Assembly: GCA_946699065.1 (NCBI GenBank)
Contig: CAMPDV010000437.1
Location: 62,001-126,000 of the forward strand
Direction: 5' to 3'
Length of the DNA stretch: 64,000 nt
Source: Loxodes magnus
Taxonomy: Eukaryota > Ciliophora > Karyorelictea > Loxodida > Loxodidae
Both the position numbers and the translations under genes were made by a program. The notes beneath the pieces are model-generated. The model ran no database searches. It was given only the letters and a program-made list of their open reading frames with translations, and was not told the origin of the DNA. This document shows, one piece after another, positions 1 through 64,000 of this stretch (position 1 is its first letter; each line of letters starts with the position of its first letter).

Positions 1-660
1 TGTTAATTCTCTTCAGATTTCTTCGCTATTTCTCTTCATCTTTTCCTTGTATATCTTGCAACTCTTGAATCTATGGAATCTTGATTAGCACAGGTAACAT
101 CTCTTGAGAATCCTTCTAATATTGGTTGGTTCTTTTTACTTATCGTCTTCTACTTCCATTTTTATTTCTTAGATTAGAGGCTCTATTCTTTTTTGTCCAA
201 GTTGCTATACTTCGAATTCTTATTTGACTAATCTTTCTTCAGTATTTTAACTTTTTTCTAATAATTTTTTGTTTTCTTATCTTAATATTTTTACTTCTTC
301 TTACAGAATACGCACAGATTTCAAAAGACTTTCAATTAATAATTATTCTTCATTTGCCTGTTTTTGCATCGTTTTTGGATTCTCTTATTTCCTATAGTTA
401 CTTGGCCTAGGTTTAGGAAGAAAATCAATATTTTATTATTAGTTTTATTCTGTTTATGCTTATTTAAGTTCTTATTTTATTTAAGATTGTCTTTAATTTT
501 CAACTATTAGAGGTTATTAAGTTTAAGAAGATTATTATTTTATTAAAGAGGACGTGATGGATGAAGAATTAGAAGTCTCTGGTTTTTGCTCCTTTATCTA
601 TGGAGCCTACAAAAAACCCTTCTTGAGACCTTCTGCCATTTTTTTATTATAGAGAGTAAT
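1..660 (-). mobile_element. CCHC-ORF retroelement, cut by window edge
   Basis: Reading leftward from an ATG at 639, one frame (TAA/TAG = Gln, TGA = Trp) stays open to base 1, at least 213 codons. It starts MAEGLKKGFF, nearly identical to the whole element at 62,974 (MAEGLRKGFF). A zinc knuckle CYLCQSRFHRFKSC lies around residue 181, where the relative at 62,974 has CYLCKSKFHTYKRC at residue 180, and both continue with a KRNSEEIWREL-like stretch. The protein resembles ORF1 of non-LTR retrotransposons (coiled coil plus CCHC). No reverse transcriptase is visible, but the 3' part lies outside the window. Confidence 0.7.
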
Positions 661-1583
661 AATTTAGAATACTAGAAGAATACAATAAAAAGAGTATCCA
701 GTTAAATGAAGCAGTTTTTAATAAGAAAGAAATTTAAGTTGTAAAGAAAGAGATGACTAAAAGGATTCAGATTTAATAAGTATAATAATTCGAAATGCTC
801 ATAGTTTATTTCTTGTAACTAAATAAGATCTACTAATATTTTGACAAACTTAACAAACAACTGCATACAGATATTTTGCAAGGTATGTTACCCCAGTACC
901 TTTTAATAGATAATAAGTTTTCCTAAGGAAATAATGCTACTTAGAATCTTAAATGGCATCCTAATCTACAAGCTTATAGTATTTATCATATATAAATAAA
1001 GAAAAGGTTATAGAAGATATTTAATTTTAGTAAATAAGAGAATACTTTAAATATACTCTATATATAAATAATGAATATTCTAATAATTTTATAGCTTTAA
1101 TACTTTTTGAATACTTTTATAACTTACTTTTAGATCTATAATATTTTTACTTATTTTAATACTTTAATACAATTAATATAAATATACTTATAAAGTTAAT
1201 TCCTTTCTCGTAAAACTTACACTCAATTTCAATGAAATCCACTCTCTCTCCTTAACATAATTGCTAGTAGCTCCTTTGATGTCATATATATTTATGATAT
1301 TAGCCTATGATTAATAAACACTACTCTGCATTCATAGTCTATTATTGCTGAAGAGACCATTATATGAGAATTTAGTAGTTGGATCATGAGGATATTATTA
1401 ACCATCCTTTTTTATTGTCTTACACATGTTTAAGGTAATTTTAGCCTTTGCATATATTCCCCTACTGATTATCATAGACACTTACTAAATTAGCTGGTGG
1501 CTTAGGTAATTAGATAGTATGCTACTAATGAACATTCTAAATGATGTCATATGATGATATTATACTTGATCTTTTGAAATCCC

Positions 1584-3189
1584 ATGGCTTCTACTATTTT
1601 GATGGAAGTTACCTTCAGACTAGTTAATACAAGAATTTCTGAAAAATAGAGAGAATAAGATTTTCTAAATAAAGGAGAAAGTTTTGTAATGTAAAGCATG
1701 CTTGGGGCTGGAACTTTAATAGCGTTTTTATGAAGGCAAATTTTGAGCAGAAAGCTTTATTGGATGAATTTAAATATACAGACAAAAGATTTATTTTAGG
1801 ATCTTATCAGTAGCTTTCAGTAAGGAGTTCATTAGTAAAAAGAAGTATTGAATCCAAAATTTTAAAGGGAATAAAAATAAAGCTCTATCTAATTTAGCTT
1901 TAACAGAAAGCAGATAAACTCAAAGCTTTAAAGTTAAAAAGAAGTAAACAATTTTATTTACCTGCTAAGTGCAATCCATAAACATTAAATTACTCCTTTC
2001 CAGCTGAAAGATCTAAAAGACGTTTAGACCGCGAGCTATATTTTAGAATGATAAGAAAATAAACTAAAATACTAAGAACAAATTTAGTGACAATAATCTA
2101 CTTTCTTGCTAGCAGCTTAGAAAAAATATGAGGAATATATAAAATAAAAGGATGCTTAAATTAAGATAATGGACATTATAAACTGTTCTATTAAAGTTAG
2201 AATTTTTAACTAGAAACTATAAATAAAGCAAATTGGATTAAGAATATTTATCTTATAAGAAAAACATAAACTTAAAGGAATATTAAAAAGGAAAATATAA
2301 GGAAGCCTCTTGAATTAAACCCAAATAGCCTATCCTAGATAATAAATATAATTAAATTTGCTAAATAATATATAAGCTTCATAAATAAAATTAGATAAGC
2401 ATTAAGTATAAAAAGTTAATTTTAGTTTAAGTTATATAAAAATAAGTAAGCTGTGGTTATATTTAATAGATTATTAATATTTTAATCTAAAATAACAATA
2501 ATAATGTTTCATCTTTACACTACCAATTCACCATTTTAAATCAAAGTAACTAATTTTATAACTTTAAACATACCCAAGTTTACTCAATCAGATTTAAAGT
2601 ATAAAGTACTAATATTTTTCTATTTGAATCAGTCACTTCTTTGGTTTTTCCATATTATCGAAAGGCTCTTCATAGTTAATATATGTAACTGCTATATTAA
2701 ATTATATTGGTACTCTTTACTATATTTTTAGTAGTCTCTAAGCTTTAAATTATTCATAATGAATATAGTAGTGCAAAGCTTTACAGGAATAGCTTTAATT
2801 GAATAATTAAATATTATTAAATAAAGAAGTATTAAAGATGCAGAGTAGCTTCTTAAAAATTACCTAAGCAGCATATCTTTAATAAGTCATTAAATTTATT
2901 ATTTTATATAGCTTTACAATATTAGCCATTATCAAATTATACCATTACAATCTTCTTATTACCACATTATGTAAAGATGCTTTCATTAATGTAGTATGCT
3001 GCTTCATTTAAATTATATTTAACTTTAAAATCTAGAAATCTAGAAACTTTAGACTTAAGTTTAAAACAAAAACCAATAACAACCAAAATAAATTACAACT
3101 ACTTTATCATTTTAAACCTTAGTAAAAATTTTATAAGCTTATGGATTAAAACATATTATGAGCATTTAAACTCTTAGTTTGAAATGAAT
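1584..3189 (+). CDS. Hypothetical coiled-coil protein, 3' part unresolved
   Basis: I do not recognise this gene. From an ATG at 1584 one frame is open and protein-like to about 2,170: N-terminus MASTILMEVTFRLVNTRI, a short apolar MLGAGTLIAFL, then a Gln/Lys/Glu-rich coiled coil around 2,000-2,160. Downstream all three frames lack TGA, and a frame offset by two looks most protein-like to a TGA near 3,187, so a short intron of 3n+2 nt in 2,170-2,300 is likely but not placed. It lies upstream of the tRNA on the same strand. The 5' boundary is fair; the 3' half is a guess. Confidence 0.4.
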
Positions 3190-3719
3190 TATAAAATTAT
3201 TCTATATATTCTTTTATCTAAAAATCCTTATAAATGTTTCCTTATTTTCTAGTTTAATATATCTTTATTAAATATAAGTTATTTTATAATTTTTTTAATT
3301 TTCTTTAGCTGTTACATTTAAACTTATCTAAATCCAAATAATGAGATAATGAACTTTCATTATTCATATAATCTATTTAGTATTTCTTTTTATCTTCTTA
3401 AAATTAAAAGCTTTTCAAACAACTTTACAAATTCCTATCCATTTTTAATAGGTGGTATAAGAGTAAATATATTAAATAATAGCATAAGAGCATTATAAAT
3501 TATCTAAAAGTATCGTAAATAGACTTTTATTTAAGTCTTATAGATTAATTACTAGTAAATTTAAATAAATATGCTTAGCCTTTTATATTCTAAGTTACTT
3601 AGAATATAAGTTCTACTTTTATATAATTATATTTAAATTAAGCAATTTATTAACTTTATAAATAATTCATTATTCATACTAGAAAGCTTTTAAATTAATT
3701 TCTTACTATTAATAATAAA

Positions 3720-3791
3720 TCCACATTAGTCTAGCAGGTTAGGATATTCGGCTTTCACCCGAAAGACCCGGGTTCGAGTCCCGGATGTGGA
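3720..3791 (+). tRNA. tRNA-Glu (anticodon UUC)
   Basis: A 72-nt cloverleaf: acceptor stem TCCACAT pairs with ATGTGGA; the D-arm contains AGCAGGTTAGGAT (box A region); the anticodon arm TTCGG-CTTTCAC-CCGAA has TTC at positions 34-36; the T-arm is CGGGTTCGAGTCCCG with a perfect box B (GGTTCGAGTCC). A T-rich tract (ATATTTTTA) follows directly and would end Pol III transcription. No CCA is encoded, as usual in eukaryotes. It decodes GAA, one of the ordinary Glu codons, not one of the reassigned stop codons. Confidence 0.95.
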
Positions 3792-5822
3792 ATATTTTTA
3801 GTTTTAGAAATTTTAGTACTTAAAAATATAAAATTTAAACAATTAACTTCATTTAAATAATTTCCCTTTTCTCTATTCTACTGCTTACTTTCTCATTTAT
3901 ATTTGAGTCAGAGTCTTGGTAGCTTTTCTATAAACTCTAATTTAAATATTTTATTTACAAATTTTAAAATTAATTGAGAATATCATATAATAAAACTTCA
4001 GCTTAGTAAGCTTTTATTAATTATTACTAATATATAAAAAAACTAACAAAGCTTTTTGGTAAATATTACTGTTGTCATTATAAAAAAGTCTAGAGTTCTT
4101 AAAAAATGATCTGGCTGTGCAAAGAATAGATTTACTTTTTCAAAAGAAAGAGTCTATAATATTGGAGGATTTATAAAATGGCTAAGTACGGATATATATC
4201 AATATATATGTTAAAAGATGAATAAAGTTAGACTAATGCCTTTATCAGAGTCTCATGTAATTAAAGTCTCTTTTCTAAGGGTTATGATTCAATAATATGT
4301 TTAGAAAGATTTTTTAGTCTTTTAATGGAATTGCATTTTATGATTTCAAGTAATTATCAACTCAAAATTCAGATTTTCCAGAGAGTAAATAAGAATATCC
4401 AAATTTTTATCTTGAAATGATAATAAAATATATAATTATTCGATAATAGGAACAGGAATATAATTCTATTTGAATGTGATTTTAGTAAAAGAAATCGTAG
4501 ACATATAAAATCTATAAAAATCTATGATTACATTTAAAAGTTCAGAATATTTTCTTTTATTTAAAGTAAATATATTACTTGCTTTTTAAATCTTATTATG
4601 CTTTAGATAAAATATCATTTTTTTATTTCAATAAATTATTAAATTTTACAGATTATAAATTATATTTGCATTTTTCAAGTAAGCAAAAATCTTAATTATT
4701 TCCATTTTTTATTTTAAATAACCTAATATTTTTGAATATCCAATACATTTCCTCTGCTTAAAATTAAAATTAATTACCATTGTCTAACTTAATTAATCAA
4801 TACAATTTTTTATAGAATTAAAATTTTTATTAAAACTATTTTAATAAATAAGCAATCTCATCAATTTTATATTTTATAAAAATAAATACACATAAATAAA
4901 AATAATAAAATAGAATAATGCTTATTAGTTGTAGATATTACTTTTATTTGAAATAGTATAATATAACTTTATAAGTTTAATGCTTGCTTACCTACTAATA
5001 ATATTTATTTTATTTTTTGGAAACGTATATTTTTATTAACTCTATTTGATAAAAAAATTTCCTTTATTTTATTAAATAAAATGTTATATTTGACTAAAAA
5101 ATATTATGCAAGACTTTAAATAGTAAATACATTTCATAATATATATCTATTCAATTACTCATCTTTAATTGTAGTTATTTTTCAAAAGACAGATAAAGAA
5201 ATTATTTATCAGGAGAGTTTTTATGAAGATTAATAATCTTTTAAGTTTTATTATTCTTAAAGTCTTATTTACTTCATTCTCCTATTATTATATTTCTTAA
5301 CAATTTCTTAAGCACATAAAACATATAGTTACTTTTTCTACTAGTCTTATTTAATTTATTTCTTTTTTATGATGTGTAATAATTTATGTTAATATTTACT
5401 TTTTCAATAGAAGAAAAGAAAAAGAATATTTAGTTAGAGCAAAATTATCAAGTTTAGTAAAATATAAATAATTCAAACTAAATGATGTCTCTTATATACC
5501 TTTTAATCTGATCACTTATTGCATCATACGTTCATCATTATGAATTATATTAATTATTTACGTTATATTAATCTATTTCTACATAGTAAAAATTAGATAA
5601 TATAGATCTTTATAACAAGAAAAAACGCTTTTCCATAATCATCTGCTTTCTTTCTTAGTAATTTACGTAAAAATATGCTTTGAGCAAAATTTTAATTTTA
5701 ATTTTCATAATTATAATATAAAAAATAAAATAAAATCTAATACTAAAAATATTTTAATCCATTATTAATAAGCATTTCAAATCTTAAATAAAGGAAATTA
5801 TTCATTATTTATTAATCATTAA
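3792..5822. other. AT-rich stretch without a recognisable gene
   Basis: I see no family or convincing long coding pattern on either strand. Short coding-like patches occur around 4,130-4,560 on the + strand, but frames are uninformative because only TGA can stop translation and the DNA is very AT-rich. Confidence 0.5.
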
Positions 5823-6880
5823 TCATTAAAATAACTGTTCGCCTTCCGGCTTAATTGAAGTTTTAATTGTATAAAGTCTCCGTTCCTGCATGTTTGTTCC
5901 TTGCATTGTTTTTTTTCCTTGACTTTTCTCTTTTGAATAAATTGAGTTGAAAATTTATTTTTCTTCCAAATTTTCCCATTTTCCGATGGAAAGAATTCCA
6001 TCGCTCGCTACTTTAGTTGCTATTAGGCTATTAGTTAACATTTCTCCTGATATTCCATCTTATTTTTTCTATTGGGGACATTTCCGCCATAAATGTCAAG
6101 TGCTGTTGCAAATAAAATATATTTTTCTTGTTCTAGGAAATGTATTTTCTTGTTTCCCTATTTCCATTGGAGTTCCTTAAGAAGGCTTCTACAGGTTTTC
6201 TTATATTAATTTGAGATTTTAATCTAATTTTACTTAATTTTTCTCATCTTGCTCTTGCATTACTCAAATATCATTCTCTAAACTTGCAATTTGTTCATAA
6301 ACTCCGACTTTAGCTCTTCAGTCTACCATATGGGCTTCATCATCACCTTTATGATTTATCAAATCCTGACTTATTATAAACATCTCTTCCTTCTGGGAGT
6401 TTAATTCCTCTTCGAGATTTATGTTTCTAATAAGTTGATGAATCAGCTGTTTCAACTACTCAGAGTCTGTTTTTTCTATTTCAGAATTGTCTAAATCAAA
6501 GGTAATAGGATTTATATTGAATTATCGTTCTTTACCTTTTAGTTTATTCTTTATTTTTTCGTTATTATTTTTATCGATTCAGTTGAGTGTTCTCTTTTTT
6601 CAGTATTCAATGGAGGTGTTGAGAGCTGTGTTAACTTTTCTGTTCTTAATTTTTATCTCTGTTCTTACTTGTCCTTTGATGGGAGAGATCCGTTTTATTA
6701 AATTTGTAGGAGTTAGTATTTTTTATAAGTTCTTCTAGTCTATTAGATAATTCTAATTATTTTATTAAGAAGAGCGTTAAGTTAAAGAAGACGTGGTGAG
6801 AATATGTTCTTCTAGTTTTTTCTCCTGTTCTGAGGAGGTGGAATAAAAACCCTTCTTGAAGCCAGGCATTTTATTTTTAA
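5823..6880 (-). mobile_element. CCHC-ORF retroelement with 348-codon ORF
   Basis: From an ATG at 6,869 to a TGA at 5,823-5,825 lies 1,047 nt (349 codons including stop) in one frame. The N-terminus MPGFKKGFY...LTTSS aligns with MAEGLRKGFF...TTSS of the elements at 1-660 and 62,974. A Gln/Glu-rich coiled coil occupies the middle and a zinc-knuckle-like segment (CNSTWHLWRKC) begins near residue 250. It is a longer relative of the 256-residue family and looks whole at the protein level. It lies across the left end of the tandem duplication: the repeat begins inside this ORF at 6,203, so units 2 and 3 carry only its 5' two thirds. Confidence 0.65.
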
Positions 6881-9800
6881 AGGAAAAATATAAAAATATT
6901 TAAATTAATGCTTTACTATTTTTTGTTTTATAAGAGATAATTTATTATACAATATTCTATATTTCTTCTATATTATTTAATTCATATTTTATTCAAAATA
7001 TTTTTCACTCTAAGTTTGCAATAAAATACTTTTTAATTTTAGAATTAAATTTTATATTAGTTTTAGATAAATTTTAACTATAAATAAGAAAAAGTTTTTT
7101 ATATATTTGTAAATTTTATTAATTAAAAAAATGCATTTTATTTTATTTTAAAACTTAAAAGATATCAAAATAATACAAATCAAATAATTTAGACATCAAT
7201 TAAGATTTTAAAATAGTTACAAAAAATTAAAGAAAATATGTTAGTTTTAAAAAATGCTAATATAAAATTTTATATTAAAAAGATTTATTTTTATTATTTA
7301 TTAAAATAGTTAAAAAAAGTAATTTCATTAAAAAAGATTTAAATTATTCTAGCAATATGAAATGCTATTTAGTCTAATATAATGTTTGTTAAATCAAAAA
7401 TATTCAAAATATATTAATGATTTTATTTTTAGTTAAACATTTTTTTTTATTTTGTCTATATTTCAATTAAATTTTATTAATATATTTCTTAAATCTTCTT
7501 TTAAATATAATAAAACAAGAAATATTCATAAATTTTAATAAATTATTTTTTAATTTAAATTAAAAATCTACTAAATAGTTAAAATGAGATTTGATATAAA
7601 TTTCTTTAAAAATCTTAATGTTAAGAAATAATTAAATAATATAAAATAAATTTAAAATATAATATAAGTAAATATTCAATTTTTCTAGTTTGGATATTTT
7701 CTTCTGCTGTGCAATTATAATTTTAAAATTTCGACTATTAGTTTTGGATTAAATATATGATTAAATAATCATTCGAATAAAAAAATTTTTGATATATTTT
7801 AAGCTAAAAAACTTGAAATTTATTTATTAATAAACTTCATTCAAAAATTATAGTAATTTTAAGGAAAATATTAAATGTTGATTAGAATAAAAATGAATAT
7901 ATTATCTTTTTTAGTAATTAAACTAAATTACATTTTTTGTTTGTTTTTTAATTTAATTAAGTTTAAAAAAGATCTTTAGTATTTTTTAATTATAGTTTAT
8001 ATTATGTAATAATTTACACTTAAATTTTATATAAAATTTATTTTTGATAGACTTTCTTCTTTACTTTATCTTTTTTACTCTTTCTTTAAATAAGCTTCAA
8101 CTTATAATTATTTCAGGATTAACTTTTTAAAATCCAGTTTTAAAATTTTCTATTATAACTCTACTTTTGCTGATGAAGCTATAAACAAAGCAAAAATAAA
8201 TTAGTATTTGTATATCTATATTTATATAATAAACTTAGTTTTAAAATAAATATTCTATATATTTTCTAAATTTTTAAACTTAACTTTTTTTAATTTCTAT
8301 TTTTATCTAGAATTTCTAACTATTATTCCAATAACTAAAAAACAAAAAAGTTATAACTTGAAATATTATATTATTTAGGGAAAAATGAAATCATCATAGT
8401 AAGATATTATTAAATTTCATTTTATTAATTAAAATTGAATTTATTTCTTTTAAATATTCATTTATGCAAGATATATCTTTAACTTTATCATTAAACATTA
8501 CATAATTACCTGGCTATCTAAGTATACAATAACTAATTTTTTATAGATTTAAGAACTAAAAATTTCAAATAAGTTAACTTTATTTATTTGATAAGAATCT
8601 AAATAATTATAATAAAATGAAATGCTTATACATTTTAAACAAATAAAGTGATTTTAAAAGTATTCTTTTATCTAATCTTTATTCAAATCCTTTTTTTCCC
8701 TTTTAAAATTAAATATTATATTTAAATTTTTAAGTAAAAAATACTAATATTACAAACTTTTAATTTTAATAAATATTATAAATTTTTTTCCAAAAAGACA
8801 GTAATAAAATTTAATATTCTTATTGATTTTTAATAATAAATTTATTATTTGCATATAATTACTTTTCTTATATTTAAGTTAATTTATTAGAAAGCTTAAA
8901 ACTTTTTTATTTATATCTATTATCCAAAGCCAGAATTATCTATAAATCAATTAAATAAATTAGGTTGAAAGTTTTAAGATTTATCTAAAATATATAAATT
9001 AAAGTTTATTCTAAATATAAAGTTTTAGCTTAAATTGCTTTATGAAATAAATAAATGCTTTACTTTTAATAACTAGGGATAATCTATTAGATCTTTAAAT
9101 CTTAAAGTTTTAATAGTAATATATATAATTGATTATAGTTTAACTCAGTAACAATTTAATTTTTTAAAGTTTATATCTATAAATGTCTTATCTTTAGTTT
9201 CTTTTGTGACTTTATATTCTTCATGAGATATATAAAAGTTTATGGATATTCAAATTCTTTATGTATTATTGTTCCAGTCCAGTTTATTTTCATGTATGAA
9301 TTGTTAATAATTTTCGTTTATGTCTATCACTATTTATTGTAACTTCAGACTCTATAATAGATTTCTTCTTATAGAAGATTTTTCATAAAGAAATTGATAA
9401 AATAATAAAAATTATTTTCCTTAAACAAGTTTTCAAAGTGAAAATTAATTATGCTGCGATAGAAAGTAATCAAAGAGATCTTGCTCAATATATTTAAATT
9501 TTAAAGCAGTAGCTAGTTATAATTGTAAATACAACTATATATTCTAAAGAGTAATTTTATAACTTCAAAAAGAGTTAACTAAGCTATTTACTCATAAAGC
9601 TATTATATAATAGCTTGTTTAAATGCTTCTATAATAATTATTTATTTTAAAATTTTGGCTTAATTAATATTATTTTGGTTTTAAATATCTATAAATATTT
9701 AAGATAAATGAAAACAAACAAATAGTTAATTTAACATTTTATTATAAATTGGATGAAAAATAAAAACTTTTAGAGATATAATTTAACTTATAAGGGTTTA

Positions 9801-10188
9801 AGATAATTACTCATAGTTACTACCATTTTATTTTAAGACTTGCTCTTAAATATAAAACTCATGCAAACATATACAACAGTAGATATTTTTAATTCCACTT
9901 TTAATTCTTTTTTGTATATAAATAATTATTCATTTTTGCTTTATACTTTTAAAATAAAATATTTATTAACCAAAATATCTAACTTTTATCCTTCAAATAA
10001 ACAAATAAAATTACGAAAAGAGTATAATCCTTTTTGTTATATTTGATAGTGATAATATATATAGGATTTACTTTATAAAAGCTAATTATAAATAAATTAT
10101 TTTATAAAGTTTACTTTTCTCTTCATTTATAACCAAAGTAAATCATTTATTTTATAATTTCCTTTTATTAATCACTTACCACCTAAAT
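6881..10188. other. AT-rich non-coding part of L (unit 1)
   Basis: About 3.3 kb with no gene I can support, repeated almost unchanged in units 2 and 3. A 68-codon standard-code ORF at 9,840-10,046 is kept in unit 3 but not in unit 2, so it is probably chance. The last few hundred bases are presumably the promoter of the F-box/LRR gene. Confidence 0.5.
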
Positions 10189-13020
10189 ATGTACGCAAAT
10201 ACTAGTAGTTCAAGTACCAAATGCTAAAAACCATTACCGCAAAGGAAAAAGTATCTATCAAAATCTTTGGATAATTTGAGTTAAGACTGCCTTACATTTA
10301 AAACTCAATTTGAGTAAAAAGCTGAAATTATTTAAGCAACGGAAGAAATCTAAGCCTCATAAAATTAGAAAATTTAGTAACTATAAAAATAAGAAGAAAA
10401 CATATAGGAAGCTAAATAGTAAAATAAGTAAGAAATTAGCTTTTAGAATGAATAGAAAAATAAGAAATAACAGCTAGAAATAGAAATTGCAAATCCTTCA
10501 AAAGCACAATAGAACTTTTGAAGAAATAAATATATTCTAGATTAGATAGCTTTGCATTTAGACGAAATAGAGATAGCTAACTTATAGAAAGTAAATAAAT
10601 ACTTTTATTGATACAACTATTACTTTTAGAGACTAGATATAAGTAATATCTATAGGGATTAACAAAAGAATAAACAAAAAATCAAATGGTTGCTTAAGTA
10701 AATAGTCATATCTGATGTTAAAGAAATCAGACTAGATATATAAAGTTTTTCTCCAAGTTTTTGCTAATTTATTCAGAAAAATCTTGACTAATCTATCTAG
10801 CAGAGAAAAGAAAAAATGATAAATTCTTCTCTCATTAAATTAGAAAGAATTAAAATATTAAGTTGGTCTATTAGGAAATTAGATTTACCTAATCTATCTA
10901 ATATGTAAAGTTTAGTAGAAATAAGCATATTGCATATCAAGTTAAGAGACTCAAATTTATGGTTCTTGAAAGATTTAATAAATTTAAGAGTTATTGAGTT
11001 TGATCATCTAGATATTACAGGCTAATTTTTAATGGATTACTGTCTAAACCTTAATATAGAAGTGCTAAAATTACAGTGCTAATCTCTAAATGACAGGATA
11101 GTAATATAATATTTAAAATTAAAAGGAAAATAACTTAGAGAGATTTAAATTAAATATAATTAGCATATTGATTAGTTTTTAGATTTCTGTCCCAATCTAG
11201 TTTCAATAGACTTATAGCAAATTAGAGATTAATAGGATTAAATTATAGATAAAATAAAAAGAAACGATCTTCAAAGATTATCCATTGATATAACTAACTT
11301 CTCAAGTCAATCATTATTAGATTTATTTTCTAGGGAATAATAATAATAATAGTAAACTAAAAGTAATTAAAGTTTAGCATTCCCTGGATTTTCAACCAGG
11401 TTTTTGCTACCATTTTTTTAGCGTGGATGGATACCACGCCATTTTTTTATGTGGATGGAACCACAGAGGATCTTCTGTCTTTTATGTGAATAGTTTTCTC
11501 TTGTAAATCCCTGTTTAGGTTATTCAGAGTCTGCTGAGTATGCTTAACGTTCTTTATTGTTCTTTTATCTAAATTTATCTTCACTAATCGCAATTTTGTA
11601 ATAAGTGTCACTTTGATTTGCAATAATAGCATTGCTTGCCTTGTTTTTTCTTGAATCTCTTCAGAAATACTTTTTTTTCAAGTTAATCGATTCTTTTGAT
11701 TAAATCTATATTAATCTTTTAGTCATTCTATTTTTCTTAAACGTTTGCTTATGTAGAAACATTTTCGATAATCATATTTTGTTCTTGCTTAAAATTCGAT
11801 TGAGATTATTCATATAGTTACTATTCCGTGACTAGATTATTCTAAATCAATTATCGTCTAATTATTAGAAGCTCGTTATTTTAATCTTCGATAGTATTCA
11901 TTAGTTCTCTTATTTTTTCCCCTTGGTTGTAAATTGTTTCCTAATAATTTTGTATTATTGTTTTCATTTGGTCAAGCTATATTTATATTTCGGATTATTT
12001 TTATACCTTTACTGGATTCGATTCTATTGTTCCGATTATGATTTTTCCTTCAGAGGAGGAACTTGATTTATCTTCTTCTTGTTGTTGTCTCTGCATTTGT
12101 TTCGCAGCTTTCCTTTTTGCGTTCTTAATTTGGTTTTTGGAAAGGCGAATAGATTATTCCATTTTTATATATTTATTATTTTCTAGGGAATATACCAAAC
12201 TTGATTATATTGATATTAGAAGCTAATTTACCTTCTAAATAGAAGTGTTTAAATAAATTGTTTCTAACGTTCCTAATATTCGAAAGATAGAATGATGGCA
12301 ATATTTAAACTAGTTTGACATTTAGCAATAAAGTAGTTCTTTATTAAGCTAAATTAATGTTTAGGATAAATTACTTACTAAACTAGAAGATATTTCTTTT
12401 TATGGAATAGAGGAAGAAAGTGAGTAAGTTTTAGGGTAATTGCTTTTAAAAGCTCCTAATATAAAATGAATAGTTTTTAATAATTTCCAAGAGTATGAGG
12501 AAGAAAAGTTAGATAAGTAAAAAGTAGAAATTTACTAGTAGTAGTAATATTTAATTCCTTTTACATTTAATAAGTTAGAACATATTTCTTTAGCTGGATG
12601 TACAGTAATAAGAGATTATATTATTAACTAACTATTCTAAAAAGCTCCTAACTTAAAAAATTTGAATGTTTAAAATTTAGATCAATTAAGTAATGAAAGC
12701 TAAAATAAATAGGAATCTATTCAACAAAACTAGAGGAAATATAGATATGAGATTCATATCAAATAACAGATTAAACTATCTGCTTTATACTATAAAACTG
12801 CTCTAATTTAAAGAAAGTTAGCATTTCAGTATGTTAATATGCATGAAATGAATAAAATATATTAAAGGGGTAGGATTTTACTTAAACAAACAAAGTAAAT
12901 GAAGCAAACAAAGCAAACAAAGCAAATGAGATAACTAATAATAGATATTCATTGATAGAATATTTAACTTCCTTAGAAAAGGAATAAAAGATAAGTGATG
13001 TGATAAAATAAATAGTTAGT
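10189..13020 (+). pseudogene. F-box-like/LRR gene, interrupted copy (unit 1)
   Basis: From ATG 10,189 the frame is open for about 380 codons: a Ser-rich start (MYANTSSSSTK), a Gln/Glu coiled coil (residues 40-105), an F-box-like helix set from residue 109 (YILDQIALHLDEIEIANL), then leucine-rich repeats with LxxLxL spacing. At SRE (11,329) the gene is split by an 836-bp retroelement flanked by a 17-bp duplication; coding resumes at 12,182 with YTKLDY. A 26-nt GT-AG intron near 12,870 restores frame for NEANKAN. The sequence then leaves the gene at 13,019, where the copy in unit 3 continues for another 780 bp, so this copy also lacks the native C-terminus. The family would be an SCF-type substrate receptor; the F-box call is by pattern only. 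Confidence 0.65.
11340..12175 (-). mobile_element. Whole CCHC-ORF retroelement in F-box/LRR gene
   Basis: 836 bp flanked by identical 17-bp direct repeats (11,323-11,339 and 12,176-12,192). Unit 3 has the empty site with one copy of that 17-mer (55,043-55,059). On the minus strand an ATG at 12,162 opens a 771-nt ORF ending in TGA at 11,392, the same length as the ORF at 62,974. It begins MEQSIRLSKNQ, has a basic Gln-rich coiled coil, a knuckle CYYCKSKWHLLQNC at residue 178 and a downstream ILSRLWITQTGIYKRKLF segment. A hairpin (CCTGG/CCAGG) surrounds the stop codon, and the element ends in a short TTA repeat. The variable-length duplication and 3' microrepeat indicate target-primed insertion by a LINE-type enzyme. 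Confidence 0.8.
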
Positions 13021-13039
13021 AAATAAAAAAGATTGAAAT

Positions 13040-14850
13040 TTAAACGTGGAGGTAAAACTATGATCTGCTAGAGCTTGATCTAATTCTATTAATAAGTTTG
13101 AATATCGATAGTAGAAGATATATAAAGGCTTGAAAGTAAAATCTTTAATTAAAACTCCGATTAACTTGAGGGCTTGATATAGTTCTGGAATAAAGTCTGA
13201 GCATCGAAAAGAGCCTAATTGTGGAGGCTTAAAACTAAACCATGAATTAAAGCTGCGTTCTACTAAAGAACTTGCCTTATTTCGAAAAAAAAATTAAGTA
13301 TCGAAAATAGATATTGTAAAAGAGGTTGAAAGTTAAACCTTGAGATAAAAAACAGTTTAACTTGAGTATTTGATCTGTTTTCTGAAAATAATTCTGAAAA
13401 AAGAAAATAGTTTTTTAAATAATAAGGCTTGAAAGCTAAAACATTAAGCAAAATTTCACTCTAATTAAGGGTAAGATCTAGTTCTTAAACCAAGTTTGAG
13501 TATCAAAAATAGCTGTTGAAATATGGCTTTAAAGTAAACTTTGAGATAAAAATAAGGTATACTTGAAAATTTGATCTAGTTCTGATAATAAGTCTGAGTA
13601 TAAATATCAACAAATGAAAAAAGTCTTGAAACCATGAAGTTAAACTAGTTCAGCTTAAGAACTTGATCTAGTCCATGAATCAAGTCTTAAAAAAATCTAT
13701 CAATAATTAAAAAGATGGTGGGAGCTGAGATTGACCTTCTGAATCATACTTTCTGGTTTTATGGCTAGGAACAAGTTCCTTTCCTGTCGCTGAGAAAGTC
13801 CCTGGTCAAAGCCAACCTTTGCAAGGGAACACCTTCCTCTTAATTATCCACTCCTGGTAGGGGCTTGGCTGCCCATAGCGATGGAGCTCCCTGGCAGCTG
13901 CTTTTCGAAAGCAACAGGATATCCCCGTTATCCCATGAAGGGAGTGTTGGGGTCGTTAAACTGCAAGAAGTTGGAGTCCAAAAACTCTTTTAGTTTAAAA
14001 TTAAATTAAAAAAATCTATCACATAAAAAGGCTTTAAAATTAAGCATTGAAGAAAAAATATGTTCAAATTGAGGGAAAAATTAGTTTAGAAAAAAATATA
14101 AATATTGAAAATTAACAATGTATAAAAAGCTTGAAAGTTAAACCTTAAAGAAAAACTCCATTTAACTAGAATTTTAAATCAAGTTGTGAATGAAAGTCAG
14201 AATATAGAAGCTAGTCGAATATCTCAAAATTGTTGAAGTAAAAAATAGAATTATTACGAAGATCAGATTGAAAATGAAATAGTTCGTAAAGCAAGTTGAA
14301 GTATGAGAAAAGCCAAAATTTAAAAGTTTAAAATCTAAACCTTAAATTATCCTCAGATTAACTTAAAAACTTGAATTAGTTATAAAGAAAGTCTGAGTAG
14401 AGATAAAGCCAAATTGCTTAAAGACTGAAAGTAGAACTTCGAATTTGACTCCTTTATACTTGAGAAGATGTTCTAGTTCTCAAATAAGTCTTAGTTACTA
14501 TAAAGCAAAAGTACTTAAAAAATGAAAGTACAACTTATGTATAGACTCCGTTTCACTTGAGAGCTTTGGTCTAGTTTTAAAAATTAAGTAGGGATAAAGT
14601 TGTAGAACCTAAAAATTGAAAGAAGAACTTAGACTAAAAACTCCATTTGTTTGAGAGTTTATATCCAGTTCTGAAAATCATTAGGGATAAATCTGAGAAG
14701 CGAAAATTTTAATGTTGAATTTTGAGTAAAAGCTCAATTTAGAAAGCCTTGTTCTAGTTCTCAAAATGAGTCTTATTAGGGATAAAGCTGAAGTTCCTAG
14801 AAGATTTTGAGTAAAACTTTGAATTAAAACTCCATTCTGCCCTGTCTAAA
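13040..14850. repeat. Minisatellite, ~97-bp units (unit 1)
   Basis: About 17-18 degenerate head-to-tail copies, spacing 89-104 bp. Landmarks of each copy on the + strand are a GGCTTGAAAGTTAAACCTTGA-like start, AAACTCCATTTAACTTGAG, then CTTGATCTAGTTCTGAAAATAAG and GTCTGAGTATCGAAAA. Copies of the AACTCC box lie near 14,345, 14,445, 14,548, 14,641, 14,733 and 14,830. A SINE-like element is inserted at 13,703. The right-hand three units read on the minus strand as the C-terminus of the lysine-rich gene at 14,553-15,121. Confidence 0.8.
13703..14007. mobile_element. GC-rich SINE-like element (unit 1, copy a)
   Basis: 305 bp, visibly far richer in G+C than everything around it, flanked by a 14-bp direct repeat (13,689-13,702 and 14,008-14,021). 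It is about 97% identical to the element at 25,232. Inside are short self-complementary stretches (GGAAC-AA-GTTCC; GCTTT-TCG-AAAGC). It begins TAATTAAAAAGATGGTGGG and ends ACTCTTTTAG plus an A/T-rich tail. I see no convincing tRNA, 5S or 7SL head, so its parent RNA is unknown. Target duplications of unequal length fit LINE-mediated retrotransposition. Confidence 0.75.
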
Positions 14851-15121
14851 AATTTTCTCACTCTCATTCTTTTTATCATATTCTTACTTAAGATTTCTGA
14901 GAAATGCTTAGTAATTTCATTTGCTTGCATTTCTGCTGGAAGGAGTCTTTGGTTGTAGTTCTTTTCTTCTAAAATTTTTTTAAATAGATAAATTTTTCTC
15001 TTTTAGCAGTTCCGAGCATCTCATTCTCGTCTATTTTTTTCTCGTTCTTTTCTTCCTACATTCTAAATTTTCACAGAGCTTTTGTCTTAGTAAATGTTCT
15101 AACTTACCTACTTTTTTTCAT
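14553..15121 (-). CDS. Lysine-rich protein with minisatellite-encoded C-terminus (unit 1)
   Basis: Not recognised. From ATG 15,121 (MKKSRQVRTFTKTKALWKF) the product is Lys/Arg/Glu-rich and probably coiled. The second half (EEKNYNQRLLPAEMQANEI...SKNMIKRMRVRKFLDRAEW) is in another frame, joined if a 29-nt GT-AG segment in 15,030-15,062 is removed; that gives 180 codons to the TGA at 14,553. Its last ~90 residues come from the minisatellite, with repeated WSFNSKF/WSFQSKF units. It is divergent to the RING-Kelch gene (326 bp between starts). Intron placement is inference. Confidence 0.4.
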
Positions 15122-15446
15122 AGGTTGTTTAGCTTTAAGATTCTTGTCCCTTTTTTTAGTGGATTCCTCTTTATAGTTTTTCAAGCCTTTATGATAGAGA
15201 TATTTTTCTTTAAAATATTTTAAAAAATTTGATTAAATTGTAAAGCTCTTTCATGCCTTTTTTAAATTTACCAAACAGTCAAGATAGGCGGCATGCAGAT
15301 TGTAGATAGGTACTTGATATAAGAGACTAATATTGTAGTATGTATGTAATGATAGATATTTGAATTTATAATGGTTAATAATAATTTTTGATGGTAACTG
15401 TTATAAATTACCTTTATAAGCTTTTTTAATCTAAATAATAATAAAA

Positions 15447-16913
15447 ATGTAAGCGTTACCAAAATGCTTAATCTGCTTAGAAGATTACAACTTAACTAAT
15501 GCTCTTCCAACTGTCTTACCTTGTGGACATATTTACTGTGGTGTATGTTTGTTTACCTAGTGATATTTATAAGATTTTATGTAATGTCCTATTTGTTAAA
15601 AAGGATTCCATTTTAGATTTGAAGACTTACCTTAAGAAAGTGATTTAATAAGAATGATATTTTAAAACTAATAATACATATAAAAGATTTAAGATGCTAG
15701 ATAGAAATTAAAAGAGATAAGGAAGTAAATTATGCAAAAATCTAAAACCATTACAACCAAATTATCTAACATTACTAATACTCTCATTATACCATATACT
15801 AATATCATCCAATACACTACTATCATTAACCTACTTTTATCTACAACTAATAACACTCAAATATTATACAATCATCCTAATTCCCTATTTACTAATATCT
15901 AAAACCAACTATAATCTAATCTAACTATAACAGTCTAACTATATTCCACTATATAACCACCTTTAATACAAAACCTATCTAAATTAACTTCAAATTATAT
16001 CACACAAATAAGATACAAACTATAATAGAATACTAAGCAGCAAAAACTAAACATTATACAGACTAATTAAGATAAACTAAGCTAATAGTTACATTTTATG
16101 TAATCTAACTATATTCACTATTTTAATTGAGGAATTTAAAAATTAAGCTTATTTAATATTTAAACAGAGTAATTACGATAAGTCTAAGTTTAAATTATAA
16201 TTCCAGAATCTAGTTAAAGTATAGAATATTAAAATAAGTTATATTTAATTGGAGGATGCTACTAAAATTAAAATTTAGGAATAAAATAAACTTGATAATT
16301 TGATTTCGAAGGAAATAATATAAAACTTAGTGATCTAAATTAGGGAAGATATGGATTTGGAATAGCAGCTGCTTAAAAAAATCTTTATGTGGTTGGAGGA
16401 GGTACTAGTAAAAATCAAGTTTTATAATCAGTAGAAAAGTTATAGATAGGAAACTAAAGCAAATGATAAAAACGCTCTTAATTTCCATTCTAAATAGCCT
16501 ATTAAACTTTAGTAGTAGATAAAGATGAATAAAATATTTATTCTTTTGGAGGTGGAAATTAGAAAGGATAAACTTTAAAAGATATATGAAAGTACAACAT
16601 ATAGAATGATAGATGGAGTAAGTAAAATTTGAATCTTCCTGAAGCTGTTGCTTTTCCTATAGTTTGTTTAGAACCTTTTGTCATATTTGGAGGTTTAAAA
16701 AATTATTCTACGAAAGAATATTCAAGAAGAATATATAAAAGAAAGAAAGAATAATGAGAATAAAGTTAAATTTTTAAAGATGTTGTAACTTTAACGGAGA
16801 TGAAAATAAGAGGTGTCTATGGATATGTTTTTGCTATAGAATAGGGAAGAGTTTCAATAATGAGGATTGATTTAGAAAAATTGAGTTATAGAAGTGTTAA
16901 AAGCCATAACTGA
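15447..16913 (+). CDS. RING finger-Kelch protein (unit 1)
   Basis: One uninterrupted ORF of 489 codons, ATG 15,447 to TGA 16,911-16,913. Residues 7-50 form a C3HC4 RING: CLIC, PCGHIYCG, VC and CPIC supply the eight zinc ligands. A Gln/Asn/Thr/Ile-rich linker follows, then Kelch repeats from residue 266 (YLIGGCY, LYVVGGG, IYSFGGG, VIFGG), with Trp of DIWKYN and SKWQKR written TGA. RING domains recruit E2 enzymes and Kelch propellers bind substrates, so this is probably a cytosolic ubiquitin ligase; the RING-plus-Kelch order is unusual. The segment between ligands six and seven differs sharply from the copy at 37,308. Confidence 0.85.
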
Positions 16914-17173
16914 TAAACACAATAATAATATTTCTTTTATTAATAGTATTAATAATATATTTTCACATATAAAGAAGTAGTTTAAATATATATAATTAAG
17001 TAAATATGTTACTACTTATTAATATGGTTAATCTATATTTATTTATGTTATATTTTTATAACTAAGTTTTTTTGTATGTTTAAGTGTATATATGATGTTG
17101 ATATAGTAGGTAATGTAGTTATAGCTATATAGTTAACAATAAAGACTTAGCAATAATTTAGTATATTAATTAA

Positions 17174-18562
17174 ATGATTATCAAAATGTATTAGATAAAT
17201 TATGATTTCCTATACTATTTTCTAAACATTATTTTCCTTACTAACTCTTTTTAAAGCTTAAATAAATAAAGAATCAAATTTTATCTAAACATCTTTAAAA
17301 ATCTATTATTTAAATATTATCATTATTAAGATACTAACATACAGCTTATAACATACCAAAACATATTCAACAATGTCAAAAAATTATCTTTAATACATCT
17401 ATTTATCTAATCAAATAAAAGCTATAATCAAATAATCATTAAACTATACCTATATCTAAATACTAATTAAGTCATTACTACTATCATCATTCAATATCTT
17501 AAAGTCTAAAATACATTATTTCCTTTAATCATTTAAACTAGAAACTGATATACTTTAAATTTCCTTCTATTTACAATAATAAAATCAGGCTATTATAACT
17601 CCTATACTTTAGATAAAGATTCAATCATAATAAATAAATAATAATAAATAAGAAGTATTAAAGTATTATAGCTAAAAAATAGACTACAAATAAATATAAG
17701 AATACTTTCAAATAAAAGGGAAACACATTAATTAGCTAAAAATTAATGGTAATAAGTTACTAAATAAAATAGTAGATTTATGTTCTAATATAAAACAAAT
17801 ATATTTATAATTAGTCTAATAATTATCAGTCTCATTTTTCAAAAAATAAGCAAATATCTTTAATAGCTAACTCTTAATATAACTAATTTATCGAATTAGG
17901 CTATTAGAAGATTATTCTGTCATTAATATCTAAGCCTTGAATCTCTTAAAGTTATAAATTTAGATTATTTTAGACCAGAAGTTTTGCCTCTCTTACTTTA
18001 AAATACTAGTAATATTGAGAATTAGAATATAGAGAAAGAGTAAAACCCTTTAATTAATTTTTTAGGAATAAAGCAAGGATCAATATCAGATTTAAGTAAA
18101 CACTTCATTTATATAATTAGCAAAGCTAGAGTAAGTTACAGTTAGTGATCGGAATAATGGAATGATATAATTCTATAGGAACTATTTCAAAAAGCTCCTA
18201 ATATAAATAAACTAAATGTTTTTCAATATAAACATAATAAAAAATGTATTTAGTAAGAGATATAAAAGAGAATATGTAGATGCATCCAATAAAAAGTAAA
18301 TTACCCTTATTATCAAACTCATTTAAATAACTTGAAGAAGTTAGTTTTATTAAATGTACTTCAATAAGAGATTAATTTAAATAAAAAAAGAAAAGTTAAA
18401 AATTAAAATTTAATTAGATATTAATAAATTATTAATAGCCTATCAATCTTTACTACTAATATCATTATATGCAAAAATATAAATACTAAGCTAAATAAAA
18501 TAGGAAGAGCTCCTTTAAACTAATTGGGGATATAAAGGCTTTAAAATACTTCTAATTAATGA
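17174..18562 (+). CDS. LRR protein (unit 1)
   Basis: A single 463-codon ORF (ATG 17,174, TGA 18,560-18,562) with no intron needed. LRR-type LxxLxL segments recur: VKKLSLIHLF, YLQQLTLNITNL, LESLKVINLDYF, LFQKAPNINKLNVF and LNNLKKLVLLNVL. No F-box, membrane segment or catalytic domain is visible. The phrase LFQKAPN-K-LNV is shared almost verbatim with the F-box-like/LRR gene (LFQKAPNLKNLNV), so the two are paralogues. It follows the RING-Kelch gene on the same strand after 260 bp. An upstream ATG is not excluded. Confidence 0.7.
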
Positions 18563-19772
18563 GTATAAATTAAAGCTTAATCATTTAAGACATTTCATCA
18601 AAATAAATTACTTATCTAAACTTCGATTTTTCCTCTAGATTTCAGCTTTAGTTTAAAAAAACAGGTAAACTTCGTAATTAAATTTAACTCTAAGCAGATT
18701 AATTGTATTATATCCTTTGATTTAATTAACTCAATAACTTAAGGGCTTATTTTAAGATCTTTTGCTTTATTAGTAATTTTCGTTTTTAAAGATTACCTTT
18801 TAGCTTTCAAGCATAAGTGTATTAAATAAAAACCTCTTTTGAATCAACTCTCTTTTCTCCTTTTCTCTTAATCTAATACTTATTATAGTAACAGACAAGC
18901 ATACTTTCTTTAATGCCTTTATAACTTATTATGAAGGTATTTGATATCTTAAAAACAAAGAGACAAACGCAGAAAAACCTAAACTAAAAATATAAACTTC
19001 TTGTTATTAAGTTAGAATATCAAATTACTTTGATTAAGTACTGCCGAGTTTTCCAGATTTAATTTAAATTCAATATTGAATACACTTTTTTAAACTATAA
19101 CTCGGTAACACAAAAACATATCAGATGATAATTTTACTATGCAAATATTAAATAATAAGCATTCCTTTTTAGTTTATATAGTTAATTTCTACTTTAAATT
19201 AGAAGGTTAATAGACTTTCTTAGAGGGTTTTATATATCTATACATATAAAGAAATAAATCAAAGGTATCTCTTAATTTGCATTAAAAGGCATTCAAATTA
19301 GAGTATAGCACTACCAAGGATATATCTCCATTATATTTAATATATTGTAATTATTGCTTTTTAGTCATTAATCAATAAATTTTACGTATATCAATTGTTA
19401 TGCTAAGGTCAGCAAAGCAATAAAAATTTGGCACTAGAAACTCAATCTTTATGCGAAATCAAAAAATAAAAAAATAATTTTTTAATTAATAATAAAAGTT
19501 CTGTAGATTAAATGATTGAGATTAAAACCTATAATAATAGCCAGAAGCTATTCTAATAATAGACTAATTTTAAGAATTTATATATATTCTTAAAATGATA
19601 TACTAGTAGCAAAGCTAGTGATTTGATCATAGCAGCTCATAGTTAGCATTTTATTTGTTTGAATCTAACACTAAAAATCTTGCATATCCTTAAGATTTCT
19701 AGTTAGCTTTGAGATTTTATTTCTTAGACTGCTGCTTTTTCTAAATAAGTAAAAATAACTATGCTCTAAACC
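18563..19772. other. Intergenic, no gene recognised (unit 1)
   Basis: Nothing with a recognisable domain. A weak inverted pair (CCGAG near 19,042; CTCGG near 19,102) is too short to call an element. Confidence 0.4.
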
Positions 19773-20554
19773 ATGGATAAGGATTTTTTCTATAATTTCT
19801 GGGTTTTTGGTTTGCAAAACTTAGTCAGTTTAAAATATAACAACATTTATAAAAAAAATTAATTCAAATCGTAAGTAAATGATTTCAAGTATTTTTAGAT
19901 AATGAAGATGATTAAAATCCCATTACATAATTATCTTATTCTTGAATACTGCTTTTAAGATTAACTAACTAAAACTATGCAAGAGATAATTTTATTCTTT
20001 TAGGTTGAATTACTTAAAAGAATGAATTGCAAGTATCATATATAATGTAAACAAAGGCATAAAGTTATTAAATTATGGAAGTTAAATTATTGAAATAAAG
20101 TTTATAGTAACTTTGCTATGAAGGGATTTTGTAAGATAAAGTTGAATTGGGTTAATAACTTTAAATTTTCAAGCTTAAGAAAATGAAATTTAAAGACCTT
20201 TAGTATTATTATAAATAATAGCAATATCTATAAATGCGTTTAAAAAAAGAAGAAAGCCTATACAATCTAAGCAATTTAAGAGAAAATTACTTAGTTAATA
20301 CCTACATAAATAGTATAAGGAAATTGATATAGCTTATCAATGATGTTTAGTTACTAATTAACATATATCTAGTTGGAAAAATTGAATAAAGATATTTTAT
20401 GGTTTAAATTTTTATATCCCTGCTTTCAAATTTTTAAAAACTAAGGAGAATATTTATATAACTAGCATCTTATTTTACTTTTTAAAGGAGTATATTTGAT
20501 CTGACAACAATTTAAACTGTAGGCCACTTTTAATATTAATAATAATTGTTTTGA
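19773..20554 (+). CDS. Hypothetical protein (unit 1)
   Basis: Not recognised. The main exon is open to TGA 20,552-20,554 and looks coding (FLDNEDDQNPITQLSYSW near the start; NSIRKLIQLINDVQLL and LGQQLQIFKLKKMKFKDL later; C-terminus VGHFQYQQQLF). The start MDKDFFYNFW at 19,773 joins in frame if a 26-nt GT-AG segment (19,803-19,828) is an intron, giving 251 residues; this first exon is uncertain. It converges with the minus-strand gene at 20,982. Confidence 0.45.
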
Positions 20555-20981
20555 AATTAAATAGTAACTTTTTCGCATAATTAGATCTATAGAATTAACT
20601 TAAAAAAAACTAAGTTTACACTCCTAAACTATTTTCTAAATCTCTATTCTTTTATGCTTTTCTATCTTGCTACTTCTATTTTTGTTATTTACTTTTATCA
20701 ACTTAGAATGAGCTAATATTATTAAATAGATAGATAACTAGATATAATTTATTCTATATTATGCTTGCATTATTCTATCAATATTCATTTCATGGTACTT
20801 TAAATAAAGAGAAACTATTTTTATAATTCTAAACACTTTAATGCCATCTATTAGAGTATCTTAGTTAAGTGTATATATAGAATATTGTCTTCACCTTGAC
20901 TTTCTTTTATATGATTATTATTACATCTTAATAATACCAGAATGCTTCCATCAAAAGTTTCAAAGCATTTGAGCTTTATTA

Positions 20982-21922
20982 TCAAGCATGCTTGGATAGA
21001 AATAGATTATAAGTATTTATAGATCCTTTATTTATATGCAAAAGTGTTTTTCTTTACGATTATATCTTTGCTTAAAGGCATTCAACAAGCCGTCTTAATA
21101 TTTAAAATTTTTTTAGTTATTAAATAATTAATACTTGTGATTAGCTAGCTATGCATACTTTTGCTTCTACTTGCTTCATTTTGCTCTTTCTTGTTCTTAG
21201 TAGCAACTTTTATACCTTTAAATTTGAAATTAGATTTATTAATTAATATTTAGATGAGGCAGAATTTGCTAATTTACTTTCAGCTTAAGTAAAATTCTTT
21301 TGAAGTTTCTTACGAGATACATACTTCTTATTTCTTGTATGGTAATTTTTAAACTGCTTAAATGCTCCAATAAGTAGATAAGTAGAACTAACTCTATTTT
21401 TGCTTATCTAATTCGATATTTTCTCAAGATCTGATGTGATGAGTAGATTCTTATTAAATCAAATTGAAGCTAATAGATTATTTTTTGCTTATTGCTCTTA
21501 AGAATAAATATTTCTTAGTTGCTCCAATTTAAGTTCAATCAATATAGTTAGATTAAACTTTAGAGTTGCATGATTATTTCCTTTAATTTAACTTAAGCCA
21601 ACATATTCAAAAATACTATTATTATCATATTTTCTTAAGTAAAAACTGGAAAAAATTTATCTTCATTAATACCCAAAATCTAGTTTTTTTCCCAAGAACT
21701 AATCAAGCTTACTATCTTTTATTTAAATTATTCTCTGTCTATTTGCTTCTCAATACTATACTAATATCCAGAAAAGCTTTTACTTATATAGGTCCAAAAC
21801 AATTTACCAACCACTTCAGAATAAATAAATACAATTAGCTTTACTTTAAATCAACACTATCACTAGCTATAGTCAGTTTTAAACTCATCAGACTTTCCTT
21901 TATTTATTCCTGATGTATTCAT
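20982..21922 (-). CDS. Hypothetical basic protein (unit 1)
   Basis: Not recognised. ATG at 21,922 (MNTSGINKGKSDEFKTDY), TGA at 20,982-20,984. Two frames are joined exactly by removing a 23-nt GT-AG segment at 21,739-21,761, giving 305 residues. The second half is basic and probably helical (LIELKLEQLRNIYSQEQQ, then FKQFKNYHTRNKKYVSRKK and a Ser/Lys-rich tail). Divergent to the kinase gene, 440 bp between starts. Confidence 0.5.
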
Positions 21923-22362
21923 GCTAAGAAACTTAGTATCTTGGCTATCTCTATCATTTTATCCTAAATAATGCAGCTATTTTAATAAAGGTTAAATAGG
22001 GAAGTGAAACAAGAGATTAGAGTCTGAAGAAAGTGGCAGAAGCTTAAAAAGGAAAAAGTAAGGTATATAATAGAAAGGAATACAGAATAAGCATTTTGTT
22101 AGATTGATATCTACAACACACTATTTGGAAATAATGCTTGATTATATAAAGATAGACAGATAAAGCATTAATTTAATTTAAGCTAATAGATAATTTATAA
22201 ATGGGAAATAACTAATATCATTTAACTTTAATCAAATTCTTTACTAAATGCTTCCTCAACTAAAATAATTAAAAGCAAAACTAGTAGCTTGAATAAACGA
22301 TGGACTAAGTTGGAAGTTAGCATGAGTTTAAATTAAAACAAAATAGATAGATTGAAGATAAG

Positions 22363-24008
22363 ATGAGCTAGATAGGAGATAATAAAAATGTAAAGCAAGA
22401 AGAAAAGGAAAGAAAGTAAAAGAACTTAAAGTTTTTTAAAGCTTATACATTAAATGAAACTAACTAATCTTAGAAGCAACCAGAAAGCAAATTAATTAAT
22501 TAGCCCATTTCCTATAACTAAATTATCTAAAATACCAAAAAATCTTTCTTTTGAAAAAGAGCTCAGAGTCTCAAGCCATTGTAGAACTAAAAAATCAGCA
22601 TTAGTAGCTCTTCTTTCATTCAAAGAAGGAAAAGTAAATTAGAAAATTCATACACACTGGAAAAGAAGATAGGAGAAGGTAGCTATGGCAAAGTGTTCAT
22701 TGCTAAAAGCAAGTTTAGCTAAAAAAATTATGTTATCAAAATAATAAACACTTAGAAGAATAAAAAAGTAGTTAGGAGGGAGTATCAAATATTAAAAAAT
22801 TTTGTAAGTAACTCTATTTCAGGATCATCCTAACATAGTAAAGCTGTTTGAAATATACTAGGATGAGTAATATACTCAATTTGTAACAGAATACATTAAG
22901 GGATAGAATTTGGTTGATATAGTGAATGAAGGTACTAGCTAAACTAGAATAAAGTTAAGAAAATAATGAAATAAATTCTTCAAGGAGTTTCTTACTTCCA
23001 TTAAAATGGAATCTTGCATAGAGATCTAAAGCTTGATAATATCGTATGCTAGAATATTGAAGATCCAGATAAACTATAAGTCAAAATAATAGACTTTGGA
23101 TTATCAATAGCTCACTAAAAGGCAAAAGATAAAAAGATAATAGGAAGGCCTAAGTACCTAGCTCCTGAAGCATATGCAGGACAGTATTAATTTAAAAGCG
23201 ATATATGAAGCTGTGGAGTCATAATGTATCTTCTTTTATCCCATAACTTTCCTTTTAGAAGTTAAAAAATAAAAGATTAGCAAAAGAATTAAATTAACCT
23301 GAAAATATGAAAGTTAAAACTAAGAAATTCAGTCTTAAGTTTGAAGAAAAAGTATGATAAGAAGTGTCAGAGCAAGCAAAGGATTTAGTTAATTAATTGC
23401 TATAATTAGATCAGTAAGAAAGAGTCAGTGCTTAACAGGCTTTAAAGCACGAATGATTTAAAAACTGTCTAAAGGTAAACTTCAATTTAATTGAAGAGTA
23501 CTTAGATAGAATGCTACAATTTTAAGTTAACAAGAAAATAAAAATCGCAGTTTACTGATATATAGTTACTTAGCTAATGGATTCTTAAGAGAATATGCAT
23601 ATTGGAGATGTCTTCGCTTTCGTTGATTATAATTAAGACGGAAAGATTTCTTTATAAGATCTGATAAAGTCTTTAAAAAAGGTATACTAGTAGAAAATAT
23701 AGCAGCAGGATGCTGAAGAAATCTTCAATTCGTTAGATATAAACAACAGTGGGCATTTAGAGTGAAGCAAATTTCTAATTGCCTGTCTGTAGTGAGATAA
23801 AATCCTAAGGGAAAACAATTATCTAGATCTTGTAATCCAAAAACTGCGATACAAAGAAACTGACTAAATTAAGAAAAAATGCTTCTATAAATTCTTTCAA
23901 GGCAACTTAGATAAAAGCCAGATAAAGGAGATAATTTAAGAAATTTAGTTTGATAACTAGGAAAGAATTTCTACATATTAGTTCAAAAGAATAATGCTAG
24001 AAAAATGA
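22363..24008 (+). CDS. Calcium-dependent protein kinase, CDPK type (unit 1)
   Basis: ATG 22,363 (MSQIGDNKNVKQ) to TGA 24,006-24,008; removing GT-AG introns of 19 nt (22,804-22,822), 23 nt (22,932-22,954) and 20 nt (23,261-23,280) gives an exact 527-residue frame. The kinase domain has GEGSYGKV (residue ~104), the VIK lysine, HRDLKLDN (205), DFG (230), APE (253) and DIWSCG (266, Trp = TGA). It ends HEWFKN (Trp = TGA). A junction helix leads to EF-hands DYNQDGKISLQD (401) and DINNSGHLEWSK (438); a third, weaker pair follows. CDPKs are Ca2+-activated Ser/Thr kinases typical of ciliates and plants. The ~95-residue N-terminus is Ser/Lys/Gln-rich and has no N-myristoylation glycine at position 2. 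Confidence 0.9.
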
Positions 24009-24195
24009 AAAAGAGATTATTTATCTTATTTATTTTTAATTTAAAATTTACTCAAAACATTCAAATCTGGTTTGAAGTTAGCCTTACTTAAATTAATGGG
24101 CTTAAATATATAAATTGCTTATTAATTATAAATATAATCTACTTTCTAATATGCTTGTCTTTAAGCACTATTAATTTAGTATAATTAGAATTTAT

Positions 24196-25071
24196 TCAAA
24201 ACCCCTTTGATTCATTCATGAAATTCTCTACTTTGAATATCAGTAGAAAAATTTTCTATTTAATAAGTTAAATAATAAAGTTTAGACTTAAATTGAAGTT
24301 AAGCAATCTAAAGAGATTCTTCAATTAACTTTAAAGCTCTTCTTATAGCTAAATGAATTGTAATTATTAAGACTTAATTATCTAACTAGTAAAAGGTAAT
24401 AAGTAAATATTTTAAAACCTCTTAAGAGTTTATTTCAACCTCTAGCAAATGTATCTTATTATAGCCAACTATTTTAAATTTATGGATATTAATTAGAGAT
24501 AATTTTCAAATTTTCTATGGCTAGTTTTAAATCAATAAGACTGCTGAATTAGCAAGAGGATTTATTAGCGAATCTTGCTCATTAGACTGTCTGATTCAAC
24601 AAGGTTTGCTAATCTTATAAGAACTCTCAGTTGTAAATTTTTGGAAAATTTCAGAGTAGAACTGTTAAACTTTTTCTTCATCCTAAGCATTTAGTATTTA
24701 TTAACTTATTGGCGAAAGCAATTTTGCTTCTTTCTTAATATAGTTACCATTTTTTATCTTCAGTTTATAGCAACTATTTCAATACTCTTAAGCTATATAA
24801 GATAAGCTTTATTTTACAGATATTCAATAAAGAATGTTTATTCTTTTTAGAAACACTAATAATACTAAATATTCTATTTTATTAAAGCTTTGATTGATAA
24901 ATTTTTCAATTATGTAATAGTCACTTAATAGAGAGTATTAATTCATAGCTTTACTGAATTTTCGAGGTTATTTTCAAATTATAAGCAACATAGAATAGAA
25001 AATATTTTTGCATAAATCATTTAGAAAAATTTAAATTTCTACTTAGTTCTTTATATCACCACAATTTCCAT
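24196..25071 (-). CDS. LRR-like protein (unit 1)
   Basis: A 292-codon ORF, ATG 25,071 to TGA 24,196-24,198, in one frame. Leucine-rich segments such as TQLKNLSIKALI, LIQLKSIEIVAINW and LQLRVLIRLANLV suggest degenerate LRRs; the C-terminus is NFMNESKGF. The frame stays open upstream of the chosen ATG towards the SINE-like insertion at 25,232, so the true start may be further up and the insertion may have removed it. Tail-to-tail with the kinase gene (188 bp apart). Confidence 0.55.
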
Positions 25072-25231
25072 TAAACATTCTTATGAGAAAGCCTTTGAAG
25101 CTTATTTCTCAGTATTTTTTAGATAAATAAATGGAATAAGCAATATAAGCAAAATATGCAAGATAAAGCATAAATGAGCTTCTTAAGAATCTATTTAGAA
25201 TTTAAGAAGTAAGTTAAGATATATGAGTAAA

Positions 25232-25534
25232 TAATTAAAAAGATGGTGGGAGCTGAGATTGACCTTCTGAATCATACTTTCTGGTTTTATGGCTAGGAAC
25301 AAGTTCCTTTCCTGTCGCTGAGAAAGTCCCTGGTCAAAGTCAACCTTTGCAAGGGAACGCCTTCCTTTTGATTATCCACTCCTGGTAGGGGCTTGGCTGC
25401 CCATAGCGATGGAGCTCCCTGGCAGCTGCTTTTCGAAAGCAACAAGATATCCCCGTTATCCCATGAAGGGAGTGTTGGGGTCATTAAACTGCAAGAAGTT
25501 GCAGTCCAAAACTCTTTTAGTTTAAAATTAATTA
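25232..25534. mobile_element. GC-rich SINE-like element (unit 1, copy b)
   Basis: 303 bp between 16-bp direct repeats (25,216-25,231 and 25,535-25,550). It is the same element and orientation as at 13,703, with about eight base differences, so the two insertions are separate but recent. It sits upstream of the LRR gene at 24,196 and downstream of the one at 26,063. A 63-codon standard-code ORF on its minus strand is not shared intact with the other copy. Confidence 0.75.
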
Positions 25535-25550
25535 AAGATATATGAGTAAA

Positions 25551-26062
25551 GCATTCTAAAGTTCTTTATTAACCCAGTCATTAGTTAGGAGTTTTATTTG
25601 CTTTTATTTTTTAAGTTTTTATTTTTCAATTTGTTCATTAAATTTAAAGCAAAAAGCAATTTATTCTTGGACTATTTAGATTTTATTTAAGATAAAGCTA
25701 AGTTAAATTATCTTGTAGACGAATAAAAATAAAAAAGGATAGACTGAGAGTGTGAATCAAAATGCTAAGCTATTTATAAGTAGCATGCCAATAATTTGTT
25801 TAGTCCTTATATTAATTTTACAAAGATTTGCTTATATAAATTAGAAGGTATGCATTTACTTTTAAATGAATAATGATATGGGAATTTGATATTTAAATAA
25901 AGATTTTTACATAAATAATTTATTTAATTTTTCTCTTTAAAGTTAGCAAATAAAATGCTTTTATGTTTTAGTATGAAGGTATTAGTAAAATAGCTATTAA
26001 AGATATATCAGTTAGAATTTAAAGTTTATTAATAAGTAACTTAAGTTTGATAGCATATGGGA
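25551..26062. other. Intergenic, no gene recognised (unit 1)
   Basis: AT-rich spacer between two minus-strand LRR genes, presumably promoter of the gene at 24,196. No motif identified. Confidence 0.4.
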
Positions 26063-28209
26063 TCAAATCTTTTTACTAAGATCTACTTTCAATATAAAAT
26101 CGATTTCTTAATTGTCATCTGCTCTTTCAAAATTTCCAAAATTTATCTAAATTTATCTGAAGCTTTAAAATAGACTCTAGGCTCGCTACACACTTAACTT
26201 TATACATTTAAGCAGATCTAAATTTCTTAGCTTTTAGTAGATAGGATAAATTTACCCTAATTAGTTTTTTATTGGAAATGCCTCTTGAGAGATTTCTTAG
26301 TTATTACTCAAATTTAAACTAGATAAATTTTAGCATTTTGCTACTATTTCAACTACATCTTAATTTTCTATCTAGCAACTACTAAGACACAAATGCTTCA
26401 ATCTTGGAATACTGACTATATAATATATCCAGTTTTTATTCACAAAGTTACATCTTTAAAGCTTAAATATTTCCAAAAAAAGACAATTTTTATTTATTAA
26501 CTCTAGCATGTGATTTCTTATTTATTCTATATCTGAAAGACAGATACTCTTTAGTCTTTTACAGTTTTGGAAAATGTTTATCAAATCTTGCTCTTAAATT
26601 TAATTCATATTTAGAATGGAAATCTACTCATAGCTTTATCCTCGGTCTCCTATTTATCTAAAGAATAGGTTTTATAAATCATTAAGTTTGCTAAGACTTA
26701 GTGATTTTAAGTTAGGCACATTTTAAAGCAGCAGACTGAGATATTTATCTTCTAAATTAGTGCAGTTTGATATCTTTATTGCTTCTAGTTAGTTTAATTA
26801 CTTAGCAATAAATGCTTCGATATCTAAATCACTTTATTCTTTTTCTTCCTTTGTCTTAGTCTTGATTAAATCTAAATTGTTAATGGATAATTATTTTAGA
26901 TTAGGAGAATTATATATTAATCATCAGAAATTTGAGCTCAAGTTCTTGCAGTTTCATAAAGTCAAATTTTAAAGTTGAGAAAAAATAATCTCTGTATAGT
27001 AAAAGTAGCAATTTCTAGATTGTATCAACTATTTAATCTAAGCAACTTCTAATTATTGAGGAGGAACTTCTACTAAGTCAAGTTGGAATAAAACTAATTA
27101 TCTCAAATTAGGAGCTATTTGAAGTAAGTGTACAATGTCAAGCTCACTAAAGCAGTCACTTCTTTGTATTTTTACTGATATTAATTTACTGTTGCACTGA
27201 GACTTTAAAATTGGAAGTTAACTTTTAATTTCTTTTCTGTTTTCATTTTAAAATAGATTCGATTAAGCTACTTAATTTGTTTCCCTTTTTAATAAGTCCA
27301 TATCGAGATTCTTTAAATTAGGAGCAATTTGAAGTAAAATGCTGATAACTTCCTTCTTGAAGTTGCTTCAATTTGAAATGTTTACTTTCTCGAGATAAAT
27401 ACTTTTTAGGGATAAAAGATTTATCCTCAACTAATCTTCTTAAGATTAATCATACTATTTACTTTGCTGCTATTCTTAGTTTATGTTACATAAAGTTATT
27501 TCCTTCAAGAATGGAGAGTTTATTAGCAGCTAAAATAAGTTTATGAGATTGAAACCTTAACTTTCTTCAATTTTAACTTCAACAAGTTTTGATTACTTCT
27601 AAACAAAAAATTAAGTAAAAGCTCAAGAAGTAAAACTGATTTTCTCTAGACTAAGATAACTGACCTAGATTAACTAAAAACTAATCTGATAACTTATGAG
27701 CTTTTCCTAAGTTAATTTTTGATAGAGAGGGACAAAAGTTAATGAAAAGGTCCATTTGCTTATTTCAATTGATATTTATTTCTTTTAATAAATTTCCTTT
27801 TAGTCTTAAAAAAGAAATTAGATCCTCATAGTTTATTTCTCTACTTATTATAATCAACGTTTTTAGAGGTAATTCCAAATAGTATTCCTTTAGAAACTTG
27901 CCACTTATTTTTTTTTACGTAATATAGCTCAATAAATTCTAGGTTTGGTAGATATTAAATGAAAGATAAATTTTGGTCATCTAGATTCATGTTTAGAAGT
28001 TAAAGCTTCTTTAGATTTCTGCAGAGTGAGATATCAGGCAGAGATATTATATTAACAGGCCAGTATGATATTTGAACTTCTTACAGCTTTATTAATCTTC
28101 TATTTAACTATTTATATTGGAAACATTTGCTTAAATCCTTCTAAATCAAGCTACATAGATTTTCTGATAAACTCATTGAGTTGACACAAAATCTTATACT
28201 TCTTAGCAT
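26063..28209 (-). CDS. Large LRR protein (unit 1)
   Basis: The C-terminal two thirds are classic LRRs: APNLKNLDMDLL, APNLRQLVLFQL, SPNLKQLSINNL, VPNLKSLSLSKL, IPRLKHLCLSSC, CQNLSSLNLSNN, then NFERADDNQEIDF and TGA at 26,063-26,065. N-terminal LRRs (CRNLKKLQLLNMNL, LPNLEFIELYY) start from ATG 28,209 or 28,176. A 19-nt GT-AG segment (GTCAG...CTAG) joins the halves as LVNLEKISF. In this unit a T run at 27,908 has nine T where unit 2 has eight, so this copy is frameshifted (or carries a sequencing error); unit 2 reads through. The repeats resemble the F-box-like/LRR gene. The N-terminus ends about 110 bp from the duplication junction, so an upstream exon may be lost. Confidence 0.7.
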
Positions 28210-28316
28210 GCAATTTATTTGAAAATCCACTCTTATTAGTTTCTTAATTGATCTAATAGACAGAATTCTATTTTTTCGATTGTTATTTCACTAAATGTAT
28301 AGTCAAACTTATAGAA

Positions 28317-28989
28317 ATATTAATTTGAGCTTTTAATCTAATTTTACTTAATTTTTCTCATCTTGCCCTTGCATTACTCAAATATCATTCTCTAAACTTG
28401 CAATTTGTTCATAAACTCTGACTTTAGCTCTTCAGTCTACCATATGGGCTTCATCATCATCTTCATGATTTATCAAATCCTGACTTATTATAAACATCTC
28501 TTCCTTCTGGGAGTTTAATTCCTCTTCGAGATTTATGTTTCTAATAAGATGATGAATCAGCTGTTTCATCTATTCAGAGTCTGTTTGTTCTATTTCAGAA
28601 TTGTCTAAATCAAAGGTAATAGGATCTATATTGAATTATCGTTCTTTACCTTTACCTTTTCGTTTATTTTTTCATTATTATTTTTATCGATTCAATTGAG
28701 TGGTCTCTTTTTTCAGTTTTCAGTTTCAATGAAGATGTTGAGAGCTTGTTAACTTTTCTGTTCTTAATTTTTATTTCAGTTCTTATTTGTCCTTTGATGG
28801 AAGAGATTCCCTTTATTTTAATTTGTGGGATTTAGTATTTTTTATAAGCTCTTCTAATTTATTAGATAGTTCTGGTTATTTTTATTAAGAAGAGCATTAA
28901 GTTGAAGAAGACGTGGTAAGAATATGTGCTTCTAGTTTTCTCTCCTGTTCTGAAGAGGTGGTATAAAAACTCTTCTTGAAGTCAGCCAT
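28317..28989 (-). mobile_element. CCHC-ORF retroelement, 5' fragment (unit 2)
   Basis: Homologous to 6,203-6,869, starting MADFKKSFY at 28,989. It is cut at the duplication junction, so the zinc-knuckle end is absent. It differs from the unit 1 copy at many positions but is almost identical to that in unit 3. Confidence 0.7.
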
Positions 28990-31900
28990 TTTATTTTTAA
29001 AGGAAAAATATAAAAATAATACAAATAATACAAATAAAATAATTTAGACACAAATTAATATTTTAAAATAATTACAAAAAATTAAAGAAAATGTGTTAGT
29101 TTTAAAAAATGCTAATATAAAATTTTATATTAAAAAGATTTATTTCTATTATTTATTAAAATAGCTAAAAAAAGTAATTTAATTAAAAAAGATTTAAATT
29201 ATACTAGCAATGTGAAATGCTTTTTAGTCTAATATAATGTTTGTTAAATCAAAAATATTCAAAATATATTAATGATTTTATTTTTAGTTAAACATTTTTT
29301 TTAATATTTATTTTATCTATATTTCAATTAAATTTTATTAATATATTTCTTAAATCTTCTTTTAAATATAATAAAACAAGAAATATTCATAAATTTTAAT
29401 TAATTATTTTTTTAATTTAAATTAAAAATCTACTAAATAGTTAAAATGAGATTTGATATAAATTTCTTTAAAAATCTTAATGTTAAGAAATAATTAAATA
29501 ATAAAAAATAAATTTAAAATATAATATAAGTAAATATTCAATTTTTCTAGTTTGGATATTTTCTATTGTTGCACAATTATAATTTTAAAATTTCGACTAT
29601 TAGTTTTGGATTTAATTAATGATTAAATAATCATTCGAATAAAAAAAAATTTTATATATTTTAAGCTAAAAAACTTGAAATTTATTATTAATAAACTTCA
29701 TTCAAAAATTATAGTAATTTTAAGGAAAATATTAAATGTTGATTAGAATAAAAATGAATATATTATCTTTTTTAGTAATTAAACTAAATTACATTTTTTG
29801 TTTGTTTTTTAATTTAATTAAGTTTAAAAAAGATCTTTAGTATTTTTTAATTATAGTTTATATTATGTAATAATTTACACTTAAATTTTATATAAAATTT
29901 ATTTTTGATAGACTTTCTTCTTTACTTTATCTTTTTTACTCTTTCTTTAAATAAGCTTCAACTTATAATTATTTCAGGATTAACTTTTTAAAATCCAGTT
30001 TTAAAATTTTCTATTATAACTCTACTTTTGCTGATAAAGCTATAAACAAAGCAAAAATAAATTAGTATTTGTATATCTATATTTATATAATAAACTTAGT
30101 TTTAAAATAAATATTCTATATATTTTCTAAATTTTTAAACTTAACTTTTTTTAATTTCTATTTTTATCTAGAATTTCTAACTATTATTCCAATAACTAAA
30201 AAACAAAAAAGTTATAACTTGAAATATTATATTATTTAGGGAAAAATGAAATCATCATAGTTAGATATTATTAAATTTCATTTTATTAATTAAAATTGAA
30301 TTTATTTCTTTTAAATATTCATTTATGCAAGATATATCTTTAACTTTATCATTAAACATTACATAATTACCTGGCTATCTAAGTATACAATAACTAATTT
30401 TTTATAGATTTAAGAACTAAAAATTTCAAATAAGTTAACTTTATTTATTTGATAAGAATCTAAATAATTATAATAAAATGAAATGCTTATACATTTTAAA
30501 CAAATAAAGTGATTTTAAAAGTATTCTTTTATCTAATCTTTATTCAAATCCTTTTTTTCCCTTTTAAAATTAAATATTATATTTAAATTTTTAAGTAAAA
30601 AATACTAATATTACAAACTTTTAATTTTAATAAATATTATAAATTTTTTTCCAAAAAGACAGTAATAAAATTTAATATTCTTATTGATTTTTAATAATAA
30701 ATTTATTATTTGCATATAATTACTTTTCTTATATTTAAGTTAATTTATTAGAAAGCTTAAAACTTTTTTATTTATATCTATTATCCAAAGCCAGAATTAT
30801 CTATAAATCAATTAAATAAATTAGGTTGAAAGTTTTAAGATTTATCTAAAATATATAAATTAAAGTTTATTCTAAATATAAAGTTTTAGCTTAAATTGCT
30901 TTATGAAATAAATAAATGCTTTACTTTTAATAACTAGGGATAATCTATTAGATCTTTAAATCTTAAAGTTTTAATAGTAATATATATAATTGATTATAGT
31001 TTAACTCAGTAACAATTTAATTTTTTAAAGTTTATATCTATAAATGTCTTATCTTTAGTTTCTTTTGTGACTTTATATTCTTCATGAGATATATAAAAGT
31101 TTATGGATATTCAAATTCTTTATGTATTATTGTTCCAGTCCAGTTTATTTTCATGTATGAATTGTTAATAATTTTCGTTTATGTCTATCACTATTTATTG
31201 TAACTTCAGACTCTATAATAGATTTCTTCTTATAGAAGATTTTTCATAAAGAAATTGATAAAATAATAAAAATTATTTTCCTTAAACAAGTTTTCAAAGT
31301 GAAAATTAATTATGCTGCGATAGAAAGTAATCAAAGAGATCTTGCTCAATATATTTAAATTTTAAAGCAGTAGCTAGTTATAATTGTAAATACAACTATA
31401 TATTCTAAAGAGTAATTTTATAACTTCAAAAAGAGTTAACTAAGCTATTTACTCATAAAGCTATTATATAATAGCTTGTTTAAATGCTTCTATAATAATT
31501 ATTTATTTTAAAATTTTAGGCTTAATTAATATTATTTTGGTTTTAAATATCTATAAATATTTAAGATAAATGAAAACAAACAAATAGTTAATTTAACATT
31601 TTATTATAAGTTGGATGAAAAATAAACACTTTTAGAGATATAATTTAACTTATAAGGGTTTAAGATAATTACTCATAGTTACTACCATTTTATTTTAAGA
31701 CTTGCTCTTAAATATAAAACTCATGCAAACATATACAACAGTAGATATTTTTACTTCCACTTTTAATTCTTTTTGTATATAAATAATTATTCATTTTTGC
31801 TTTATACTTTTAAAATAAAATATTGATTAACCAAAATATCTAACTTTTATCCTTCAAATAAACAAATAAAATTACGAAAAGAGTATAATCCTTTTTGTTA

Positions 31901-32049
31901 TATTTGATAGTGATAATATATATAGGATTTACTTTATAAAAGCTAATTATAAATAAATTATTTTATAAAGTTTACTTTTCTCTTCATTTATAACCAACGT
32001 AAATCATTTATTTTATAATTTCCTTTTATTAATCACTTACTACCTAAAT
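28990..32049. other. AT-rich non-coding part of L (unit 2)
   Basis: Copy of 7,161-10,188. No gene recognised. From about 31,517 onward it carries small variants seen in neither other unit. Confidence 0.5.
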
Positions 32050-34881
32050 ATGTACGCAAATACTAGTAGTTCAAGTACCAAATGCTAAAAACCATTACCG
32101 TAAAGGAAAAAGTATCTATCAAAATCTTTGGATAATTTGAGTTAAGACTGCCTTACATTTAAAACTCAATTTGAGTAAAAAGCTGAAATTATTTAAGCAA
32201 CGGAAGAAATCTAAGCCTCATAAAATTAGGAAATTTAGTAACTATAAAAATAAGAAGAAAACATATAGGAAGCTAAATAGTAAAATAAGTAAGAAATTAG
32301 CTTTTAGAATGAATAGAAAAATAAGAAATAACAGCTAGAAATAGAAATTGCAAATCCTTCAAAAGCACAATAGAACTTTTGAAGAAATAAATATATTCTA
32401 GATTAGATAGCTTTGCATTTAGACGAAATAGAGATAGCTAACTTATAGAAAGTAAATAAATACTTTTATTGATACAACTATTACTTTTAGAGACTAGATA
32501 TAAGTAATATCTATGGGGATTAACAAAAGAATAAACAAAAAATCAAATGGTTGCTTAAGTAAATAGTCATATCTGATGTTAAAGAAATCAGACTAGATAT
32601 ATAAAGTTTTTCTCCAAGTTTTTGCTAATTTATTTAGAAAAATCTTGACTAATCTATCTAGCAGAGAAAAGAAAAAATGATAAATTCTTCTCTCATTAAA
32701 TTAGAAATAATTAAAATATTAAGTTGGTCTATTAGGAAATTAGATTTACCTAATCTATCTAATATGTAAAGTTTAGTAGAAATAAGCATATTGCATATCA
32801 AGTTAAGAGACTCAAATTTATGGTTCTTGAAAGATTTAATAAATTTAAGAGTTATTGAGTTTGATCATCTAGATATTACAGGCTAATTTTTAATGGATTA
32901 CTGTCTAAACCTTAATATAGAAGTGCTAAAATTACAGTGCTAATCTCTAAATGACAGGATAGTAATATAATATTTAAAATTAAAAGGAAAATAACTTAGA
33001 GAGATTTAAATTAAATATAATTAGCATATTGATTAGTTTTTAGATTTCTGTCCCAATCTAGTTTCAATAGACTTATAGCAAATTAGAGATTAATAGGATT
33101 AAATTATAGATAAAATAAAAAGAAACGATCTTCAAAGATTATCCATTGATATAACTAACTTCTCAAGTCAATCATTATTAGATTTATTTTCTAGGGAATA
33201 ATAATAATAATAGTAAACTAAAAGTAATTAAAGTTTAGCATTCCCTGGATTTTCAACCAGGTTTTTGCTACCATTTTTTTAGCGTGGATGGATACCACGC
33301 CATTTTTTTATGTGGATGGAACTACAGAGGATCTTCTGTCTTTTATGTGAATAGTTTTCTCTTGTAAATCCCTGTTTAGGTTATTCAGAGTCTGCTGAGT
33401 ATGCTTAACGTTCTTTATTGTTCTTTTATCTAAATTTATCTTCACTAATCGCAATTTTGTAATAAGTGTCACTTTGATTTGCAATAATAGCATTGCTTGC
33501 CTTGTTTTTTCTTGAATCTCTTCAGAAATACTTTTTTTTCAAGTTAATCGATTCTTTTGATTAAATCTATATTAATCTTTTAGTCATTCTATTTTTCTTA
33601 AACGTTTGCTTATGTAGAAACATTTTCGATAATCATATTTTGTTCTTGCTTAAAATTCGATTGAGATTATTCATATAGTTACTATTCCGTGACTAGATTA
33701 TTCTAAATCAATTATCGTCTAATTATTAGAAGCTCGTTATTTTAATCTTCGATAGTATTCATTAGTTCTCTTATTTTTTCCCCTTGGTTGTAAATTGTTT
33801 CCTAATAATTTTGTATTATTGTTTTCATTTGGTCAAGCTATATTTATATTTCGGATTATTTTTATACCTTTACTGGATTCGATTCTATTGTTCCGATTAT
33901 GATTTTTCCTTCAGAGGAGGAACTTGATTTATCTTCTTCTTGTTGTTGTCTCTGCATTTGTTTCGCAGCTTTCCTTTTTGCGTTCTTAATTTGGTTTTTG
34001 GAAAGGCGAATAGATTATTCCATTTTTATATATTTATTATTTTCTAGGGAATATACCAAACTTGATTATATTGATATTAGAAGCTAATTTACCTTCTAAA
34101 TAGAAGTGTTTAAATAAATTGTTTCTAACGTTCCTAATATTCGAAAGATAGAATGATGGCAATATTTAAACTAGTTTGACATTTAGCAATAAAGTAGTTC
34201 TTTATTAAGCTAAATTAATGTTTAGGATAAATTACTTACTAAACTAGAAGATATTTCTTTTTATGGAATAGAGGAAGAAAGTGAGTAAGTTTTAGGGTAA
34301 TTGCTTTTAAAAGCTCCTAATATAAAATGAATAGTTTTTAATAATTTCCAAGAGTATGAGGAAGAAAAGTTAGATAAGTAAAAAGTAGAAATTTACTAGT
34401 AGTAGTAATATTTAATTCCTTTTACATTTAATAAGTTAGAACATATTTCTTTAGCTGGATGTACAGTAATAAGAGATTATATTATTAACTAACTATTCTA
34501 AAAAGCTCCTAACTTAAAAAATTTGAATGTTTAAAATTTAGATCAATTAAGTAATGAAAGCTAAAATAAATAGGAATCTATTCAACAAAACTAGAGGAAA
34601 TATAGATATGAGATTCATATCAAATAACAGATTAAACTATCTGCTTTATACTATAAAACTGCTCTAATTTAAAGAAAGTTAGCATTTCAGTATGTTAATA
34701 TGCATGAAATGAATAAAATATATTAAAGGGGTAGGATTTTACTTAAACAAACAAAGTAAATGAAGCAAACAAAGCAAACAAAGCAAATGAGATAACTAAT
34801 AATAGATATTCATTGATAGAATATTTAACTTCCTTAGAAAAGGAATAAAAGATAAGTGATGTGATAAAATAAATAGTTAGT
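32050..34881 (+). pseudogene. F-box-like/LRR gene, interrupted copy (unit 2)
   Basis: Same structure as the copy at 10,189: ATG 32,050, coiled coil, F-box-like region, LRRs, split by the retroelement at 33,201, and losing the native C-terminus at 34,880. Several single-base changes here (for example TCTATGGGGATTA near 32,515) are private to this unit. Confidence 0.65.
33201..34036 (-). mobile_element. Whole CCHC-ORF retroelement (unit 2)
   Basis: The duplicated copy of the insertion at 11,340, with the same 17-bp flanking repeats (33,184-33,200; 34,037-34,053) and the same 771-nt ORF (33,253-34,023). One base differs near 33,323. It moved with the segment and is not a second insertion. Confidence 0.8.
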
Positions 34882-34900
34882 AAATAAAAAAGATTGAAAT

Positions 34901-36711
34901 TTAAACGTGGAGGTAAAACTATGATCTGCTAGAGCTTGATCTAATTCTATTAATAAGTTTGAATATCGATAGTAGAAGATATATAAAGGCTTGAAAGTAA
35001 AATCTTTAATTAAAACTCCGATTAACTTGAGGGCTTGATATAGTTCTGGAATAAAGTCTGAGCATCGAAAAGAGCCTAATTGTGGAGGCTTAAAACTAAA
35101 CCATGAATTAAAGCTGCGTTCTACTAAAGAACTTGCCTTATTTCGAAAAAAAAATTAAGTATCGAAAATAGATATTGTAAAAGAGGTTGAAAGTTAAACC
35201 TTGAGATAAAAAACAGTTTAACTTGAGTATTTGATCTGTTTTCTGAAAATAATTCTGAAAAAAGAAAATAGTTTTTTAAATAATAAGGCTTGAAAGCTAA
35301 AACATTAAGCAAAATTTCACTCTAATTAAGGGTAAGATCTAGTTCTTAAACCAAGTTTGAGTATCAAAAATAGCTGTTGAAATATGGCTTTAAAGTAAAC
35401 TTTGAGATAAAAATAAGGTATACTTGAAAATTTGATCTAGTTCTGATAATAAGTCTGAGTATAAATATCAACAAATGAAAAAAGTCTTGAAACCATGAAG
35501 TTAAACTAGTTCAGCTTAAGAACTTGATCTAGTCCATGAATCAAGTCTTAAAAAAATCTATCAATAATTAAAAAGATGGTGGGAGCTGAGATTGACCTTC
35601 TGAATCATACTTTCTGGTTTTATGGCTAGGAACAAGTTCCTTTCCTGTCGCTGAGAAAGTCCCTGGTCAAAGCCAACCTTTGCAAGGGAACACCTTCCTC
35701 TTAATTATCCACTCCTGGTAGGGGCTTGGCTGCCCATAGCGATGGAGCTCCCTGGCAGCTGCTTTTCGAAAGCAACAGGATATCCCCGTTATCCCATGAA
35801 GGGAGTGTTGGGGTCGTTAAACTGCAAGAAGTTGGAGTCCAAAAACTCTTTTAGTTTAAAATTAAATTAAAAAAATCTATCACATAAAAAGGCTTTAAAA
35901 TTAAGCATTGAAGAAAAAATATGTTCAAATTGAGGGAAAAATTAGTTTAGAAAAAAATATAAATATTGAAAATTAACAATGTATAAAAAGCTTGAAAGTT
36001 AAACCTTAAAGAAAAACTCCATTTAACTAGAATTTTAAATCAAGTTGTGAATGAAAGTCAGAATATAGAAGCTAGTCGAATATCTCAAAATTGTTGAAGT
36101 AAAAAATAGAATTATTACGAAGATCAGATTGAAAATGAAATAGTTCGTAAAGCAAGTTGAAGTATGAGAAAAGCCAAAATTTAAAAGTTTAAAATCTAAA
36201 CCTTAAATTATCCTCAGATTAACTTAAAAACTTGAATTAGTTATAAAGAAAGTCTGAGTAGAGATAAAGCCAAATTGCTTAAAGACTGAAAGTAGAACTT
36301 CGAATTTGACTCCTTTATACTTGAGAAGATGTTCTAGTTCTCAAATAAGTCTTAGTTACTATAAAGCAAAAGTACTTAAAAAATGAAAGTACAACTTATG
36401 TATAGACTCCGTTTCACTTGAGAGCTTTGGTCTAGTTTTAAAAATTAAGTAGGGATAAAGTTGTAGAACCTAAAAATTGAAAGAAGAACTTAGACTAAAA
36501 ACTCCATTTGTTTGAGAGTTTATATCCAGTTCTGAAAATCATTAGGGATAAATCTGAGAAGCGAAAATTTTAATGTTGAATTTTGAGTAAAAGCTCAATT
36601 TAGAAAGCCTTGTTCTAGTTCTCAAAATGAGTCTTATTAGGGATAAAGCTGAAGTTCCTAGAAGATTTTGAGTAAAACTTTGAATTAAAACTCCATTCTG
36701 CCCTGTCTAAA
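34901..36711. repeat. Minisatellite, ~97-bp units (unit 2)
   Basis: Copy of 13,040-14,850 with no visible change in repeat number, so the array has not expanded or contracted since the duplication. Confidence 0.8.
35564..35868. mobile_element. GC-rich SINE-like element (unit 2, copy a)
   Basis: Duplicate of 13,703-14,007, at the same place in the minisatellite and with the same 14-bp target repeats. Confidence 0.75.
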
Positions 36712-36982
36712 AATTTTCTCACTCTCATTCTTTTTATCATATTCTTACTTAAGATTTCTGAGAAATGCTTAGTAATTTCATTTGCTTGCATTTCTGCTGG
36801 AAGGAGTCTTTGGTTGTAGTTCTTTTCTTCTAAAATTTTTTTAAATAGATAAATTTTTCTCTTTTAGCAGTTCCGAGCATCTCATTCTCGTCTATTTTTT
36901 TCTCGTTCTTTTCTTCCTACATTCTAAATTTTCACAGAGCTTTTGTCTTAGTAAATGTTCTAACTTACCTACTTTTTTTCAT
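36414..36982 (-). CDS. Lysine-rich protein with minisatellite-encoded C-terminus (unit 2)
   Basis: Copy of the gene at 14,553-15,121 with the same frame change, so that change is not a local reading error. Confidence 0.4.
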
Positions 36983-37307
36983 AGGTTGTTTAGCTTTAAG
37001 ATTCTTGTCCCTTTTTTTAGTGGATTCCTCTTTATAGTTTTTCAAGCCTTTATGATAGAGATATTTTTCTTTAAAATATTTTAAAAAATTTGATTAAATT
37101 GTAAAGCTCTTTCATGCCTTTTTTAAATTTACCAAACAGTCAAGATAGGCGGCATGCAGATTGTAGATAGGTACTTGATATAAGAGACTAATATTGTAGT
37201 ATGTATGTAATGATAGATATTTGAATTTATAATGGTTAATAATAATTTTTGATGGTAACTGTTATAAATTACCTTTATAAGCTTTTTTAATCTAAATAAT
37301 AATAAAA

Positions 37308-38774
37308 ATGTAAGCGTTACCAAAATGCTTAATCTGCTTAGAAGATTACAACTTAACTAATGCTCTTCCAACTGTCTTACCTTGTGGACATATTTACTGT
37401 GGTTTGTGTTTGAATACTGAGTACTGATTATAAGGCATAATGTAATGTCCTATTTGTTAAAAAGGATTCCATTTTAGATTTGAAGACTTACCTTAAGAAA
37501 GTGATTTAATAAGAATGATATTTTAAAACTAATAATACATATAAAAGATTTAAGATGCTAGATAGAAATTAAAAGAGATAAGGAAGTAAATTATGCAAAA
37601 ATCTAAAACCATTACAACCAAATTATCTAACATTACTAATACTCTCATTATACCATATACTAATATCATCCAATACACTACTATCATTAACCTACTTTTA
37701 TCTACAACTAATAACACTCAAATATTATACAATCATCCTAATTCCCTATTTACTAATATCTAAAACCAACTATAATCTAATCTAACTATAACAGTCTAAC
37801 TATATTCCACTATATAACCACCTTTAATACAAAACCTATCTAAATTAACTTCAAATTATATCACACAAATAAGATACAAACTATAATAGAATACTAAGCA
37901 GCAAAAACTAAACATTATACAGACTAATTAAGATAAACTAAGCTAATAGTTACATTTTATGTAATCTAACTATATTCACTATTTTAATTGAGGAATTTAA
38001 AAATTAAGCTTATTTAATATTTAAACAGAGTAATTACGATAAGTCTAAGTTTAAATTATAATTCCAGAATCTAGTTAAAGTATAGAATATTAAAATAAGT
38101 TATATTTAATTGGAGGATGCTACTAAAATTAAAATTTAGGAATAAAATAAACTTGATAATTTGATTTCGAAGGAAATAATATAAAACTTAGTGATCTAAA
38201 TTAGGGAAGATATGGATTTGGAATAGCAGCTGCTTAAAAAAATCTTTATGTGGTTGGAGGAGGTACTAGTAAAAATCAAGTTTTATAATCAGTAGAAAAG
38301 TTATAGATAGGAAACTAAAGCAAATGATAAAAACGCTCTTAATTTCCATTCTAAATAGCCTATTAAACTTTAGTAGTAGATAAAGATGAATAAAATATTT
38401 ATTCTTTTGGAGGTGGAAATTAGAAAGGATAAACTTTAAAAGATATATGAAAGTACAACATATAGAATGATAGATGGAGTAAGTAAAATTTGAATCTTCC
38501 TGAAGCTGTTGCTTTTCCTATAGTTTGTTTAGAACCTTTTGTCATATTTGGAGGTTTAAAAAATTATTCTACGAAAGAATATTCAAGAAGAATATATAAA
38601 AGAAAGAAAGAATAATGAGAATAAAGTTAAATTTTTAAAGATGTTGTAACTTTAACGGAGATGAAAATAAGAGGTGTCTATGGATATGTTTTTGCTATAG
38701 AATAGGGAAGAGTTTCAATAATGAGGATTGATTTAGAAAAATTGAGTTATAGAAGTGTTAAAAGCCATAACTGA
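37308..38774 (+). CDS. RING finger-Kelch protein (unit 2)
   Basis: 489-codon ORF, ATG 37,308 to TGA 38,772-38,774, nearly identical to the copy at 15,447 except residues 33-45. Here that part reads LCLNTEYWLQGIM instead of VCLFTQWYLQDFM. All zinc ligands and the Kelch repeats are intact, so both copies look functional. The altered stretch is the helix that in other RINGs contacts the E2 enzyme. Confidence 0.85.
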
Positions 38775-39034
38775 TAAACACAATAATAATATTTCTTTTA
38801 TTAATAGTATTAATAATATATTTTCACATATAAAGAAGTAGTTTAAATATATATAATTAAGTAAATATGTTACTACTTATTAATATGGTTAATCTATATT
38901 TATTTATGTTATATTTTTATAACTAAGTTTTTTTGTATGTTTAAGTGTATATATGATGTTGATATAGTAGGTAATGTAGTTATAGCTATATAGTTAACAA
39001 TAAAGACTTAGCAATAATTTAGTATATTAATTAA

Positions 39035-40423
39035 ATGATTATCAAAATGTATTAGATAAATTATGATTTCCTATACTATTTTCTAAACATTATTTTCCTT
39101 ACTAACTCTTTTTAAAGCTTAAATAAATAAAGAATCAAATTTTATCTAAACATCTTTAAAAATCTATTATTTAAATATTATCATTATTAAGATACTAACA
39201 TACAGCTTATAACATACCAAAACATATTCAACAATGTCAAAAAATTATCTTTAATACATCTATTTATCTAATCAAATAAAAGCTATAATCAAATAATCAT
39301 TAAACTATACCTATATCTAAATACTAATTAAGTCATTACTACTATCATCATTCAATATCTTAAAGTCTAAAATACATTATTTCCTTTAATCATTTAAACT
39401 AGAAACTGATATACTTTAAATTTCCTTCTATTTACAATAATAAAATCAGGCTATTATAACTCCTATACTTTAGATAAAGATTCAATCATAATAAATAAAT
39501 AATAATAAATAAGAAGTATTAAAGTATTATAGCTAAAAAATAGACTACAAATAAATATAAGAATACTTTCAAATAAAAGGGAAACACATTAATTAGCTAA
39601 AAATTAATGGTAATAAGTTACTAAATAAAATAGTAGATTTATGTTCTAATATAAAACAAATATATTTATAATTAGTCTAATAATTATCAGTCTCATTTTT
39701 CAAAAAATAAGCAAATATCTTTAATAGCTAACTCTTAATATAACTAATTTATCGAATTAGGCTATTAGAAGATTATTCTGTCACTAATATCTAAGCCTTG
39801 AATCTCTTAAAGTTATAAATTTAGATTATTTTAGACCAGAAGTTTTGCCTCTCTTACTTTAAAATACTAGTAATATTGAGAATTAGAATATAGAGAAAGA
39901 GTAAAACCCTTTAATTAATTTTTTAGGAATAAAGCAAGGATCAATATCAGATTTAAGTAAACACTTCATTTATATAATTAGCAAAGCTAGAGTAAGTTAC
40001 AGTTAGTGATCGGAATAATGGAATGATATAATTCTATAGGAACTATTTCAAAAAGCTCCTAATATAAATAAACTAAATGTTTTTCAATATAAACATAATA
40101 AAAAATGTATTTAGTAAGAGATATAAAAGAGAATATGTAGATGCATCCAATAAAAAGTAAATTACCCTTATTATCAAACTCATTTAAATAACTTGAAGAA
40201 GTTAGTTTTATTAAATGTACTTCAATAAGAGATTAATTTAAATAAAAAAAGAAAAGTTAAAAATTAAAATTTAATTAGATATTAATAAATTATTAATAGC
40301 CTATCAATCTTTACTACTAATATCATTATATGCAAAAATATAAATACTAAGCTAAATAAAATAGGAAGAGCTCCTTTAAACTAATTGGGGATATAAAGGC
40401 TTTAAAATACTTCTAATTAATGA
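39035..40423 (+). CDS. LRR protein (unit 2)
   Basis: Copy of the 462-residue LRR gene at 17,174. I noticed one difference (GTCACTAATA near 39,781 against GTCATTAATA). The frame is intact. Confidence 0.7.
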
Positions 40424-41633
40424 GTATAAATTAAAGCTTAATCATTTAAGACATTTCATCAAAATAAATTACTTATCTAAACTTCGATTTTTCCTCTAGA
40501 TTTCAGCTTTAGTTTAAAAAAACAGGTAAACTTCGTAATTAAATTTAACTCTAAGCAGATTAATTGTATTATATCCTTTGATTTAATTAACTCAATAACT
40601 TAAGGGCTTATTTTAAGATCTTTTGCTTTATTAGTAATTTTCGTTTTTAAAGATTACCTTTTAGCTTTCAAGCATAAGTGTATTAAATAAAAACCTCTTT
40701 TGAATCAACTCTCTTTTCTCCTTTTCTCTTAATCTAATACTTATTATAGTAACAGACAAGCATACTTTCTTTAATGCCTTTATAACTTATTATGAAGGTA
40801 TTTGATATCTTAAAAACAAAGAGACAAACGCAGAAAAACCTAAACTAAAAATATAAACTTCTTGTTATTAAGTTAGAATATCAAATTACTTTGATTAAGT
40901 ACTGCCGAGTTTTCCAGATTTAATTTAAATTCAATATTGAATACACTTTTTTAAACTATAACTCGGTAACACAAAAACATATCAGATGATAATTTTACTA
41001 TGCAAATATTAAATAATAAGCATTCCTTTTTAGTTTATATAGTTAATTTCTACTTTAAATTAGAAGGTTAATAGACTTTCTTAGAGGGTTTTATATATCT
41101 ATACATATAAAGAAATAAATCAAAGGTATCTCTTAATTTGCATTAAAAGGCATTCAAATTAGAGTATAGCACTACCAAGGATATATCTCCATTATATTTA
41201 ATATATTGTAATTATTGCTTTTTAGTCATTAATCAATAAATTTTACGTATATCAATTGTTATGCTAAGGTCAGCAAAGCAATAAAAATTTGGCACTAGAA
41301 ACTCAATCTTTATGCGAAATCAAAAAATAAAAAAATAATTTTTTAATTAATAATAAAAGTTCTGTAGATTAAATGATTGAGATTAAAACCTATAATAATA
41401 GCCAGAAGCTATTCTAATAATAGACTAATTTTAAGAATTTATATATATTCTTAAAATGATATACTAGTAGCAAAGCTAGTGATTTGATCATAGCAGCTCA
41501 TAGTTAGCATTTTATTTGTTTGAATCTAACACTAAAAATCTTGCATATCCTTAAGATTTCTAGTTAGCTTTGAGATTTTATTTCTTAGACTGCTGCTTTT
41601 TCTAAATAAGTAAAAATAACTATGCTCTAAACC
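40424..41633. other. Intergenic, no gene recognised (unit 2)
   Basis: Copy of 18,563-19,772; nothing further seen. Confidence 0.4.
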
Positions 41634-42415
41634 ATGGATAAGGATTTTTTCTATAATTTCTGGGTTTTTGGTTTGCAAAACTTAGTCAGTTTAAAATATA
41701 ACAACATTTATAAAAAAAATTAATTCAAATCGTAAGTAAATGATTTCAAGTATTTTTAGATAATGAAGATGATTAAAATCCCATTACATAATTATCTTAT
41801 TCTTGAATACTGCTTTTAAGATTAACTAACTAAAACTATGCAAGAGATAATTTTATTCTTTTAGGTTGAATTACTTAAAAGAATGAATTGCAAGTATCAT
41901 ATATAATGTAAACAAAGGCATAAAGTTATTAAATTATGGAAGTTAAATTATTGAAATAAAGTTTATAGTAACTTTGCTATGAAGGGATTTTGTAAGATAA
42001 AGTTGAATTGGGTTAATAACTTTAAATTTTCAAGCTTAAGAAAATGAAATTTAAAGACCTTTAGTATTATTATAAATAATAGCAATATCTATAAATGCGT
42101 TTAAAAAAAGAAGAAAGCCTATACAATCTAAGCAATTTAAGAGAAAATTACTTAGTTAATACCTACATAAATAGTATAAGGAAATTGATATAGCTTATCA
42201 ATGATGTTTAGTTACTAATTAACATATATCTAGTTGGAAAAATTGAATAAAGATATTTTATGGTTTAAATTTTTATATCCCTGCTTTCAAATTTTTAAAA
42301 ACTAAGGAGAATATTTATATAACTAGCATCTTATTTTACTTTTTAAAGGAGTATATTTGATCTGACAACAATTTAAACTGTAGGCCACTTTTAATATTAA
42401 TAATAATTGTTTTGA
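41634..42415 (+). CDS. Hypothetical protein (unit 2)
   Basis: Copy of the unrecognised gene at 19,773, with the same putative 26-nt first intron. Confidence 0.45.
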
Positions 42416-42842
42416 AATTAAATAGTAACTTTTTCGCATAATTAGATCTATAGAATTAACTTAAAAAAAACTAAGTTTACACTCCTAAACTATTTTCTAA
42501 ATCTCTATTCTTTTATGCTTTTCTATCTTGCTACTTCTATTTTTGTTATTTACTTTTATCAACTTAGAATGAGCTAATATTATTAAATAGATAGATAACT
42601 AGATATAATTTATTCTATATTATGCTTGCATTATTCTATCAATATTCATTTCATGGTACTTTAAATAAAGAGAAACTATTTTTATAATTCTAAACACTTT
42701 AATGCCATCTATTAGAGTATCTTAGTTAAGTGTATATATAGAATATTGTCTTCACCTTGACTTTCTTTTATATGATTATTATTACATCTTAATAATACCA
42801 GAATGCTTCCATCAAAAGTTTCAAAGCATTTGAGCTTTATTA

Positions 42843-43783
42843 TCAAGCATGCTTGGATAGAAATAGATTATAAGTATTTATAGATCCTTTATTTATATGC
42901 AAAAGTGTTTTTCTTTACGATTATATCTTTGCTTAAAGGCATTCAACAAGCCGTCTTAATATTTAAAATTTTTTTAGTTATTAAATAATTAATACTTGTG
43001 ATTAGCTAGCTATGCATACTTTTGCTTCTACTTGCTTCATTTTGCTCTTTCTTGTTCTTAGTAGCAACTTTTATACCTTTAAATTTGAAATTAGATTTAT
43101 TAATTAATATTTAGATGAGGCAGAATTTGCTAATTTACTTTCAGCTTAAGTAAAATTCTTTTGAAGTTTCTTACGAGATACATACTTCTTATTTCTTGTA
43201 TGGTAATTTTTAAACTGCTTAAATGCTCCAATAAGTAGATAAGTAGAACTAACTCTATTTTTGCTTATCTAATTCGATATTTTCTCAAGATCTGATGTGA
43301 TGAGTAGATTCTTATTAAATCAAATTGAAGCTAATAGATTATTTTTTGCTTATTGCTCTTAAGAATAAATATTTCTTAGTTGCTCCAATTTAAGTTCAAT
43401 CAATATAGTTAGATTAAACTTTAGAGTTGCATGATTATTTCCTTTAATTTAACTTAAGCCAACATATTCAAAAATACTATTATTATCATATTTTCTTAAG
43501 TAAAAACTGGAAAAAATTTATCTTCATTAATACCCAAAATCTAGTTTTTTTCCCAAGAACTAATCAAGCTTACTATCTTTTATTTAAATTATTCTCTGTC
43601 TATTTGCTTCTCAATACTATACTAATATCCAGAAAAGCTTTTACTTATATAGGTCCAAAACAATTTACCAACCACTTCAGAATAAATAAATACAATTAGC
43701 TTTACTTTAAATCAACACTATCACTAGCTATAGTCAGTTTTAAACTCATCAGACTTTCCTTTATTTATTCCTGATGTATTCAT
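42843..43783 (-). CDS. Hypothetical basic protein (unit 2)
   Basis: Copy of the 305-residue gene at 20,982-21,922, with the 23-nt intron preserved. Confidence 0.5.
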
Positions 43784-44223
43784 GCTAAGAAACTTAGTAT
43801 CTTGGCTATCTCTATCATTTTATCCTAAATAATGCAGCTATTTTAATAAAGGTTAAATAGGGAAGTGAAACAAGAGATTAGAGTCTGAAGAAAGTGGCAG
43901 AAGCTTAAAAAGGAAAAAGTAAGGTATATAATAGAAAGGAATACAGAATAAGCATTTTGTTAGATTGATATCTACAACACACTATTTGGAAATAATGCTT
44001 GATTATATAAAGATAGACAGATAAAGCATTAATTTAATTTAAGCTAATAGATAATTTATAAATGGGAAATAACTAATATCATTTAACTTTAATCAAATTC
44101 TTTACTAAATGCTTCCTCAACTAAAATAATTAAAAGCAAAACTAGTAGCTTGAATAAACGATGGACTAAGTTGGAAGTTAGCATGAGTTTAAATTAAAAC
44201 AAAATAGATAGATTGAAGATAAG

Positions 44224-45869
44224 ATGAGCTAGATAGGAGATAATAAAAATGTAAAGCAAGAAGAAAAGGAAAGAAAGTAAAAGAACTTAAAGTTTTTTAA
44301 AGCTTATACATTAAATGAAACTAACTAATCTTAGAAGCAACCAGAAAGCAAATTAATTAATTAGCCCATTTCCTATAACTAAATTATCTAAAATACCAAA
44401 AAATCTTTCTTTTGAAAAAGAGCTCAGAGTCTCAAGCCATTGTAGAACTAAAAAATCAGCATTAGTAGCTCTTCTTTCATTCAAAGAAGGAAAAGTAAAT
44501 TAGAAAATTCATACACACTGGAAAAGAAGATAGGAGAAGGTAGCTATGGCAAAGTGTTCATTGCTAAAAGCAAGTTTAGCTAAAAAAATTATGTTATCAA
44601 AATAATAAACACTTAGAAGAATAAAAAAGTAGTTAGGAGGGAGTATCAAATATTAAAAAATTTTGTAAGTAACTCTATTTCAGGATCATCCTAACATAGT
44701 AAAGCTGTTTGAAATATACTAGGATGAGTAATATACTCAATTTGTAACAGAATACATTAAGGGATAGAATTTGGTTGATATAGTGAATGAAGGTACTAGC
44801 TAAACTAGAATAAAGTTAAGAAAATAATGAAATAAATTCTTCAAGGAGTTTCTTACTTCCATTAAAATGGAATCTTGCATAGAGATCTAAAGCTTGATAA
44901 TATCGTATGCTAGAATATTGAAGATCCAGATAAACTATAAGTCAAAATAATAGACTTTGGATTATCAATAGCTCACTAAAAGGCAAAAGATAAAAAGATA
45001 ATAGGAAGGCCTAAGTACCTAGCTCCTGAAGCATATGCAGGACAGTATTAATTTAAAAGCGATATATGAAGCTGTGGAGTCATAATGTATCTTCTTTTAT
45101 CCCATAACTTTCCTTTTAGAAGTTAAAAAATAAAAGATTAGCAAAAGAATTAAATTAACCTGAAAATATGAAAGTTAAAACTAAGAAATTCAGTCTTAAG
45201 TTTGAAGAAAAAGTATGATAAGAAGTGTCAGAGCAAGCAAAGGATTTAGTTAATTAATTGCTATAATTAGATCAGTAAGAAAGAGTCAGTGCTTAACAGG
45301 CTTTAAAGCACGAATGATTTAAAAACTGTCTAAAGGTAAACTTCAATTTAATTGAAGAGTACTTAGATAGAATGCTACAATTTTAAGTTAACAAGAAAAT
45401 AAAAATCGCAGTTTACTGATATATAGTTACTTAGCTAATGGATTCTTAAGAGAATATGCATATTGGAGATGTCTTCGCTTTCGTTGATTATAATTAAGAC
45501 GGAAAGATTTCTTTATAAGATCTGATAAAGTCTTTAAAAAAGGTATACTAGTAGAAAATATAGCAGCAGGATGCTGAAGAAATCTTCAATTCGTTAGATA
45601 TAAACAACAGTGGGCATTTAGAGTGAAGCAAATTTCTAATTGCCTGTCTGTAGTGAGATAAAATCCTAAGGGAAAACAATTATCTAGATCTTGTAATCCA
45701 AAAACTGCGATACAAAGAAACTGACTAAATTAAGAAAAAATGCTTCTATAAATTCTTTCAAGGCAACTTAGATAAAAGCCAGATAAAGGAGATAATTTAA
45801 GAAATTTAGTTTGATAACTAGGAAAGAATTTCTACATATTAGTTCAAAAGAATAATGCTAGAAAAATGA
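44224..45869 (+). CDS. Calcium-dependent protein kinase, CDPK type (unit 2)
   Basis: Copy of the kinase at 22,363 (stop TGA 45,867-45,869). The kinase motifs, both clear EF-hands and all three short introns are present, so both paralogues look expressible. Confidence 0.9.
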
Positions 45870-46056
45870 AAAAGAGATTATTTATCTTATTTATTTTTAA
45901 TTTAAAATTTACTCAAAACATTCAAATCTGGTTTGAAGTTAGCCTTACTTAAATTAATGGGCTTAAATATATAAATTGCTTATTAATTATAAATATAATC
46001 TACTTTCTAATATGCTTGTCTTTAAGCACTATTAATTTAGTATAATTAGAATTTAT

Positions 46057-46932
46057 TCAAAACCCCTTTGATTCATTCATGAAATTCTCTACTTTGAATA
46101 TCAGTAGAAAAATTTTCTATTTAATAAGTTAAATAATAAAGTTTAGACTTAAATTGAAGTTAAGCAATCTAAAGAGATTCTTCAATTAACTTTAAAGCTC
46201 TTCTTATAGCTAAATGAATTGTAATTATTAAGACTTAATTATCTAACTAGTAAAAGGTAATAAGTAAATATTTTAAAACCTCTTAAGAGTTTATTTCAAC
46301 CTCTAGCAAATGTATCTTATTATAGCCAACTATTTTAAATTTATGGATATTAATTAGAGATAATTTTCAAATTTTCTATGGCTAGTTTTAAATCAATAAG
46401 ACTGCTGAATTAGCAAGAGGATTTATTAGCGAATCTTGCTCATTAGACTGTCTGATTCAACAAGGTTTGCTAATCTTATAAGAACTCTCAGTTGTAAATT
46501 TTTGGAAAATTTCAGAGTAGAACTGTTAAACTTTTTCTTCATCCTAAGCATTTAGTATTTATTAACTTATTGGCGAAAGCAATTTTGCTTCTTTCTTAAT
46601 ATAGTTACCATTTTTTATCTTCAGTTTATAGCAACTATTTCAATACTCTTAAGCTATATAAGATAAGCTTTATTTTACAGATATTCAATAAAGAATGTTT
46701 ATTCTTTTTAGAAACACTAATAATACTAAATATTCTATTTTATTAAAGCTTTGATTGATAAATTTTTCAATTATGTAATAGTCACTTAATAGAGAGTATT
46801 AATTCATAGCTTTACTGAATTTTCGAGGTTATTTTCAAATTATAAGCAACATAGAATAGAAAATATTTTTGCATAAATCATTTAGAAAAATTTAAATTTC
46901 TACTTAGTTCTTTATATCACCACAATTTCCAT
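46057..46932 (-). CDS. LRR-like protein (unit 2)
   Basis: Copy of the 291-residue ORF at 24,196-25,071; same context next to the SINE-like element. Confidence 0.55.
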
Positions 46933-47092
46933 TAAACATTCTTATGAGAAAGCCTTTGAAGCTTATTTCTCAGTATTTTTTAGATAAATAAATGGAATAA
47001 GCAATATAAGCAAAATATGCAAGATAAAGCATAAATGAGCTTCTTAAGAATCTATTTAGAATTTAAGAAGTAAGTTAAGATATATGAGTAAA

Positions 47093-47395
47093 TAATTAAA
47101 AAGATGGTGGGAGCTGAGATTGACCTTCTGAATCATACTTTCTGGTTTTATGGCTAGGAACAAGTTCCTTTCCTGTCGCTGAGAAAGTCCCTGGTCAAAG
47201 TCAACCTTTGCAAGGGAACGCCTTCCTTTTGATTATCCACTCCTGGTAGGGGCTTGGCTGCCCATAGCGATGGAGCTCCCTGGCAGCTGCTTTTCGAAAG
47301 CAACAAGATATCCCCGTTATCCCATGAAGGGAGTGTTGGGGTCATTAAACTGCAAGAAGTTGCAGTCCAAAACTCTTTTAGTTTAAAATTAATTA
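47093..47395. mobile_element. GC-rich SINE-like element (unit 2, copy b)
   Basis: Duplicate of 25,232-25,534 with the same 16-bp flanking repeats. Confidence 0.75.
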
Positions 47396-47923
47396 AAGAT
47401 ATATGAGTAAAGCATTCTAAAGTTCTTTATTAACCCAGTCATTAGTTAGGAGTTTTATTTGCTTTTATTTTTTAAGTTTTTATTTTTCAATTTGTTCATT
47501 AAATTTAAAGCAAAAAGCAATTTATTCTTGGACTATTTAGATTTTATTTAAGATAAAGCTAAGTTAAATTATCTTGTAGACGAATAAAAATAAAAAAGGA
47601 TAGACTGAGAGTGTGAATCAAAATGCTAAGCTATTTATAAGTAGCATGCCAATAATTTGTTTAGTCCTTATATTAATTTTACAAAGATTTGCTTATATAA
47701 ATTAGAAGGTATGCATTTACTTTTAAATGAATAATGATATGGGAATTTGATATTTAAATAAAGATTTTTACATAAATAATTTATTTAATTTTTCTCTTTA
47801 AAGTTAGCAAATAAAATGCTTTTATGTTTTAGTATGAAGGTATTAGTAAAATAGCTATTAAAGATATATCAGTTAGAATTTAAAGTTTATTAATAAGTAA
47901 CTTAAGTTTGATAGCATATGGGA

Positions 47924-50069
47924 TCAAATCTTTTTACTAAGATCTACTTTCAATATAAAATCGATTTCTTAATTGTCATCTGCTCTTTCAAAATTTCCAA
48001 AATTTATCTAAATTTATCTGAAGCTTTAAAATAGACTCTAGGCTCGCTACACACTTAACTTTATACATTTAAGCAGATCTAAATTTCTTAGCTTTTAGTA
48101 GATAGGATAAATTTACCCTAATTAGTTTTTTATTGGAAATGCCTCTTGAGAGATTTCTTAGTTATTACTCAAATTTAAACTAGATAAATTTTAGCATTTT
48201 GCTACTATTTCAACTACATCTTAATTTTCTATCTAGCAACTACTAAGACACAAATGCTTCAATCTTGGAATACTGACTATATAATATATCCAGTTTTTAT
48301 TCACAAAGTTACATCTTTAAAGCTTAAATATTTCCAAAAAAAGACAATTTTTATTTATTAACTCTAGCATGTGATTTCTTATTTATTCTATATCTGAAAG
48401 ACAGATACTCTTTAGTCTTTTACAGTTTTGGAAAATGTTTATCAAATCTTGCTCTTAAATTTAATTCATATTTAGAATGGAAATCTACTCATAGCTTTAT
48501 CCTCGGTCTCCTATTTATCTAAAGAATAGGTTTTATAAATCATTAAGTTTGCTAAGACTTAGTGATTTTAAGTTAGGCACATTTTAAAGCAGCAGACTGA
48601 GATATTTATCTTCTAAATTAGTGCAGTTTGATATCTTTATTGCTTCTAGTTAGTTTAATTACTTAGCAATAAATGCTTCGATATCTAAATCACTTTATTC
48701 TTTTTCTTCCTTTGTCTTAGTCTTGATTAAATCTAAATTGTTAATGGATAATTATTTTAGATTAGGAGAATTATATATTAATCATCAGAAATTTGAGCTC
48801 AAGTTCTTGCAGTTTCATAAAGTCAAATTTTAAAGTTGAGAAAAAATAATCTCTGTATAGTAAAAGTAGCAATTTCTAGATTGTATCAACTATTTAATCT
48901 AAGCAACTTCTAATTATTGAGGAGGAACTTCTACTAAGTCAAGTTGGAATAAAACTAATTATCTCAAATTAGGAGCTATTTGAAGTAAGTGTACAATGTC
49001 AAGCTCACTAAAGCAGTCACTTCTTTGTATTTTTACTGATATTAATTTACTGTTGCACTGAGACTTTAAAATTGGAAGTTAACTTTTAATTTCTTTTCTG
49101 TTTTCATTTTAAAATAGATTCGATTAAGCTACTTAATTTGTTTCCCTTTTTAATAAGTCCATATCGAGATTCTTTAAATTAGGAGCAATTTGAAGTAAAA
49201 TGCTGATAACTTCCTTCTTGAAGTTGCTTCAATTTGAAATGTTTACTTTCTCGAGATAAATACTTTTTAGGGATAAAAGATTTATCCTCAACTAATCTTC
49301 TTAAGATTAATCATACTATTTACTTTGCTGCTATTCTTAGTTTATGTTACATAAAGTTATTTCCTTCAAGAATGGAGAGTTTATTAGCAGCTAAAATAAG
49401 TTTATGAGATTGAAACCTTAACTTTCTTCAATTTTAACTTCAACAAGTTTTGATTACTTCTAAACAAAAAATTAAGTAAAAGCTCAAGAAGTAAAACTGA
49501 TTTTCTCTAGACTAAGATAACTGACCTAGATTAACTAAAAACTAATCTGATAACTTATGAGCTTTTCCTAAGTTAATTTTTGATAGAGAGGGACAAAAGT
49601 TAATGAAAAGGTCCATTTGCTTATTTCAATTGATATTTATTTCTTTTAATAAATTTCCTTTTAGTCTTAAAAAAGAAATTAGATCCTCATAGTTTATTTC
49701 TCTACTTATTATAATCAACGTTTTTAGAGGTAATTCCAAATAGTATTCCTTTAGAAACTTGCCACTTATTTTTTTTACGTAATATAGCTCAATAAATTCT
49801 AGGTTTGGTAGATATTAAATGAAAGATAAATTTTGGTCATCTAGATTCATGTTTAGAAGTTAAAGCTTCTTTAGATTTCTGCAGAGTGAGATATCAGGCA
49901 GAGATATTATATTAACAGGCCAGTATGATATTTGAACTTCTTACAGCTTTATTAATCTTCTATTTAACTATTTATATTGGAAACATTTGCTTAAATCCTT
50001 CTAAATCAAGCTACATAGATTTTCTGATAAACTCATTGAGTTGACACAAAATCTTATACTTCTTAGCAT
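47924..50069 (-). CDS. Large LRR protein (unit 2, readable copy)
   Basis: Paralogue of 26,063-28,209. With eight T at the run near 49,769 and one 19-nt intron, the frame runs from ATG 50,069 (MLRSIRFCVNSMSLSENL) to TGA at 47,924 as about 708 residues (about 697 from the inner ATG 50,036). LRR units repeat every 24-30 residues. No F-box motif or membrane segment is clear. This is the better version for annotation. Confidence 0.7.
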
Positions 50070-50176
50070 GCAATTTATTTGAAAATCCACTCTTATTAGT
50101 TTCTTAATTGATCTAATAGACAGAATTCTATTTTTTCGATTGTTATTTCACTAAATGTATAGTCAAACTTATAGAA

Positions 50177-50849
50177 ATATTAATTTGAGCTTTTAATCTA
50201 ATTTTACTTAATTTTTCTCATCTTGCCCTTGCATTACTCAAATATCATTCTCTAAACTTGCAATTTGTTCATAAACTCTGACTTTAGCTCTTCAGTCTAC
50301 CATATGGGCTTCATCATCATCTTCATGATTTATCAAATCCTGACTTATTATAAACATCTCTTCCTTCTGGGAGTTTAATTCCTCTTCGAGATTTATGTTT
50401 CTAATAAGATGATGAATCAGCTGTTTCATCTATTCAGAGTCTGTTTGTTCTATTTCAGAATTGTCTAAATCAAAGGTAATAGGATCTATATTGAATTATC
50501 GTTCTTTACCTTTACCTTTTCGTTTATTTTTTCATTATTATTTTTATCGATTCAATTGAGTGGTCTCTTTTTTCAGTTTTCAGTTTCAATGAAGATGTTG
50601 AGAGCTTGTTAACTTTTCTGTTCTTAATTTTTATTTCAGTTCTTATTTGTCCTTTGATGGAAGAGATTCCCTTTATTTTAATTTGTGGGATTTAGTATTT
50701 TTTATAAGCTCTTCTAATTTATTAGATAGTTCTGGTTATTTTTATTAAGAAGAGCATTAAGTTGAAGAAGACGTGGTAAGAATATGTGCTTCTAGTTTTC
50801 TCTCCTGTTCTGAAGAGGTGGTATAAAAACTCTTCTTGAAGTCAGCCAT
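50177..50849 (-). mobile_element. CCHC-ORF retroelement, 5' fragment (unit 3)
   Basis: Same truncated fragment as at 28,317-28,989 and almost identical to it; the junction is at the same base. Confidence 0.7.
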
Positions 50850-53800
50850 TTTATTTTTAAAGGAAAAATATAAAAATAATACAAATAATACAAATAAAAT
50901 AATTTAGACACAAATTAATATTTTAAAATAATTACAAAAAATTAAAGAAAATGTGTTAGTTTTAAAAAATGCTAATATAAAATTTTATATTAAAAAGATT
51001 TATTTCTATTATTTATTAAAATAGCTAAAAAAAGTAATTTAATTAAAAAAGATTTAAATTATACTAGCAATGTGAAATGCTTTTTAGTCTAATATAATGT
51101 TTGTTAAATCAAAAATATTCAAAATATATTAATGATTTTATTTTTAGTTAAACATTTTTTTTAATATTTATTTTATCTATATTTCAATTAAATTTTATTA
51201 ATATATTTCTTAAATCTTCTTTTAAATATAATAAAACAAGAAATATTCATAAATTTTAATTAATTATTTTTTTAATTTAAATTAAAAATCTACTAAATAG
51301 TTAAAATGAGATTTGATATAAATTTCTTTAAAAATCTTAATGTTAAGAAATAATTAAATAATAAAAAATAAATTTAAAATATAATATAAGTAAATATTCA
51401 ATTTTTCTAGTTTGGATATTTTCTATTGTTGCACAATTATAATTTTAAAATTTCGACTATTAGTTTTGGATTTAATTAATGATTAAATAATCATTCGAAT
51501 AAAAAAAAATTTTATATATTTTAAGCTAAAAAACTTGAAATTTATTATTAATAAACTTCATTCAAAAATTATAGTAATTTTAAGGAAAATATTAAATTTT
51601 GATTAGAATAAAAATGAATATATTATCTTTTTTAGTAATTAAACTAAATTACATTTTTTGTTTGTTTTTTAATTTAATTAAGTTTAAAAAAGATCTTTAG
51701 TATTTTTTAATTATAGTTTATATTATGTAATAATTTACACTTAAATTTTATATAAAATTTATTTTTGATAGACTTTCTTCTTTACTTTATCTTTTTTACT
51801 CTTTCTTTAAATAAGCTTCAACTTATAATTATTTCAGGATTAACTTTTTAAAATCCAGTTTTAAAATTTTCTATTATAACTCTACTTTTGCTGATAAAGC
51901 TATAAACAAAGCAAAAATAAATTAGTATTTGTATATCTATATTTATATAATAAACTTAGTTTTAAAATAAATATTCTATATATTTTCTAAATTTTTAAAC
52001 TTAACTTTTTTTAATTTCTATTTTTATCTAGAATTTCTAACTATTATTCCAATAACTAAAAAACAAAAAAGTTATAACTTGAAATATTATATTATTTAGG
52101 GAAAAATGAAATCATCATAGTTAGATATTATTAAATTTCATTTTATTAATTAAAATTGAATTTATTTCTTTTAAATATTCATTTATGCAAGATATATCTT
52201 TAACTTTATCATTAAACATTACATAATTACCTGGCTATCTAAGTATACAATAACTAATTTTTTATAGATTTAAGAACTAAAAATTTCAAATAAGTTAACT
52301 TTATTTATTTGATAAGAATCTAAATAATTATAATAAAATGAAATGCTTATACATTTTAAACAAATAAAGTGATTTTAAAAGTATTCTTTTATCTAATCTT
52401 TATTCAAATCCTTTTTTTCCCTTTTAAAATTAAATATTATATTTAAATTTTTAAGTAAAAAATACTAATATTACAAACTTTTAATTTTAATAAATATTAT
52501 AAATTTTTTTCCAAAAAGACAGTAATAAAATTTAATATTCTTATTGATTTTTAATAATAAATTTATTATTTGCATATAATTACTTTTCTTATATTTAAGT
52601 TAATTTATTAGAAAGCTTAAAACTTTTTTATTTATATCTATTATCCAAAGCCAGAATTATCTATAAATCAATTAAATAAATTAGGTTGAAAGTTTTAAGA
52701 TTTATCTAAAATATATAAATTAAAGTTTATTCTAAATATAAAGTTTTAGCTTAAATTGCTTTATGAAATAAATAAATGCTTTACTTTTAATAACTAGGGA
52801 TAATCTATTAGATCTTTAAATCTTAAAGTTTTAATAGTAATATATATAATTGATTATAGTTTAACTCAGTAACAATTTAATTTTTTAAAGTTTATATCTA
52901 TAAATGTCTTATCTTTAGTTTCTTTTGTGACTTTATATTCTTCATGAGATATATAAAAGTTTATGGATATTCAAATTCTTTATGTATTATTGTTCCAGTC
53001 CAGTTTATTTTCATGTATGAATTGTTAATAATTTTCGTTTATGTCTATCACTATTTATTGTAACTTCAGACTCTATAATAGATTTCTTCTTATAGAAGAT
53101 TTTTCATAAAGAAATTGATAAAATAATAAAAATTATTTTCCTTAAACAAGTTTTCAAAGTGAAAATTAATTATGCTGCGATAGAAAGTAATCAAAGAGAT
53201 CTTGCTCAATATATTTAAATTTTAAAGCAGTAGCTAGTTATAATTGTAAATACAACTATATATTCTAAAGAGTAATTTTATAACTTCAAAAAGAGTTAAC
53301 TAAGCTATTTACTCATAAAGCTATTATATAATAGCTTGTTTAAATGCTTCTATAATAATTATTTATTTTAAAATTTTGGCTTAATTAATATTATTTTGGT
53401 TTTAAATATCTATAAATATTTAAGATAAATGAAAACAAACAAATAGTTAATTTAACATTTTATTATAAATTGGATGAAAAATAAAAACTTTTAGAGATAT
53501 AATTTAACTTATAAGGGTTTAAGATAATTACTCATAGTTACTACCATTTTATTTTAAGACTTGCTCTTAAATATAAAACTCATGCAAACATATACAACAG
53601 TAGATATTTTTAATTCCACTTTTAATTCTTTTTTGTATATAAATAATTATTCATTTTTGCTTTATACTTTTAAAATAAAATATTTATTAACCAAAATATC
53701 TAACTTTTATCCTTCAAATAAACAAATAAAATTACGAAAAGAGTATAATCCTTTTTGTTATATTTGATAGTGATAATATATATAGGATTTACTTTATAAA

Positions 53801-53909
53801 AGCTAATTATAAATAAATTATTTTATAAAGTTTACTTTTCTCTTCATTTATAACCAAAGTAAATCATTTATTTTATAATTTCCTTTTATTAATCACTTAC
53901 CACCTAAAT
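50850..53909. other. AT-rich non-coding part of L (unit 3)
   Basis: Copy of 7,161-10,188; no gene recognised. It keeps the chance 68-codon ORF (53,561-53,767) that unit 2 lacks. Confidence 0.5.
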
Positions 53910-56658
53910 ATGTACGCAAATACTAGTAGTTCAAGTACCAAATGCTAAAAACCATTACCGCAAAGGAAAAAGTATCTATCAAAATCTTTGGATAATTTGA
54001 GTTAAGACTGCCTTACATTTAAAACTCAATTTGAGTAAAAAGCTGAAATTATTTAAGCAACGGAAGAAATCTAAGCCTCATAAAATTAGAAAATTTAGTA
54101 ACTATAAAAATAAGAAGAAAACATATAGGAAGCTAAATAGTAAAATAAGTAAGAAATTAGCTTTTAGAATGAATAGAAAAATAAGAAATAACAGCTAGAA
54201 ATAGAAATTGCAAATCCTTCAAAAGCACAATAGAACTTTTGAAGAAATAAATATATTCTAGATTAGATAGCTTTGCATTTAGACGAAATAGAGATAGCTA
54301 ACTTATAGAAAGTAAATAAATAATTTTATTGATACAACTATTACTTTTAGAGACTAGATATAAGTAATATCTATAGGGATCAACAAAAGAATAAATAAAA
54401 AATCAAATGGTTGCTTAAGTAAATAGTCACATCTGATGTTAAAGAAATCAGACTAGATATATAAAGTTTTTCTCCAAGTTTTTGCTAATTTATTCAGAAA
54501 AATCTTGACTAATCTATCTAGCAGAGAAAAGAAAAAATGATAAATTCTTCTCTCATTAAATTAGAAAGAATTAAAATATTAAGTTGGTCAATTAGGAAAT
54601 TAGATTTACCTAATCTATCTAATATGTAAAGTTTAGTAGAAATAAGCTTATTGCATATCGAGTTAAGAGACTCAAATTTATGTTCTTGAAAGATTTAATA
54701 AATTTAAGAGTTATTGAGTTTGATCATCTAGATATTACAGGCTAATTTTTAATGGATTACTGTCTAAACCTTAATATAGAAGTGCTAAAATTACAGTGCT
54801 AATCTCTAAATGACAGGATAGTAATATAATATTTAAAATTAAAAGGAAAATAACTTAGAGAGATTTAAATTAAATATAATTAGCATATTGATTAGTTTTT
54901 AGATTTCTGTCCCAATCTAGTTTCAATAGACTTATAGCAAATTAGAGATTAATAGGATTAAATTATAGATAAAATAAAAAGAATCGATCTTCAAAGATTA
55001 TCCATTGATATAACTAACTTCTCAAGTCAATCATTATTAGATTTATTTTCTAGGGAATATACCAAACTTGATTATATGAATATTAGAAGCTAATCTACCT
55101 TCTAAATAGAAGTGTTTAAGTAAATTATTTCTAATGTTCCTAATATTCGAAAGATACAATGACAACAATATTTAAACTAGTTTGACAGTTAGCAATAAAG
55201 TAGTTCTTTTTTAAGCTAAATTAATGTTTAGGATAAATTACTTACTAAACTAGAAGATATTTCTTTTTATGGAATAGAGGAAGAAAGTGAGTAAGTTTTA
55301 GGGTAATTGCTTTTAAAAGCTCCTAATATAAAATGAATAGTTTTTAATAATTTCCAAGAGTATGAGGAAGAAAAGTTAGATAAGTAAAAAGTAGAAATTT
55401 ACTAGTAGTAGTAATATTTAATTCCTTTTACATTTAATAAGTTAGAACATATTTCTTTAGCTGGATGTACAGTAATAAGAGATTATATTATTAACTAACT
55501 ATTCTAAAAAGCTCCTAACTTAAAAAATTTGAATGTTTAAAATTTAGATCAATTAAGTAATGAAAGCTAAAATAAATAGGAATCTATTCAACAAAACTAG
55601 AGGAAATATAGATATGAGATTCATATCAAATAACAGATGAAACTATCTGCTTTATGCTATAAAACTGCTCTAATTTAAAGAAAGTTAACATTTCGGTATG
55701 CTAATATGAATGAATAGAATAAAATATATTAAAGGGGTATGATTTTACTTAAGCAAACAAAGTAAATGAAGCAAACAAAGCAAATGAGATAACTAATAAT
55801 AGATATTCATTGATAGAATATTTAACTTCCTTAGAAAAGGAATAAAAAATAAGTGATGTGATAAAACAAATAGTTAGACTGGATAAACTGAAAACATTAT
55901 AACTTAGATTATTTTACTTAAGAAATGAAGATGTTGCTTTAATTATAAAAAATTGTGCTAATCTTAAAGAATTATAACTATTTAATAATCAAAATATTAC
56001 AGAACAAGGATTTCCTTTAAAAGATGAGAAAAGATTAAAATACCCTATTTGGAATAATTTAAGATAACTAATTTTATAAGATTGCTCATAAATAAGTACT
56101 TTATGAGTAAATTATATAACCTTTAAATTTAAAAAGTTGCACATTGAATTATAAAATAAAGAATAAACTGAATCTGATGAAGAGGATATTGAATTGGGAT
56201 GGCAAAGATTTTGAAGACACTTTTTAACATTTTCACTTAATAGTTTTTATTAAAAATTAAATGGATATTCAACTAAATCTATTTTAAAACATATTCTAAT
56301 TAAAATTACAAATATTAAAGATAATATGACTCAATAAAATCTAAATTTAGATGTTCTTTTAATTATTATTTTAATACTATAATAAAAATTAAAAAAATAA
56401 GAGAATTTTTAGTTATCCAATATGATAGAAAACATATAATAATACTTACTAGATTTTAGTTTGCTGCTTAGTTAATAAAAGATTAAAAATAAAATGATTA
56501 TTAAATAAAAGTAAAATTATAGTTGTTTCAATTTTTGCATTAAATATTTATATCTCCACAATTAATAAAATCATCATCATTTTATAACCAAATTATATAG
56601 TAATTAATTGATATAGCTATATCTAATTGAAAATGATCTTATAGATAATTTTAAGTGA
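53910..56658 (+). CDS. F-box-like/LRR gene, copy with native 3' end (unit 3)
   Basis: The only copy with an empty retroelement site and its own C-terminus. Beyond 55,877 it continues in the LRR pattern (RLDKLKTLQLRLFYL, CANLKELQLFNN, WNNLRQLILQDC) to TGA 56,656-56,658. A 26-nt GT-AG intron (55,737-55,762) restores frame before NEANKANEIT. Relative to units 1 and 2 one G is missing near 54,680 (TTTATGTTC against TTTATGGTTC), which breaks the frame; it may be a real loss or an assembly error. Without it the protein would be about 900 residues: coiled coil, F-box-like segment at residue 109, LRRs. Confidence 0.65.
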
Positions 56659-57484
56659 TGTATTAAAATATTTATCAATAAGTAACTAATTAATTATATT
56701 TAATTTACTATTAGATTGTAATTTTTTATTCCCTTTATTTATTAACTTTATTTTGTTCGTTTGCTGCTATTTTTTAATTATTTTCATTTCAAATATATTG
56801 AGATAACATGCTAAGATCTTTTTTTATTTAATATCTATCTGAATCTGAAAATGGAAATTAATTAATAATAAATAGTTGGTAAATATATAAATTGGGCCTT
56901 AAATTCAAAATTTAACTAAAAAGATTTTTGGTTATCTTTAATTGTCAGAATTTCTTCTTTTAGTTAAAGATATTTCAATTTAAAATATTTCTTCACTTCT
57001 CTTCCTTTTAATTACCTTTTTTAATCTAAGCATCTTCTATTTATTCATTCTTTTCTATTTAAATAACTTAATTCTTACATCTAGTTTCAATCTTGATAGC
57101 TTTTTTTTGCAAATCTATCTATACTGCTTGACTGTTAGGAAACTTATTTATGTAAATTTTGTTTAGAGAGTCAAATGCTTTATTTCAAAATTGCCAATTT
57201 TATACTATAGTCATATATTGTATCTGAATAATAATTACATTCCATTATAAGGTCGAAAATACCATAATCTCCACAGATGCAAAAAGGGTTATTAATAGTA
57301 TAATGACGGTCTTAAAGATAGTTTCGAAAATTGAATGATTAGGCTCTGAGCTTATGTATTCCAATAATTTTTCTTCCATATGATTTATTTAATCTAATAT
57401 AGTTAATTCCTGGAAATTAATATATATTTTGAAATTAATCAGTGTATATATTAGCAATATTTCTTCTTTCCTAAATTTTAATTA
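56659..57484. other. Intergenic, no gene recognised
   Basis: AT-rich, unique to the right flank. No domain or RNA gene seen on either strand. Confidence 0.4.
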
Positions 57485-58432
57485 ATGAAGATATAAATTA
57501 ATGATAAATAACAATCAGATTAATCTAGGAACATAAAAACTTCGAGTGCAAAAAGTAATCAATTTACTAAAAAATTAGGAGTAGAGTCTTATAATGAATC
57601 TTCAAGAGAAAAATAAAACAAATTCATCGATTTTTAGAAAGCAAATAACTAATCTTATTAAAGTAAACATTTTATTGTAGGAGTAGCATAAAAATAGACA
57701 GAAGCTTAAAAATTAACTAAATTTAAAAAAATAATATGCTTTAAACAGAAAAAACAGATAAAAAGTTAGAATAAATCAATAGTGAGTCTGATCTTAAAAT
57801 TAAAGTATAAGATCTTTAATTTCTTCTTAATAGATAAGTCTTAGAGCAGTTTCGTATAACTTAATGAGCTACTTAGCTTTAGAATTGCATAGGTTTAGCT
57901 TTAGTTGCTCTATTGTGTCCTGAAAAATAGGGAAGAATAAAGTAAAATACATGAGAAGATGTAGTATATGATATTGTAAATAGTGGAATGAGTTAAGCTG
58001 TTTAAAGTTGCTTAACGACTATTCATAGCGGCTTAATAAAGTCAGACTAGATAAAACTTGCTAAAAATTATATAAGAAAGGCTGAAGCTTTAGTAAAATA
58101 TATAGCAGAATATGAAAATAATCTTGATAAAGCTACTCTTATAATATATAAGTTTGTTAAGCATGTCTCATGTTATGCAAACAGCATAAACATAGAACGA
58201 AAATTCTTAAAATTCTCAAAATAATGGAATATCATCTAATAATGAAGTTTATGCCCCTAATAAAATAAATCGACATCAAAAGAACTTATCAGAACCGTAA
58301 ATTAATTAAATTAAAGAGAAAATTTAAACGGATGAATATAGTAGAAATAGCAGAAACCTAGATTATTTTAGAGAAGCAAAAGTTAATCTTTATAACATAA
58401 TTAATAAATTATATCTAATTATCTTACTTTGA
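57485..58432 (+). CDS. Hypothetical protein with probable short introns
   Basis: Not recognised. ATG 57,485 (MKIQINDKQQSDQSRN) and the C-terminus (SSNNEVYAPNKINRHQKN to TGA 58,430-58,432) share one frame. The middle is more protein-like in another frame (LQNCIGLALVALLCPEKQG, then WEDVVYDIVNSGMSQAVQ and AKNYIRKAEALVKYIAEY). Two introns summing to 3n nt, for example 35 nt near 57,665 and 31 nt near 58,165, would connect them; these lengths are longer than elsewhere, so placement is uncertain. The middle is helical and Ala-rich; no catalytic motif. Confidence 0.5.
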
Positions 58433-58492
58433 AAAGCTAGGATTTTCCCTAATTCATCATAGCTAAGTTAATCATAATATAAATGTTTTCTA

Positions 58493-58860
58493 ACTTGTTA
58501 ATTAAAATTTTTTAATACTATTAAAATATCCAATCAGTTTTGATAAACCCCTTATAATAAGCTTAATTTAGCTATCTAATTTATCTTTAAATTTATAAGA
58601 GATTAATTTTTTAATAACTAAAAGATATTGCTAAGATTCTAGTCTACAACTGTCTTCTTACTGTTTTAATAAATTACATTTATCCCTATAAAATATTAGA
58701 GCTTGAGAGGGATTATTAGAAGTCTATATAATAATTATTTAGATTGCAAAAGAAAGCTGAAAAGTATGAGGAATCTTAATTAAAGCATTTTTAAAAATAT
58801 AAGGTATAAATATGATTAAAGGCATTTTAAGCATATTTTTTGGAAAGTAATTAAATAATT
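58493..58860 (+). other. Coding-like stretch of unknown identity
   Basis: Protein-like reading (LELERDYQKSIQQLF, then LQKKAEKYEESQLKHF) immediately upstream of the isomerase relic, but no single frame from an ATG can be secured. It could be a short gene or part of a broken one. Confidence 0.25.
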
Positions 58861-58868
58861 TAATAAAG

Positions 58869-59576
<708 letters not shown>

Positions 59577-60283
59577 TAATTCTTACAATTATTAGCAAAA
59601 AACCAGCTCTTGAATTTCAAAGTGAAAAGAAACATAATTTTTTAAAGTTTTTCTAAATAAAAAATATCAATTAAGATATTTTCTTAGTAATACTTGAATA
59701 ACTAAAATAAATAATCCTTGCTATATAATTTATTAAAGCAAAAGTTTCTGAAATACCTTTAATTGATATCTTTCAAATAATTTAAATTAATGTATTAAAA
59801 TAGTATTTTAAAAGCATAAAAATTTAATTTTATGTAATATCTTCATAGATAAAAGCAAGACTAAAAATATAATTAGCTTTTCTTATTTTTATTAAAGAAA
59901 AGTAGCATCACTGCTTTAAGAAAAGGAATAAAACAATATTGATTGAGAGCTTTAAGAATTTATTTGAATAACTAGCTTTAACTAGATCATAAGTATATTT
60001 ACCTTGCTATTTTAAACTAATATTTATCACTTCATATGATTTCAGTTTTTATAAGGAAATTATTATAATTACTATAATCTTTAAAAATAACTGTTTATCA
60101 ATTTCCTATTTATTATATGCTAGCAGTGCCTACTTGACTAAACTATTTATTTAATAAACAGGTAATTATTAAAATCCTTTTTAAAAATAACTAAGTTTGT
60201 ATAAGCAATTGGGATCTTTATATTTTTTACCTTAAACTGGAGGTAAAAAAATTTGACAAGCAATAAAATAAATATTTATTATA
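59577..60283. other. Intergenic, no gene recognised
   Basis: AT-rich; nothing supportable on either strand. Confidence 0.4.
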
Positions 60284-60977
60284 ATGAAACTATTTGATAT
60301 CATATGAGGTACGGTACAATTAGAGAAATTCATTAGAGCCTAAGAAGAGTAAAAAGAGCTAAAGCCGACTTGATAATAAAAGATTATGTCAAAGATATAT
60401 AAAAAAGAAATATTAATGAAAAAAGAATAGCAAAATACTATAGAGCAGGAAAAGGATTATTTTATGAGTGTATAAAGCTTGATCAAGAAGAGGGGGGATA
60501 GAAATGAAAATTAGTAAGATATGTAAGAAAAAATAAATTAAACTTTCAATAAAGATCTAATAAAGCGTAGATAGATAGATAAAAGACAGAAGAATAAGAG
60601 ATAATGTAGAGGAAAATGAGGTAGATATGTAACTAATAAGAGAAGAATTTCTATTACCTGAAGGCTTACTTGAAGAAATGGATATATATTGAGATATGGA
60701 AAGAACTGCGTACCAACGAGGGGCTACTCGCTCTATAATCAAATTTTCTTATTTATTTATCTAAAAAAATTAAGTTAAGAATATAGAGTTAGAGTAATAA
60801 ATGAAGCTAGATTAGATAATAAGATAATAATTAATTATTTTATTACTTAAAAGTCTTCATGCCTTTATATTTTATAGCAAATTAAATTATCTGTCATAGT
60901 GCTTCATTAATTCTTTATTATTAATTAAATATTAGCAGTAGAAGGAAAAATAATGTGACATAGTTATTTTAATATGA
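60284..60977 (+). CDS. Hypothetical protein, about 220 residues
   Basis: Not recognised. ATG 60,284 (MKLFDIIWGTVQLEKFIRAQ) opens a Lys/Gln/Glu-rich helical N-terminus. The second half, offset by one frame, is clearly coding: DNVEENEVDMQLIREEF, LLPEGLLEEMDIYWDMERTA, YQRGATRSIIKF. An intron of 3n+1 nt is therefore needed, for example 25 nt from about 60,457; its ends are not certain. TGA at 60,975-60,977 lies only 16 nt from the end of the convergent carrier gene. The acidic then YWDMERxAYQRGxxRSxIxF stretch may be a useful search motif. Confidence 0.5.
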
Positions 60978-60993
60978 AGGTAAATCATTGAGA

Positions 60994-62286
60994 TCAAATA
61001 AGAGAACGATTAAGGAGATTAAAAGTGATGGTAAGTAAAAAGATTTAAATTTATTATCTTTAACGTTATGACTATAATTTTTAACTCCCTTCCATTCTTA
61101 TGGATTTAAGTAACTCATAGATAGTAAACAGAAAGGCAGAAGATAAAATTTTCCTGCAAATCCTTGATTAGAATCCTACGTAAAAGCCTTAAATTCCATC
61201 ATGTTGAAATATTTTATAGATAGCATCAAAGAGACCAGGATATTTTTATTATGCGTTCTTGTTGAAACGTCCGACTTAAATTCTAGCCTTTACTACATCA
61301 AAAGGATGAAGAATTGATAGAGTTGTCAGATTTGCAAGACCTCCACAAATGAAATTGCAATATCCTACTTCTCTATTCATTTTGAAATGATTTTATAAAA
61401 AATGCTAATATTGTTCATAAGAAGCATATCATAAAGCAGCCTAAGCCACATCTCTACATAAGTAAGACACTAAGCCTTAATAAAAGCCCATAATTCCTTC
61501 TGATTTTAGAATTTGCCTAATTACATCTTAAATTGATCTATGTTTATTAATGCTAGGTGTTTCCATTCTCGATTTCACCTTAGTCAAAGGACTTACTGTT
61601 AAGGCAGAAAATACACTAGCAGAACATTCTAGAATGGCGTTAGATCTGAATTCATATAAAAAATAATTTGAGTTTCTTTATTTCAAATTTTCAAGTGTAA
61701 CCCAGAAAATTCCTCCACCTAATCCACTACGTGAGCCAGCAGCTTTTACTCTTCTTTAAAACCCCTTATATCCTTCTTTTTCTGCAACATATCTGCTTGC
61801 TTATCTGAAGTTTAAAAGGTGCGAAATCATAGCAGTACGCATTACGTCGAAAGGTTAGAAAATAGTAGCAGTAGTAAAGGTAGAAATAAATTAGAATAAA
61901 AATATTTTAAATTCTAACTTAACTGTTGGTTTTTCAATTTAAGGTTCTTAAAATCAAATTAAATAAAAAAGTTAGAAAAATACAATGTTTGCAACAATAG
62001 CATTTTTATCTTTTTTCTCTTTCTAGCTGACTGAGAGAGTTCTCTTTCTAATCTATCTCCCAAGAGAATTAAAGTTTTGCTTAATTATATTTTCATGAGA
62101 AGAAATAAGTTGAATATTAATCTAGCCTATTTTTCTTTTTGCAGATTTTGATATTGAGTTATCATACTCACTTTAACGTAACTATTGAATTGCTTTGGTA
62201 TTTTTCTTTAAGATTGTTGCTTTTAGTATATTCTTAGGCTATTATATTTAATTTTAGAAAGTAATAATCAATGAATTATCTTTCAT
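60994..62286 (-). CDS. Mitochondrial carrier family protein
   Basis: A 431-codon ORF without introns, ATG 62,286 to TGA 60,994-60,996. It has the three family repeats, each with a Px[DE]xx[KR]x[KR]-type signature: QPFDVMRTAM (residue 144), SPLTKVKSRM (232) and HPFDVVKARIQ (327), each followed by an EG-x-x-GF segment. These proteins exchange metabolites across the inner mitochondrial membrane with six helices. CRDVAQAALWYASYE in repeat two and HPFDVVKARIQ recall the MTM1/SLC25A39-40 group, but I cannot assign a substrate. The ~110-residue basic N-terminal extension is long for the family. If TAA could also terminate, the protein would end about 30 residues earlier at MEGS. Confidence 0.85.
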
Positions 62287-62973
62287 AAATTCTTTAACTT
62301 AAATATTATTAACTTATTTAATCAATTTTATACATAAGATTTTATTATTATGCATGAGTTATTTTAGCTCTAATACTTTCGCTTTTTTAAGTATTAAATA
62401 ATGTTTTATGGTAAAACCAAAATTTACATTTTTCATATGTATTTTTGTTAGGTTCCCCTTAAACTCCAATTATAGGAATTCATGAATTTGATAAATAACA
62501 ATTTTAAGAAATATAGTAGTAATCTTTTGTTCTATTTTGCTTGGTATCTATATAACCTTTTTTATAGGTTCTGCAAATTCTCATATTTTATGTTCATTTT
62601 AGTTTTATATGAGTTTACTTTTTATTTTTAGGCTTCATTTTATGAGTCATATTAATATAAGTCCATTCAAACTATCACTGTAGTCCTAGATAGAAAATCT
62701 TATGGATTGTTCTTTGAATTTTAGCTTTATCTTTGTTTAGTTAATTTTTAATTGCAGAAATTAGGTGAAAGAATCATTCCATAATGACTAGGTTCTTAGA
62801 TTGTATATCGAAGTTCAAAGATTTCTTGTTTTATCCATATGTTTTATTGGTTGGTTAATTAGGCGTTTCTAAATTATTTTACATCGATTTAGTTGTAAGG
62901 TAGTCAGAGTTACTTATGAGACATTTATTTATAGCTTTTAAACTACTAAAAGTAAAGTTCTCATATATAAAAA
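62287..62973. other. Intergenic, no gene recognised
   Basis: AT-rich; separates the divergently transcribed carrier gene and the retroelement. No motif identified. Confidence 0.4.
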
Positions 62974-63830
62974 ATGGCAGAAGGTCTCAGGAAGGGTTTT
63001 TTTCCAGCTCCATAGAAAAAGGAAAAAAAACCAGAGACTTCTAATTCTTCTCCTACCACGTCTTCTTTAATAATATAATAATTTTCTTAGGCTCTTTAAC
63101 CCCCAAATTTAGAAAAATAAAGATAATCTTAAATTGAATAAGAAATTAAATCAACAGAAACTGACTAAAGCAAGCGAGACTTTTTACTCCCATAGCCACG
63201 ATCAAGCAACTACATGAAAAGTGGTAACTAAAAAATAATGTAGAAATAGAAAAATGATGAATAGCTAATAATAGAATAACTTATGAAATCTATCCGTAAC
63301 CTATAAGAAGAAGTTTAAATATTAAAGAAAGAAAACCAAAAATTACTATAGAAAAGTTAAAACAATGAAGAAAGATTAATGAAACAGGAAATCGAAGTGA
63401 AACTTTTGGGAGAAAAAAGAATTTAACCTTAAACTTTAGCTGAAAATAAAATGGAACTAGAATACACAAAACCCTTAGAGATAACTCCTCCCAGAAGGAT
63501 CGTCAAGCTGTGCTACCTGTGCAAATCAAAATTCCACACATACAAGAGATGCAAGATATATTTGGATAAACAGAGAAGAAACAGTGAAGAGATTTGGAGA
63601 GAACTTTCAAGAATTTATGTAGACAAGGATGGAAGAATATTTAGAAGGAGGCTTTTTCAAGGGAGTGCCAGAACTCCAAAAAAACTGGGAGTCCCGAACT
63701 TTTATTTTAAACCTCAAGGAACGAACTCTGGAGGTATGTATTGAAGGGGTTTAAAATCCCCGGAGATACTAACACTTTAATTTAGTATATTAAATAAATA
63801 AACTAAAGTTCTCCTAGGGATAAATAAAAT
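62974..63830 (+). mobile_element. Whole-looking CCHC-ORF retroelement
   Basis: A 771-nt ORF from ATG 62,974 to TGA 63,742-63,744 (256 residues): MAEGLRKGFFPAPQKKEKKP, a Ser/Thr/Pro-rich part, a coiled coil (residues ~90-150), a knuckle CYLCKSKFHTYKRC at residue 180 and LSRIYVDKDGRIFRRRLF downstream. Directly after the stop is a GGGG-TTTAAAAT-CCCC hairpin and then GGAGATACTAACACTTTAATT, matching the layout of the element at 11,340 (hairpin, then GGAATGCTAAACTTTAATT on its own strand). The last part of the ORF is G+C-richer than its surroundings. The 3' end is not sharply defined and no target duplication was found. No reverse transcriptase is present within 250 bp downstream. Confidence 0.75.
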
Positions 63831-64000
63831 TAAGAAGTGGCTTTATATTTAGCTTTAAGCAATCGAAACTATAAATTATCTTTATTTAACCATATTTAGC
63901 AAAGCCAGTTTTATACTTTGTATTTATACCAAGTCTCCTTATTTTAAGACTATGCGTAAACTTAAAAAAGAAATAGTTAATTTAAACAGGAAGACTTTTA

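Follow-up and report, generated by a model that had tools for sequence, protein, structure and literature searches.

A 36-nucleotide cluster of substitutions in the RING domain of twin RING-Kelch genes: a candidate for short gene conversion

Two RING-Kelch genes lie in tandem in the 64,000-nucleotide stretch of DNA that we analysed (hereafter the window), and a short patch within the RING domain is their only difference. We asked what kind of event could have produced such a patch and what it might mean for the two proteins. The copies, offset by 21,861 nt at this point, differ by 14 substitutions and zero indels, with 36 nt from the first change to the last (Table 1). An initial annotation had claimed 14 substitutions in 39 nt without length change. 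This was borne out, the true span being 36 nt; the 39 nt correspond to these 36 nt plus the remainder of codon 44 and an unchanged Met codon. With Gln for TAA and TAG and Trp for TGA, the two versions translate as VCLFTQWYLQDFM and LCLNTEYWLQGIM, as that annotation had it.

Table 1. Coordinates of the features discussed (window positions)
Feature	Position	Strand	Basis
Patch, unit 1 version, codons 33-44, 14 substitutions relative to unit 2	15543-15578	+	alignment
Patch, unit 2 version	37404-37439	+	alignment
RING-Kelch gene, unit 1 copy, ATG at 15447, 488 codons, TGA at 16911-16913 as putative stop	15447-16913	+	translation (TAA/TAG=Q, TGA=W); Pfam RING and Kelch above cut-off
RING-Kelch gene, unit 2 copy, with stop	37308-38774	+	translation; Pfam
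RING domain, unit 1, residues 6-52	15462-15602	+	Pfam PF13445 and PF13639; PDB phmmer
Kelch region, unit 1, residues 259-442, best PF24681 stretch	16221-16772	+	Pfam
Repeat unit 1, as aligned	7134-28986	+	self-BLAST
Repeat unit 2, as aligned	28987-50846	+	self-BLAST
Partial third unit, without RING gene and without an internal ~0.84 kb	50847-55877	+	self-BLAST
Repeat R, copy 1	6203-13019		three-way alignment
Repeat R, middle copy, flanking the duplicated segment; left part copy-3-like, right part copy-1-like	28317-34880	+	three-way alignment
Repeat R, copy 3	50177-55900		three-way alignment
CDPK-like gene, unit 1: protein kinase 22651-23394, EF hands 23598-23783	22651-23783		Pfam
Triosephosphate isomerase domain	59124-59594	+	Pfam
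Mitochondrial carrier protein, better of two matched stretches	61099-61359	-	Pfam
Leucine-rich repeat, weak, under curated cut-off	26288-26407	-	Pfam
COG2_N, weak match	~9441-9533	+	Pfam
tRNA-Glu (TTC), sole tRNA found	3720-3792

The surroundings of the patch were nearly invariant. Between 11463 and 28986 (17.5 kb), 15 substitutions separate the two copies, and 14 of them fall within the patch, the remaining SNP lying at 17923. The sole length difference in this interval is a T-run at 27908, nine against eight, a type of difference that long reads often misread. Identity was exact over 4080 nt upstream of the patch and 2344 nt downstream, and then over 9984 nt more past one SNP. Assuming a uniform rate, the probability that 14 of 15 substitutions would fall inside 36 nt of the 17.5 kb is approximately 2e-33. 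The runner-up among 39-nt windows of the 26-kb comparison holds 8 substitutions and is situated at a diverged array edge (7146). Within the patch the substitutions are mixed, with 6 transitions and 8 transversions. The patch is real and statistically extreme. Moreover, 14 substitutions in 36 nt, as compared with one SNP and one T-run in the rest of 11463-28986, point to one event and not to many, and such clustered differences between close copies are a hallmark of interlocus gene conversion. The description of the copies as otherwise almost identical over 21.9 kb needs correction: units 1 and 2 are unevenly alike and show further differences at ~6.2-8.4 kb and 9.7-11.5 kb.

Next to the patch itself, the identity of the encoded protein matters for its interpretation. 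The unit 1 gene is a single frame of 488 codons (15447-16910) whose product combines a RING, a predicted long helix (residues 66-99) and a Kelch region. Pfam and PDB matches supported both annotated domains and a location of the patch around Cys34, with zinc ligand 5 before it and ligand 7 after it. Indeed, the ligands that we assigned by eye, C7, C10, C26, H28, C31, C34, C47 and C50, follow a C3HC4 pattern in both copies, the RING-HC profile PF13445 scored 35.3 and 36.6 bits for the two copies (cut-off 25.2), and the Kelch propeller profile PF24681 scored 113.7 bits (cut-off 50). In a phmmer search of PDB at E<=0.01, the unit 1 version matched 44 distinct chains and the unit 2 version 57. RNF4 was the best match of both, in an alignment with a two-residue gap inside the patch, and the TRIM25 alignment continued across the patch, needing a single-residue insertion close to the end of the patch. 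TRIM proteins consist of a RING, a B-box, a coiled coil and a C-terminal domain. The twin proteins resemble TRIM25 in their N-terminal RING with an aligning helix, their predicted long helix and their C-terminal interaction domain. They differ from it in their Kelch C-terminus and in the B-box that defines the TRIM family: each copy had 17 families listed at E<=0.1, none of them a B-box model. The RING hydrophobic residue Ile9 is unchanged between the twins, and Gln51 follows the last zinc ligand, a position at which Arg or Lys is commoner (PMC13061254). AlphaFold models of residues 1-100, obtained from two-row alignments, reached a mean pLDDT of only 48.9 and 49.7. Block means were 34-50 over residues 1-60, and owing to these low values the patch was not read from the models. 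Confidence in the long helix rose to block means of 76 and 80-81 only beyond about residue 80.

In the genetic code used for these translations, TAA and TAG specify Gln, and in-frame TGA specifies Trp. TGA occurs at Trp positions of the Kelch region and of the kinase encoded by the CDPK-like gene, in DIWSCGV and HEWF, which we take to be kinase Trp motifs. The frame of the CDPK-like gene is restored by three short GT..AG introns (19, 23 and 20 nt), which we picked by eye. Judging from sequence features, this code and the 19-23-nt introns fit a karyorelict such as Loxodes; introns of Loxodes magnus are reported to average 19.3 nt, and its UGA to be read as Trp or stop (PMC11441545). An 18-nt intron-like string, GTATGTTTGTTTACCTAG, is present at the start of the unit 1 patch (15543-15560) and missing from unit 2, and its splicing would entail the in-frame loss of Cys34. 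The + strand has three strings of the form GTATGT..YAG with a length of 16-25 nt, and that this is one of them gives no evidence for an intron; we rejected that reading. Gene finding by codon usage recovered only its training gene and the twin, and lists of ORFs and TGA-free stretches gave no further lead.

We then considered what the substitutions do to the protein. Eight codons are changed between codons 33 and 44, and seven of these alter the amino acid, in keeping with the earlier statement that nearly all changes are replacements. This did not translate into an amino-acid excess per site: averaging over mutational paths, pN was 0.33 (10.5 replacement changes for 32.2 sites) and pS was 0.51 (3.5 silent changes for 6.8 sites). 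Positive selection on the patch is therefore unsupported, silent sites differing at least as much as replacement sites. At the sequence level, two paralogues under mild constraint would be expected to look like this. The reading frame is kept. The zinc ligands had been described as identical and flanking; they are present in both copies, but Cys34, the sixth ligand and likewise unchanged, sits within the patch. When 14 sites were changed at random 20,000 times, Cys34 was retained in 28% of cases.

A single templated event accounts best for the patch, and the ordinary mechanism for such an event is ectopic conversion from a different RING gene. With moderate confidence, we propose a recent tandem duplication by unequal crossing-over followed by a short conversion of this kind. 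A segment carrying the RING-Kelch and CDPK-like genes would have been duplicated through unequal crossing-over between flanking repeats. Later, or on the chromosome that supplied one of the copies, a tract of at least 36 nt in one copy would have been replaced with the corresponding sequence of a diverged RING paralogue. Such a replacement would exchange the predicted E2-facing helix and keep the zinc ligands and the frame. The donor, the unit that changed and an effect on the choice of E2 are what we infer. Conversion from a paralogous RING gene was already among the suggestions of the initial annotation, and it is supported here as the best explanation by the clustering of the substitutions and by the match of both versions to solved RINGs, with no donor found. 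Indeed, an ungapped scan and exact k-mers revealed no donor in the window, where exact matches to either patch at other sites reached 12 nt at most. No donor came out of IMG/VR, searched at the protein level and for exact 20-nt matches, or out of GTDB contigs by one DNA pattern scan, these viral and bacterial/archaeal records, respectively, being a weak test for a ciliate donor.

Estimates of the mean tract length in interlocus conversion are of the order of 10-100 bp (PMC3924818). The twin genes conform to that process in that a clustered, frame-keeping replacement affects one of two near-identical copies, short tracts being normal (PMC3924818). They depart from it in that no donor was found and the tract covers a single functional element. 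A review of Paramecium describes conversion between whole-genome-duplication duplicates as "widespread" and point-mutation rates of ciliates as very low, the latter having been measured in Tetrahymena and Paramecium and not in karyorelicts (PMC11334263). Besides the empty donor searches, two observations count against conversion, namely, the two-residue gap of the RNF4 alignment within the patch and the mixed outcome of a control with randomised patches. This control comprised eight patches, four changed at the same 14 sites (sparing Cys34) and four at random sites. Both natural versions beat all eight with PF13445 (43.2 and 43.5 bits as compared with at most 42.0), and with PF13639 unit 2 exceeded all eight and unit 1 seven of them. 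With PF14634, in contrast, unit 1 scored 33.5 bits, below all four same-site controls (37.3-38.9), and unit 2 was level with the best. Both natural versions were outscored by one control of the eight with PF00097 and by two with PF13923, and unit 2 was outscored by two with PF13920. Both versions are thus good RINGs, clearly separated only from the random-site changes, and the control offers weak evidence of descent from a RING paralogue.

The duplication itself left traces in the repeat architecture. Self-BLAST delimited a tandem repeat of ~21.86 kb, with two full units and a partial third. The 26-kb self-alignment, which pairs unit 1 with unit 2 and the start of unit 2 with unit 3, contains 100 differing columns, 82 of which are substitutions. 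With the patch set aside, almost all of these differences fall into two places: the left edge, where copy 1 has diverged, and 9.7-11.5 kb together with the corresponding stretch of units 2 and 3. Self-BLAST also detected a 309-nt direct repeat with 97% identity, present twice per unit in units 1 and 2 (13702-14010 and 25230-25536 in the first). A further repeat, R, is present in three copies. Upon three-way alignment, the middle copy was of the copy 3 type up to ~9.7 kb (copy 1 coordinates; one mismatch) and of the copy 1 type from ~11.5 kb onward. At ~8.7-9.7 kb the R copies share a stretch free of base mismatches, and at 31610-32708 the middle copy carries 11 private SNPs, absent from the first and third copies. 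This mosaic bears the mark of an unequal crossing-over among the copies of R that would have duplicated the ~15-kb segment between them. The 11 private SNPs count against a single crossover, since its simple version leaves them unexplained.

A possibility was that the two units represent one locus whose two haplotypes were strung in tandem by the assembler, the patch being an allelic difference that would itself probably derive from conversion. An assembler looping through R should yield a similar mosaic, minus the private SNPs of the middle copy. The mismatch-free stretch of R could be the joint of such a loop, and the private SNPs are haplotype-like; yet a loop that joins just copies 1 and 3 does not produce them. 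The published L. magnus assembly, if the window comes from it, was produced with Falcon from HiFi reads at 20-30x, unphased and with a 96% identity threshold, and the heterozygosity of this species is ~0.6% (PMC11441545). At this value, 17.5 kb should contain ~100 SNPs, and the single one seen outside the patch falls far below, which speaks against ordinary alleles. We consider this scenario unlikely.

The repeat units exceed the typical length of HiFi reads, which lends something to the idea that one unit acquired the patch in the assembly only, through a chimeric read or an erroneous join to a paralogous RING gene. In addition, polishing relied on reads with mapping quality of at least 20 (PMC11441545, again if the window comes from that assembly), and the near-identical units may have been left unpolished. 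Such an artefact would nevertheless need two switches within ~40 nt, with exact flanks of more than 2 kb on each side, as is unexpected of a read or contig join, and we regard it as very improbable.

Slightly less credit still goes to the targeted diversification put forward earlier, in which a cassette or a retroelement-like mutator would recurrently alter the E2 helix. As in diversity-generating retroelements and antigenic cassette switching, the variable patch is confined, here to one functional element, and its flanks are constant. Unlike in those systems, no enzyme, template repeat or base bias was apparent in the parts searched. When both strands of 1-29002 and 55000-64000 were scanned with Pfam, no reverse transcriptase, transposase or recombinase scored at E<=0.01, although genes broken by introns or lying at piece ends could escape such a search; the interval 29003-54999, mostly repeat copies, was scanned at the RING gene only. 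Neither the nearby reverse transcriptase nor the changes at one base type that characterise diversity-generating retroelements were seen in the parts scanned, the substitutions being of mixed type. Besides, only two versions were seen and silent divergence is not below replacement divergence, and the suggestion is unsupported. Least probable of all is local template switching between inverted repeats, a process that in yeast produces clusters of amino-acid changes (PMC8604942), or else several independent mutations in a burst, as no inverted repeat of at least 10 nt overlapped the patch in the 439-nt regions searched, neither patch matched more than 12 nt elsewhere in the window, and the count excludes independent mutations under a uniform rate.

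Returning to short conversion from a RING paralogue, we asked what the exchange might do. Structure predictions for MuRF1 (TRIM63) concentrate selectivity for E2E1, one of four E2s, in the central RING helix, and place the selective contacts of the other E2s partly or wholly outside it (PMC12103069). The patch affects the same structural element, in which only part of the selectivity predicted for MuRF1 resides. By analogy with that other RING, and thus mainly on structure prediction (PMC12103069), the helix may bear on the choice of E2. The twin proteins would have a common fold and Kelch domain, their difference being confined to the helix that is predicted to contact the E2. A change of E2 choice, as proposed in the initial annotation, or of activity is a plausible hypothesis. 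No paper on the twin gene itself or on RING-helix conversion in ciliates stood out among the literature matches listed, and one may still exist.

Collectively, the conversion looks like an ordinary type of event in an unusually meaningful position. A bolder and, in our view, improbable extension is that a karyorelict RING-Kelch family swaps its E2-docking helix as a module, through recurrent short conversion from a family pool, such that one substrate receptor would be served by different E2s. If both versions are real, they constitute a natural helix-swap experiment in ligase-like genes that are identical outside one helix, and any difference in E2 use or output could then be assigned to that helix. 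The pair would further illustrate that a single short conversion could suffice to re-wire an E3, within a phylum whose point-mutation rates, as measured in Tetrahymena and Paramecium, are very low (PMC11334263).
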